Source: Quercus robur
Lineage: Eukaryota > Streptophyta > Magnoliopsida > Fagales > Fagaceae
Direction: 5' to 3'
NCBI RefSeq assembly: GCF_932294415.1
Contig: NC_065535.1
Coordinates: 23,276,782-23,340,781 of the forward strand
DNA length: 64,000 nt
Shown here: positions 1 through 64,000 of the stretch, in pieces
Layout of the letters: every line of letters starts with the position of its first letter
Numbering within the stretch: the first letter of the stretch is position 1
Program-made: the position numbers and the translations under genes
The notes under the pieces: generated by a model
Database searches by the model: none
Told to the model about the DNA's origin: nothing
The model's input: the letters and a program-made list of their open reading frames with translations, nothing else

Positions 1-285
1 AACCACACGTTCCAAGATGTGAGTTAGTGGGCTAACCATTTGAGATTGTAGAAAACACTCGAAAATTTATTAAGTGTTTATTAGTCGTCCATACTTGAAT
101 ATTGTATGGATGACAATACTTTCCTTAGATGACCAAATCTTTGCTGGACGACCAAGTGACTTGGTTACAAGTCTTTATTTTATGTTTGTGATGCGTACAT
201 CTTATTTCTCATTTTTCAAGGTTGTTTTGGACATTGTTGATCTTGGACACTATGGACGAAGAATACTTGTTGTTGATTACCATCA
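1..285 (-). repeat. Possible inner end of a Tat-like LTR
   Basis: Position 285 closes a CATCA terminus followed by a pyrimidine-rich run (about 286-300). On the minus strand that run reads as a polypurine tract. The same arrangement is seen at 26,341-26,365 in the complete Tat element, where CATCA is followed by a pyrimidine run and then a TATA box and extra ORF. The left end lies outside the window and no matching second LTR is visible. This is inferred from layout rather than from alignment of the LTR body. Confidence 0.3.
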
Positions 286-560
286 ACTGTCCCCTTGTCC
301 ATAAGTTGTCTATGCCTTTGTCGTACTTGTTTCCTTTTCTTCTCTTTTTTATTTTTACGTTTATTTTTACATTGCACTTTCTGATTAGTTGATGGGTCAT
401 ACATGTGGCGTCGAATGACTTGGTGAAATCAATCGATATAGATGCTGCCATGTGGCTTGATCACAATGGTTAGGAGGTCGCATCACTTCGTTCCTTTAAA
501 AATGGGCCACATGGCATCTTCTAGTTGGTCCATGTCGTTTCAATGACCCACCTGGTCCCC

Positions 561-568
561 TATAAATA
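561..568 (+). promoter_or_regulatory. TATA box upstream of extra ORF copy 1
   Basis: TATAAATA, followed by a CT-rich leader, lies about 120 bases before a putative leader intron (GT at 685, AG at 748) and the acidic ORF. The homologous ORF in the complete element at 26.5 kb has the same octamer at 26,520-26,527, also followed by a CT-rich leader and an intron. Conservation of this layout supports a real promoter for the extra ORF, distinct from the LTR promoter. Confidence 0.5.
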
Positions 569-748
569 GCTCAATCTCTCTCTTACCCTCTCACTTTCTC
601 ATATTTTCTTTTCTAACATCATTCGTCCTTCACGCCTCGTCTAGGAGTCCTCCTTCATCCTTAGTCCTCTCCGTCTAGAATCAGGTATCATCTCCTTCCT
701 TGTCTAAGGTTTTCTTCTTTAGAGCTTTCTTTATGGTTGAAATCATAG

Positions 749-1708
749 TTTCCTGGTCTAGTGATAAGGATGACAGAAAGATAGATGAATATCATGATGA
801 GAGTAATTATAGTAATAGTAGTAGTGATAGTAATGGGGATAGTAGTGGTGAGAGTACTTCCTTGGACGAACGGTATTCATCTGGTACTACTGGAATTCCT
901 TTAAAGGTTTTCTAGGAAGAGATGAGGAAGAGGGTAGTGTCTGAATCGTCTGCTTATCAGCATAGTGCTCCTACATCATTCATCCCACCTTCTTTTGATC
1001 AGGTGGACAATGTGTTGGAATGTTGTGCCATGAACATTCTGTCCAAAATTAAGGCAGATAGGCTTCATACACTTAGGAATATGTACCAGATTCCTATGGA
1101 CGTTCACACTCGTCTTCCTGCTCCTGGTAAATGGTGTTATACTCTAGATTCCTCTAGAGTTGGTATATACGAATCCTACCTTTTTGGTGGTTTGAGGTTG
1201 CCTTTAAACACTTTTGCTAGGGAACTCCTCCATAGTCTAGGTATTGGACTCAACCAACTTAACCCCAATGGTTGGAGGATAATTGTGGCAATGCAAGTTT
1301 TGCGGAGAGAAGCATTTGAAGGTGGTTTGAGGTTGCCTTTAAACACTTTTGCTAGGGAACTCCTCCATAGTCTAGGTATTGGACTCAACCAACTTAACCC
1401 CAATGGTTGGAGGATAATTGTGGCAATGCAAGTTTTGCGGAGAGAAGCATTTGAAGGGAATCATCCTCTCACAGTAAATGGGTTCCTTTACTATTACAAA
1501 CTTGATGAGATCTACAAGTCTCTTGGATTTTACCAATTTTTAGCTAGAGACTCTGGCTATAGGATGATTGAGTCTCTTCTTACGTCTGATAGACTTTGGA
1601 AGACAAAGTTTTTCTTAATTCTTGGGTTTTGGACTGGCGACCCAATTGAAGTAAGAAGGGGAGCCTTCCCTTCTTACACTAGTGCTATGGGTCGTCTATG
1701 TTCTAAAG
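749..1708 (+). pseudogene. Extra (antisense-type) ORF of a Tat-like retrotransposon, copy 1
   Basis: Codes for an acidic, Ser/Asp-rich N-terminus followed by a globular region with the motif GLRLPL and, further on, NPNGWR. This matches the ORF at 26,762 in the complete Tat element and resembles the domain called putative gypsy-type transposon protein in plant databases (family recalled, not searched). The frame is interrupted once by TAG at 913-915 and then runs open to a GTATGT donor at 1,709. That donor is in phase 1, the same phase as the equivalent intron in the other copy. The downstream exons are missing. A perfect 135-bp tandem duplication lengthens the domain by 45 residues. No enzymatic function is known to me. 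Likely a dead fragment. Confidence 0.6.
1186..1455 (+). repeat. Perfect 135-bp tandem duplication inside the ORF
   Basis: Units 1186-1320 and 1321-1455 are identical base for base and in frame (45 residues each, beginning GGLRLPL). The homologous ORF at 27.2 kb has a single copy, so this is a lineage-specific duplication, very recent or an assembly artefact. Confidence 0.95.
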
Positions 1709-2233
1709 GTATGTTATCTTTTGACTTTGCAAATTTTGAATCATTTAAATTTGTAATTCATCCAACCCATTATATAAAAATAATCTATAATTTCTTCTTC
1801 TTTTTTCACCCTTAAAAAATGGTATTAAGAGTAATACTATGGTAGTGAGTTCTTCTTGACAGTGCAGGTAGTTATGCTGTTTTTGACTTTGCAATCGCAA
1901 CAATTTTTCTCTTCTTAGCGACTCGGTTTACAGTTGTAACAAAAATCATCCATTTCTCTCTCTCTCTCTCTCTCTCTACATTTTTCGCTTATGTATTATC
2001 ATTTTAGAATATCTCTAAATTTATTACACTCATCTCACCATTCTCAGTTTCCACCTTATCTCCTTTCAGACCATTTTTTCATTCTCTTTGTTAGTAGAAA
2101 GAAATTGTAATACTTCATTTATTTGCTTCCTTTTTTTTTTTTTTTTTTTTTTTTATGTTGATTTTTTTTTTTTTATTAGTCTAAAATTGTGATTTACAAC
2201 TATGTTTTATGTTAGCTTTATTCCATGATAAAA
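1709..2233. other. Non-coding, simple repeats
   Basis: Starts with the intron of the extra ORF. Contains a (CT)n run near 1955-1977 and T tracts near 2132-2155 and 2162-2174. No continuation of the ORF is recognisable, so the element appears truncated here. Confidence 0.5.
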
Positions 2234-3416
2234 AGTGTTGTAATTGCTCTAATTTTGTTTCTTGTATTTTGTGGGATTTTATTGTATTGGGTTTAGTATT
2301 AAGTTGGCGAAGAATCGAGTATGAAATAAAGAATCAGTGCAATTTCACGATTAACTCGCGAGAAGAGTATCCCACGAAAAGGGCACGTGAGAGGCACATT
2401 CTAGAAGCTGAAGAGTCATGTCAGGCTATCAATTTCGCGACTATCTCATGGGTAAGGCCTTCTCGCAAAGTACTCGCAAAACGTTTTACCTGGAAGATTT
2501 TAAGTGCGACTTTCTTATCCTTTACTCATACTATATATACCCTCATTACCCACAAAAATATGAGAGGCAATTCAGGAAGAAAAACCCTAGATAGGTTTTC
2601 TACAACATAACACACCTATCTTTTAGAGAGAGAATTACTCATCCTTATTGAGAAATCATTATAGGCTATTTTCCTTCCCTCTCCCATTGTCATACCTTAA
2701 GAGGAGATTTATATCCAAACACAACTCACACATATTTAGAGTGTAGAGAGTGTTTTGGAGTTTGAGAAGTTTTGGGAATTTGTCAAAAGAAACCAGTAAG
2801 GCTTGACGGATGCAATTGGGCGTATTATGGGATCCAGAAAGTTAGAGAAGACATGACTCAGAGAAGTCCGTTGGTAGCAAGAGCTTGGAGAGCTCAAGTA
2901 CATTGGGTAGACTAGGCTTGAAGGGTCTTTTGTTATTCGTGTACTCCAACTTTATTCTCTAGTGGATTGATTTCGACTTGGAGGGTTGCGGAGAGGTTTT
3001 TCGCCGAGTTCTTCGGTTTTATCTTCCATAACACATTTTGGTGTTATCTTGTGATTGCATATCTTTTCCCTTACTCTTGTGCTTTATTTTTATTGTTGTT
3101 TGTTCATAATTATGCACTAGAATAGTTATCGGTTTATTACGCTTCATTTACTCTTATTCTACACTTAGATAAGTTAGAGTAAAAATAATCTAACCGTAAT
3201 TTTAATTGGGGGTCTAAACAAGTTCTTGTGTGTTTTCACACAAATCCGAACTTTTAATTAGATTTTGTGTGATTTAAATTTCTTTGTTATCACCTTAAAA
3301 AATATTCCTAGAGCCACCATTGAGGCCAAATTACGTAAACATTTGTGTGTGCTCTATCTTTTATGATTCTTCTCATCACTTAATTATCACATACAATCAC
3401 ACAACAACCTTAACAC
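2234..3416. repeat. Possible solo LTR of a Copia-like element
   Basis: About 1.2 kb without a coding frame. It contains a TATA-like stretch (near 2530-2545) followed by a leader with many short direct motifs, and a terminal region resembling Copia LTR ends. It lies immediately upstream of the point where homology between the two receptor-kinase copies starts (about 3417), so it or its flank interrupts the lectin-gene intron of copy 1. No clear TG...CA pair with target duplication could be fixed, so the boundaries are approximate. Confidence 0.3.
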
Positions 3417-3602
3417 TATTGATGAAAAACACAAACCAATTCTTGTCTTCATTATAGACTCAGGAATATAAGCATATACTAGCTGTCTAGAGTCAACGAA
3501 CTTGGAGGTTTGGATCACAACTGAGCCAATTGATCGGTTTAATTTGTTAGGAAAAAGCATTTGAAAATATATTTTAAAGTGTCAAATAAAATGGAAATGT
3601 AG

Positions 3603-5772
3603 GTATTGTTCGGCAATTAGCTGTGGAGCTTGACACCTTCAAGAATGAATATGATTTAGACGGAAACCATATTGGCATTGACACAACAAGCATGATAAAT
3701 CCGATTGCAGCAAAAAGTCTTAACGACACTGGCATTGAGCTCAAAAGTGGAAGAGATATCAAGGTCAAAATTGACTATGATGGTTGGAAAAAAATGCTTC
3801 AAATTTCAGTTGGATATTCTAGGAAACCATTAGTGACCGTTCTCGAACAATCAATAGTCATGTCTGACACGGTTCCAAGATCCGTTTTCGTGGGCTTTAC
3901 GGGTTCTACGGGGCTCGTCTCAGAAAGTCATAGGGTCATTGATTGGGTTTTCACATCAGTGCCATTGCCATCCTCTTCCATCCACAATGGGCATGAAAAG
4001 GACAACAAAATCAAGAAGATCGTATTGGTTAGTGTTACAACATGTTTCATGGTTTTGTTGGTTATAGTGACTTGCGTGTTTCTTCCATCTGTTTTAAGAA
4101 AGCTAAGGAAGAAAAATCAGAGAGATCTAGATATAGAAACTCAATCTAGGAATGCAGCAAATGTCCCTAAGATGTTTACGTACAAGCAGCTTTCAAAAGC
4201 TACTCGCAACTTCAGCAAGGAAAACTTGTTGGGTAAGGGTGGATTTGGAAGTGTTTACAGAGGTACCATCTCGGTTCCTCCAAAAGTCATAGCTGTCAAG
4301 AAGATTTCGGCAACCTCAAAACAAGGTATGTTACTTTGTTCTAATTCTATTGCATTGTTTCTTGATAATATTCTTCACGGTTTAGATTGATCCATTTGAA
4401 ATTGATATATTAAATATTACTAATTTGAAGTTATATATGAAATAAAATCTTTAACAATAAAATGGACTTTCTCCATTTGAGGATCTTAACAAAATAATAA
4501 ACCGTGAGTACATCATATTTATTTTGAAACAACAAAATACTCATGTAGTTCCTATAATTATATCCGAATTAATTCCTTAATTTGTCAGGATTAGTTTTTG
4601 TGCTTACACTTGTTTATTTTACTCTTCAAACTAAAGGTGAAAGAGAGTATATGGCAGAAATAAGCACCATAGGACGCATGCGGCACAAAAATATTGTGCA
4701 ACTACAAGGTTGGTGCCATGAGGGAGAGAATCTACTCCTAGTGTATGAATTTATGTCAAATGGTAGCCTAGACCGTTTCATAGGAAAGGAGTTTCTTGAC
4801 TGGGAAACTAGGTACAAAATATTGACAGGGTTGGCCTCGGCATTACTGTACCTGCACGAAGAATGTGGTGACCCTGTGGTTCATCGAGACATTAAGCCCA
4901 ACAATGTAATGTTAGACTCTGATTTTAATGCTCATCTTGGTGATTTTGGTCTTGCAAGAATTCTCCAAAATGATGCCTCTGTTACAACTATGCTAGCGGG
5001 GACTCCAGGATATTTGGCACCAGAAATGGGCTTCATAGGAAAGGCTACCCCAGAATCTGATGTGTATAGCTTTGGCATGGTAGTACTTGAAGTTGTGTGT
5101 GGGAAAAGATCAAAGGATATCATGGATGAACATGGTCTAGTACACTATGTATGGAATTTATACGGGGAAAATGGATTGCTCGAGTGTGTGGACCAAATGC
5201 TCCAAGGCAAATTTGACGAGGAACAAGTGAAGAGGACATTGATTGTAGGGCTTTCATGTTTGCACCCAGATTCAATGTTCCGGCCCAAGATGAGAAAAGT
5301 GGTGAATATTCTTATGGACCCAAACGAGCCCGTAATGAATTTGCCAGGAAATCGACCTAGTGGAGTATATGTGGTTTTCCCTTCTAATTCTTCTACTTCC
5401 CCAACAGACACTGATGGCTCTTTATTGCTTCAATCATCTATGGCATCGCTTATGAGCTCAAATGAGCCCATAATGAATTCGCCAAGAAGTCGACCTAGTG
5501 GAGCATATGTATTTTTCTCTTCTAATTCTTCTACTTCCACAACAGCCACTGATGGCTCTTCATTGCTTCAATCATCTATGGCATCGCTTATGAACCCAAA
5601 CAAGCCCTTAATGAATTTGCCAGGAAATCAACCTAGAGAACATCTATCATTCTCTTCTACTTCTTCTACTTCCACAACAACCACGGATATCAATTTTGGC
5701 TCAAAAAGTGGCTCTGCATTGCTTCAATCATCTATGCCATCGCTAGATGAGATTGAGGTCCAAAGTGACTAA
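3603..5772 (+). CDS. L-type lectin receptor kinase, copy 1 (first exon not present)
   Basis: Plasma-membrane receptor kinase of the legume-lectin type. Two exons are visible: 3603-4325 and 4637-5772, joined at ...SKQ-G-EREY (phase 1; GTATGT donor, AAAG acceptor). In order: the second half of the lectin domain (VELDTFKNEYD, ending VIDWVFTSVPLP), a transmembrane helix near 4021-4095, and the kinase domain. The kinase has the loop GKGGFGSVY, AVKK, HRDIKPNN (4882), DFG (4942-4950) and APE (5017-5025), so it is an RD kinase with its key residues present. By comparison with copy 2, exon 2 starts at the AG of 3601-3602 and the first exon (signal peptide, lectin front half) should precede it. No such exon is found between 1 and 3602. 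The C-tail is expanded by a 138-bp repeat. Either a truncated gene, or its first exon lies beyond the window behind nested retroelements. Confidence 0.75.
5314..5745 (+). repeat. 138-bp coding repeat, three units, in kinase C-tail
   Basis: Units start at the ATG codons at 5314, 5452 and 5590, exactly 138 bases (46 residues) apart. Each begins with NEP or NKP followed by a MN(L/S)P motif, runs through a Ser/Thr-rich stretch and ends LLQSSM. Copy 2 (16,797-16,945) has one unit only, so the expansion occurred after the duplication. Confidence 0.9.
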
Positions 5773-6135
5773 AAGTGACATAGGAGATGTTTGGTAGACT
5801 GTAATAGATACTGTAATGTAATAGTTATTTCTATGGTTTAGCTATACAGTTGTTTAGTTAAATTTTTATTATGTGTAATAATCATTTCATATGAATCTCT
5901 ATTCCTTAAAATGAGAAATATACATTCCTTTTTAGTTTTTAAAAGTTCTGAATTCCTATTCCCTTGCTAATGCTTAACGTAATTCCCAAAATCGCCCACT
6001 ACCCGGGTCTTGTCAAAAATGTCTTCACTGCTCTTTTAACAAATATCTCATAATGTTTTTGTCTTGACATGATTAATTCTCCCATGAAACTATTGAGTTG
6101 TACTTAGTAGAATTTGAAATTAAAATGTATGACTA
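5773..6135 (+). other. 3' flank of receptor kinase copy 1
   Basis: AT-rich, no gene. The part near 6068-6135 is homologous to 17,045-17,100 downstream of copy 2. The first 250 bases have no counterpart in copy 2 and include a MITE-like start (TTTGGTAGACTGTAATAG near 5791). Confidence 0.5.
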
Positions 6136-6390
6136 AGGACGGAGCCAGGATTCCAAATTCGGGAGCTGTAGTATAAAATAAAAATTATTATGAACCTCTA
6201 ATTAGTATAAACAAATTAAGGGAGTCAAAACAATACTTTATATATATATATATATAATCTCCACATTGTGTAATCCCAATATATTAAGCTAATATATAGT
6301 CAAATAAATATATATTATACTAGAATTATATTATCTTTTTAGTAATTATTGACCAAATTACTTTTTTTTTTTCCCACTTATATCTCTACC

Positions 6391-6556
6391 ATAGTGGATT
6401 CTAGTTAGCTTAACTAGTAAAATCTCTGATGGTTGAATAAGAAATCTAGGGTTCAATCCTCGCCTACACCAAAAATCGATTGATGTTTGAATTTGATAAT
6501 AAAGAGTTATCATCAAGAGTAGACGCCATAGATTGAAACTCTCTCTCTCAAAAGAA
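6391..6556 (+). mobile_element. tRNA-derived SINE
   Basis: Has an A-box-like TAGTTAGCTTAACTAG (6402 onward) and a B-box GGTTCAATCCT (6450-6460), followed by a tRNA-unrelated tail. The copy at 40,121-40,262 shows the same order of motifs (TTAGCTCAATTCGTAAAA, AATTCCCGCC, AATAAAGAGC.ATCATCA, GACNCCATA). Nested in the 6136-7450 element. Confidence 0.6.
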
Positions 6557-6820
6557 ATATCTCTACCATAAATATAATCCCAACTAGGCCCATGGTTGTA
6601 GTTTTTCGACCCTCCTACATGCTACAATTTTTATTTGTGCTTTCTTATGTTTTATTCCCCTCCACCCATTCCTTATATTCTAGTCCTTTCTTTTTCTTTT
6701 CTTTTTTCTCCACCTTTTTTACATCCACACAATTAATCCTTTTTATTTCCCCCCTCTCCTTCTTCACTTGTTTCTCTTGCTTTGTTTCATCTTTTTCCTT
6801 TTTCTTTATTTCGTCCACTG

Positions 6821-6823
<3 letters not shown>

Positions 6824-6875
<52 letters not shown>
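6824..6875. repeat. (TC)n microsatellite
   Basis: About 26 dinucleotide units. It produces a false Ser/Leu-rich reading frame. Confidence 0.95.
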
Positions 6876-6878
<3 letters not shown>

Positions 6879-7596
6879 TCCTTCAGAACATCAATTCTGC
6901 ATGTGTTTGTATACTCAAAGTCCATTTGGGAATAGCTTATTTAGCTGAAACTGAAAACTTTTTACTAAAAGTATTATAAATAAAGCTAAAAACTAGTTAA
7001 AATAGTACAGTAAAACTCATGAATAGTACCAAAAAGTGAATTGGGACTCATGAATAATAGTAAAAATAAGTTGAATAATAAAAAAACTGTCTTTTCCAAT
7101 CAATGCCAAACGTAACCTCGTGTTGTGCTACAGTGACACTACCTTTTTGCCTCTTTTTTCCATTCAGCATCTCACACTCTTTCTTAGTTGTGATTTTTTT
7201 TTTCTTTGGAAATTTAAGGGCTGGGCTTTTTTTTTATTTTGGTAAAATTGGTAAATTGGGCTAATTTTTGTAACTTTTGTGATATTGTTATTGGGTTTTT
7301 TTTTGGAGTATGTTATTTCTAATGGTGGCTAAGTGTAATTTTATTGAATCAAATTGCTAAATTATTACTTATATGCATGTACTAGTAATTTTTTCCAAAT
7401 TTTAGGAGGGCTACTTCCCCCCAAAGCCAAAGAATAGCTCCATCCCTATATATGACTACGTAGTGCAAAGGTTCTTTAACTTTTTGAAAGGATAAAAGCG
7501 CATTTTAATGTCGTCAATGCAGTAAACCTTGGATGATTGTGAGATACTGGGAAGTTGAAAGCCAAAAGAAATAAATTTGAAAACAAAATCACAGCA

Positions 7597-7668
7597 TGCG
7601 TTTGTCAAGAGACAAACCCGGGTTTGTTGCTTAGAAGGCAATTATCCTAACCGTTGGACCACCTCGGT
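7597..7668 (-). pseudogene. Decayed tRNA-Gly, duplicate of the one at 17,199
   Basis: Reads on the minus strand with the same D-arm and anticodon-arm core as the intact gene (CCAACGGTTAGGATAATTGCC). The acceptor stem no longer pairs and the T-arm is altered. The anticodon triplet reads TCT instead of TCC. It lies at the same distance downstream of homologous flanking sequence (7458-7596 against 17,105-17,198) as the functional copy, so it is a duplication product rather than an independent retro-tRNA. Confidence 0.8.
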
Positions 7669-8936
7669 GTTGTTGAAGGGCCTATTAGTGCCCTAAAAAT
7701 ATCCAACAAAATAATGAGCCTCATGATTCACATCCCAATTGGAGGTTTTTGTTTTAGGCTAATAGAGGAAGGTTATTACTCTGCAATATTTTCCTTCCCC
7801 TAGAAAATAAAAATCAATGGGAAAGTGGTGCTTACCATGAACCTGTTCCTTAAGCCTCTCTTCTAAACATATTTTACTTTCCATTTTGCCTTTTTGACAT
7901 CTCAACTTCATACACTTAGTTGACTGCCTATCGGACCTTCGTTTTCAGTGTTATTGCTATTGTTGACAAATTTCCAATTATGCAAATTTTTTGTTATTTT
8001 GGGGCTATGGTTGAAAACTTATTCCACATGGAAGGTGGGTGTTTTGAAGAGGAAATTTTCGGATATGTTTTCTTTCTACTTTGATTGTGGTCAAACTTAA
8101 TTTGCAAAACTTAACAAAATTTGACAATGTTTAGATAGTTTTTTTCATTTTATTTTTTATTTTTAATGATTCTGCAATATCTCACTCATTTTGAGCTCGA
8201 TCTGTGCTTGTGAGCAATCTTTTTAAAGAGAACTTCATCTTCTTCACATGGATCTCGATTTACCCTAATCAGATAAGTCAAATTTCGTTCAAATATTGGT
8301 GAATAATGGTTAAACCTGAACCTTCAAAATGTTCTAGAATTGAGATTTGGAGGTGGGCTTATGAAATTCAATGTTTTTGGATGGATTCAGTTAACCTAGT
8401 CAAACTTGGTAAACCAAGTCAAAGTGGGGTGAACAAGGGTCTGAGATAGGCTTTGGCATTTTTAAGCCATAAAATTGGTCCTTCTACCATTTGATAAGGA
8501 TTAACATAATCAATTTGCACAATTGTCTACAACTACAAAAGTTAGGCCCTTTTAAAACTCTTTTGTAGTTGTACTTTGGTTAGGTAATGTATTATAAACC
8601 TGGTTTAAAACATTAATATTATTATTTTCATGTGTATTCTAATAAGTATTACTATTTACTAAAAAAGAAAATTGCACAATTTTCAAAATCTTTGGGATGC
8701 AATTTTTAGTAAGTATAATTTAGGATTTTTCTTGAGCTAAAATAAAATAAATTATTTCAACAAAATCAAAGGTAGAGAAATTACAAAATTATCAATCAGC
8801 AATATCCTCTGATTACCTCACTCTTGTGTACCATTGGTAATATCCTCTTTCTTCATCTTATAGACGTGAATCAAAGACCTCACTTGTGAAGTAAATCATC
8901 ACACCTACGGTCTAACTAATTGGGAAAGAATCAATA
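7669..8936. other. Intergenic, end of duplicated segment
   Basis: Homology to copy 2 continues in 7690-7735 (against 18,237-18,275) and then stops. The remainder is AT-rich with no recognisable gene. Confidence 0.5.
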
Positions 8937-10842
8937 AGGGCTCGTTTGGATTGGTCATGACTCAGTTTTATAACTCAAAACTCAAACTCAAATCCCATAA
9001 CTCATAACTCAATTCTCCCTATAACTCCAAAACTCCAAAACTTTTGTTTGGTTACAAAACCGAGTTACATATCTCAGCTTTTAACACCACTTTTTGCCAA
9101 AGTGGTGGAGCCAACCCCATTGACAGTAAACAGAACTACCTGCGTTCTGATTTCTGCTCCCTTCCTCCACTTCATATTCTCCCATCAGAAAAACTAGGAA
9201 TGCATAATTGCTCATAAAAATTGATCCCCTTTAAGGCAAGCGACGCTGCACAACCAGCTAAGGAATCATGTCTTCTCCCCTCTGCAACAATGTCAACACT
9301 CCCTTCAATTCCAAACCCAAAAATCACCCAGAACAATTCTCCATTTTCCCCATTTTTAGAGATACAAGACAACCCTCTAAACAAAGCCAAAAATTCCCAA
9401 GAAAGTTTCAAACAAAATCCCTACCCTGCATAACCCGAAAAGACACCAGAAAAATCTCTCCAACCATCAACCACACAAACCCACCTCCATCATAGCCCAA
9501 GCTTCAAGCCACAACTACAAACACAGAAAACCCAAACCCACCAACATAAAATCTTTAGATTGGCGATCCAAATTGCCAAACCCAAACCTAGGAATCCTTA
9601 GATTGAAAACCAAAATCACGAAAATGAGGTGTGAGTTTTTGTTTCTGGGTATAAATGTATGCGTGTATGAAAATGGTAGAGTGGGTCTGAAGAAGAAAGA
9701 AAGAAAGAAAAAGAAAGAAGAAGAAAAAAAAAAATGTTGGAGTGGGTCTGAATAAGAAAGAAAAATAAAAAAGAAGACGAGGAAAAAAAAAAGCCTTAGA
9801 GTGGGTTTGAAGAAGAAAGAAAGAAAGAAAAGGAAAGAAGAAGAAGAAAGAAAGGAAGAAGAAAAAAGAAATTGCCGTTGGTGATTGATGAGTGGGTCTT
9901 TTTTTTTTTTTTTTGGATCTAAAAAAAAAAGCTCTGCTTAAAGCAATATCAGCCCAAATTTACACTTCCCAGAACCCACATATTGACATTTGGAAACCCA
10001 AAAAAAAAAAAAAAAGTAAAACCTGGGCACAATAGCAAACAAATAAAAACACACAAAATATCATTTCCTGTTAAACATCAATAGCATGTAAAACCTAGGC
10101 ATTAATCAAACAAATAAAAAAGCATAAAATACCATTTTTTTACCACCTGTTAATCATCCACACATTACAACAAATATTTTTCAAATTGCCTAAGGCTAAA
10201 GGCCTGGGTACTGGGTAGTACCTCAAAATTGCCTCAAGAAAACTTAGGCATATAAAAGTCAATCTGAACACATTAAACCTACCAACCATTCCACACATCA
10301 AGTAAATTTCTAAAACCACATAGTAGCAAGCATTGCTACAAATACTAGAACATCTTCATAATTCCATATATATATATATATAGTAAGCCATAAAGGCAGC
10401 AAAGAAGGCAATTATTGCACAAGTATGTAAGGCAGTAGGCAATATTCCCAGCAATATATATATAATTAGTTACAATTATGAAATACTATAAGTATTTCCA
10501 AAAAATAGCTTCCCTAAAGCAGTAAAGAATTACTTTATTATCTAAAGTTAACAAGTCCATAACTTATAGAAAGGAAAGCCTACATAGATGCTAAGTTTTC
10601 CTTCCTATGAGCAAGAGTTAATGTATAGTTAGAAAAGGTATACATCTGTCCAAAAAATCTTCCAAAATATATCCAAAAAATTGCCTCCTATACAAAATGC
10701 AACCTTCCTTCCTCGTACAATACAAGGGGGAAAATATTTATCAATAATATAAAAAGACAAAGAACAAAACTACAGAATGACCAAAAGGGAAGTAACCAAT
10801 ATCAACAAAAATTACAAGGGCAGAAACATACCTGGTCAGTGA
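8937..10842. other. Probable non-coding part of an hAT element, GA-rich repeats
   Basis: Begins with GGGCTCGTTTGGATTGG, a common type of plant DNA-transposon end, and continues to the hAT transposase relic on the minus strand. Around 9678-9870, GTGGGT(C/T)TGA(A/G)(G/T)AAGAAAG is repeated three times within GA-rich DNA. No open gene is supported. Assignment to one element is inference, since the partner terminus was not found. Confidence 0.3.
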
Positions 10843-11649
10843 TCATTCATCAATACTAACTGTGGTACGAGTACCACCTTTGCTTGAGCAGGAACTAGAA
10901 CTTGCTACTGTTGTTACTTGATTCAAAACTAAAAAAGAAAAAATTGAGGCAATAGATTAAATTTTGCTCAAGTATATGACACATTTAATAACACTTAATA
11001 GACAAGAAGTTTGTAAGTTAACCATATTACCTAAGTAATGAAATTCATCCTCCAAGGCCTCCATCTCGTCCTTTGACTTACAAAAAGAAATTGGGACATG
11101 GGCTTGCAGCCAGTTTTGAGCATAAACAAGATTTTGAATCATGCGAGGAGAGAGTGAACTTCGAAATGGGTCAAGTATGTACTTTCTGGTACTAAATGCT
11201 TATTCAGAAGTAACCGTAGAAACAGGTACAGCCAGCACATCCCAGGCCATTTCGGACAGCACTTGATACCTATCTGAATTGGTTTTCCACCACTCCAAAA
11301 TCTCAAATTTCACATCCCTTCTTCTCTCACAATTTTCAGCCAAATATTTTTCAATTTCCTTACTACACCTTATAAACTTCTTAGCCTCAAAGAAACGCAA
11401 ATATCAAGAATTAACCATTGCATATGGATTAGTACAACCAATTGTATCACCTTCTATGTGTGTCCTCTCACTCTCACTCTCACTTGGTACTACCACATTT
11501 GGTGAATCAACACAAGAGTAATAATCATACAACCTATCCATGGTCTTCCTCACCAAATCAACCATCTCATCAACCACTTCATCCCCATTGGTGGGGACAT
11601 TTTCAACATGAAAAGCACTTATAAACGAAAGGCTAAGAAAAGTAGACAA
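10843..11649 (-). pseudogene. hAT-family transposase, C-terminal remnant
   Basis: Cut-and-paste transposase of the Ac/RICESLEEPER-like group. Visible is the C-terminal dimerisation region, with EILEWWKTNSDRYQVLSEMA and DVLAVPVSTVTSE, then DPFRSS and QNLVYAQNWLQA. Reading on the minus strand, exon 11,649-11,031 is joined to 10,928-10,843 across an intron with GTAATA donor and TTTTTAG acceptor, ending in an Asp/Glu tail and TGA. An in-frame TAA replaces the Ser codon of the conserved SE-S-AFS motif (near 11,201), so it is dead. The upstream part is cut off where Tat-type sequence begins (about 11,650). The catalytic Asp residues are not present in what remains. Confidence 0.75.
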
Positions 11650-12220
11650 ACTCTATAAGGTCATCGACTTTAAGGTGACGTAGAATCCTTAATAAGCTGA
11701 CGGCACTTACAAGATAGACGATGACGAGGCCAACAGTTATATCTCATATTGACGGGAGGAAATGAAGTGACGACAAGCTACAAGACCGACAAGTTAGGTA
11801 GGCTAACGGTTCCAACATGGCTACGCGTGGTCCCTACGCGTGCTAGTATATGGAAATGCCTTGAGCATCATGTACCAAGGCCTTATTACGTGTCTTTCTC
11901 ATATGGAAAGACACCATATAATCACAAAAACCCTAATTCCAAATACCCTCCAAAAGGAAAGATCCCCACTTTTGGGGGATCTCGATTCACTACTTACCAC
12001 TATAGAAAAACTTAACCTCCTCTTTCCTCAGGTACATAGAAAATCCACAGCTCTCTCACAAAAGAGTTGATAGAGATTTCTCATTCACTAACTTGACCTT
12101 TGGAGGGTTTTTAGCCAGTATCACACTGGTGCTTTCTGTTGGTTCTATTGTTCTTATTCACAGGTACCCGTTGGAATGACCTGGAGCCTACAACTCATTG
12201 GCGATTTTAGCACATCATCA
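11650..12220 (+). repeat. LTR (3' part) of a truncated Tat-like Ty3 element
   Basis: Ends in CATCATCA directly before a PBS and a gag start, exactly like the 5' LTR of the complete element read on its minus strand. It contains TGACGG-type motifs typical of that LTR. The left border is approximate: it is taken as the point where the hAT reading frame stops. Confidence 0.5.
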
Positions 12221-12240
12221 GTTGACACCGTCTATGGGGA
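12221..12240 (+). other. Primer-binding site of truncated Tat element
   Basis: GTTGACACCGTCTATGGGGA follows the LTR end at once and closely matches the minus-strand sequence next to the 5' LTR of the complete element (GTTGGTGTCGTCTGTGGGAA). The primer tRNA was not assigned. Confidence 0.55.
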
Positions 12241-12291
12241 TCTTCAACAACAATTCTAAGACAAAGGAGTTGCATGGTCTAGACGCGTTCA

Positions 12292-13090
12292 ATGGCTACC
12301 ATCAACCAGGAAACTGGGAATCCACCCAATGCCCTGGAAAGGCAAATGCAAACCCTGGCTGCAACAGTAGAGTGACTCACCCAACGTAACCAGGAGTTGG
12401 AACAACAGTTGAACCAAAGGAACAAGCGACACCAGGAAGGCCCTCATGATGAACCAAATGCCAACGAGCAAAATGGTAGTCACCTACCTACAAGGGGCAG
12501 GCAAGATAGGGAAGACCAAGAAAAGAGTACTCAGTAGAAGGGACGGTCCGAAAGACACTAATCGTCCCTCTGAAATAGAAGTCAATGCAATGCACATGGC
12601 CCAGGAGATGCAGATGATGAAGGAGAAGATGGACATGATGATGAACGCTATGAAGGGATGAGTATCTACCAACTTGGATGAGCTGGTCCACCGAACCGAC
12701 TCCCCTTTCATCGCCAAGGTAACATCTTTCCCCCTCCCAGTGAAATTTCAGATGCCACAAGTAGAAACATATGACGGCTCAAGGGATCCACTCGACCACC
12801 TAGAGTCATTCAAAACACTCATGCACCTACAAAGAGCGCCAAAGGAGATTATGTGTAGAGCATTCCCTACCACGCTGAAGGGGCCAGCAAAGGTATGGTT
12901 CAGCAAGCTTATCCTAAACACAGACTCCATCTTCAAGGAATTAAGTGGGCACTTTGTTACACACTTGATTGGAGGGCAAAGACATAGATGGTCCTCCACA
13001 ACCATATTGAACATCAAACAACGAGAAGACGAAAGCCTGAGGTTGTACGTCACCCACTTCAACAAAGAGGCCCTGCTAAAATGTTGGAGA
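12292..13090 (+). pseudogene. Tat-lineage gag fragment
   Basis: Capsid-type polyprotein. ATG at 12,292 opens with MATINQE, matching the MATTND start of the other gag. Then comes a Gln-rich coiled-coil stretch, and further on MMNAMKG, a proline-rich stretch and the conserved block LDHLESFKTLMHLQ with CRAFPTTLKGPAKVWF. The frame changes between about 12,380 and 12,460 and stops occur at 12,376 and 12,659-12,661. The sequence ends abruptly after YVTHFNKEALL, with no protease or pol. It lies in the opposite orientation to the complete element at 25.7-36.2 kb. Confidence 0.8.
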
Positions 13091-13924
13091 TAAAAAAAAT
13101 ATTATAATGAATGAAAGTATAAAAAGAACACAAGAAAATTATGTGATTCAATTTTGACGACCTATATTTACGAAGGAAATCTTTAATTCCTTAAGGACAA
13201 CATCTTAAATATATGAGTAAAGGACAAATCACGTAATACAATGAACCTAATATGGATATTTGTAGAAAACTAAACTGACTAACCATGCATAAAATAAAGT
13301 TAATTGATTTGTAGTTCAAGTATAATACTTTGCTTACACACCAAATATGATTGGGCTTGGGCCTTGATTATTGACCTTAAATATTTCTAAAAATACAAAA
13401 GACTTGTATTTATCCATTACATAAAATAATTTCTACTCATTTTAAGAGCATGATATCATAGAGAAAGAAAGGAAATATTACTAATAACATAAAATTCAAC
13501 AAAACTTAATGTACAAATTATATAAATTATCTTGCAGTGGATTATTACAAAACAAAACTATACGAAGCCAATGACTAGAGATCGATATTGAGAACAACTT
13601 TATGGTGATATTGAGCATATATCTAGTTTAGGCAAGCATATTATATTCTTCTTTTCATTTAGCATATAGGTGTTGTGCATGCTATACATATGAGGACAAC
13701 AAATAGCATTTCTTGCTCATAAGCTAACAACTATTGTCTATTGGATACTCCAAAAGCATACAAAAGACAGAATTCAGATTTCCTAGTTATTCATCTTTTC
13801 AGAAATTATGAACTACATTTCCTAGTTGTCCTTGGGTTATGCTGTGTCCCTTATCTACAAGTCTACAACCGTGCTTTCGCTTTAGTTCCTCTCTACCTTT
13901 CTTATTCAACCTTCTTTGAGCTCC
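13091..13924. other. Intergenic upstream of receptor kinase copy 2
   Basis: AT-rich to about 13,700. The 13,740-13,924 stretch probably contains the degenerate signal-peptide region of the lectin gene (hydrophobic in several frames, but broken). Confidence 0.4.
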
Positions 13925-16900
13925 ATGATGGACCCTATCACCTTCTCTTTCCCCTCATTCAATTCCAAAAGCTGCAGCAATAGATCGCTTATTTGCATGG
14001 GTTCAGTACTGACTGCAGGCGATGGATATACTTGAGCATTACACCTGAGCTACAAAACCAGGTTGGCCGGGTTCTATATTCCCACCCCGTGCTTGCATGG
14101 CCAGCCAATATCTGAACCATTTTCACTGTTAGAATTTAACTGGTTCAGGAGATGGAATGGCGTTTATATTTGCACAAAATAATGATCCCTCGCCACCAAA
14201 TAGCCAGGGCTTGTATCTTGGACTCCTTGATCGGTCAACCGAAGGTAAGTATATGGTAGAATAAAAAAACATATAGTTTACTATTTTAATGTTTGTGTTT
14301 GTATTAATTTGGAATAGAAAAATACATCAAACAAGCCTAGAATTGATAGTAAGACACCTAAAATTGATAAAAAGAACATTGACAACTAGGTAAATAGGCC
14401 ATAAAAAAGGAAAATATTCTTACACTTGTTATGTATTATTCACTTACATATGCAATATTCATAATTTCACATCTGTTCATATTTTTTATATTTTTTTTAA
14501 CACGTTTACATGTAACATACAAAATAAGGGATGTGTACAAACGATGTATACTAACGAATGTGTAATAATCAATGCCAATTGACATTCTCGTACTAATTAG
14601 TTGTGAGATTTTTTTAAAGGAATTTTTTTTTTTTTTTGACTGAAGAAGGTAGTTTTTATGGATTTTTTTAATTTTGGTACATTTTTTTATTTTATTTAAT
14701 GATAAAACTTAGTTGTATATATTAGGACTTCCAATTAAATTCAAAGTCATATTGCATTGAATTTAATCTCCTCTTTTTACAATGTTTTTTTATGCGTAAA
14801 ACTTGGCTGCATTGAAAATGAAACACAAATAGTAGTAGGGGAAAAGTTTTAGCTCCAAAATCAACTACTATGGATGAAAACAAAAACCAATTCTTGACTT
14901 CATTATAGACCTGGAATTTAAGCATATGCTAGCTCCCTAGAGACAATTAATTTGGAGGTTTATATCACAAGGAACTGAGCCAATTGATTAGTTTAATTTG
15001 TTAGGAAAAATCATTTGAAAACATATTTTAAAGTGTCAAATAAAATGGAAATGTAGGTGGTGTTGTTCGGCAACTAGCTGTGGAGCTTGACACCTACAAG
15101 AATGAATTCGATCCAGACGGAAACCATATTGGTATTGACACAATAAGCATGACAAATCCAGTTGCTACAAAGAGTCTTAACAACACTGACATTGACCTCA
15201 AAAGTGGAAGAGATATCAAGGTCCAAATTGACTACGATGGTTGGAAAAATATGCTTCATATTTCAATAGGATATTCTGGGAATCCATTAGTGACTGTTCT
15301 CGAACAATCAATAATCGTGTCTAACACAGTTCCAAACTCCGTTTCTGTGGGCTTTACGGCTTCAACGGGGCTCGTCTCAGAAAGCCATAAGGTCATTGAT
15401 TGGGCGTTCACATCAGTGCCATTGCCATTCCTTCCCACCAATAAAGGGTTTGAAAAAAAGGACAATATCAAGACCATAGTGATCATTGTAACAACGAATT
15501 TCATGATTTTGTTGGTTATATTGATCAGTTGCATGTTTCTTCCATCTGTTTTAAGAAAACTAAGGAATCAAAATCAGAGAGATCTGGATATAGAAAGTCG
15601 ATCTAGGAATGCAGCAAATGCCCCTAAGATGTTTACGTACAAGCAGCTTTCAAAAGCTACTCGCAACTTCAGCAAGGAAAACTTGTTGGGTTAGGGTGGA
15701 TTCGGAAGTGTTTACAAAGGTATTATCTCGGTTCCTCCGAAAGTCATAGCTGTGAAGAAGATTTCGGCAAACTCAAAACAAGGTTTGTTCTACCTCTATT
15801 GCATTGTTTCTTGATTATATGCTTTTATAAGTATTATGATCCTCTCCCTTTGAAATGGATCTATTTCATGGTCCACATAAGTATTATAAATCTAAAGATA
15901 TATCTAGTATCACATCATTTAAATACACTATTAGATTTATAAAATAAAATTTTAATTGTAAAATAGACAATCTCCAAAGGATTCTAACAAAATGCTACAC
16001 CTTGAGTGGATCACATGTAATTTGAAACAATATTTAACTTGTAATTTAGTTCCTATGATTTATTGCAAATGATTCCTAAAATTTGTTTTTGTGCTTATAC
16101 TTTTATTTTTTTAACTCTCTAAACTATAGGTGAAAGAGAGTACATGGCAGAAATATGAACTATAGGACGCATGAGGCACAAAAATATTGTGCAACTCCAA
16201 GATTGGTGCCATGATGGAGAGAATCTGCTCCTAGTGTATGAATTTATGCCAAATGGTAGCCTAGACCGTTTCATAGGAAAGGAGTTTCTTGACTGGAGAA
16301 CTAGGTACAAAATATTAACAGGGTTGGCCTCGGCATTACTGTACCTGCCCAAAGAATGTGGTAACCCTGTGGTTCATCGAGACATTAAGCCTAACAATGT
16401 AATGTTAGATTCTGATTTTGATGCTCATCTTGGTGATTTTGGTCTCGCAAGAATGTTCCAAAATGATGCCTCAGTTACAACAACGCTAGCTGGGACTCCA
16501 GGATATTTAGCACCAGAAATAGGCTACTCCAAAATCTGATGTGTATAGCTTTGACGTGGTAGTAATTGAAGTTGTGTGTGGGAAAAGAGCAAAGGGTATC
16601 ATGGATGAACATAGCCTACTAGACCATGTATGGAATTTATATGGAGAAAATGTATTGCTCGAGTGTGTGGACCAAAAGCTCGAAGGCAAATTTGATGAGG
16701 AGCAAGTGAAGAGGACATTGATTGTTGGGCTTGCATGTTTGCACCCAGATTCCATGTTCAGGCCCAAGATGAGAAAAGTGGTGAATATTCTTATGAACCC
16801 AAACGAGCCCATAATGAACTTACCAGAAAATCGACCTAGTGGTGTATACTTATTGGTCTCTTCTAATTGTTCTACTTCTACTTCCACAACCACTAATTTT

Positions 16901-16981
16901 GGCTCTAACAGTGGCTCTGCATTGCTTCAATCATCTATGGCATCGGTAGATGAGATTGAGGTCCAATATGACTTGCTGTGA
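13925..16981 (+). pseudogene. L-type lectin receptor kinase, copy 2 (pseudogene)
   Basis: Three exons can be traced. Exon 1 (13,925-14,244) carries the lectin front half: MMDPITFSFPSFNS, VGRVLYSHPVLAWP, then GDGMAFIFAQ and LGLLDRSTE. Exon 2 (15,057-15,782) carries the lectin back half, a membrane helix and the kinase start. Exon 3 (16,130-16,981) is the rest of the kinase. The 812-bp intron lies inside the lectin domain, in phase 1. Lesions: frame changes within exon 1 (around 13,990-14,140), TAG at 15,692-15,694 in the glycine loop, TGA at 16,156-16,158, and a 14-base deletion near 16,526 just after APE. HRDIKPNN and DFG are retained. The C-tail has a single repeat unit. It supplies the gene model for the truncated copy 1. 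Confidence 0.85.
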
Positions 16982-17198
16982 CATAGACATAATGAGGTCC
17001 AATAATGGCCCTTTCACAATTTACACATAATCTTTTTTTTTTCCGCATGATCGATTCTCCAATGAAAGTATAGATCTGTACTTAATGTAAAATCTATGAC
17101 TTTGTAATGCAAAAGGTTCTTTAAGATGTCATAAGGATGCAAACGCATATTAGTGTCTCAAAGCCAAAAAAAATACATTTGAAAACAAAATCAAAGCA

Positions 17199-17270
17199 TG
17201 CGTTTGCCGGGAGTCGAACCCGGGTCTATTGCTTGGAAGGCAATTATCCTAACCGTTGGACTACAAACGC
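17199..17270 (-). tRNA. tRNA-Gly (anticodon TCC)
   Basis: A 72-base cloverleaf reads on the minus strand from 17,270. The acceptor stem GCGTTTG/CAAACGC has 7 perfect pairs and the discriminator is A (17,199). The anticodon stem is ATTGC/GCAAT around the loop CTTCCAA, with TCC at 17,237-17,235. The B-box is GGTTCGACTCC. A T4 run (AAAA at 17,187-17,190 on the plus strand) about 9 bases past the 3' end can stop RNA polymerase III. CCA is not encoded, as expected for a nuclear gene. It lies downstream of and opposite to the receptor kinase, as in copy 1. Confidence 0.95.
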
Positions 17271-20200
17271 TGCTGTTATACTAGAGCATAATTGTTCTTA
17301 TATAACTGAATTTACAGGAATTTAAGAAAAGCTAGATTTAGGGTGTTATTATCTACTCTGTAAACAAGACCCAGATAAAACCATGTGAGCTCCAAATGGC
17401 CGAACCCAAACTGCAATTTTCTCCATTAGGATTCAGTCCAAGCCTTTTGTGAAATCAGTAATGCAAGGAAAAGATCTTTTTCTAACTAGTTCAAATGAAA
17501 TTTTGTTCCCCTCGCAAGAATAAAGGAAAACCCATAATAATAATAATTTTTTTTTTTTTTTCATATATCACAAAATAACAAAAATATCCCCAAAGAAGTA
17601 GCATAATTGATTTATGAAAACTTGGCCAATCCCAATCTAAATCTAGCCAACTAAGATCGAGAGAGTGATTCCCAAAGCAACTAAAAATAGTTGGAGTTGG
17701 AAAATTTTCATTTCTAAAATTCGTCACGTTGTTAAGATTTCAAATCCCTTCTCACTGGTAAAAAATTATCTTATGAAATGGTCTTCTAAGATATTTTTCT
17801 CACAAAATATGTTGCAAAAGAAATGTCTCATATGACCATCTTGCTTACAACCACCTAAAATGGATAGCTACAACTCATACAAGCCAAGAGTATGAATGAC
17901 TTATCATTTGGATATTCAACATGATGGACTCATTAGCACCATGTGAGTTTTGCAAATTTTGACTTTCAATCACGAAAAATTGGGAGGAGTTGAGGAACTG
18001 GGATAGAACTTATCCACTAGAAAAATATATCATCAAAAAAGAAAAAGAAAAAATCCATGGTGACAGAGAAGGTTAGGGACCTAGGGATTCCCATATGGTG
18101 ATGCTGAGTGTTATCACGCGCACCAAGGTGACAATAGGTCCAAATAGTTGGTTTTGACGTAGTAAATGTTCACCTAGAACTTCAAGCAACAACTATTTCC
18201 ATAGATACATGGCAAGTAACGTTATCACTTTAATGTCCTAATAATATCCAACAAAATAATGAGCCTCATAATTTAGATTTTGGACTCTCTCTTTTGAATT
18301 CAGCTTAAAAGTGAAAATGGTAGGCATCGATCTTACTTGGGTAGGTGTGAGTTTTGAAATTGACTCTAAAAAACAAACCTAAAGTCCAATAAGGCCAACC
18401 ATGAACCATCTAAAAATTGACACTTGGTCCCCACAAGGACCCTAACAACCTGGAAAATTGTTGTTTATTCTCTACTTTCATTATTGTAATAAGTCTTCAC
18501 TTAACACAATTTCTAAATTTTCTTTTGAACCACTTGCACTGTTTCTACTCGTGTTGAAAGATTCTTGTAATGTTCCCTTCGTATGTTATGAATACTAGCA
18601 GCAAAAATAATCTAACCACTGACAGATAGAAGGTGTTACCTAAGTTAGAATGCAATCAAATGAAACTCAAATAATGGAAAATTTAGATCCAAAGTCGTAT
18701 TGGCGATATGTGAATTGACATGGCTGGAATATTTTATAAATATCTTGAAGAACCAACAATTTTTTTTTTTCTTTCATTTTCTAATATTGTATTATTAGTA
18801 AATGACCATAAAAATATTGTGATAATTACAGAACTGCCACAATTTCTTGTTCAAATCTTGCTTCTATTCCATCGAGTTTTTATTTTTAAACCGATTAAGA
18901 GTCATGCAGCTCAATTAGTACTTTTTGATATTTTCAACATATATAATTAGGATTCAAATCTTCTCTCCTCAACTATCAAATTATCAAAAATAATAATAAT
19001 AATAACAATAATGTAAATAATACTATTACCATATTTTATGACTTTTTTAGTTTAGGGAGTACTTTTTTTTAAGAGAATTTCAACTTATAACGTTCCTTCC
19101 TAGTAATATCTTTATCATTAAATCAAGACATCAATCAATTTTTGGTATAAATAGTGATTGAACTTCAAATACCCTAATTAACCCTAAAAAATTTTACCGA
19201 CTAAACATTTTCTGGAACCTAATTGATGGAAAACAGAGAAAGTACCCAGTCACCAAGAAAGCGAAATAAAATAGTTCAAGTCAAAGATAGTAATGAACTC
19301 CAGTTCCTAGTGCTACCGCTACGGCTCGTCACCCATCATAAACATAAACAATTAAAGTTATTAAACACATATCAATAGTCTAATTCCTTTACTGTGTAAG
19401 TAAACGTCACTTACGCTAATTGAAAATGTTGGATTTGTACGTACACGCGGAAAGATGATTTTACTTATAAAAATATTTCAAGATCAAGATGCATTAGAGA
19501 CTTAATTCTTTGTAAACAATAGTATTTATTAAAGGCACCCTTGATTTTTGTGTAAATGTTTATTAATGTTTTTTAATTTCTAAGAAGCACGTAGATTCCG
19601 AAACTTTCAACGTGTCTATGTCCAACAAGTGTTTGTATTTAACACGTTGAGTAACTCAATACATTTTTTTTTTTTTGCTGAATAATAACTCATATACATA
19701 TGTCATTATTCCTTTCCCCTTATATTGTTATGTTAATCCTCTATTCTCTTTTGGGAAATTTAAAATTGAAATCCTTTTTTAATAGTTTTTTTAAAAAAAA
19801 AAAAAACAAATAAATTTCTTAATATACCCTTCAATTTATTTAAAAAATTAACCAAAATACCCCTCTTTCACTAAAGTTTAAATTAAAGAGGGTAATGTTG
19901 AAAACCTGAAAAACTGTTCTATATATATATATATATATATAACAATACATTAATTGATGTTCTATTAAAAAGTTTGATATTTTTTTTTAAACATGCCTAA
20001 CAAATTGAGATGGAATGAATATATATTTGAAGAAAAAAAAATTATAAAAAATTCATTTGATTGTAGAATTTTCTTAAAGAATTTTGATTGTTGTGATCTA
20101 TTTTAAAAACTTAAAATAAATATAGAATGTGCCTATAAATAAATTAAATATATCTAAAATATGTATATATTAATTAATTATTGTACCCCCACCGTATTGT

Positions 20201-21733
20201 GTCTTAATTTCTTAATAATTGCTGTGTTACCGTGTCTCATATCATGCCATGGCCATTTTAGTTTCCATATATGTCCATGCTTCTTAGATTTTTTGGGGTT
20301 TTGATGTTCCTTCAAATGTTAGTAAACACAAAACATTTTCGTATGTCAAAACGCATAAAATTACACTAAATTGTTTGAAAATATTTGTTACGATTTTAAA
20401 AATTGTAAAAAAATTTATGAGAAAAAGTGTTGAATGCATGCCTGCCAGATTTTACCCCATTTTAACCCTTCTGTATGTAACTACTGTCACTTCCTACATC
20501 ATTGGTGGTCATTACCTATTCCCTAAATTTCTCTGTCGATCTAGCCACTTCTGCTAACCATACTCACTATCTACTAGCTACCACTCGATCCTCCCTCTAC
20601 TGGACCACCTTTGCCATTTTGCCCATCGCTGACAACCACTGGTTTTTGCCCATTAATTTCTGATCACCATTTGTTGTCAAACTCATTGTCACTAATCATT
20701 AGCAACTAATATTGTCATTGTCACTAATCATTAACACTAGAAAATTATTTTTTTGGTTCTCAAGCAAATAATAGAAAACATGTAACCACTAAATATATTC
20801 TTTTAGAAAAATATTTTATGTTCAAATATACCAAACCTCAAATATTTAAATACATATTATTATGTAAAATCAAGGGTCTAGAGTCTAGACAACCCGTGAA
20901 CATACATAGTTAAAACAGTTTTCATAGTAGCAATACAATATTGTAGTGATTGAGTGGTATGAAAAGCCTCTTTTAGCTACAGATGCATCCAATAAATTTT
21001 AAATCCATAATTTTATCCTTCATCCCAATAAACTATTTTTTAAATATTATAATAATTGAGGCAGAAGAGATTTGAACCATGAATGTCTCTTTTAAAAACA
21101 TCAAGTATCAACTAATTGAACTATAAAACTCTTGACTACATCTCTATAAACTTGAACTAAATTTTTTTGGTTTTGGCATAAGAAGCTATTTTACTTTGAA
21201 TGTAATGCATAATTAATTGGCTAGCTTAGCATATCTAATACATGAAATTGCACAGTGAACAAAATATAGACTTATTGTTACCATTTAATTATAATTAATC
21301 TTTTTTTTTTTTTTTTACCTTGCAAAATGTGAAATCCAATTTTAAGAGGCTAGCAAAATCAACAAGAAATTGGGAAAGAAGTTTTTGGGTTGGCAATTAT
21401 TATCGAAGTTGCCAATATAAAAATAATTGGTTACAAGTTGGATTAATTGGACCAAACCAATCTATGAACATGTGATACATTCATAAAGTGTTACATCTCT
21501 TGGTCTATATTTTTTATTCTTAATATGACATTTTATATATATATCGAAATTTAAGGGTAGGAATTTAAATCTCAAATATCTCTATTAAAAACTTCAAAAA
21601 TATTAATTAATTAAGTTATGAGACTTTTGGCTTAATATGACAATTTTTTTAAAGTCATATAATTCATGACTAAAGCTATGATTAGGTTAGGTAACATAAT
21701 ATCCTAATATACATTCCACCAACCTAATATACA
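17271..21733. other. Gene-poor AT-rich intergenic region
   Basis: 18,237-18,275 is homologous to 7690-7735, marking the far end of the duplicated segment. The rest has short (TA)n runs (19,921-19,940) and poly-T tracts. Diverged repeats with a tRNA-like B-box are seen near 18,895-18,985 (+) and, reversed, near 21,060-21,145 and 21,545-21,630. CCACC/ACCACT-rich low-complexity DNA lies at 20,500-20,730. No gene was recognised. Confidence 0.5.
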
Positions 21734-22101
21734 TGCCGCACTGGCACTGCACTTGAATTTGCTGTGGACATTGGTTTATCTGATATAGTTATTGAAGGTG
21801 ACTGTGTACAGGTGATTAATGCTATCAAAGCTGACAGGAGTAATTTGTCTCGGCAAGGCCATGTTTTTAAAGATATTCAGGTGTTGATTTCAGGCCTGAG
21901 GTGGGCAGAAGTTCGTTGGGTGAAGAGGAGCGCAAATCTGGTCGCCCATAGTTTAGCGCGGTATGCAAAAAATATTTCAAATGATGTAATCTGGTTGGAA
22001 GATAATCCATCACCAGCTCTTGAACCTCTGTTTCATGACTGTTTAACTATTATGGAATGAAAGTTTGGTTCCAGTTTCAAAAAAAAAAAAAAAAAAAAAA
22101 A
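21734..22101 (+). mobile_element. 5'-truncated LINE tail with RNase H domain and poly(A)
   Basis: An open frame (to stop near 22,060) encodes the end of a plant-LINE RNase H domain: ALEFAVDIGLSDIVIEGDC, then WVKRSANLVAHSLARYA. It is followed about 18 bases later by 23 A residues (22,079-22,101). Truncated 5' end plus poly(A) is the expected product of target-primed reverse transcription. No target duplication was identified by eye. Confidence 0.75.
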
Positions 22102-22689
22102 CTATAATATTATCATTAATTATCATTCAGATGCAACCTTCTTCTCAAAAAAAAAAAAAAATCAGATGCAGCCTATGAGCCAGCTGGAATTCAAATTGAC
22201 TTCGCACCTTCACACTAGTCACTACCCAACTTGCAATTATCTATGAACAAAAAAACAAAGAGAAAAAAACAAATAGATAAACGAGTATAGCGTATGCATT
22301 ATCTCAAAACTCGGATAATAGGTAATATTCTATCAAAATCCCACTCTATCTACCAAGTCAAACTTTGCAAAATAACCAAAAACTACGTATGCTATTGTTT
22401 GATTAGTCAATTTCCAACCTTATAATTATCAGGAGATTGTCTCTTTTCTTTTCTCTTTATTCTCAACCTCTAGAATCTAGATGCCAACAATTTTGATAAC
22501 CAGTAAGTAGATCCCACACTTTGAGTGTAAATAATATTTAAATAGCAATAATACCTAGCATATGTATTATATGCCTTAGCTTCAACATGATTGGTTTGGT
22601 GAGGAATAAGTGAATTCTGCCTGTAAAATGGGTAAACAGAACATAAGTGAATTATTTAAATAGCACAAGTGAATTATTTAAGTGAATTT
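22102..22689. other. Intergenic
   Basis: AT-rich, with A tracts. No gene or recognised repeat. Confidence 0.5.
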
Positions 22690-23000
22690 TGTGTGGGTTT
22701 GGATTCAGCGGAAATTTAAGTGAATTTTGTGTGGGTTTGGATTTAGTGTTTCCGCTGAATCCTGCGTCCGCGTTTTCCCCTTTTTTTTTTTTTTTTTTTT
22801 TTGCCTTCACGCGTTTAAGGAGAGACAGAATTTACTGTTCATGAGACATGTCACTGTTCACGCACTGTTGAGCACTGTTTACAGATTAAAAAAATATTAA
22901 AAATTGGTCATACCGTACTATTTACATATTTAAAAATTATTTTGCTACCGTATTTTCAGTTTTCAGTTTCAACAACAATAAATTTAATCCAAACAGACCA
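22690..23000. mobile_element. MITE-like element with internal inverted repeat
   Basis: The left end GTGTGGGTTTGGATT and the reversed right end (GGTCTGTTTGGATT) share GTTTGGATT. Inside the left part, GGATTCAGCGGAAA (from about 22,701) is mirrored by TTTCCGCTGAATCC (22,748-22,761), and a stretch ending GTGTGGGTTTGGATT occurs twice. Non-coding. The superfamily is uncertain. Confidence 0.4.
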
Positions 23001-25719
23001 TTTATGTTGTATATATCTCATAGACTCATATTACTTCTTATTGTATAGACATACACAGAACATTTTACTAATAAGCGATCTAATAAGCGAAAGTTCGAAC
23101 TGTCGGTGGCCCTTTTTGGGGTCTAGTGTATAGGATTCGAATAGTACCTCCTATTCCCTCTATTTACCTAATAATAAAATAATAATAAAATGACCATTGA
23201 ATATGTGTTTTCATCATCTTCTATTTGTTTTAGGAAATGGTTAGAAAATCTACACTATGATGCAGTCTCTGCTGCTGGACCCAGCTAGCCCTCCCTTAGA
23301 CCCTCATGCACTTACTGCATGGGGGAGGTATCACTTGGACTAACATATCTGGTGGTGTGTTTTCATTGGAAGATGTGTATTCCATCGAGTCCCTAGTTCC
23401 TGATTTAAGTTCAACATTTCCTTTTGAGCACCTTCTTGTACTTGTATGCTCCACTTGGCACTTATGCTCGGATCTTGAGCTTAGAATCAACTTGTTTAAC
23501 TCAATTGACTTTTTGATAGATCTGATCAAGTAGCTGTAGTTAGACTCCAAAAAATGAAGCAAAAATAATTTTAGATTGACAAATATTTTTGAACAATTCA
23601 AAGGTAAAAATATTAAGATTAAATTATTACTTTGGTCCTCCAAGTAAAGTTTGATTTGATCATTCAACTATTACTGATGGCGGATGCTAATTTAATCTCT
23701 CAAATTTCAAAATCAAGTTTAAATCATTCCTGTGTCTTCTATCCACTTAAATATAAAATCCATGTTGTTTATGTTAACATTTTGATATATAATATTCTAA
23801 TATATTTTAACATCTTCCCTCGAACTAAAGGTGAAGATGTAACAAAAACTTATGTTAGGAAGGAAAGTTTCAACACCCATCAAATGAATCGAGACTCATT
23901 AAAAATAAAATTAAAAATTAAAATTTAAAAAAATTTAAAAAAATAAAAAAAACCCTAAAAAAGATCATCATTGGAGAGAAAGAAGTGCATGATGCAATGG
24001 TGGCTAGCTCTAGAATTTTTTTTTTTAGGGAGGTCAGTAATGGTGGAGCCAGGAATTTGTGGGTTGGGGAAAGGGAGGTAGGCGAGTAAAAAATAAGATT
24101 ATCAATTTTATTTTATTTTATTTTTTGTATATACAATTTTCGCATTATATTCAATACAACTATATTGTAAAATAGTCTAAAAAAATTATTAATAGTTTAA
24201 AGATTGTTAAGACAACAATCATTGGATGCACAACACAATAAAATTGGGGTTAGGGTGTTCTAATTTTTATTGTAAGGGTCAAAACAATAAAATTTTAAAA
24301 ATTAAATATTATATATACTTTTTTTTGGGAGCCAAGTCAGGGAATTCATTTGAACTCCTAGGCTGGTCATGGGGCCGCCCCCCACATGATGCACATGAAA
24401 AATGTGAAAATAATTTTGACATGAGAGCGTATGTAGACTAATTTATATTATATGTACTGTATAGTAAATACCAATTAAAGTCAAATAATAAGCAAGACAC
24501 ATAATCAAGATCAAATTGGTGTGTGATAACTCTAAAGTGGCATTTGACTATTTTAGTATTCTTGGGAATGTTGAAAAACTCTCATATTTTGTTGCAAATC
24601 ACACAAGGGAATTATTTGCTTGGAGTAGTATTGCATTTCACTCAATGCCTTTTTTGTAGGAATGTGGATACCCTTTAAAAAATGTGGGTATCCACACCCC
24701 TATACCTGAATAGAGTTACATTTTGTATAATTGACAATTTTACTCATTTCCCCTACTCTTTAACCAATAGAAATAAAATAAAAATGTTATTATAAATTGA
24801 CAATTTAAATAATTTTTTTTTGAATTATAAATGTTATTTTAAAAAACGTTATACTACAGTTTTATTAATTTTTTCATGATTTATAGTTTATATTTTGTTT
24901 CTCATAATTTATTTGGAAGAAGATTATTTAAAAAAAAAAAAAAAAAAAAACCTTGATGTTATATTTAGGAATCAAATGGTATTTTAGAAACATAAATAAT
25001 TCTTATAAGATTCTTAAAAATAAATCAAAAATAAGCATATCATATTCTTAGGATTCTTATTAGATTCCAAATCAAACCAAACATATAATAGTTACTTTTC
25101 TAGAGATTCAAATTTTTAGTCATCACATTCCTAAGAATTTGGATGTTAGAGAAAATATGGATTCTCCTATACCAAACACCTACTAAGAGCATGTAGCAGT
25201 TGTGGAGGGTGTCTTCAGATTAGAAAGTGGTGTGTACAACAACATGGAAGCTTAAAATAGGGACTGGAGGGTGTGTTAGGGAATGTGCAATGTGCTTAAT
25301 GGAAAATTTGAGAGAATCTGTATGCATATCTAAGGAGTATAGTTATAGATGAGATTCCCTTGAATCTAGACTTCAGGTGTGGGGTTGGATGTTGACAGCA
25401 GAAGCAACAATATTGAAGATTAATAAGGTTTAAAAATTTTGGTTATGGTACCCATTAACATGGTAAGAAGAAAATTAATTGATGTAAAAACAAAAGGAGC
25501 AAAAACAAGAGAATTAACGTGCTTTCGCTTGACAAATTTTTTCCACATCAAAAGGCTATAAATGACTATTTGTTTGGGAGCAGCTTATTATCTAGATTTT
25601 TGCAGAAAACTATTTACTGAAAATATGCTAAAGTAAAACTATACTTTAAAAAAGTAAGAAAAAATGGGGTTTTAAAAAGAAAAAAACTGGCTTATAAACT
25701 GGCGTCAAACACACACATC
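23001..25719. other. Intergenic, no supported gene
   Basis: A minus-strand frame at 23,296-23,667 (Ser/Arg-rich) has no recognised homology and no supporting signals. At 24,035-24,390, GGAGCCAGGAATTT and later GGAGCCAAGTCAGGG resemble the end type of the 6136-7450 transposon, suggesting a decayed relative. The remainder is AT-rich. Confidence 0.4.
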
Positions 25720-25724
25720 TATAC

Positions 25725-26349
25725 TGATGATGCTGAAAATACCACCAGTAAGCCGCACAGTCCTCGCGCACTACAAACGGCACTTGCACAATAAAAAGAA
25801 AGGACCTAGCAGAGAGTACAGGTGTGGTACCAGCCAAACACCCTCCGAAGGTCAAGTCAGAATTATTCTCACTGCTCTAGAGTGCTAGAGAGAGCCAATT
25901 ATGTGTACCTTGGTTTGTGAGGGAGCATGGTTTTTATAGTAGTAGGGCTTGCCTCCTTTTCCTTGGAGTAGAAGTCTTTTCCTTATAGGAGTCTCCTTGG
26001 ACGTATTTTGCGGGATTCTTTGATTTCTTTCCATATAGGAGTCCTTTAGGTTTCATGAAGCGTGGGGAGCAAGTTATTTACTTATACACGCAAACGTGGT
26101 GATCAAGCATTCAATAGATTGACACCGTCAGTCTATGTTGTTCTGTCAGATTCAGCACCATCAGTTTCAGGATGTCCAGTTTTATGGTATTTTACATGGA
26201 GTTCCTTCACACCATATTGCCTTCAGCTCTTTAGAAATGCTGACGGCAAAGTGGAGTTCCTTCACACCAAATCGCCGTCAACTCTTTAGATATGCTGACG
26301 GCAAAACGTGTCCCGTCACCCTTGTCCTTCACTTATTTTATCCTCATCA
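25725..26349 (-). repeat. 3' LTR of the Tat element (left copy)
   Basis: 625 bp, TGATGATG...CATCA. Aligns end to end with 35,597-36,180. It is longer because of an extra partial copy of a GTTCCTTCACACCA / GCTGACGGCAAA segment near 26,200-26,310 and a small insertion near 26,019-26,025. The minus-strand TATA (CTATAAAAAC) lies at 25,930-25,939. Confidence 0.95.
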
Positions 26350-26365
26350 CTTGCCCCCTACTCCG
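26350..26365 (-). other. Polypurine tract of the Tat element
   Basis: On the minus strand CGGAGTAGGGGGCAAG abuts the 3' LTR, the expected position for plus-strand priming. Confidence 0.65.
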
Positions 26366-26519
26366 TCAGTCTTTATACTGACGGGTCATGGAGTTTATTT
26401 TTCAAAGAGGCAGGGATTTGTATGGATCTGTGTATTTAATGCTTTGGACAGGTGGCTCGTTTCTATTGGCTCTGCTTCTAACGAGGTGTCACTTCGTCTT
26501 CCGCGCCCTTTTTCTCATA

Positions 26520-26527
26520 TATAAATA
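26520..26527 (+). promoter_or_regulatory. TATA box of the convergent extra ORF
   Basis: TATAAATA inside the element, on the plus strand, opposite to gag-pol. It is followed by a CT-rich leader and a leader intron (GTAAGT donor at 26,656, TAG acceptor at 26,751-26,753). Same octamer and spacing type as at 561-568. Confidence 0.55.
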
Positions 26528-26761
26528 GCATCTCTCCCTCATTTTCCACTATTTCAACCCTTGGAGAGAGAGTTCGTCGCCCACTTTTCGCCATCTTTAC
26601 TCCCGTCAGCTTATCCGTCGCTGTCTTTAGAGCCATCCAGAAGGCCACCATATTGGTAAGTTTTCATCTCCTCTCTTCTTTCTTCTTTTTTATTTTTTGC
26701 CTCATTAGTGAGGACGTCAGTCTAGGTACTTAGATTGAATCCGTCACTTGTAGGTAGTCAG

Positions 26762-28942
26762 ATGTCAAGTGACGCGTCATGTGAGGAGTCGTCAATCCGC
26801 GAAGGAGCGGGCTACGACGAGGCTTTTGGTTCTGGAAATGAGTCAGAGGACTCTTCAATTCCGTCAGAGAGAGAGACGTCGGCCCAATCTCCTGACGGCG
26901 ATGAGAGTTTCGCTGAGGGAGATGAGGATGAGGAAAGAGGGGATGGAAACGACGAGGATGAGATGGATGTTGACGGAGACGATAGTGACGGGGATGAGGG
27001 ATCTAGTGAAGGAACTATGGAGGGTCCCGGAGATAACCGTCCCTTCATTCTCCCTGAGGATTGGGCCGTTAACAAATTTTTGCCTAGGATGAGCGGTAAG
27101 GTTTTTAGGGAGTTGCGTATTCGTTACCAAATCTCAGACCACATCCCAATCCGTCTCCCTGGCGAGAATGAGAGGTGTTACTCTGGGAGGACTGCTGACG
27201 TTGGCATGTATGATGCCATGTTTGCTGCGGGCTTGAGGTTGCCTTTGACGGCTATACACTGTCAGCTTGCTGACTCCCTGGGCATATCTGTCACCCAAAT
27301 TGCCCCAAACGCCTAGAGGACCTTCATAGGAGCTGAAATCCTGTGGGGTAGTTTTAGTGGAGGACACCGTCAGCTTACGTTAGGCGAATTTTTTTATTGT
27401 TATAGGCCTCATCATATTGCCTCGTCTAAGGGGACATATCACTTCAATGCTAGGGAAAAAGAGTTACGGCTTGTGTCAGACATGCCAGATTCCAATAGGA
27501 ACTGGAAGAGTAGGTATTTTTTCGTTAAGGGGACGGATTGGGTTTGCCTTCAGGAGGAGTGGGCGACAATGCCCCACGGCTATTTTGACAACACCTGGGC
27601 CTTTGTCAAGGACTCAGGTTGATCCCGTCAACTATGTTCCTTCTGTTTTTTTTTTTTTTTTTGAAGTAACGCTACTAACACTTGCTTTTGTTTCTTTCAG
27701 CCTATATCCATCCGCACATAACTGACGAGCAAGAGGAGTTCATCCAACGGATTCTGGAAATCCCTTTGGAAGACCGTAAGTGCAGGGATTTGATCACCCT
27801 TGACACCCTTCACTTATACTGTGGGGGTCCAGAACTGTCAGCGGCAGTTCGAAGGTTGGAAGAGTTTGCACGTTGACGTGAGTGGACTTTTATTTTCCCC
27901 GTAAGTTTCATTCCTCCGTCCCTTGCCCTAACAGTCTTTTTGTGTTGTAGAGATGGAATCTGCGAAGTAAAGGATAAGGGCTGCCGCAGCTCGTCAGAAG
28001 GAGGAGAGGAAGGCTAAGGAGGCAAGGAGGGAGGCCTCGTCAACCCCCAAGGCCGTCGCTAAGGTGGCGAAGAGGAAGCCCGACGGGATTGACAACCGTC
28101 CCTCAAAAAAGGCTGCCATTTCTCCTGGAGACGAACCACTGAAGGACAAATCCCCTCCGAAGCCTAGCCAAGGCGCGGGCAAGGGGGTGATGACTTCTAT
28201 TGGTCCCGTCAGCGAGGGTTCCTGCCGCCTCCTGACTCATAAGGAATATGCCATCGAGGAGGTTGAATCTTTGAAAAACCGACGGACATAGAGCCTTGTG
28301 ACCAGGTGGGGACGGAGGATTTAGGGGCGTCTGCCCTCTTCGATCTCACCAGGGTATGTTTATTACATTTTTGGTTGAACAAGTTTTATTTTGTTTTGGT
28401 ATACTTTTTGACTGACGGATATGTTCTTTTAGGCCTTGGTGCGCGTCAAGGCCCTTCGCGACCGTTGTGTGGCGAAGGAGGGGGTCGTCACCCAAGTTCA
28501 TAAACATAACACGAACCTGTTGAATCAGCAAACTCAGTACAAGGAAGCCGTCCGTATCCTCAACCAGGAGCTGCAGGAAGTTAAGGAGAAGCTGACGAAG
28601 GTCAGCTGTCAGAATGACAAGCTCCAGGGAGAGGTGACGGCTCTAGGGGAAAAGTTACAGACGGCGGGGGCTGACGCGATTAGAGACTTTACAGTGTCGC
28701 AGTCTTTTATTGACCCATGTGCCAAATATTATGGCACTGGGTTCGATGATTGCCTTCGGCAGGTCGCGTCGGCCTTCCCGGAGTTGGACTTGTCTGGGAT
28801 TACCATGGATGATGGAGATGATGACTCTCCTCAGCCTAACCCTACTCCGGAGCATGACGGTAGTGTAGTCCTAGCTCAGCCTGCTGCTAACCCTGCTGCT
28901 TCTGATTCTCCAGCCGTGATTGTGGATATTGAAGACCATTAA
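26762..28942 (+). pseudogene. Convergent multi-exon extra ORF of the Tat element, copy 2
   Basis: Proposed coding exons: 26,762-27,617, 27,701-27,877, 27,951-28,353 and 28,433-28,942, all with GT-AG borders. The frame joins are consistent at DS-A-YIHP (phase 1) and LTR-ALVR (phase 0). Order of parts: an acidic Asp/Glu/Ser N-terminus (about 90 residues), a globular GLRLPL domain shared with the ORF at 749-1708, a Lys/Arg-rich linker (KRKPDG, PSKKAA), a coiled coil (NQELQEVKEKLTK onward) and an acidic Pro-rich tail. Lesions: TAG at 27,314-27,316 in place of the conserved Trp of the NGWR motif, TGA near 27,874, TAA at 27,968-27,970, and a frame change near 28,280. The basic and acidic patches plus coiled coil suggest a nuclear, nucleic-acid-associated or gag-like role, but that is speculation. 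The start is the first ATG after the leader intron. Confidence 0.7.
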
Positions 28943-29469
28943 GCTGACGGCAACTCTGCTGACGTTCCTGCTGCTTAGTTTTTATGTTGCATTTTAGCTA
29001 TGTACAAAATAGTTGCATTTTAAACATTTGGAAAACAGTTGTAGTTTTAAACAATGTTTAAGTGCCCTTTTGGTTTTCTTCGGGCTTTTGTTTATGTACA
29101 GTTGTGTATGCGTTTAGTTCCGTAGCTTTTATATCTCTTTATTGATGATGACCCTAGACGAAATTTTGGTAAAAATTCTCGTCTGTTTGGAACCTGTCAG
29201 TTCTTTGAACTGTTGGAAGACTCCGTCGGCATTACATCGTGCCCAGTCTTCTTACCTTATTTGTTTTACGGGTTTCCTGTTGGATTTTCAGCCTTGTTTT
29301 TTCCAAGCCCCGTCAGCTTGGTGACCGTCCAGTTTTCTGTTTTGTCTGCTGGAGCCCGTCGATTTACAGCTTTTGTTGGTTGGTCGCACCATTTAATGGT
29401 CGTCAATCTCTTAAGACCGTCAGCTTTTTTAGTTTTGGCCTTGATGACTGTCATCATTGTAGGTCTTTT
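28943..29469. other. Spacer between extra ORF and minisatellite
   Basis: Untranslated region of the Tat element rich in CCGTCAG/CTGACGG motifs. The apparent short frames have no homology. Confidence 0.5.
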
Positions 29470-30020
29470 GGTTTGAGGGCCTTGTCCATATGATGATAGC
29501 TTCATCTATGGGACCGTCAGGTTTCTAGCCTAAGCTTTCGCTGACCTTGTAATCTTAGTAGGTCCGTTGGTTTTAGGACCCCGTCCACATGATGATAGCT
29601 TCATCTATGGGACCGTCGGGTTTCTGGCCTAAGCTTTCGCTGACCTTGTTATCTTAGTGGGTCCGTTGGTTTTAGGACCCCGTCCACATGATGATAGCTT
29701 CGTCTATGGGACCGTCAGCCTTTTGGCCTTAGCTTTGCTGACCTTCTTTATGGGCCCGTTGGTTTCAGGACCCCGTCCTCATGATGATAGCTTCATCTAT
29801 GGGACCGTCAGCTTTCCTGGCCTTAGCTTTTGCTGACCTTGTCATCTTAGTGGGTCCGTTGGTTTTAGGACCCCATCCACATGATGACAGCTTCATCTAT
29901 CGGACCGTCAGCTTTTTGGCCTTAGCTTTTGCTGACCTTGTCATCTTAGTGGGTCCGTTGGTTTTAGGACCCCGTCCACATGATGATAGCTTCATCTATG
30001 GGACCGTCAGCTTTTTAGTC
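29470..30020. repeat. Minisatellite of about 99 bp in the Tat 3' untranslated region
   Basis: TGATGATAGCTTCATCTATG recurs at about 29,491, 29,590, 29,689, 29,782, 29,882 (one variant base) and 29,981, giving spacings of 99, 99, 93, 100 and 99 bases. Each unit contains GGACCGTC, GCTGACCTTGT and GGTCCGTTGG (with variants). It lies between integrase and the extra ORF. Tandem arrays in this position are known from other Tat-lineage elements. Confidence 0.9.
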
Positions 30021-30301
30021 CGTGTGTTATGGACTTGGTCGTTTGATTTGTTCACTTTTGCGAACTTAGTTGCCCATTCTGTGGATTCTAAGCCGTAGGT
30101 TTCTAAAATAGATACATTAGCAATTTTGAATAAACTCCTTTTATTGCCATGCATTTGTAAATAAAAGTATTTAAAACCAAATCCTGCCCTTTGGGCTTAA
30201 AAAAAAGTATTGTTGCAAAAAACTAAAGTAAATGATAAATCTAAGAAGTAAAACTAAAATTTGCTGGAATAAAAAAGAGGTTGGTCTTCATGCTGCCGCT
30301 C

Positions 30302-30836
30302 CTACTGGTAATACTTTCGTAGGTGCTCAGTGTTCCATGGGTGTGGTAGTTTCTGTCCTTCCAACATCTCTAGGTGGTAAGTGTTTTTCCTCTGCCATGA
30401 CGTAACTCGGTAAGGTCCTTCCCAATTGGGGCCGAGTTTCCCTTGGGTAGGGTCCCTAGCGGCACCCATGACCTTTCTAAGAACAAGGTCTCCAACTTGG
30501 AAGTCTCTATGTCGGACCCGAGAGTTGTAGTGTTTGGCCATGCGGTCCTGGTACCTAGCGAGCCTTTGTTCTGTTGCTGCTCTGATCTCGTCCACTAGGT
30601 CGAGCTGTAATCGCATAGCCTCGTCGTTTTTGTTCTCATCATGGTTGTGCATCCTGTAGCTTATGAGTCCAACTTCGGCTGGGATGACTGCTTTCGCCTC
30701 CGTACGTCAGTCGGAACAGTGTCTCTCCTGTGGGTGTTCTTGCCGTCGTCTTGTATGCCCATAGTATACTTGGCAATTCTTCGGGCCATATACCCTTTGC
30801 CCCCTCGAGCTGAGTCTTGATAATCTTGAGCAAGAA
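30302..30836 (-). pseudogene. Tat integrase C-terminal part
   Basis: Continues the pol frame after a TGA at 30,839-30,837. The first part reads LLKIIKTQLEGAKGIWPEEL. After a one-base insertion near 30,697 (GGCGAAAGC in place of GGCGAAGC) the frame shifts. The second part (30,652-30,302) carries DRMAKHYN, the basic DNA-binding module FQVGDLVLRKV, KLGPNWEGPY and the end HLRKYY. It would bind DNA in the integrase but is not translated in frame with the core. Confidence 0.85.
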
Positions 30837-33404
30837 TCAGTTCGTGACCTGGCCATTAGCTTGAGAGTGGGCGGGGGAGGAGTAGTGGTTCTTTATTCCT
30901 AACTGTGAGCAAAAATCCCAGAAGGGGTCGTTGTCGAATTGCCTCCCGTTGTCCGAGACAAAGACTCTAGGAATGCCAAACCTACATATGATGCATCTCC
31001 AGACAAAGCTTCGCACGTTCTTCTCTGTAATTGTGGCCAAAGCTTCAGCTTCCACCCATTTCGTGAAATAGTCAATGCCCACTACCAGGAATTTCAGCTG
31101 TCGTGCGGCTGTAGGGAATGGTCTCATAATATCTAATCCCCATTGTGCGAACGGCCATGGGGCCGTCATCGGGGTCAGCTCTTCAATTGGTTGTCTAATA
31201 ATATTGCTGAACGTTTGGCATTTGTCGCAGGCCCTGACATAGGCTTTGGCGTCCTTCTGCATGGTGGGCCAATAATACCCTGTTCGCACAAGCTTGTGTA
31301 CCAACAATCTGGACCCTGAGTGGTTTCCGCAGATTCCTTCATGTACCTCTCTCATGACGTAATCTACCTCTTCCGTACCCAAGCATCTCAAATATGGTCG
31401 GGAGAAACCTCTTTTGTACAGGACGTCTTTTATCAGGACGAACCTCGCCGCCCGGACCTTAAGCTTCCTTGCGGCCTCCTTCTCATTTGGTAAGACCCCG
31501 TCTTTCAAATATGAAGCTATCGGCGTGGTCCAGCTGTTTTCGGAGCATATTTCCTGCACGTTGCTGGGATCTATTAGCGGAGAAAGCTGAACGAAAGAAA
31601 GTACATTACCCGGGATGACCATTTGTTCTGTTGAAGCGGCCTTTGCGAGGCGGTCGGCTCGCTCGTTTTCTCCTCTAGGAATTTGGACAACTTTAGCTTC
31701 CAGGTCATCTGCTCTCGCCCTGACTTCATCAAGGTATTTCTTCATCCTTTCACCCTTGCACTTGTAGTCTCCATTTATTTGGTTAGTGATGACCTGAGAG
31801 TCGCAGTAGATGACGACCCTTACGACTCCTGCTGCTTTGGTGAGGTCGAGCCCTGCTATCAGCGCTTCATACTCCGATTCATTGTTGGTAGCAGGGAAGT
31901 CGAGAAGGACCATACATTCAATGATGTCTCCTTCGGGCGATAGTAGCACAATGCCAGCCCCTCCGGCCTGTTTGTTGGACGACCCGTCCGTATATATGCT
32001 CCAGTGAGGGGACTCTTCTGCCCCCTTGACTTCGTTATGGGTGAATTCGGTTATGAAGTCTGCGATGACCTGTCCCTTGATGGCGGTTCGCAGGCGGTAC
32101 TGAATATCAAACTCGCTCAGTTCTATAGCCCACAACGCTAATCGACCCGCAGCCTCGGGATTGCTCATTGCCCGTCGTAACGGCTTGTCGGTCAGAACGT
32201 TCACCGTATGGGCTTGAAAGTACGGTTTGAGCTTGCGGGCTGCCGTAACTAACACAAAGGCGAGTTTTTCCATGGGCGGATACATTTCTTCAGCACCGCG
32301 AAGCGCTCGGCTTGCGTAGTACACGAGCCTTTGTACTTTTTCCTCTTCTCTAACTAAGGTAGCACTTACAGCTGCAGGGGAGACGGCTAGATAGAGAAAA
32401 AGCTCCTCTCCTGGCTGTGACGGGCTCAGTAGCGGTGGGGAGGAGAGGTAAGCCTTCAATTCTTCGAATGCTTGTTGGCATTCGACCGTCCACTCGAAGG
32501 ATTTCTTTAGCGTTCGGAAGAAGGGTAAACACTTTTCTGTTGCCCTTGATACGAACCTATTCAACGCCGCTACTTTTCCGTGAAGGCTTTGCACCTCCTT
32601 CACATTCCTTGGTGGTGTCATTTCCATGATCGCCCGGATCTTGTCCGGGTTGGCCTCGATGCCCCTTTGGGACACCATGAATCCTAAAAACTTTCCTGTC
32701 ATAACTCTAAAGGCACATTTTCCTGGATTGAGCTTCATGTTGAAGGAGCAAAGTGTGTCGAACGTTTCTTTGAGATCTGCCAGATGATTTTCCTCCCTCC
32801 GACTCTTTACTAGCATGTCGTCCACGTAAACCTGGACAGTCCTCCCAATTTGTCGTGCGAACATTTTGTTCATTAGTCTTTGGTATGTTCCTCCTGCGTT
32901 TTTCAGGCCGAAGGGCATCACTTTGTAACAGAAGAGGCCTTGACTAGTGACAAACGACATCTTTTCCTGATCAGTTTCGTACATTCTAATTTGGTTGTAC
33001 CCTGAGAAAGCGTCCATGAAGCTCAGCAACTGGTGTCGGGCCGTCGAGTCTACAAGTACATCGACTCTAGGGAGAGGGTAGCTATCTTTGGGGCAGGCCT
33101 TGTTAAGATCGGTGAAGTCCACACACATCCGCCATTTCCCGCTCGCTTTTTTGACCATTACCACATTTGCTAGCCAGTCGGGATAGTACACTTCCCTGAT
33201 GAAGTTTGCTTCCTGTAGCTTTCGGACTTCTTTTGCTATGACTCGATCTCGCTCGGGAGCGAACACTCTCTTCTTTTGTCGAATAGGTGGAAAGGTGGGC
33301 GATACGTTCAATCGGTGCACCATGACTGAAGGATCTATCCCCGGCATATCTTCATGACCCCAGGCGAATACATCTCGATTGCCTCTGAGGAAGGTAATGA
33401 GTTC
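30837..33404 (-). pseudogene. Tat pol: reverse transcriptase, two RNase H domains, integrase core
   Basis: A long open frame reads downward from 33,347 (836 residues), preceded in frame by 19 codons after a TAG. Reverse transcriptase: WRMCVDFTDLNKACPKDSYP, MPFGLKNAGGTYQRLMN, active site YVDD at residues 174-177. Then the usual Ty3 RNase H, and a second RNase H beginning WSIYTDGSSN with NNESEYEALI and YCDSQV, the archaeal-type domain of the Tat lineage. The integrase has the zinc-binding H/C region (HEGICGNHSG, CDKCQTF), the core Asp in GLDIM and the Asp in SDNG. The third acidic residue is missing: the motif reads QANGQVTN where family members have a Glu before VTN. This integrase could not be active. 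Confidence 0.9.
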
Positions 33405-34448
33405 CTAACGGATAGCGGGGTGTGCGAGTGTTCCAATTTTGGTCGTTCGACCAGGATCGGAACTGTCAAGGGGTATCTCTTCTAACCTTTCTACTGGCTC
33501 TGTTGTTGTCCGGTGTTCTTCTATGCTTAAAGCTTGAACTAATTCTTCCATTTCCATCATGGCCACGTAGCATTCGCGTGCGGCCATCTGACTTCTGCGT
33601 AGCTCTCCTACTCCGTAGTCGGTTGGGAACTTAATCATCAGGTGGTAGGTGGAAGTTACCGCCTTCCACGAATTGAGCGTGGGTCGTCCGATGATAGCGT
33701 CGTAGGCAGACGAGCAATCGACCACCAAGAATGTCACGTCCTTGATTATCTGCTGAGGGTAATCACCTACCATTACGGACAATGTGACCGCACCCAGGGG
33801 GAATACTCGGCTCCCTCCGAAGCCAACGAGCGGGGCATTTGTCGGAACCAACTGCTCCCTGTCGATCCTCATCTGCTGGAATGCTGGGTAGTATAAAATA
33901 TCTGCTGAACTGCAATTGTCGACCAGCAGTTGGTGCATGTTGTATTCTTCTACCTGCAAGCTGACGACTATCGCATCATCATGTGAATGGTGAAGGCGTC
34001 GTGCGTCTTCTTCTGAGAACCCAATTATGGGGCCTTCTCTTCGTGCTATCTTCGGCACGACTCCCGTCAACTGAACATTTTGTACCATCCGAAGGTAGGT
34101 CTTGCAGGCCTTCTTGGATGACCTGGCGACAGTTGTTCCTCCTATGATCATCCTTATGTCCCCTATCGGGGGCCTCGATCGCTCGTTATCTCGTTGAGGG
34201 CGTTGGTCTTGTGCAGGAGGATCCACCTTCTCCTTGCTAACGAATCTCTGCAGTTTTTCTTGTCTGATAAGAGCCTCAATCTGCTGCTTGAAGTCATAGC
34301 AATCAGCCGTATCGAGACCATGGTTGCGGTGGAAAGGGCAATACTTATCCCTGGAACGTTTGTTGGGGTCACTCTTTAGCTTTCCCGGGAATGTCAGCGC
34401 CTCCTCGTCCTTGATCTGCATAAGGACTTGGTCTATCGGGGCTGTCAA
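33405..34448 (-). pseudogene. Tat gag C-terminus and aspartic protease
   Basis: An open 347-residue frame starts with the end of gag (YCPFHRNHGLDTADCYDFK, a Cys/His cluster) and continues into a retropepsin domain. The active-site region reads LLVDNCSSADILY (Asp 177). Tat proteases usually have DNGSSAD, so the Gly has become Cys. The flap and second half contain GGSRVFPLGAV and AIIGRPTLNSW. The frame ends at TAG (33,407-33,405) and resumes in frame as pol, so protease and reverse transcriptase once formed one polyprotein. Confidence 0.85.
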
Positions 34449-35531
34449 CGGAGTGAAGCTCGTGAATCTTCCTCCCAGGGGCTTAGAGCGCCTCTCGTCC
34501 CTTCGGTCTCCTGTTCTTGTCTTCTTTCGGCCTTGGTCCTGCCGAGTGTCTTCTTACCTTTCTCTTTTCCTGGGCCTCTCTTCTCGGGTTAAGAGCGCAT
34601 CTTCAGCGTTCATATACTTTGTGGCACGATAAAGTACTTTTGACATGGTTTTTGGGTTGTTTTCGTATAGGGAGAACAAAAACTTACCATTTTTCAAGCC
34701 ATTCGTGAATGCCACAACAAGTATCTTATCGTCGGCTTCGTCGATCGAGAGCGCCTCCTTATTGAATCAGGATATGTAGGCTCTTAGAGTTTCACCCTCT
34801 CGCTGCTTCATGCTCATCAAGCAAGCCGTAGACTTCTTGTATCGATGGCCTCTAATGAAGTGTGCGGTAAACTGAGCGCTGAGCTCTTTGAAGGTGCTGA
34901 TGGAGTTTGGTGTCAGTCGGCTGAACCAAATTCTCGCTGCGCCCTTCAGTGTTGTAGGGAAGGCCCTACACATGATGGCGTCCGCTACTCCTTGAAGGTG
35001 CATTAGGGTCTTGAAGGTCTCCAGGTGGTCCAGTGGGTCCTTGACTCCGTCATAACTATCTATCTGCGGCATGCGGAACTTACTCGGTAAAGGGTAGGAG
35101 TTGACGGTGGCGGTGAACGGCGAGTCAATTCGGTTGACAAGGTCGTCAAGGTCGCTTGATACTCGCCCCTTGAGAGCATTCATCATAACCTCCATTTGTT
35201 CCTTCATGGCCTGCATCTCCGCGATAACAAGTGGTGGAGTGGTTTCTGCGAGGGAGGGGATGCTTATGTTCTGTCGTTCTGGTTTGCTCGGGGCGTTGCT
35301 GGCCTGAGGTCCCTCTTGGTTTCTTCTGTTGGCGCTGGTTCCTTCTTGATCTGCTCCTTGGTTGTCTGGTGCAGCGTTCTTTTGGCGCAATTGCTCTTCT
35401 AGGTCGTGGTTTTGTCGAGTGAGGCGTTCCAAGGCCGCGGCAAGAGTCTTGACTTGCTTCTCAAGGGCGGTTATGGGTGGTTCTTCTTCTTGAATGTCAT
35501 TAGTGGTTGCCATTGAGCGGGTGAGTACCAT
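34449..35531 (-). pseudogene. Tat gag
   Basis: Starts at ATG 35,531 (MVLTRSMATTND; an alternative start at the second Met). A Gln/Glu coiled coil (ALERLTRQNHDLEEQLRQKN) is followed by MQAMKEQMEVMMNALKG and the retrotransposon gag domain with LDHLETFKTLMHLQ, MCRAFPTTLKGAARIWF and TFKELSAQFTAHF. TGA at 34,769-34,767 stands in place of an Arg codon after LRAYIS. The sequence continues (FNKEALSIDEAD, then YMNAEDAL) to a broken stretch before 34,448. It is the homologue of the plus-strand fragment at 12,292-13,090. Confidence 0.9.
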
Positions 35532-35578
35532 GCGACTTTTGTGCGAGAAGCGGTAATATGACTTTACACTACGTGTTT

Positions 35579-35596
35579 CCCACAGACGACACCAAC
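35579..35596 (-). other. Primer-binding site of the Tat element
   Basis: On the minus strand, GTTGGTGTCGTCTGTGGG follows the 5' LTR end directly. It is not the initiator-Met type (TGGTATCAGAGC). The primer tRNA was not determined. Confidence 0.6.
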
Positions 35597-36180
35597 TGAT
35601 GATGCTGAAAATACCACCAGTAAGCTGCACAGTCCTCGCGCACTACAACGACACCTGCACAATAAAAAGAAAGGACCTAGCAGAGAGTATCGGTGTGGTA
35701 CCGGCCAAACACCCTCCGAAGGTCAAGTTAGAATTATTCTCACTGCTCTAGAGTGCTAGAGAGGGCCAATTATACGTACCTTGGTTTGTGAGGGAGCATG
35801 GTTTTTATAGTAGTAGGGCTTGTCTCCTTTTCCTTGGAGTAGAAGTCTTTTCCTTATAGGAGTCTCCTTGGGCGTATTTTGCGGGATTCTTTCCATATAG
35901 GAGTCCTTTAGATTTCATGAAGTGTGGGGAGCAAGTTATTTACTTATTCACGCAAATGTGGTGATCAAGCATTCAATAGACTGACGCCGTCAATCTATGT
36001 TGTTCCGTTAGATTCAACACCGTCAGCTTCAGGATGTCCAGCTTTATGGTATTCTACGTGGAGTTCCTTCACACCATATTGCCGTCAGCTCTTTAGAAAT
36101 GCTGACGGCAAAGTGGAGTTCCTTCACACCAAATAAACGTGTCCCGTCACCCTTGTCCTTCACTTATTTTATCCTCATCA
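35597..36180 (-). repeat. 5' LTR of the Tat element (right copy)
   Basis: 584 bp, TGATGATG...CATCA. Transcription runs leftward, with TATA CTATAAAAAC on the minus strand at 35,801-35,810. Flanked on its outer side by TATAC (36,181-36,185). Confidence 0.95.
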
Positions 36181-36185
36181 TATAC

Positions 36186-36841
36186 TATATTGGACTATAT
36201 ACTATATGTTATAATAAACACAATATAGGGTTTCTATATGTACATTAAGAGTGTGTTTGACTTTTACTTATTTCTGGTAGTTTATTTGTATAGTGTTTAT
36301 CAAATGATTTAGTTTTTGGTAACTTTGTGTTAAATGTGTTACAAAAAGTTAAAAACTAGTTTATTTTTAAAAAATAAAATAAAATTTAGATTATTTGCTA
36401 AAAAGCATAGAAAAAAAAAGTAAAAAATGCAAAAAGCAAAAGGCAAAACTTTTTTTAAATATATCCCAAGTTCACACTTAGTGCTTGTTAGGGATGCACT
36501 TATAAGCTTTTTTTTTTTTTTTTTTTTGAGGGAACACTTATAAGCAAGCTTATTTTTTATTTTTCCTATTATTTTATGGGTCTCGCGTGAATGACATACT
36601 TATTTTATTTAACTTTTACATTTTATCTGCAGTCAACAAAAATGTTTCAGCAAAATCTAGATAAATTATTTCCAAACGAACTAAACTTAGTATATTAACC
36701 CTAAAACTGCAGTAATCCATAGCATTTACAAAACCAACGTAGCCCTAGTATTCTTTAAAAAAAAAAAAAAAAAAAATTGATTACATTATTTATGATATTA
36801 TTCCAATATGTTTAAATAGAAGTCCAATAAAATAAAGTTAC
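36186..36841. other. Intergenic
   Basis: AT-rich with T and A tracts (36,509-36,528; 36,758-36,777). No gene. Confidence 0.5.
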
Positions 36842-36844
36842 TAA

Positions 36845-38035
36845 GAGCAACCACATCAGTCCATGTATTTTACACATCCATTTTTACACTAAAAACCTAC
36901 TTTTTCTATTTTACACATTCACTTTTACAAAACACCCACATCAGTTCATCTATTTTATCACCTCCTTTATTTAAATAATCAATTTTTAAAATTTTTTTAT
37001 TATTTCCTCAACCGACCACATTATTATACGCGCGTTCTCATTTTTTCTATACAGCTCTCTCTTTCTTTTCTGATAAAGCTCTCTCTCTCTCTCTCTAGGA
37101 ACCCATTTTTCGTTCTCATTTTTTCTTTTCTGATAAAGCTCTCTCTCTCTCTCTGGGTTCTGATAAAGCTCTCTCTCTCTCTGGGAACCCATTTTCGGTT
37201 CTCATTTTTTCTTTTCTGATGAAGCTCTCTCTCTCTCTCTGGGAACCCACTTTTGGTTCTCATTTTTTCTAATAAAGCTCTCTCTCTCTCTCTCTCTCTC
37301 TGATACAGCTCTCTACACCCATAACCCATCTCTTACCCAAATCTGAATCAACTCTCCCTCTTGGTCTATACCAATCCACAGCTCCGTTCCACAGTTCCCA
37401 ATCTCCCTAGCTCCGATCTATAGCTCCGATCCACAGCTCCGATCAGGCAAGCACCGATCTCCCTAGCTCCGATCCACAAGCACCGATCAGTTATTGTATC
37501 TTCCTAACACCAATCAGGAAAGACCCATACCCACGAGCTCCGATCAAGCGAGACCCACGAGCTCCGATCGTTCCAGTCAAGTGTATCTCTGTGTTTTTTT
37601 TTTTTTTTTTTTTTTTTTTTTTCACTTTTGAGCAAGTGTATCTCTATGTTGATTTGTCTGTGAATGTGTTTGGGTTAATTTTTAGTTGATTTTGGGTTAA
37701 TTTTCAGTTGAGTTTGGTTAATATTCTATGCTAGATTTTGGTGTTTGGTGGTGGCGCTGGGTTTGGTGGTTGGGTGGTTATTCTGGCGCGCTGGGTTGTT
37801 GTAATGGTTGGGGAAGAGAAGTCGTTTGACAGGGGAGAGAAAATAATGTTAAAAAATTGTTTACACGGTGAACAGTAACCGTGTATATATGCATGGTTAC
37901 TGTTCATTTTGCAAGATGTCGTGTATATATAGACATTTTTACATGAACTGATGTGGAAGAATTTTAGAGTAAAATGTGTAAATTGGAGCACTTTTTGTAT
38001 TTTAGATGAGAATCCACAAGCTGGTGTGGATGCTC
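36845..38035. mobile_element. Non-autonomous Harbinger-like element
   Basis: Terminal repeats GAGCAACCACATCAG (left) and GAGCATCCACACCAG (right, reversed) agree at 13 of 15 positions. The flanks are TAA on both sides (36,842-36,844 and 38,036-38,038), fitting the 3-bp target duplications of PIF/Harbinger. 1,191 bp, no transposase. Subterminal sequences are also partly inverted (CATCAGTTCAT near 36,950; ATGAACTGATGTGG near 37,944). The interior holds the CT-rich array and a T tract. Confidence 0.65.
37060..37320. repeat. Imperfect tandem array with CT runs
   Basis: Units of the type TTCTGATAAAGCTCTCTCTC plus GGGAACCCATTTT(C/T)GTTCTC recur five to six times with spacings of about 35-65 bases. 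They create false Arg/Glu-rich frames on the minus strand. Confidence 0.8.
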
Positions 38036-38038
38036 TAA

Positions 38039-38440
38039 TTTAACCAAAATTAAATTAGGAAAATGTTGAGATAAAGAAAAAAAAAATGTAACGTTGAATT
38101 AACTTTAGAAAATGAAAAAAAGATGGTGAGATTGTTGGACCCTATTGGTATATTTGGAAGAAGAGAGAGACATGCGTGTCTAGCGGCAATGGCAATGCAC
38201 ACAGAAGCAATGAAGAAGAATAAAGTCCACATGATTTATTAGGGGGGGCACGTCACAGTAACCACATCGTCAACACCGCATGCAGCTGCAACCCCATGTG
38301 ACGACTCTCACTATCAACAGACAACAGTCGAACGTTATATGCTCCTGGTAAAATCTGAATCTAAGCTCTGGACTTGAAATCACATTTCAATTTAGTCTAA
38401 TATTTACACGTTTTATGATTGGGCTTGCTTTGAAATTTAA
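38039..38440. other. Intergenic
   Basis: No gene or recognised repeat. Confidence 0.5.
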
Positions 38441-39255
38441 TGGGCCTTAAAGGGCATGCCATTATTGAACGGCTCACTTTTTCTTTTTTTAAATATAAAA
38501 AGATAATATTCACAAGTCTCATTCATTATTGTTCTTTATCATCAAATAAAATCAATTATCAATTTATTTTTGATAGGGATCAGAATCAGTTATTTTATTT
38601 GAGGACAATCAATTTTATCAATTTTGTTTTTGGTAAATATAAATTTTATCAATTCAACAATTATAATTTTTTTTTCTCATTTTATCTTGTTACCCATAAT
38701 TTATGGATTCTGTTAATAAGTGTCTTAAGAGTAATTATTAATAAACAATTTTAGAAAAAAATTGACACGACTTTCATAAAAAAATATAAAAAATTGTAAA
38801 AAAAAATAATTATTTTTTTTGTTTTTTAAAATATTTCCTATGGGCTTTCAAGGTCATGCTATTGGACGGTACACTTTTTCTTTTTTAAAATATAAAAAGA
38901 TAATATCTACAAGTCTCATTTATTATTGTTTTTTATCATCAAATCAAATCAAATCAATTACCAATTTTTTTTATATGGATTAAATTCAGTTATCTTATTT
39001 GAGGGCAATAAATTTTATCAATTTTGTTTTTGGTAAATATAAATTTTATCAATTCAACTATCATAATTTTTTCTCTCATTTTATCTTGTTACCTATAATT
39101 TATGAGTTCTGTTAATGGGTGTTCTAAGGATAAATATTAATAAACCATCTTTTTTAAAAAAAAATTGACACCACTTTCATGGAAAATATAAAAAACTGTA
39201 AAAATTTAATTTTTTTTTCTTTTCACATAAAAAGTTTTTAAAAATATTTCCTAAA
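38441..39255. repeat. 400-bp tandem duplication
   Basis: Unit 1 starts at 38,441 (TGGGCCTTAA) and unit 2 at 38,841 (TGGGCTTTCA), exactly 400 bases apart. Shared blocks include TTTTGTTTTTGGTAAATATA and TCATTTTATCTTGTTACC. The units have diverged visibly, so the duplication is old. AT-rich, no coding potential. Confidence 0.85.
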
Positions 39256-39767
39256 CTAATGTCTTTAAAGCATCCGTTAACTTTTTCTCATAATTTATAA
39301 CCTACAAAACTAAAGACGTTTCATTTTTGGTTGGTTGACCTCATAATATTTTTCCTTTTGAGACCTCACAATTTTACACGTTATTATTCTAATATTTATT
39401 TTTTTTATTGAATTTAAAATTTCATTTGACATTTAAACCATCTATTAGAATCTTCACATCACATTTCTTTTGATGATATATAATATATGTTTCCGTATAC
39501 AAACACAATCATTATAAATGCCTAATTGTAGAATATTTAGTTTTACAGATTAAATTCTATAATGATGTGGTGTAAAAACCTTTCAAATTCCAACATGTTA
39601 CATTATCATATCACATATTAAAGATTAGGTACAATCACACGCAGTCAATTTTAATACTCATATAAAAATCCAACTTAATTGAGAATTTATTGAGATGTTA
39701 TTAGGTATGGTACAATATATTGAGTTTTAATTAAAAGAAACTAATGTGACAATTTCTTATTGGATTG
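39256..39767. other. Intergenic
   Basis: AT-rich, nothing recognised. Confidence 0.5.
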
Positions 39768-39769
39768 TA

Positions 39770-40030
39770 CTCCCTCCGTCCCACTTTGTTTGTCTTTTAT
39801 TTCATTTTGGGATGTCCCAAACTATTGTCCTATTTCTAAAAATAAAAGTTATTAATTTACTAATGTTCGTATTATACCTCTAAGCCTCATTAAGAATAAC
39901 TCTTTTTTTAAAAATCTGATAAATTTATTTAAGGGTAGTTTTGTAAATTTATACATTTTTATAAGGCAGACAAGACAATAAATGATATTCCCTTAAAATG
40001 CTTGACTTTTTAAACTTGACTTTTTAAACA
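39770..40030. mobile_element. Truncated Stowaway-type MITE
   Basis: Begins CTCCCTCCGTCCCACTTTGT directly after TA, the standard Tc1/mariner Stowaway terminus and target dinucleotide. No inverted partner (GGGACGGAGGGAG) is found downstream, so the right end is lost. Confidence 0.65.
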
Positions 40031-40120
40031 GTATAAAACATGGGTTTTACACCCCTAACCTTATCAAATTCGGATTCTTAGTTCTATATACAAACATAAT
40101 CATATTAAATGTCTATTATT

Positions 40121-40262
40121 AGTGGGTTTCAGTTAGCTCAATTCGTAAAACCTCTCGTTAATAATAGATCTGAGTTTAATTCCCGCCAAAAAACGAATTA
40201 ATGTCTTGGACCAATAATAAAGAGCAATCATCATAGAGTGACACCATAAATTTGAAATACTA
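40121..40262 (+). mobile_element. tRNA-derived SINE, second copy
   Basis: Same family as 6391-6556: TTAGCTCAATTCGTAAAA A-box region, then GAGTTTAATTCCCGCC B-box region, and a tail with AATAAAGAGCAATCATCA. More diverged in the B-box. Confidence 0.6.
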
Positions 40263-40923
40263 TTGTATTTATTAAAAAAAAATGTCTATTAGTAACTATT
40301 TTCAACTTTCATATTTAGGAAAAAAAATTAAAATAAAATTACATTATATTAAAAATTTCCTATGCATCCATATATGTTTAATCATTTGAGGCATTCTTAC
40401 CATCTTCTCAAAAAAAAAAATCTTTTGAGGCATAACAATTTTACAATTTATTATTCTAATATATATGGTGCCATTAAGTGATTTCAAAAAATAATAAATA
40501 AAGATTAAAATTAAAATTATTTATTTATGGGTAAAGGTTGTAGATTTGTAAGATCCCTAACCATTACTCAGAATTAAATACCTTCCTAAAGACTTTGTAT
40601 TTAAAAAATAAAATACATTTTCCAAAGATTCCAAAGACAATATACCAAATACCCTTTTCTCAACCAAAAAAAAAAAAATCAAATACCCCCAATAAAAAAG
40701 GCCCATTCAACAATCTATCCAGTACCGCGGTCATATACCCCATAGACACAACGCCTTTGTTTGTTTCTTGTGAGAAACAAACAAAAACATCAACTCCTCT
40801 CTCTCCTCTTCATCTGTATAGATAAATCAATACAAAAACACACACACACACACAAAGACTCGGATTTGAGTCGGAAAGAATCACAGAGCTCAGAGCAGAG
40901 AGTACTCTCAGCACACACACAAA
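40263..40923 (+). promoter_or_regulatory. Upstream region and 5' leader of the translocator gene
   Basis: AT-rich to about 40,670. From about 40,785 the composition becomes a CT/CA-rich leader, with a (CA)n run at 40,838-40,853, ending AAAATGG at the start codon. No single TATA box stands out. The transcription start is not determinable by eye. Confidence 0.4.
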
Positions 40924-41973
40924 ATGGGGAAAGGTGGCGCTCTGAGCGAAAGCGTCCTGAAGAAGATCGTCCTATCCTACACCTACGTAGGAATCTGGAT
41001 CTTCCTGAGCTTCACCGTCATCGTGTACAACAAGTACATTCTCGACAAGAAGATGTACAACTGGCCATTTCCGATCTCTCTAACCATGATCCACATGGGT
41101 TTCTGTTCTTCCATCGCCTTCTGCCTTGTCCGAGTTTTCCGTCTCGTGGAACCAGTTTCCATGTCAAGAGATCTCTACCTTTCATCGGTGGTACCCATCG
41201 GAGCTCTCTATTCTCTCTCTCTCTGGCTTTCTAACTCGGCCTATATCTATCTCTCTGTCTCATTCATCCAAATGCTCAAAGCTTTGATGCCTGTAGCTGT
41301 GTATTCAATTGGGGTTTTGTTCAAAAAGGATTCTTTCAAATCTGATACAATGGCCAACATGCTCTCGATCTCTGTCGGTGTGGCCATCGCCGCCTACGGT
41401 GAAGCGAGGTTTGATTCATGGGGTGTTTTCCTTCAATTGGGTGCTGTTGCTTTTGAGGCCACAAGGCTTGTCATGATTCAGATCTTGCTCGCCTCTAAAG
41501 GCATAACCTTAAATCCCATTACCTCGTTGTACTATGTTGCTCCTTGCTGTTTCGTTTTCTTGCTAGTTCCATGGATCTTCGTCGAATTGCCGGTTTTGAG
41601 AGAGTCTTCGAGTTTCCATTTTGATTTCGTGATCTTTGGGACTAATTCTCTCTGTGCTTTTGCTTTGAATCTTGCTGTGTTTTTGCTTGTGGGAAAAACT
41701 TCGGCTTTGACCATGAATGTGGCTGGTGTGGTGAAAGATTGGTTGTTGATTGCGTTTTCTTGGTCTGTCATTAAGGACACGGTCACACCCCTTAATTTGT
41801 TTGGGTACGCGCTTGCTTTCTTGGGTGTTGCGTACTATAACCATTCCAAATTGCAGGCCTTGAAGGCGAAAGAGACGCAGAAGAAGGCGGCACAGGCCGA
41901 TGAAGAGGCCGGGAGGTTGTTGGAGGAGAGGGAAGGAGATGGAATGGGAAAGAAGAGTGAATCACAGGATTAG
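40924..41973 (+). CDS. Sugar-phosphate/phosphate translocator family protein (TPT/NST, drug-metabolite superfamily)
   Basis: Intronless, 349 residues, the usual length for the plant endomembrane subgroup of triose-phosphate-translocator-like proteins (KV/A/G type; closest remembered relatives are the Arabidopsis At4g32390/At2g25520 set). About ten hydrophobic helices span residues 15-305. Family hallmarks: [20 protein letters not shown] (36-55), [14 protein letters not shown] (111-124), [10 protein letters not shown] (159-168), and [17 protein letters not shown] (257-273) with K258/T259 and K271. The charged C-tail ([11 protein letters not shown]) lacks helices. No plastid transit peptide: the N-terminus [10 protein letters not shown] runs directly into helix 1, arguing for Golgi/ER rather than plastid. 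The substrate is unknown, probably a nucleotide sugar or sugar phosphate. The start ATG follows a CT/CA-rich leader. No lesions; likely functional. Confidence 0.93.
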
Positions 41974-42930
41974 TTATTTATTTTTAGAGAAAGTGAAATG
42001 GAGGAAAAGAAAAGGAGTAATGAAAATAAGAAGAGAGAAGAAGATGAAGAAAGAGGCTGGGTGCCTTCGGATAGATTTGGGTTTGGTAATGTTGTCCTGT
42101 ATTTGATTTGGCTGTTTCTTTTAGTAATGTTTAAGGATTTGAGATTCAATCTGTTGCTTATAGGGCCCATTCATGTATCTTAGATTAGTAGAGTAAGAAT
42201 CTCAAATGCCCTTCTTTCTTCTTTTTTCTTACTTATGTTTGTTGAGGAGCTCGTTCTTCTTATGACATTTTCAGTATGCTTATTTATTCATATTTGTTTC
42301 GTTTACTCGGTTGAATTGTATTTTTTTTTTTTTTTTTAATGGTATTATGATTTGGCATTGCCCACATTATAATTTGGCCCACATTTGGGATCTTCTTGCA
42401 TCTTGGGGTTTATTTTTGTGACCTTTATCTTGAAGTCTTTGAAAGACAACACTTCTATCTGAAACAGGAAAGAATGATGTTGGATGAGGGAGGTGGAGAT
42501 ATATGCTTGTTGTAGCCAACAATAATAGTAAAATGTTGAATTCAAGTGCAAAGGTTGTTAGGTACCACAAACCAAATAAATTAGCATTGCACACACACTC
42601 CGTTATAACATCTAAGGTTTATGGAACTGAAACTTTGGTGTTTGTTGAACCTTTAGTTGGTGTTAAACCAAAAGATTGTGGATCTCACATGTGATGCTTC
42701 ATGTTGCTGTTGTTCAAGTTGAAGAATTCCAGCTGCTGGGTTTCCTTGACATGAGTTCAGATTCTGGTAAGTATTCAACTACTTTCATGCATGCACTGTG
42801 CAGATCTACCATTAATTCAAATGAAAATTGCACAGTTTATATAATGACCACAAACCCTCAAAGATTTGTCTACATAGTGAGGTTATGCGTTCTTATCTGT
42901 TGAGAATATGTGAATTAATAGAATACTCGT
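41974..42930. other. 3' flank of the translocator gene
   Basis: Purine-rich 3' UTR-like start, then a T tract at 42,321-42,338 and AT-rich DNA. No supported gene. Confidence 0.5.
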
Positions 42931-43239
42931 CTCTTATTGGTGTGAATTTGAATACTATAAGAATTTATTGAACTTGATCAATCCTGCTAACTTCCCATAT
43001 ATGCAAGTCCTGGTTGACATGACTTACAATAAGGTAACGAAAACATCCTGCATTCAACGAAGATTAGCACTGTGCTGTTATTCTCTTATTGGTGTGAATT
43101 TGAAATTTTGAATACAATAAGAATTTGTTGAACTTGATCGATCCTGCTGAGTTCCCGTATATGCAAGTCCTGGTTGGCATGACTTATAAGGCAGCAAAAA
43201 CATCCTGCATTCGATGAAGATTAGCACTAAGCTGTTATT
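42931..43239. repeat. 152-bp tandem duplication
   Basis: CTCTTATTGGTGTGAATTTG occurs at 42,931 and 43,083. Each unit also carries AACTTGATC(A/G)ATCCTGCT, ATATGCAAGTCCTGGTTG, ACATCCTGCATTC and AGATTAGCACT. Non-coding and diverged by point changes. Confidence 0.85.
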
Positions 43240-44351
43240 CTATTTCACACATACCTAGGTTTCTAACAGCTGAGGGATAGGCCACTTTGCCATTCTAGGG
43301 CCTATCTTTGCCAACCTGATTGTGCATAACATCAACATGATTCTAACTCTGGCCTGCTTGATTTGGGGCCATACTTATCTTCTATACCATATGGGTTTTG
43401 CTCTATCTTCTTAATTTCTATTTTGCCAAACACCATTTTTGATCCTTGAAGTGTGTCATTTTTCAATTTTGGTCCATTATTTTTTAAACCAGGGAATTGT
43501 CAATATCTTAATGATGTGAGAAAATTAGTGACAAGAGTAGTGTTGCACTCATGCGGTAATTTAGGTGATTGAACTTCAAGGAATCATCAAATTCAATGAT
43601 CGTGGTGTGGTTGCAAATGGATTAGAGAGTGCCTTACCTAATGTTCCTTCTGTGGCATTGGACAGCCATCTTTATCAAGTTCCTCCGACAACTCAGTAGA
43701 GTGTTAAGGTCCCTAATTTCGCAATGAGTGCCTGAGTAGTTTCACTTTCAAGTTTCATCAGCATTGCCTAGTTTCACTTTCATCAGCATTGCCTCATACC
43801 CAACTATGAGTTGATTATGCGCGCCATCATTTCTGCAAGCGAATCTTTGTCTCTTTGGTATCATAATTTTAAGGAAGCTGTAGATGTCAAGTCATGGAAC
43901 CAAAGTGAGCTTTCGCTTAATTGTTTTCACACGGCTTTTCTAAAAATAAAAAATAAAAAAACAAAAAACAATAAGTCAATAGTGATTTTTTATTTTTTAT
44001 TTTTTTTTTACAATTTTTTCCACAGCTGTGGAGAGGTGGCATATTAAGATTTATGCTAGTTGTGTCATATTAACAGTTGTAAAAAAAGAGTGATTTTTTA
44101 AATTTTATGTTCCTATCTTAAAAAAAATCTAGAGGCTAGAAGTTCAAGCTCCCCATATATAGTTGAATATGGCTACGAGTAATAAATAGATGGAGTTTCA
44201 CATAACTCTAAATCTTGCTGTGACTTGCAAGTACAAATTTAATGTTGAATAGACAGCGAATGATAGATAAACCTCGAATACTAGTTGATTATGAAGCATT
44301 GAAGCTCTCATTCTTGTCTATATGCTAAGGACAGAGAGGTTCAGTGTCGTT

Positions 44352-44399
<48 letters not shown>

Positions 44400-44717
44400 C
44401 ACTCAGTACATTCTAATGAACTAAATGGAGGTTGATGAAACTTTTATAGAGAAGACTTGGAAGAAAGAATCGAAAGCACTTCTGGGCTGGATACCAATTT
44501 TGGCAATGATTAGACTGTAAGCATCTTTCTTTCAAGTAAATAATTTTGGTAAATTCCGTAAAGAAATGTTCTTTGGAGCATGGATGTCATGAAGTAGTAG
44601 TCATGAATCATGATTATCAAAAATAATAAAAATAAAAAGAACAGAACAAGCATACACTTCATGGATGATGGATGTGCAAGTAACGCACGGCCACCTCATT
44701 ATTAGGTCACAAGAACA
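43240..44717. other. Intergenic with a long T tract
   Basis: 47 T residues at 44,353-44,399. A short open stretch at 43,564-43,698 (VIELQGIIKFNDRGVVANG...) looks coding-like but is unassigned. It may be a stray exon of a gene I do not recognise. Confidence 0.4.
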
Positions 44718-44979
44718 CCATGTTTGGTTCAAGGGAAGAGAGGTGGATGGGAAAGGGAGGGGTGAAGGGGAGACAAAGGAAATGGAAGGATTTTGTTTCC
44801 CTCCAAATCCACCGTTCACTTTCCTTCCAAATTGGAGAGAGAGAGTTTAAATTTTATTTTTTAATAGTAAATTTGAAATCATTTCCTTCAACTTTTCCCT
44901 CCTAACTAAACAACATGAAAAATGAAAATTTTCTTTACTCTTCCATTTCCTCTCCCCCTTCATTTTGCCAAACATAGTG
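44718..44979. mobile_element. MITE-like element
   Basis: The left end CCATGTTTGGTTCAAGGG and the right end, reversed, CACTATGTTTGGCAAAATG share ATGTTTGG and are followed by GGAGAGG-type purine runs on both sides. Non-coding; the interior is palindromic in type (TCCAAATTGGAGAG). Target duplication not resolved. Confidence 0.4.
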
Positions 44980-45845
44980 GAAGTGTCATCATCACCTTCC
45001 TAAACACCGATAGAACAAAAAAAAAAATTGATTGGATGCGATTTTTTGAGAAAGGAAATTTTGCAATTTATTCAAAGGAAAAACTACTAATTTTCACATG
45101 TTTCATATAGTGGCTATTAATATAGGCTCAATAGATCATAAACAACAATTTTTCCAAGAAGGAAAAATTGCAATTCATTCAAAGGAAATACTACTTACTT
45201 TAACTTTCACATGCTTCATAGAGTGACTACTAATATAGGCTCAATAGATTATAAACAAAATATGGTAACTTGAGAAGAGCAAGACTTTTTTAATAATTCG
45301 ATCGATCTATATTGGGTCGAGAATTTGAACATTGGATATTTTTGTTAGAAATACTAGGAATTGTCAATTGAATTACAAGACTCTTGGCAAATATGATTGA
45401 AGACTAAATCCCAATAAAAAATCTAGAACTATTTTAAGAAAGAATCCTAGAAACCTTGTGATTGGCTCTCAGAGTCATTGTTCCTGAGAATCACTCCCAT
45501 TTGAATTATATGGGCATACAAATATGAAGGACATGGATATATTATAAATTACGTGGTAACAATTTATTTAGTTTTTTTTTTTTTTGAAAACTTTTCGTTG
45601 TCAGTATATTAAAGTATATTTGTCCTTTAAAAGAGTGAGAAAAAGTAAGAAAAATGTCATGTATAGCTTTTAAAATTTTTTTTTCTTACTTTTCTCCAAT
45701 TTTTTTTTTTCATTTTTTTTAAGGTACAAATATACTTTAATATACTTTCAGCAAAAAATTAGATAAATTGTCCTCAAATTGACTAAAAGCTAAAAAGTAA
45801 AAAGCTGAACTTATAATATGTTATAAACACACGTGGACTCCTACA
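44980..45845. other. Intergenic
   Basis: A short direct repeat: GGCTCAATAGAT(C/T)ATAAACAA with its preceding 60 bases occurs near 45,075-45,145 and 45,170-45,260. A reversed tRNA-like repeat is seen near 45,290-45,400. No gene. Confidence 0.45.
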
Positions 45846-45848
45846 TAA

Positions 45849-46254
45849 AAGCATTTCCATTGGCAATTGTAAATGGTATATGTAGGGAAAATTTAGCATA
45901 AAGGCACAAAAAGAGTCCAGCAACCGGACTTGTAAAATCTTACAATTGCAAATTTTTTTTGCAATTGTGCTACAATGCCATCCTAAATGTAGGCTGACAC
46001 GGTAGCACTTTAATAAAAATTATAATATATTTTTATTGATAAAGTGAAAGAGAGATGAGAGAGAAGAAAGAGAAAGAGTTGTATTGGAATATATTATATT
46101 ATTTTAATGGGTAATATATATTATTTTAATGAGTAGAATAAAAAAATAAAAGTTGGAATGTTGGTTGTGTTGTAAAATAATATAGTATAATTGATAAAAT
46201 AATTTTTTAAGATGATAAAATAAAATATGATGGAAGTTGCGGATGCGAATACTC
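45849..46254. mobile_element. Small Harbinger-like MITE (tentative)
   Basis: Flanked by TAA at 45,846-45,848 and 46,255-46,257. The ends AAGCATTTCCATT and, reversed, GAGTATTCGCATC match at about 8 of 13 positions. AT-rich, non-coding. Confidence 0.4.
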
Positions 46255-46257
46255 TAA

Positions 46258-47084
46258 CGTCAAATAAAAAGAGCTTAAAGCTCTATCTTTGTTTTATTGA
46301 CTTAAGCATAAGAGGATCCCAGTAAAACAGAACCAGCGACAAGTGTTTGTAGGTGAAGATCTGCTCGTGTAATCAAAATCTGCACCAACAGGCAGTATAA
46401 AATTCACTAATCACCATAAAATGTTTAGCACCGACATGTAATGTTCACATTAAAATGTCCAACTATCCTGACTTCTGAATGATCCGTTTGCCATTAATTT
46501 CAGCACAAACCGATCATGATTCCATCAATTTGAAATAGGACAACACTGGCTGCATCAAGGTTTCCAATTAAAATATTCATATTCTACTCACTTATTTTAC
46601 ACCATACTTGTGAAGGTATCCTCTTATCTAAACCAATAAAGAATGCTGGCCGACAAGCTTTTGGCAATATTCCAAAATTTGTCAATGTCTCACAGCTAAG
46701 GACTAGTACATTAACATTTGACACCTCATGTCTAATTGGTGCTTATATACTAAAAAGTTGATTTTCAACCCATTAAACTTTTAGATTTCAGGTATTGACC
46801 AACAAGTTCACAGTTCAGAGACTAGTTTCACTCAATGAAGCAGTTCACTACTTACGGCTTCTTCATTCAGAAGAAAAGTGTATGCGGCTTTGTCAGTAAA
46901 TTATGTCTTTGAAGTATGTCCAAGCAAAAATGCAAAACAAATCTTCATCATGAAACTTCAAACAAGGCGCAGGATTAACAGTGATCTTCAATTCATCCAA
47001 CTCATTAATTATTTCGGATTTATTGCTTTGGGACTTTAGGGAGATGGAAAAAAAAGAGTGGAAAATAGAAGAGAAAATGAGTGA
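46258..47084. other. Intergenic
   Basis: Balanced composition, no open frame of note, no gene recognised. Confidence 0.45.
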
Positions 47085-47370
47085 GATGTTTGGTTGAGAG
47101 GTAGAAGGGGAGAGAAAAGTGGTGGGGCCCACAAGTTTTCTCTCCTCCCTCTTCAAAATACCATCTCTTCAAATTGGAGAGAAAATTGGAGTGAAAAGTG
47201 GAAAAAATATTTGGACAAAATTACCCCCATATCTTTTAGCGTTTCTAGCTTCTTTTTTCTTTTTTTTTTTTTTACCTTTTTCTTTCCCTGGTAATGCTGA
47301 CTTTTTGTTTTTGTTTTTGTTTTGTTTTTTTTCTTTCTTTGGTTTTGTCAGGACATGGTGGTCTCTTCGA

Positions 47371-48509
47371 GTCTTTTGACTAAAAATTGCCAAAAATTGA
47401 GTTGATTGTTGTTATAGGTATTGTTCAAAGTTATTTGGCAAAATGAGGAGAGAGACTAAATTTCAGCAACGGTGTTGCCGAAATTGCAAGAAAAAGTACA
47501 ATGTGTCAGGGGAGAGAGAAAATTGAATTTCGGTAATGAGATTACCGAAATTCTTGTCCTGCCCGTACTGCTCGAAATGGAAATCAATTGTGGTAATGGC
47601 ATTGCCGAAAATGGTAGAAAAAAAAAAAAGAAAAAAGAATTGTGGCAACTACGTTGCCGAAAATGGAGGGAAAAAAAATGCTACGTTCACAACAAATTCA
47701 GGTGATTAGTTGTTATTGATTTAAATTTAAACCTAACACTAAGATTACTTTTTTTGCCCTAATAATAACAATCAGTAACAACCTACTACTTAAAATTTGT
47801 TGTAAAAATCTTGTGGACGTATCATTTCTAAAAAAAAATTGTGGTGCCGAAAGAGAAGGGAAAAAAAAAAAAAAAGTGGCAAATTGTTTTGTGGCAATGG
47901 CATTGCCGAAATAGAGGGGGAAAAAAAAAACAATTTGCCACTTTTTTTTCCCCTTCTATTTCGGCAATGCCATTGCCACAAAACAATTTGCCACTTTTTT
48001 TTTTCCCTTTTCTTTCAGCACCACAATTTTTTTTTAGAAATGATACGTCCACAACATTTTCACAACATTTTTATAACAAATCCTAAGTGACAGGTTGTTA
48101 CTGATTATTATTATTGGGACAAAAAAGTAATCTTAGTGTTAGATTCAAATTTGAACCAATAATAACTAACCACCTGTAATTTGTTGTGAAAAATGTTATG
48201 GATATAGCATCTTTTTTTTCCCCTCCATTTTTGGCAACTTAGTTGCCACAATTTTTTTTTTCTCCCATTTTCAGCAATGCCATTGCCACAATTGGTTTCC
48301 ATGTCGAGCAGTGCGGAGAGGACAAGAATTCCGGTAATCTCATTACTGAAATTCAATTTTCTCTCTCCCCTGACACATTGTACTTTTTTCTTACAATTTT
48401 GGCAACATCGTTGCCGAAATTCAGTCTCTCTCCTCATTTTGCCAAATAACTTTGTACAGTACCTATAACAACAATAAACTCCATTTTTTGCAATTTTTAG
48501 CCAAAAGAT
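47371..48509. repeat. Long inverted repeat, arms of about 560 bp
   Basis: The left arm from GTCTTTTGACTAAAAATTGC is mirrored by the right arm ending GCAATTTTTAGCCAAAAGAT; the centre is near 47,940. Paired landmarks include GTACAATGTGTCAGGGGAGA (left) with TCTCCCCTGACACATTGTAC (right), and GTGGCAATGGCATTGCCGAA with its complement. Arms are mostly matched by eye, with scattered substitutions and small indels. Short nested palindromes of the type GGCAATGGCATTGCC occur within the arms. Confidence 0.93.
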
Positions 48510-48578
48510 TTGGGTTCTTCTTCTTTTCCTTCCTTTTTTTAAAAATTTTAATTTTAATTTTTTTTTTAAGAAAACACT

Positions 48579-49538
48579 TGTGAGAGTGCCTTTTTCGGGA
48601 TACTCAGGCCCAAGGATCCCGGGCCTGAATGAAAAAGGAAGGATTTGGTGGACCGGGCCTTGACTCACCGCAGCTAACAAGCTGTTTAAGAATCAAGTGA
48701 ATGCAGAGAATACTTCTGACAATATATAGAAAAAATGACAAACAAGGATATCGAAGAGTGCCAAAAATTAACAACGTAAGTTCAGAAGGGAAGAAAAACA
48801 GGATTAGCAAGACGATAAAAAAAAGTGCTGTGGGGATCCTGGGAATTATGAAACAGTATTTCATTAATACATTATCTGTTTGATTACAGAAAGCTCACTA
48901 GGACGTGATACAAGGTCCAATCAAGCTCAAAAATTGCAGTCTTGAATGGCTATTTCAGCCTTCAAAACTTGCAAAGTTTGATTCTCGTTGAATCCGAGTA
49001 TGTGCAATAGTGGCATTTACAGGATATCGGGAAGCAGTATTTGTTTTTCCCTTAGCATTTTCTTTCTGCACAGATTTTTCTGATAGTTTTTCCTAGAGAA
49101 TTTCTTCTTTCTTGCGTTTCTTTCTTTTTTTCTCGCTGCCTTCTTCACAACCCATCCCCTCCTTTTATAATGGAGTTTTCTGGGCGTCCCGGGGAACCGT
49201 TGGTTCCCCTGTTTTGTTCTTTTGCAAACAGAGCATGTTCTGTCCCCATCGTCTCGGTAAGTCCCTTTTCCGTTTTCTCTCATTCTTTCCTTCTCTTGGT
49301 TCTGATTCCTTCGAAAGCTTCTGGTTGGCCATCCTCTTTGGGACGTGCTGAGGTATGCCCTTCTCGGCATCCCCACTTCTGGCGCCTTCTACTTTTTCGT
49401 TTCATTCCTATTTGGGCGGAATCCTGTTCTGCCTTTTTTAAAAATCGTTTTGTTATCATTCTTCTTCCCTGTCTTGGTTCCTCGAGGCTCTTCTGTCTGT
49501 GCCATGAGAGGTCGCTTGCGTTCTTTTGCTTTCTTGTT

Positions 49539-49593
<55 letters not shown>

Positions 49594-49861
49594 CTATCGA
49601 TCTGTCCCAGTCTTCCTTTTTATTTGTGCTTGAAGGGATCTGCGCTTGTTGAGGATCCTTGCTTCTTTATACTTTGCCGTGGTCTCTTTTTTGGATGCTT
49701 CTTTCTTTTCTGGGCTTCAGGATCCTCTGGGCCTTCCTTTTATTCCCCCATGGGTCATCCGTATCTATTGCTTTGGGCTTAGCCTGAATTTTTCCTTTTG
49801 GGCTTGACCTGTTCTTCTGTTTTGGGCTTATTTTATTATGACCTTTTTTTAGACCTCAACA
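48579..49861. mobile_element. Solo LTR with 5-bp target duplication
   Basis: 1,283 bp beginning TGTGAGAG and ending CTCAACA, flanked by ACACT at 48,574-48,578 and 49,862-49,866. TATA-like TTTATAATGG near 49,163. No internal retroelement sequence, so the internal part was lost by LTR-LTR recombination. Contains a 54-base T tract (49,540-49,593). Family and orientation not fixed. Confidence 0.85.
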
Positions 49862-50155
49862 ACACTTTTGGATGATTTCTTATGCTATTTTTTGAAATGT
49901 TCACTTTCATTTATACACAATTTTTAAAAAAAGTATAATGTATTACTTTTTGTTTTATTTAAGAGGGACATAATGGTAAATTTATACAAACCTTATTTTC
50001 AACCAAACTAAAAAGTTTTCTATCCCTTCACTTTTTTACCCTCTTAACCAAACACAAATGAGGAAAACTAAAAACTTTTCTATTCTTCCACTTTTCCATC
50101 CTTCCTCTATTTTTTATCCTCTCACTTTTCTATCCTCCCAACCAAACGACCCCTA

Positions 50156-50774
50156 GCATGTTTATTGAACACTAGTGTTGGTGGCACATGTAAGACACAT
50201 GCTTGCTTTATAGGAGGACTTCATTCTACCACCACTCAACATTAAGTACAAGCAGATCACAGTTCCCAAAATCTGTCTAAGATTTACCAATATGCAAAAA
50301 ATTTATATAGTTTTAGCACATATAACATTACATGATCAAACCATTAGTTAACAAACTGAAGTTTCAATTTTACATTCAAATTCATAATCTTGTCATGACC
50401 CAAGTGTTGGATAAATTATTTGAATTTAGTTAAGTGATAGAATAAATCTTCCTAGATAGATTAGTATTGTTATTTATTTATATTCAATTTAATTCCTATG
50501 TTTTAGGATAGGATTAGTTTCGATGTTTTAGGATTTGTTGATGAGATTATCTCATCCTTGACTATTTATGTACATTGAATGCATTAATGAAAATAAAGCA
50601 GAAAATTAATCAAAAATGTCTATTTCCTCTCTCAAGTTCAAGAGATTGGATAACTCGAATTGACTACATTATCTTTTATTTCTAGTTCACAACAAATCAT
50701 TACATTGAATAAGAAAAAAAACATATTTTAGCTTTCAGTACATTAGATTTCATTAAAAATGATAGGGTGTCCAC
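50156..50774. other. Intergenic
   Basis: AT-rich; nothing recognised before the thiolase-like exon. Confidence 0.45.
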
Positions 50775-51148
50775 CTTTCATCCCTGATGCACAAACTATA
50801 TAAAAAGTGGTAGAGACCACAAAATTAGGTCTTCCTGCAACCAATGCAGCTTGTTTGATGGGAGCCTGTCCTAAATTAGCACTGAGAACATTGCCGAAGA
50901 ATGCTTCTTGTACAAGTGACGGATCAATGTCTGCTCCTAAGAGCAACTACTGGGGACCCCAAAACAAAAGTTACAGAAAATGGCAAAATAAACTTTCCAA
51001 TGACCGAGATTACCCATTCATGAAGCAGTAATAAAGGTTCTATGCCGACTTTCAATAGCTATAGATCCACGCTTGGTGGCATATAAAGATAAAAGAGAAC
51101 CCAAAAATCCACATATTTGTGTACATGCAGTACCAACAATGCAAAGAT
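50775..51148 (-). pseudogene. Acetyl-CoA C-acetyltransferase (thiolase) exon remnants
   Basis: Two minus-strand blocks match the N-terminal thiolase domain of cytosolic acetoacetyl-CoA thiolase, which condenses two acetyl-CoA at the start of the mevalonate route. Block A (51,148-51,050) encodes LCIVGTACTQICGFLGSLLS and ATKRGSIAIE after an AG acceptor. Block B (50,949-50,775) encodes DIDPSLVQEAFFGNVLSANL, GQAPIKQAA and VCASGMK, which includes the nucleophilic Cys region. Each has plausible splice borders (CCCCAG before B, AAAG-GTGGAC after it), but the A-B join does not keep frame and several conserved residues are changed. No other exons are nearby. Because introns are kept, it derives from duplicated genomic DNA, not a processed transcript. 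Confidence 0.75.
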
Positions 51149-54125
51149 CTGCACAGAATAAATTAACAAGCATCTGCTTTCCAAACTTTTTGTTAAGTCC
51201 AATAGTTCAATCCATATTATCTCTTAAATAGAAGAGAATAAAGTATCTAATCACAGAGACATAAAGCACAAAGGCACCACTAAGTACACACCTTTAAGTA
51301 ACTTCAGTATTATTGCAATCGCTTTACGATGTTGGTGTGCTTCAATTTACAGATACAACCAGAAATCTACAGTTCCCACATTATATAATAGAGGGCAAAT
51401 ACAAGATCTCTAAGCTTAATTGAATCTGAAGATGCTACCACTGTTGCTAGCGACATGGATATATATATATATATATGTAGACCATAGCAACCAAATTAAG
51501 AGTAAGAAAGAACCATTGAGATATACACATACATCAGTGAAAATAAAATATTGTTCCGTAAAGGAGAAAATGGCAGAAATAGACAAGAAAGATATGCCTA
51601 AAGTATATATTATGCAAGAAAAATTGAACAAGCAATCTTAGAAATCATTCTATAGATATACATACGGATAGTGTATATATATATAGATAAATAAAATTAA
51701 AAAAAATTAAAAAAAAAAAAAAACCACGATTCTTAAATGTTTTAAAATCCAAATGGTACATTGGTACTTGCTTGCTTCTAGGGAATTTGAAATTACTCCA
51801 ATTTGATCACATCCAAATGTTGAAGAAACTACAAGATAACAAACATTATGAGTGATTATTATTTATTGTTTATTTAAATGAATCACTTTTTTTTTTTTTT
51901 TTTTGTGAAATAAAATTTAAATTGATATGAAAAGAAAAAATTGAGGTTCTCATTAGAAATTATATATAAAAAGAAGTGTCGATCAGTTTGTGCACAAGCC
52001 CTGTAAAAATGCTCGTAATGTTTTCTGAGATCTAATCAACAACTTTCAGGTAAAAATGCTCATAACATTAACTCAATGGCCGGCCTTTACAACCCAATCA
52101 CAAAGACATCTAACCAACACCTCTCACACCATAAGTCCCTCATTCAAGGCCATTCAATTACCAAACAAATTTACTAACGCATAGGTGCAAACAGAATCTT
52201 AAAATCAAGATCAAATGTCGTACACTCACTCACAGAAGTCAAACAGGTTAACAAATCTGAGACAACAAGCACTATGTTGGGCTTTGTGGAGCTTAGTTGT
52301 GTTTGATCCAGATTATGACCCGACCCAAAATAAAATTGTTACGGTTTTTTAATGGGAGATTAAGGTTTGGCGTGTTGTTTTTACAGAGAAAATTGTACTT
52401 CCACATCTTGTAATTTGGGTGTATGCACTATCCATGCTTTTAATAGTAAGATTTTGAGAGTTGAGAAATAGCCCTGTGCTCCTAAGGTTTTATTTTTTAA
52501 AAAATTTGAAGTAATTGCTCAAAAAACTTGTCTTAGTAAATTCTCACACAAACATTAATAAAAAATAAAAAATACTGACCAAAGTCTTGGAACACTAGGA
52601 TTTTTGGCTACTGTAAGAAAGGGCTGAAGCAAAGCGTATAGAATTTTTTAAAGAGCTGTAACGGATTGGCTAAAACCTGATTCAAACAGCTTGGTCTCTA
52701 TGGTAAGATATGATGTAAAGAAAAAAAAAAAATACTAATCCAAACACAGCACTGAAGTGATAAGAGGAAATGATGTAAAGAAACTAAAACATCAGATTTT
52801 CAACAACCAAACATGATTTATATTTGACTAAAACAAATTATTTGACAGAAGACTGAGGAGAGGCACTATTTTCAACACTGAGCAGACCAATACAAAACTC
52901 CATCTGTCCATCATCACATCCCACTATGCAAAATCTCAAACACCAATCAAAATTCACCACCCAAAAAATCTATATTACAACGAGGAACAAATCTAAATCA
53001 CAATAAAAGGGGAAAAAAAAGGTTTAAAGGAAAGAAAAGCAATCTAAATCAGCTAAAATTTTGTAAGGGATTACATAGAGAGAGAGAGATAGTACATGCT
53101 TTGTGTTGAGCCAAAACACTGAAAGGAAAGAAAAACAACCTAACCGGAGTTGAAATCTTGTAAGGGATGAAACAAATTAGGAAGAAAAAAAAATAGAGGG
53201 AGAAGATTACCTGTTGTGCTGAGCCAAAATACCAATGAACCACAGAAATCCTCTTTTATCATCTGCTCCCACTTTCACTCTCTCAATGTCGAAAAAACCA
53301 CAAACAACCCCATAACAAGTAGGTAGAAACCCATCTTGCACTCTCTGCTCCCATCATTTCAATCCTCTGCCTCACCAACTCACTGTCCTTCTCTTGCTCT
53401 CCTAGACAGATCAGGAGAAGGTGCATGATTTCTTCTCATCCTCTCAGTCCTTTTTCTCTCTCTCAAGTCTCAGCACCTCCGGCCCTCTGCAGCTCAACCT
53501 GTCTGTAGCATAAAACCCGCACAAGGCACAATGCAATACATAATATATGTGGAAAGACAAAAATCCCCTGCTTAACTCTCAATCTCCACAACACAAAAAA
53601 CTTTCAGCCTGTCCATTAAGCTTTCCAAAATCGTTTTATTACATCATTAACAAATGCCCAAACTCCCGCCTTTTATATATAGTAAGATAAGATTAGCAAG
53701 TTTGATCTTATTTTGACAAAGCCATACGGATACTGAGGACTGTTTTACCAACACCAGACCTCCATACAAAGGATAAGTCACGGTGGAAGCATAGCTGGGT
53801 ATAAAATGATGAATTTAGGCCAAATGCCCACCTTAAATTGCACACTATATATATTGAATCAGATATTCCTCCGAAAGATGATCTTTCAGCTACTATCTTG
53901 AGGTTGAGTTAAACTTTGGGGTATATATCTGTCCAGTTAAATGATTTGTTACAATTTCTAGCTGGATCAAACTTTGCACCAGTTTGGTGATTTACTAAAT
54001 GATCATGACAAAATTTGAGCATGATCTATTGCTCTATAATTTTCAGAGAGTCAGGACAGCCCATCAGCCAACCCAACAATGGTTTCCATTTCAAAAGTTG
54101 ATAATCATAATATTATAGGTAGTTT
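51149..54125. other. Intergenic, possible 3' transcript of the PPR gene
   Basis: No protein gene is recognised. (TA)n at 51,460-51,476; A and T tracts at 51,700-51,723 and 51,887-51,904. Around 53,208 the minus strand has an exon-like end CACAACAG followed by GTAATC, which could be a UTR splice site downstream of the PPR gene. This is only a suggestion. Confidence 0.35.
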
Positions 54126-55976
54126 TCACCAGAAATCTCCACATGAGCACGACCCTTCCTTGAAATAGTGAAACCGGTTCCGGTCCCTAACGACTATTTC
54201 TCGATTATAAATCTTAGAGATAAATTTAGTAGCAGAATGACAATCACTACAGACTCGTAAATTCTTCACTATCCGAATAGGAGTTCCTGGTGGTGTGTTG
54301 AGAAGGGCAAATGCAATAGCCAGCTTTTCACTGTGCCTATTTAAAGCATCTTCCTTATCTTCTTCATCAATATCTTGTAATACCTCTGATGTAGTAGGAG
54401 CATATCCAGCCCTCTTCAACTCCCTCCCCATTTCATCCACCATCTCATAAATTTCCTTGGACTGACCATGCGATTTATCTCCAGCTACAAATTCATAAAT
54501 TTTGTTATCTAGCTCAATCATAGTGCTCCCAGGGATCTTTTTCATCCCCCTCTTGTCCATTAACTCTCTAATTTTGGTTTTCTTCTCCCAATGGGACATT
54601 TTTGCATAAATGTTGGAAAGTAATACATAATTCGATTCATGCATAGGCTCATTTCTGATTAGCTTTTTAGTAATGCTCGCTCCAAGCTTAAGCTCACCAT
54701 GAGCACGACAAGCACTTATTAAGGTTCGCAAAACTATTGGATTTGGCTCAATGTGCATATTTTGAACAAACTCCAGTGCCTCTTTGACAAGTCCAGCCCT
54801 GCAAAACATATCCACCATACATCCATAGTGTTCTATCTTAGGTACAGTTTTAAATCTTTTGATCATCAAGTCAAAATATTTTCTGCCATTTTCAACTAAT
54901 CCAGAGTGACTACAAGCAGAAAGCAACCCAATAAAGGCCACATCATCAGGAGCCATCCCAGTTCCTATCATCTCTTCAAATAAGGAAATGGCTTCTAGAC
55001 CACGACCATGCATCGCCAGACCAACAATCACAGAAGTCCAAGTAACAATTGTTCTCCCACTCATGTCTCTGAACAATTTCAGAGCTTTATCCACATCACC
55101 GCACTTCGCAAACATGTCAATGAGTGCATTACAAAGCTCCACATTCTTTTGAACCCCTTCTTTTTCAATATATGACTCCACCCACTTCCCAAGCTCAAAT
55201 GCACCTAAATCTGTACACGCAGAGAGCACCAACACCATCGTGATCTCATCTGGGCGAACTCCCACCATCTGCATTTTCCTAAACAAACCAATCGCATCTG
55301 AGGACCACCCCAATCGGACATACCCTCCAATCATCGCACTCCAAGAAACAGAGTCTAATTTTGGCATTTCATCAAACACCTTCCGAGCATAATTAATGCC
55401 ACCATTGCAACAACAGTACATGTGAACCATAGTATTCTGAACATGAACATCATCATCAAATCCAAATTTCACAACAGACCCATGAACTGATTTACCTAAA
55501 TTCAAGCTCCCAAGGCCAGCACAGGCCTTGAGTACAAATGGGTACGTGAACTTGTTAGGCAAAACTCCATAACCAAGCATGACACGGTAAAAACACAAAG
55601 CTCTGTCCCGTGAATGAGTAGTTTGAGCATAAGCTCTAACGACGGTATTGAAGAGAAACGTATCGTAAAGCCGGGTATCAGAACGAGGTGAGAATATAAA
55701 GGATGAGGCATAGTCAATGGCTTCAAGATCAGAGGATGTGGAGGCGAACTTGGTGAGGACTAGAGGGTTGTTTTGGAGACCCAATTTGAGAATGTAGGTG
55801 TGGGTCTGGAAAAGCTTTGGGAGTGTATTGCAGGAGTGAAGGAAGGCCAAGCAGCTCTGCTCTGCTTCTCTATTGCCTGTGGTGGTGGAGTTGGGTGGGT
55901 TATGGAGTGAAGTGGTGACTGTTGCTGTAGTGATTGTGCGGAACAGCTTTGGTGTTCTTGTGGCTGGGGATTGCAT
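54126..55976 (-). CDS. Pentatricopeptide repeat protein, PLS class with E and DYW domains
   Basis: Intronless, 616 residues. Organelle RNA-binding protein; DYW-class members specify C-to-U editing sites and carry the deaminase-like domain. N-terminus MQSPATRTPKLFRTITTATV is basic and Ser/Thr-rich, as for a mitochondrial or plastid presequence. PLS repeats run from about 105 to 470 (VSWSAMIGGYVRLG, IVTWTSVIVGLAMHG, HYGCMVDMFCRAGLVKEA). The E/E+ region contains YVLLSNIYA and IPGSTMIEL. The DYW domain has HSEKLAIAF at 548-556 (catalytic His/Glu type motif), CSDCH at 576-580 and ends GSCSCGDFW. The last triplet is DFW, not DYW. No lesions. The specific editing site cannot be read from sequence. 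Confidence 0.95.
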   Translation of the reverse strand: MQSPATRTPKLFRTITTATVTTSLHNPPNSTTTGNREAEQSCLAFLHSCNTLPKLFQTHTYILKLGLQNNPLVLTKFASTSSDLEAIDYASSFIFSPRSDTRLYDTFLFNTVVRAYAQTTHSRDRALCFYRVMLGYGVLPNKFTYPFVLKACAGLGSLNLGKSVHGSVVKFGFDDDVHVQNTMVHMYCCCNGGINYARKVFDEMPKLDSVSWSAMIGGYVRLGWSSDAIGLFRKMQMVGVRPDEITMVLVLSACTDLGAFELGKWVESYIEKEGVQKNVELCNALIDMFAKCGDVDKALKLFRDMSGRTIVTWTSVIVGLAMHGRGLEAISLFEEMIGTGMAPDDVAFIGLLSACSHSGLVENGRKYFDLMIKRFKTVPKIEHYGCMVDMFCRAGLVKEALEFVQNMHIEPNPIVLRTLISACRAHGELKLGASITKKLIRNEPMHESNYVLLSNIYAKMSHWEKKTKIRELMDKRGMKKIPGSTMIELDNKIYEFVAGDKSHGQSKEIYEMVDEMGRELKRAGYAPTTSEVLQDIDEEDKEDALNRHSEKLAIAFALLNTPPGTPIRIVKNLRVCSDCHSATKFISKIYNREIVVRDRNRFHYFKEGSCSCGDFW

Positions 55977-57647
55977 CTAATCTTATGAATTAGGAATAGG
56001 ATTAGATTGTTATTTGGGGAGGGCGGGAGAGGTGACCGTTTAACGGAATTTGCACACATGTTATGGTGCTGCTATCCTCCAAAATCCAAATATCAAGGTT
56101 ATTGATTATGGTTTGTTTGTGTTTGTTTTTGTTTTTGCTTTTGCTTTGTTTTATTTGGTTTGGTTTTGTTTTGTTTTGTTTTTTCCTTGTTTTTTTGCCT
56201 CAATCTCTTTTATCTTTCTATATAAGTTTTGATAAATCATCTTCTATCTTTTTTCCTTGTTTTTTTGATAAATCATTTTCTTCTTCTATTTTTCATGCTT
56301 CTAGGAAATCAAACATCAATAAATATGCTATCAATTAAATGTAAAGTCTTTTTGTATAATGCTCACTCTATAAGTATAAGTTCTTGTGGGTTGGGAGAGG
56401 GTTACGGTTCAAGTTTTTAGGAAGAAGTTTCATACACATACATTTGAATTAGGTTATAGTATGATTTCTATTTCAAAAAATAAAATAAAATAAAAAATTA
56501 AAATTTTTGTAGTTTAAAATTATGCATAAAAAATAAGTTAATGAATCTAATAGTAAATAAAATCTAATTAATACAAAATTTAACATGCATGTTAAAAAAA
56601 AAAAAAAAAAAATCATGCTTTCCGGTTATTTTCAAAATATATAGTCATGTTAATTTTTTGAGTAAAAGTTATAATCATTGGCTATAACCAAAATTTGTTC
56701 TTTTTAAAAAGGGTGTCTAATGGTTTTTTGAAGGGTAATTCCAAAATATTGATTAAAGGTTTGTCATTAGAACTTTGAAAATGATTTTTTTTTTTTTTTT
56801 TTTTTTTTTTGCATTTAACATTGTTTTTGAAATATTTTAGTTAGTTGTCTTGTTTGCAAAACTATGTAGCAAACTAATATCTCGAGTTTCTAAAACTCGA
56901 GTTGCATGTAATGGCAGTCTAATGTGGAAAAAAATCCACGTGGAAATCAAGTATTTAAAACTCGATTTCCGTTCTTCTTCATTTTCTTCACTCGGTCCAT
57001 TCTTCTTCTCTGTTTTTCTTGGTTCTTCTTCTGCGGGTTCCTTTCTTTTTTGTGCTTGGGTTCTTCGTGTTCTTCCATAGGTTTCTTTTCTTCTTCGTGT
57101 TCTTTCTATTCCCATGGGGACTGTTCTTCTTCTTCCTCCGTGGGTCTCTTCGTCTTCTTTTCTTCTTCAATTTCAGATCTTCTTCAGATTATTCTTCTTC
57201 TTATTCTATGGAACTCGAGTTCCATGTGGCAAAAACATCTCCATGTCAACAATAAGAACTCGAGGTTTTGAGGCTCGATTTCTTTATTGAACTCAAGCCT
57301 TAAAGGCTCGAGATGCTATTCTCCTCAATTCTTTTCAATGCCTGCTAACTAATGATATAATGTGGCAAACTCATGCTACTCTGCAAATTACCCCTTTGAA
57401 AATGAGTGGTCCCAAGGTGTGTAGTCCACTATCCCATAAGCACTAGATACTTACATAAATGAATATTTCAATCATCTCTTTATGATCAGTGAGTCGGTGA
57501 CACATTAGTTTGTAAGTTCAAAGTAAATCTTATGTACCCCTAGCAGTGGAGATCGTTATACTTATACACAGTGCGTACAAGTCACGCATTGCCATACGAT
57601 TACTATCGTGTGGTGGTAATTGTTTTAGTACAATAATAATAAAAAAT
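55977..57647. other. Intergenic, with CTCGAG-rich block
   Basis: Promoter side of the PPR gene at 55,977-56,100. T tract 56,787-56,810. From about 56,867 to 57,310 there are repeated CTCGAG/ACTCGAGT motifs surrounding a TTCTTCTT-rich core, with loosely inverted outer parts (TTTGCAAAACTATGTAGCA near 56,856; reversed TTTGCAGAGTAGCATGAG near 57,383). Possibly an unclassified transposon. Confidence 0.35.
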
Positions 57648-57940
57648 TGGGTAAATTGTAAATTACACCCCTAAAGTTTGAGGATATTTAGATTTTATAT
57701 CATAAAATTTCAGAATTTGGATTTTACTCTGACTTTTTAGAATTTGAACTTTACCTTCTAAATTTTAGAAGTGTTTGAATCTTATTTTCTTAAAGTTTGG
57801 GGGTATTTGAATTTTTGAAACTTAGAAGTGTACAATCCAAATACACCAAAAATTTAAGGGGGTAAAATTTAAATTCTAAAACTTTAAGATGTAAAATCTA
57901 AACACGCCCAATTTTAAAAGTGTAATTTACAATTTACCCA
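57648..57940. mobile_element. MITE with perfect 21-bp terminal inverted repeats
   Basis: TGGGTAAATTGTAAATTACA at the left (57,648-57,668, 21 bases) is exactly complementary to 57,920-57,940. 293 bp, with palindromic-type interior blocks (AAATTT, AAGTTT, TTTTAGAA). Flanking AT-rich sequence shares TAAAAA, so the target duplication is ambiguous. Non-coding. Confidence 0.75.
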
Positions 57941-58252
57941 TAAAAATTCTATTTTGAAAACATATTTTTATAGGGTTTGTGTACAAATAGAAAATGTGTA
58001 ATAAGATTTAACGTTAATGAATGATTTTCCATACATACACGTCAATACCTGTCATCGTCCTAATTTATTTTTCGACGTGGCTGGTCTTATTTCGGGCACG
58101 TCACCAGCCAGCCATTACCTTTTCCACTTTGTTAGTTACAAAGTAGCGACAACAGCGTCGCTGCAATTTGATTTGGGATGTCTTCTTCTACTCTGATTCT
58201 GAATTAGAAATTTTTGGAATTTTGGATCAAAGTGAAAAAAAAAAAAAAAAAA

Positions 58253-61200
58253 ATGAGAATTCGAGCTTCTTCGATCGCTTCGTCGTTTTTCTCTACAACC
58301 CTTTCTCGCCGAACCTTCATTCACCACCGCATCAATGTCCTTCGCTTCTACTCCCATACCCGTCCAGGTCTCTCTCTCTCTCTATCTCTTACGTATCTAA
58401 TGCATGAGAAATGAATTTCATTTTTAGCATTTTCAATTTCATCACTTTTTTTTTGATTAGTTGAGGTAGTTAATTCTGTTTCATAAAGTAGAGAAGAGCA
58501 ATTTCATGAAGAGAATGAGAATGGAATTCTTCTATGTATGTAGTACTGGTGTTGAGTTTCTTCATGAGGCATAGTTTGATGGATGAATTGGTATATGGTT
58601 GACCTTCACCTGCTACTGTGTTTGATTGAATTCTTTGCCAGAATGCCTTTTACTGCATGGTAATGCTGATTTATTACACAAACTTGAGTGGTTCACTGCT
58701 CCCTCTCAAAATTGTGGCTTGTTCTTGATGACTAATGTCTACGGTATTATCTATCCAGAAAATGAAAAAGAAAATAAAAAGAGAGAGAATTGTTTATGGT
58801 CATAGATGCCAGCATCTGAGTATTACTGGCAAGAATGAAAGAAAATTGCACATTGACTTATTAGAGGGTCATATGAAAGGATTTGGTTATGTTAAAAGGG
58901 CAAAACTTAGGTTCCCCAATTAAATTCAAACACCTGATTGTATTGACCGATAGAGCACAAGAAGTGTTATCTTTTCCAAGGACAAATGAATTCAATGCAG
59001 CTATGTTTTTGAATTTGATTGGAGAGCCTAATGTATTACACCTAAGGTAATGTATCTAAGATTTACCCATGTTAATTTTTTTTTTTGGTTTAAAATAATA
59101 AAATTATAAAAAGTTCTTGTAGATAGGCCGGAGTATTTAAATTTCTCCCAATTAGAAATTGCCAACTACAATTACTATATATGACTTATCGATCTTAAAA
59201 GTGTACTTAGAATTAATTTTTTCATCGTGTAAATATACACATTAAGATTATGACATGAAAGTTTCTCCCTTCAGGGCCACTTACACGGTACAAGAATCTT
59301 GTTGAGCAAGGGAAGCTACAACATGATCCTTACCAGGAAAGGGTTGCTTCAGAATTAGAGAAGTTACTTGGGAGGTTGGAGGAGTATGAGAAAGATATGG
59401 AGGAATATCATGTATGATATTTTCTGATATTATAATACATTGGATGATGGTCTCAGTTGTCATTTTTCCAGAAACAACAGACTGTTTACACTGAGTTTTG
59501 AATGATTGTGCATCTTCTTTTTGAACTTTATAGGTAAACCTAGCTAACTGGGAAAAGAGTAGGGAGAATGAGCGGCGAAGGCTTTTGATGGAAGAAGCCA
59601 AGGTAAAGCAGCAGGGGGGCGAGGGGGGCATATGGATGTCAATAAACAAGCATCGAAGTGAACTTCTTCAAAGATGGACGTTCCGGTGAGGCACACTACT
59701 CATTAAAATTCTTATCCAGACATGGCTTGGACTAATTACCACTTTGGTGATTGCTATTTCCCATGAGCTTCTCTCTCTCAGTTGAATGTCATGAACTTCT
59801 CCTTGGACCTAAATTGAACAGGCACATTAGAATGAATAACAATGAAATGCTGTGATCTAGAACTAGTAGTCGAACATTTTTGAGTAAATTAAAGTCACAT
59901 AGCACAACTTTGTTCATCCCAAAATTGTTTAGGTTAGACTCTATTTTATTTTCTAATGGAGCATCTACAAGGCCCATTAGATGAATCTGTTTTTTGAACA
60001 TAATGCAGTATAGTAGTACTTAACAAATTAGATAAGGGCTATCAACATTATTGACAAATCAGATGATATCAGAACATAGATGAGATCAGTTATTGAAAGT
60101 TTAAATGAACTCATTGATGACTAGTGTTGCAAAGGCTGGAAGACTTGTATAAAAAAGAAACTGCGAAGTGGCATGTCAATAAAACTATGTAGCCTTCTCA
60201 AGTCCCTCTAAATTTATTAAAAAGATGGAAGCCCAAACATCATAATAATTTTTCTAACTGAGTATATTGAAAGGTCAAAGCAAAAGATGGAAAAAGAAAG
60301 AAAAAAAATTTGTGGATTAAGTATTGCAGGGGGTTGCATGTGTGACTATGATGATAAATTTTATTTTCTTCAGTAGTATTAATATAAAAACTTTTGATGG
60401 GAGTAGTAGTGCCTAACAGGCATATTTGGTGTCATTTTTTTAAAAAAAATGCTATTTTTTTACAGTGGCAACAGTAGATTTTTAGATTGTTGCAATCTGA
60501 TATTGATAGCTTTATGAAACAGCATTTTCCAATTGTTGTCAAAGAAATTTGTAAATGTTGTCATATTCCTGTAGGATCATTTAAAGTTAACTAGTTAAGT
60601 TAGATACCTCTTATGAAACATGGCATAATTACTACAGCTACCAGAATCACAATACCACCCATCCCTCTATTGCCACAAACTGATTCCTGCTATCAGCTTT
60701 ACCACGATACTACCATCTTTAAAACCACCTTCACCCCCTCCCCAATCATCAAAACTCCCATTTCACTATACTGCATTCTCAATTTTCCACCATAGTTGTA
60801 TCCACCATTCTACAACCCATTTTGAACGATCCCTACCTGTCCACCACCATTACTATCTTGCTGCCAAGATTGCCACAAGTGCTGTCACTCTCCCCCATCA
60901 GGCAATCACCACTACTATTCCACAGGCTCTCATCACTCACATTGCACCAACAAGCTTGTTTTTATTATCATTGCCACTACTGCTTTACTGTCACCTTTTG
61001 ACCTCTTCTTTATTTGACTCCAACCTCGTACCATGCACATACAACATTCATTAAAGAAAGTTCTGAAATTTATTAAGTCCACAAGATTAAATGGCCATAT
61101 ATAAATCTATATGAAAAGTCTTATTTTTATGGGCTAGGAAGTCAGTTTTTTAAGTACCAGTAACTTTATAGGAATTTTCTGTTATGGGGTTGTTTGAATT

Positions 61201-63298
61201 TGGCTTTAGATTTTGAGTTCATTAAATTTTATTGGGTAAATTACACCAACCTTCTTTGAGGTTGCACGAAATGACATTCCTCTCTCTGTATAAAGGAGAC
61301 AAATAAGTCCATGCTCTCTTGAATCCTTGATGCAGAAACAATTAGGGTAGAAATAGAAAATAATGGGGAAATAGGGGAATGAGACACAAACCCAAGGCAT
61401 TACCACCAAGCTATTGAGAAATCTCTAATTCATTAAATTTTCATTTAAATTGCTTTCCCTGCCGTGCTGCACATGATTGGGAAGTAGACTCTATTGCCTA
61501 GTTAGTGGACAATTTGTATGAGATAAAGTTCCGGCAAGGGGAGGAAGATAGATTGACATGGATCCCTTCACAGTAACAAGTATGAAGAATTATTACAACG
61601 TGTTAAGGGGCAAGACAGGGATTTTCTGTGGAAAAGCATTTGGAAATCATGTACCACTGAAGGTGGCTTTCTTTTCATGGTCTGTGGTGCTAGGGTGGAT
61701 TCTGACGGCTGATGATATAAGTAAGCGGGGTGTAATTATTTTTGAGTGGTGCTTCATATATAAAACTCATGGAGAGAGTGTGAATAATCTATTTCTACAC
61801 TATGCCATGGCTAGGGAGTTGTGGTCTATGATCTTTTGCTTGTTTGGTGTTTCCTAGGTCATGCCTAACTCTGTGCAGGAGATGTTGTCTTGTTGGATCG
61901 GGAGGTTTGGTAGAAGTAATGGGGGGTACTGGGAAAGTCGACCCGTTGTGACCCATGTGGTGTTTATGGTGAGAAAGGAATCCTTGTTCCTTTGATGGGC
62001 AGGAGTTAAGTGTGGTGAAGTTGAAATATTTATTGCTGAAGTCTTTATATGAATAGAATTTGCTGTATCCCATGTCCTCTATCATAGGTATTTCATAGTG
62101 CTTGGATTCTTTGAGTCTTCACTAATCCTGTAGTACATTTTGTTTCTTATTTTTAAAACCTTTTTTTCACCGTTTGTAGCTATGCCCTATGTACACATCC
62201 CGTGTACTGGGTAGTGTAACTAGCATGTGTCTGTGTCCCCTTTTAATTTTGTAACTACTACCTTTTCTATAATTGAGAGAGAGAGAGTATATTCAGTCAG
62301 TTAAGTATAAAGTATAGAGTTAACCATAGCTAAGAAAAAATAAAAAAAAATTGAGCAAAAATATTTTTTGTTTTATTTTTTTTATTAGAGAAGTTATAGT
62401 GTGAGAGGGCATGAACTTATGTATCACCTTTATGCAAACGTCAAGGGGTGAGTCATTTCTTCCATATTTTGAGGACTGTTATTTTGTGAATTTTAAAGAA
62501 AGTTCTTAAGGGTGGTTGGCCGTTGGTGTAATTTAAACCAATTTTATTTTACAGTTTATGCAGGCAAATGATGCAATTGGTGAGGTCTGCTCACCTCCCT
62601 TTCATTGTTTTTTTGTTTAAAGAGGGTTGGGGGGTGGGGTGATTTAATATCAGTTGTATTGAAATTATGGTTTAAACTGGCATATGAAAATTTATTTAGC
62701 TATTTTTCTTTTTCAATAAATGTATTTCTTTCTCTTCTCTGTGCTTTCTCTATATGTGTGCACGCACGTGTGTGTGTGTGTTTAAGGTAATTATCTTCAT
62801 ATTAATGGAGTTTCACTTGACTCAGGAAAAAAATTGAAAATGTCGAACCAGGAGTGGGGAAATGGGTTTCATACCTTAATCGAGAGAGAAAATTAGACTC
62901 ATTCACTGGTCGCCGCCCGACTCCTCCTCCGGCTCCTAAAGGACTATATATATATGGCAATGTTGGAAGTGGTATTTTTCTAAATCTTATTATGTTTAAC
63001 TCTAAAGAAAATATTTTCCAACAAAAAATGGTATTGATTTCTCATTTGACTGCATCATCCAACACGTCGTTTCTATCACTCAGAGAATAATAGATTTCAG
63101 TGCATACAGTCTCCTCCTTTACGATCATTTTTTAGCTTCTTAGTACATTTATCTTGTTTGAAATCTAGTTTGCTCATAAGAATACAATTGACTGAAGAAA
63201 CTATTGTGGACACTATAGGGAAGACAATGCTTATGGATATGTTTTATAGTGCCACTGAGGGAATTGTGAAAAATCGAAGAAGGCATCACTTTAATGAG
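58253..63298 (+). CDS. AFG1-like mitochondrial AAA ATPase (5' part; continues beyond window)
   Basis: AFG1/LACE1-type ATPase of the mitochondrial inner membrane, implicated in quality control of respiratory subunits in yeast and animals. Exons: 58,253-58,367, 59,275-59,411, 59,534-59,685, 62,826-62,971 and 63,219-63,298. All joins keep frame (P-G-P, H-V, F-R-K, GS-G-K). Exon 1 gives a basic Ser/Arg-rich presequence (MRIRASSIASSFFSTTLSRR). Then GPLTRYKNLVEQGKLQHDPY, a charged helix (ELEKLLGRLEEYEKDMEEY), the plant-type insertion VNLANWEKSRENERRRLL, and exon 4 ending in the Walker A loop GNVGSG, completed by KT in exon 5 (MLMDMFY, then RRRHHFNE). Walker B and the rest lie past 64,000. Intron 3 is 3.1 kb and holds a LINE piece. 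An in-frame ATG at 58,214 exists; the 58,253 start fits a presequence better. Confidence 0.9.
61490..62290 (+). mobile_element. LINE fragment in intron 3 of the AFG1-like gene
   Basis: Encodes the zinc-binding module found near the C-terminus of plant LINE reverse transcriptases: DRLTWIPS, VPLKVAFFSWSVVLGWILTA, DISKRG, ESVNNLFLHYAMARELWSMI, then after a stop the related stretch VMPNSVQEMLSCWIGRFGR. It lies in the same orientation as the host gene and is broken by stops, with no intact ORF. The 3' non-coding part runs to the GA microsatellite near 62,274-62,287. Confidence 0.75.
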
Positions 63299-64000
63299 GT
63301 GAGCTCTTGGTTGTGTTTTGACAACATTTGGTCACAGTTTTCTGGTTCTTATTTTTCTGATTGCTTAGTTAAAAATGCACCCTGTAGACAATGGCAGAGG
63401 GAGGTGGTCAATGCCCCCTGGATTTTTAAATTCCTTGCTCCTATTTTTAAAAATTATCAAATTAGATGTTAATTTACTTAATGGCCTCCCTAGGATTTTT
63501 AAAAACAATACTGTCACTCATTTAAAGGTATAATAGGCTATTTAGTCACCTTTTGATATTCTTTTGTATTATATGTACATAACTAAAATAAGGTGCTTAT
63601 AACATATGCCTCTACAAATTGATTACTAAACCCCTTTAAAAAACCCTCTATTTTCAAAAAGCAAAAGCCTCCACTTTTGAAGAACATTAATTATGATGAA
63701 GGTAATTTAAAAGTGGATTATGCTTAACAAATTCTTTAAGTTGGCTATATAATTAGTTATAAAATTTAATATTCAGGATTCAAGGTATAAGTAAATTATG
63801 GGAAAACCATACCCCATTAATATGTACTTTAAGGGGGAAAAAATCTGTTTAAGATCCAAAAGTTACTCTCCAATCATTTATCCCAAATGTTGAAATTTAG
63901 ATTCTGAACCCCTAGAAAGGCCCAAAGATTTGAACATAAGGAAATGGATATTGCCTCTTTATAATGAGATCTTAGATTGAGATGACATATTTTTAATGTC
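63299..64000 (+). other. Intron of the AFG1-like gene
   Basis: GTGAGC donor directly after exon 5. AT-rich to the window end. No further exon of the ATPase (for example the Walker B block) was found. Confidence 0.6.

Follow-up and report, generated by a model that had tools for sequence, protein, structure and literature searches.

The retrotransposon and its surroundings

The window (the whole 64-kb stretch of DNA analysed here) looks like plant nuclear DNA: it carries genes for lectin receptor kinases, PPR-DYW proteins and transporters. Two copies resembling L-type lectin receptor kinases lie at 3590-5769 and 15044-16978 (plus strand); the latter, of which two pieces were scanned, gave a lectin match and a sub-threshold kinase match, and may be decayed. 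The gene at 54129-55976 (minus strand) codes for a PPR protein that has E, E+ and DYW deaminase domains, and it seems to be one of the usual genes for RNA editing in organelles. A 10.5-kb Retand-type Ty3/gypsy LTR retrotransposon lies on the minus strand at 25725-36180, recognized by its LTR pair and the order of its domains.

The element is bounded by a 3' LTR of 625 bp (25725-26349, minus strand), which a purine-rich tract adjoins, and by a 5' LTR of 584 bp (35597-36180, minus strand), and it is flanked by a 5-bp TSD, TATAC (25720-25724 and 36181-36185), as is proper to Retand elements. The K2P distance between the LTRs is 0.050: 586 sites were aligned, in stretches that hold 2 extra bases each, and 28 of them carry substitutions, of which 25 are transitions and 3 transversions. 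At plant substitution rates of 1.3e-8 and 2.5e-9, this distance corresponds to an insertion age of 1.9 to 10 million years. A 55-bp tandem duplication at 26197-26305 in the 3' LTR, single in the 5' LTR, carries one GCTGACGG site per unit, and gave or preserved one additional CTGACGG in the 3' LTR.

Pol (30302-33404, minus strand) encodes RT, RH, a second RH and integrase, with one frame running through 30837-33404 in which the matches are RVT_1 (positions 83-242), RT_RNaseH_2 (304-402), RVT_3 (471-589), H2C2 (678-731) and rve (750-845). An SH3-like match in another frame, at 30302-30706, is weak (24.0 bits against a cut-off of 30). An open stretch at 33405-34553 (minus strand) lies in the frame of pol and ends with a stop at 33405-33407; no Pfam match was found for it at E 0.01. 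Gag occupies an open frame at 34767-35642 (minus strand; Retrotrans_gag, 43.4 bits) that, taken from stop to stop, includes 46 LTR bases. Gag-pol is read in several pieces, owing to the stop at 33405-33407 and to frame changes at 30706-30837 and 34553-34767; in many Retand clusters gag and pol form two separate ORFs (PMC11963269).

With a further RNase H domain placed between RH and integrase, the element matches the RT-RH-second RH-INT order described for Ogre and Retand (PMC6317226). Additionally, the LTR lengths, an internal region of 9,247 bp and a distance of about 3.95 kb from the end of pol (30302) to the LTR edge (26349) fall within the Retand ranges of 315-1,194 bp, 7.4-12.9 kb and 2.9-6.6 kb, respectively (PMC11963269). 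An earlier reading made from the sequence alone (the sequence-only reading) had placed the element in the Tat lineage, and the second RNase H order, the sizes and the TSD bear this out and fit the Retand type. Between pol and the 3' LTR the element also contains a minisatellite (29415-30016) with a 99-bp unit, present in about 5.8 copies at 29449-30014.

An antisense gene with a TRP28 domain

An antisense gene sits between pol and the 3' LTR, on the strand opposite to gag-pol, in the position typical of TRP28 ORFs. The sequence-only reading had proposed that this gene has a promoter box of its own, and one is found: the TATAAATAG box (TATA) lies at 26520-26528 (plus strand), within the internal region and 171 nt from the LTR edge, and the ATG at 26762 is 242 nt downstream of TATAAATA at 26520. 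A putative leader intron (GTAAGT ... CAG) at 26656-26761 (plus strand) is plausible. Further downstream, the plus strand is open at 26726-27316, 27317-27622, 27971-28291 and 28433-28942, and GT-AG borders, judged by eye, permit four coding exons with junction phases 1, 1 and 0. The antisense gene is probably spliced.

All four coding exons are on the plus strand. The first (26762-27617) holds an acidic head and the TRP28 domain, and the second (exon 3, 27701-27871 or -27877) ends at either a weak donor at 27872 or a stronger-looking one at 27878. The third (exon 4, 27951-28353) is basic, and the last (exon 5, 28433-28942) encodes a heptad-patterned stretch and an acidic tail before a stop at 28940-28942. 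The product composition proposed earlier agrees with what we computed: the acidic head has a net charge of -31 over 93 amino acids, the basic piece of exon 4 +12 over 106 and the tail -14 over 84, and in the heptad pattern of exon 5 the a and d positions are hydrophobic at a fraction of 0.72 (shuffle p 0.0002).

The continuous coding frame assumed earlier is not borne out in this copy. A TAG at 27314 falls inside the TRP28 domain (the GLRLPL domain of the sequence-only reading), a TAA at 27968 lies in exon 4, and a TGA at 27874 is in frame when the exon-3 donor at 27878 is used. Within exon 4, the entering frame differs from the frame that reaches the donor at 28354, which puts a break in the frame somewhere in the interval from about 28262 to 28306. 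The four-exon model stands for its GT-AG borders and junction phases, but the phases are consistent only if the exon-4 break is ignored. The 26762-28942 copy lacks the intact open frame of a TRP28 accessory ORF and, given the stops at 27314 and 27968 and the exon-4 frame break, cannot make the protein. At the LTR distance, neutral drift over 1,869 nt, a count that omits the stretch holding the TGA at 27874, would be expected to give 1.1 nonsense changes and two are seen (27314 and 27968); decay after insertion thus fits neutrality.

Despite this decay, the domain can be identified. With an X placed at the stop, it aligns to positions 5-66 of PF04195 at 16.8 bits, below the curated cut-off of 26.2, and the first exon matches a second, Pfam-positive TRP28 copy in the window by BLASTP (E 9e-21). 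This second, diverged TRP28 ORF, which the sequence-only reading did not mention, lies at 916-1812 (plus strand; PF04195 69.5 bits, E 3e-19) with TATAAATAG at 561. The box occurs three times in the 64-kb window when both strands are counted (561, 19146 and 26520), two of these upstream of TRP28 ORFs. An AlphaFold2 prediction of the GLRLPL domain, suggested earlier, was run on two rows and returned a worthless model (mean pLDDT 34.6).

Amino-acid identity between the two copies is 51 of 151. At this level synonymous sites are expected to be saturated and pairwise dN/dS is unsuited, so that identity by codon position was used in its place. Over 150 codons, positions 1, 2 and 3 are 52, 61 and 33% identical, and none of 20,000 permutations was as extreme, which shows that, until this copy decayed, the frame had long been preserved at the protein level. 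A phase-1 GT follows 27617 in one copy and 1708 in the other, 85 and 82 nt past the last aligned residue; this match in place and phase, picked by eye, is suggestive support for the gene model. Taken with the upstream TATAAATAG and the codon-position identity, the ORF at 916-1812 supports the proposed gene model. The interval in the second copy that corresponds to the leader intron is 38 nt (685-722), which we judge too short for an intron, and the leader intron is thus not clearly common to both.

The second ORF also contains an exact 135-bp tandem duplication (1186-1457) within its domain. After an acidic, serine-rich head comes a stop in frame, at 913-915. Perhaps it belongs to another Retand-type element that begins outside the window. 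Searches of contig collections confirmed none of 10 pattern matches for the antisense exon among viral contigs and none of 15 for a piece of it among genome contigs, and pol gave one viral match at 30% identity. As these collections are viral and prokaryotic by description, the absence of relatives in them means little.

The stops and the frame break of the 26762-28942 copy are what might be expected if its open frames and splice borders had arisen by chance. The TRP28 homology and the codon-position constraint make that explanation very improbable; they rule out a chance ORF for the TRP28 domain, whereas the evidence for the downstream exons is weaker. We are nearly certain that the antisense gene is a decayed TRP28 accessory gene of Retand type, antisense in the interval between pol and the 3' LTR, and probably spliced.

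Genes of this kind have a literature of their own. TRP28 ORFs lie antisense in 97% of recent Retand clusters and are characteristic of Retand, and TRP28 is predicted to bind DNA, with a regulatory role suggested (Vicient 2025, PMC11963269). The same source reports TRP28 as absent from two recently active sunflower clusters and tandem arrays in 32 of 63 representative elements; thus, neither is strictly required in every family. In a wider survey, Transposase_28 was found in 23% of Retand elements, and extra ORFs were described as diverse, with their function in general doubted (Neumann 2019, PMC6317226). Descriptions of the accessory gene family go back to the 1990s (Grande, RIRE2; cited in PMC7264820), and its function is still reported as unknown; for gene23 of maize Grande, an upstream promoter drives antisense transcription (Gomez-Orte 2013, as cited in PMC7264820) and the protein is nuclear (PMC7264820). 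The sequence-only reading had presented the locus as an uncharacterised system, a description that the published TRP28 antisense ORFs do not allow, and its main ideas are not new, as the accessory ORF, its promoter and silencing by antisense RNA are all in print.

Part of that literature concerns RNA. Regulation might be exerted by the antisense transcript and not by the protein, through pairing with genomic RNA, through dsRNA or small RNAs, or through a block to reverse transcription. The antisense position and the TATA box of the gene's own are consistent with this, antisense RNA silencing and pairing have been proposed and discussed for such elements (PMC7264820), and antisense RNA of Ty1 provides a precedent (PMC12786077). 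However, the two diverged copies retain protein-level constraint, which RNA pairing would not need, and we regard an RNA-only role as unlikely. A trans-acting protein, as suggested earlier, is possible for intact genes of this kind, but the broken copy studied here cannot supply one.

A dispersed CTGACGG motif

The heptamer CTGACGG, whose dispersion the sequence-only reading did not mention, occurs 22 times in the element and twice in the other 53.5 kb of the window. Three sites lie in each LTR, three in the promoter and leader, five in the antisense gene, including an intronic one, two in the spacer and six in the minisatellite, with no site in gag-pol. An inverted CTGACGG pair at 26363-26384 adjoins the purine-rich tract at the edge of the 3' LTR. 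The sites are found on either strand; introns hold some of them, and those in exons occur in all three frames. The pattern is that of one whole element.

Window-wide dinucleotide shuffles gave 1.62 CTGACGG on average and never more than 5, whereas the window holds 24. The stretch 25725-29414 leaves out the minisatellite; within it, CGTCAG reaches a Poisson log-likelihood score of 70.9 relative to the rest of the window, compared with a best 6-mer score of 22.4 in 300 random windows of the same size and 18.2 in gag-pol. Control windows contain strong words as well (CGGAGC, TGGCAA and CCGAAA), with scores up to 22.6 against 70.9. The G+C content of the element exceeds that of the rest of the window; comparisons of this kind are inflated as a result, and tests within the region are safer. 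Second-order Markov shuffles of 25725-29414 predict 0.79 CTGACGG where 13 are observed, and across 200 such shuffles the commonest 7-mer made up of three or four different letters reached 10 copies. Within the exons, TGACGG occurs nine times against 2.6 by synonymous shuffling (p 0.0015).

Two other parts of the window show related observations. At 12088-12158 (minus strand), 71 bp are 77% identical to the LTR of the element, with TGACGG nearby at 11698 and 11750; this is perhaps the relic of a related element. In 45000-48000, TGCCGAA / ATTTCGG is over-represented, with TGCCGAA found six times against 0.3 expected.

An excess of this sort could reflect neutral slippage or conversion that spread pieces of the minisatellite through the region, with the accessory gene as a passenger. 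Consistent with this, the minisatellite itself contributes six of the 22 CTGACGG sites, and one LTR site is a duplicate made by the 55-bp tandem repeat. However, at the 21 TGACGG sites outside the minisatellite (one tandem twin dropped) no flanking position carries more than 0.48 bits, so that the sites share little beyond the hexamer and are not copies of one block. A mere passenger also fits poorly with the codon-position constraint and with the retention of TRP28 in 97% of recent clusters (PMC11963269). Neutral spread seems to us a rather unlikely source of the motif.

The sites may instead be read by the host. If CTGACGG were a host TGA-type bZIP site that serves a stress response, TRP28 could have its role elsewhere, for example in nuclear import or integration. 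TGACG is the core of TGA-factor (TGA-bZIP) sites, in which the usual next base is T. TGA itself stands for TGACG motif-binding factor (PMC11893830), and sites with this core are present in both LTRs and in the promoter. Against this, of the 43 TGACG in 25725-30016, 28 have G as the next base and four have T, the usual one. Sites are also found in the minisatellite, the spacer and the exons, which are not promoters, and TGACG is absent from 1,725 bp of sequence surveyed around the second copy of TRP28. We consider a host bZIP origin improbable on balance.

We favour, tentatively, the reading in which the word belongs to the element, and the surroundings of the second TRP28 copy offer a candidate word of their own. 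GGACGA occurs there at five sites with a score of 11.3 (null median 6.6, null maximum 22.6), which does not clearly set it apart from the top-scoring 6-mers of random windows. A Markov test gives an expectation of 0.31 and five or more sites in 0 of 1,000 shuffles; the word was picked beforehand, and this test is thus not independent. GGACGA is also found seven times in the element at 25725-36180. The dispersion of CTGACGG is an observation new here, and the motif may be a candidate target of the TRP28 protein.

A possible element-encoded reader and its known counterparts

The antisense gene is ordinary as a gene, and its value lies in the motif. We suggest, as a possibility that we place well short of an even chance, that intact TRP28 proteins may bind the dispersed motif of their own element and regulate or un-silence it in trans. 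The analysis shows that the gene is homologous to TRP28, has decayed and was once constrained as protein, and that the motif is enriched; for transcription, splicing, nuclear entry, TRP28-motif binding and the outcome of binding we infer the following course. In intact copies, the promoter just inside the 3' LTR would yield a separate mRNA, the product of which would be a nuclear protein with an acidic head, a TRP28 domain, a basic linker and a coiled coil. The TRP28 protein would bind a short word peculiar to the element (CTGACGG in this case), spread over both strands of the LTRs, the accessory promoter, the accessory gene and the minisatellite. Protein bound at many sites could then act in trans to activate or un-silence both the element and related ones, in the manner of VANC proteins on VANDAL DNA transposons.

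Stated more broadly, Retand elements would carry their own sequence-specific system of anti-silencing or activation, with TRP28 as the reader and a family-specific word as the address, multiplied through the LTRs, the accessory promoter and the minisatellite. The word would be CTGACGG here and perhaps GGACGA in the family at 916-1812, the two having a GACG core in common; we hold this reading to be doubtful. If true, it would explain why Retand elements retain both an antisense gene and fast-changing tandem arrays. The dispersed motif makes TRP28 function testable, the question being whether TRP28 binds the word amassed by its own family. Such binding would give the arrays and the antisense genes of an abundant plant lineage a shared explanation. 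Local dips in CG methylation are reported for Retand and eight other lineages (PMC12844716); shared so widely, they do not discriminate.

The closest known counterparts are the TRP28 ORFs of Vicient, with which the gene studied here shares its position between pol and the 3' LTR, its antisense orientation, the TRP28 domain, a nearby tandem array and the sizes of element and LTRs. It differs in that this copy is broken, in the multi-exon structure and shared TATA box proposed here, and in the dispersed CTGACGG-like motif, of which the accessible passages of PMC11963269 make no mention. Like gene23 of Grande, it is read antisense within the 3' internal region and has an upstream promoter of its own, here one predicted from the TATA box; nuclear localisation is reported for Grande, and the likeness is one of description. 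The antisense genes of HTLV (HBZ) are similar in being antisense accessory genes with a separate promoter and a proposed role as nuclear regulators (PMC11963269, PMC7264820). In HTLV, however, the antisense promoter lies in the 3' LTR (PMC7264820), whereas the TATA box here is internal, and no sequence relation is claimed.

In its proposed mode of action, the system resembles the VANC anti-silencing proteins of the VANDAL elements. The 9-base motif to which VANC21 binds lies in non-coding regions, many of which form tandem repeats, and the words of the related VANC6 differ (Hosaka 2017, PMC5735166). VANC has been cited in a paper on retrotransposon methylation, which, in the passages available, speculates on ORFs of Tork and Athila and not of Retand (PMC12844716); among the matches listed for the open-licence literature, in the parts accessible, we found no binding motif for Retand or TRP28 and no comparison with VANC. 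The likeness is one of layout, in that both pair a protein encoded by a transposable element with a short motif in its non-coding parts and tandem repeats (PMC5735166; Sasaki 2023, PMC10398659). VANDALs are DNA transposons, whereas the element here is an LTR retrotransposon, and the motifs differ. Additionally, VANC targets non-coding DNA, whereas CTGACGG spares gag-pol yet is present in the exons of the antisense gene. If the proposed system is real, TRP28 and its motif would do for LTR retrotransposons what VANC does for VANDAL.
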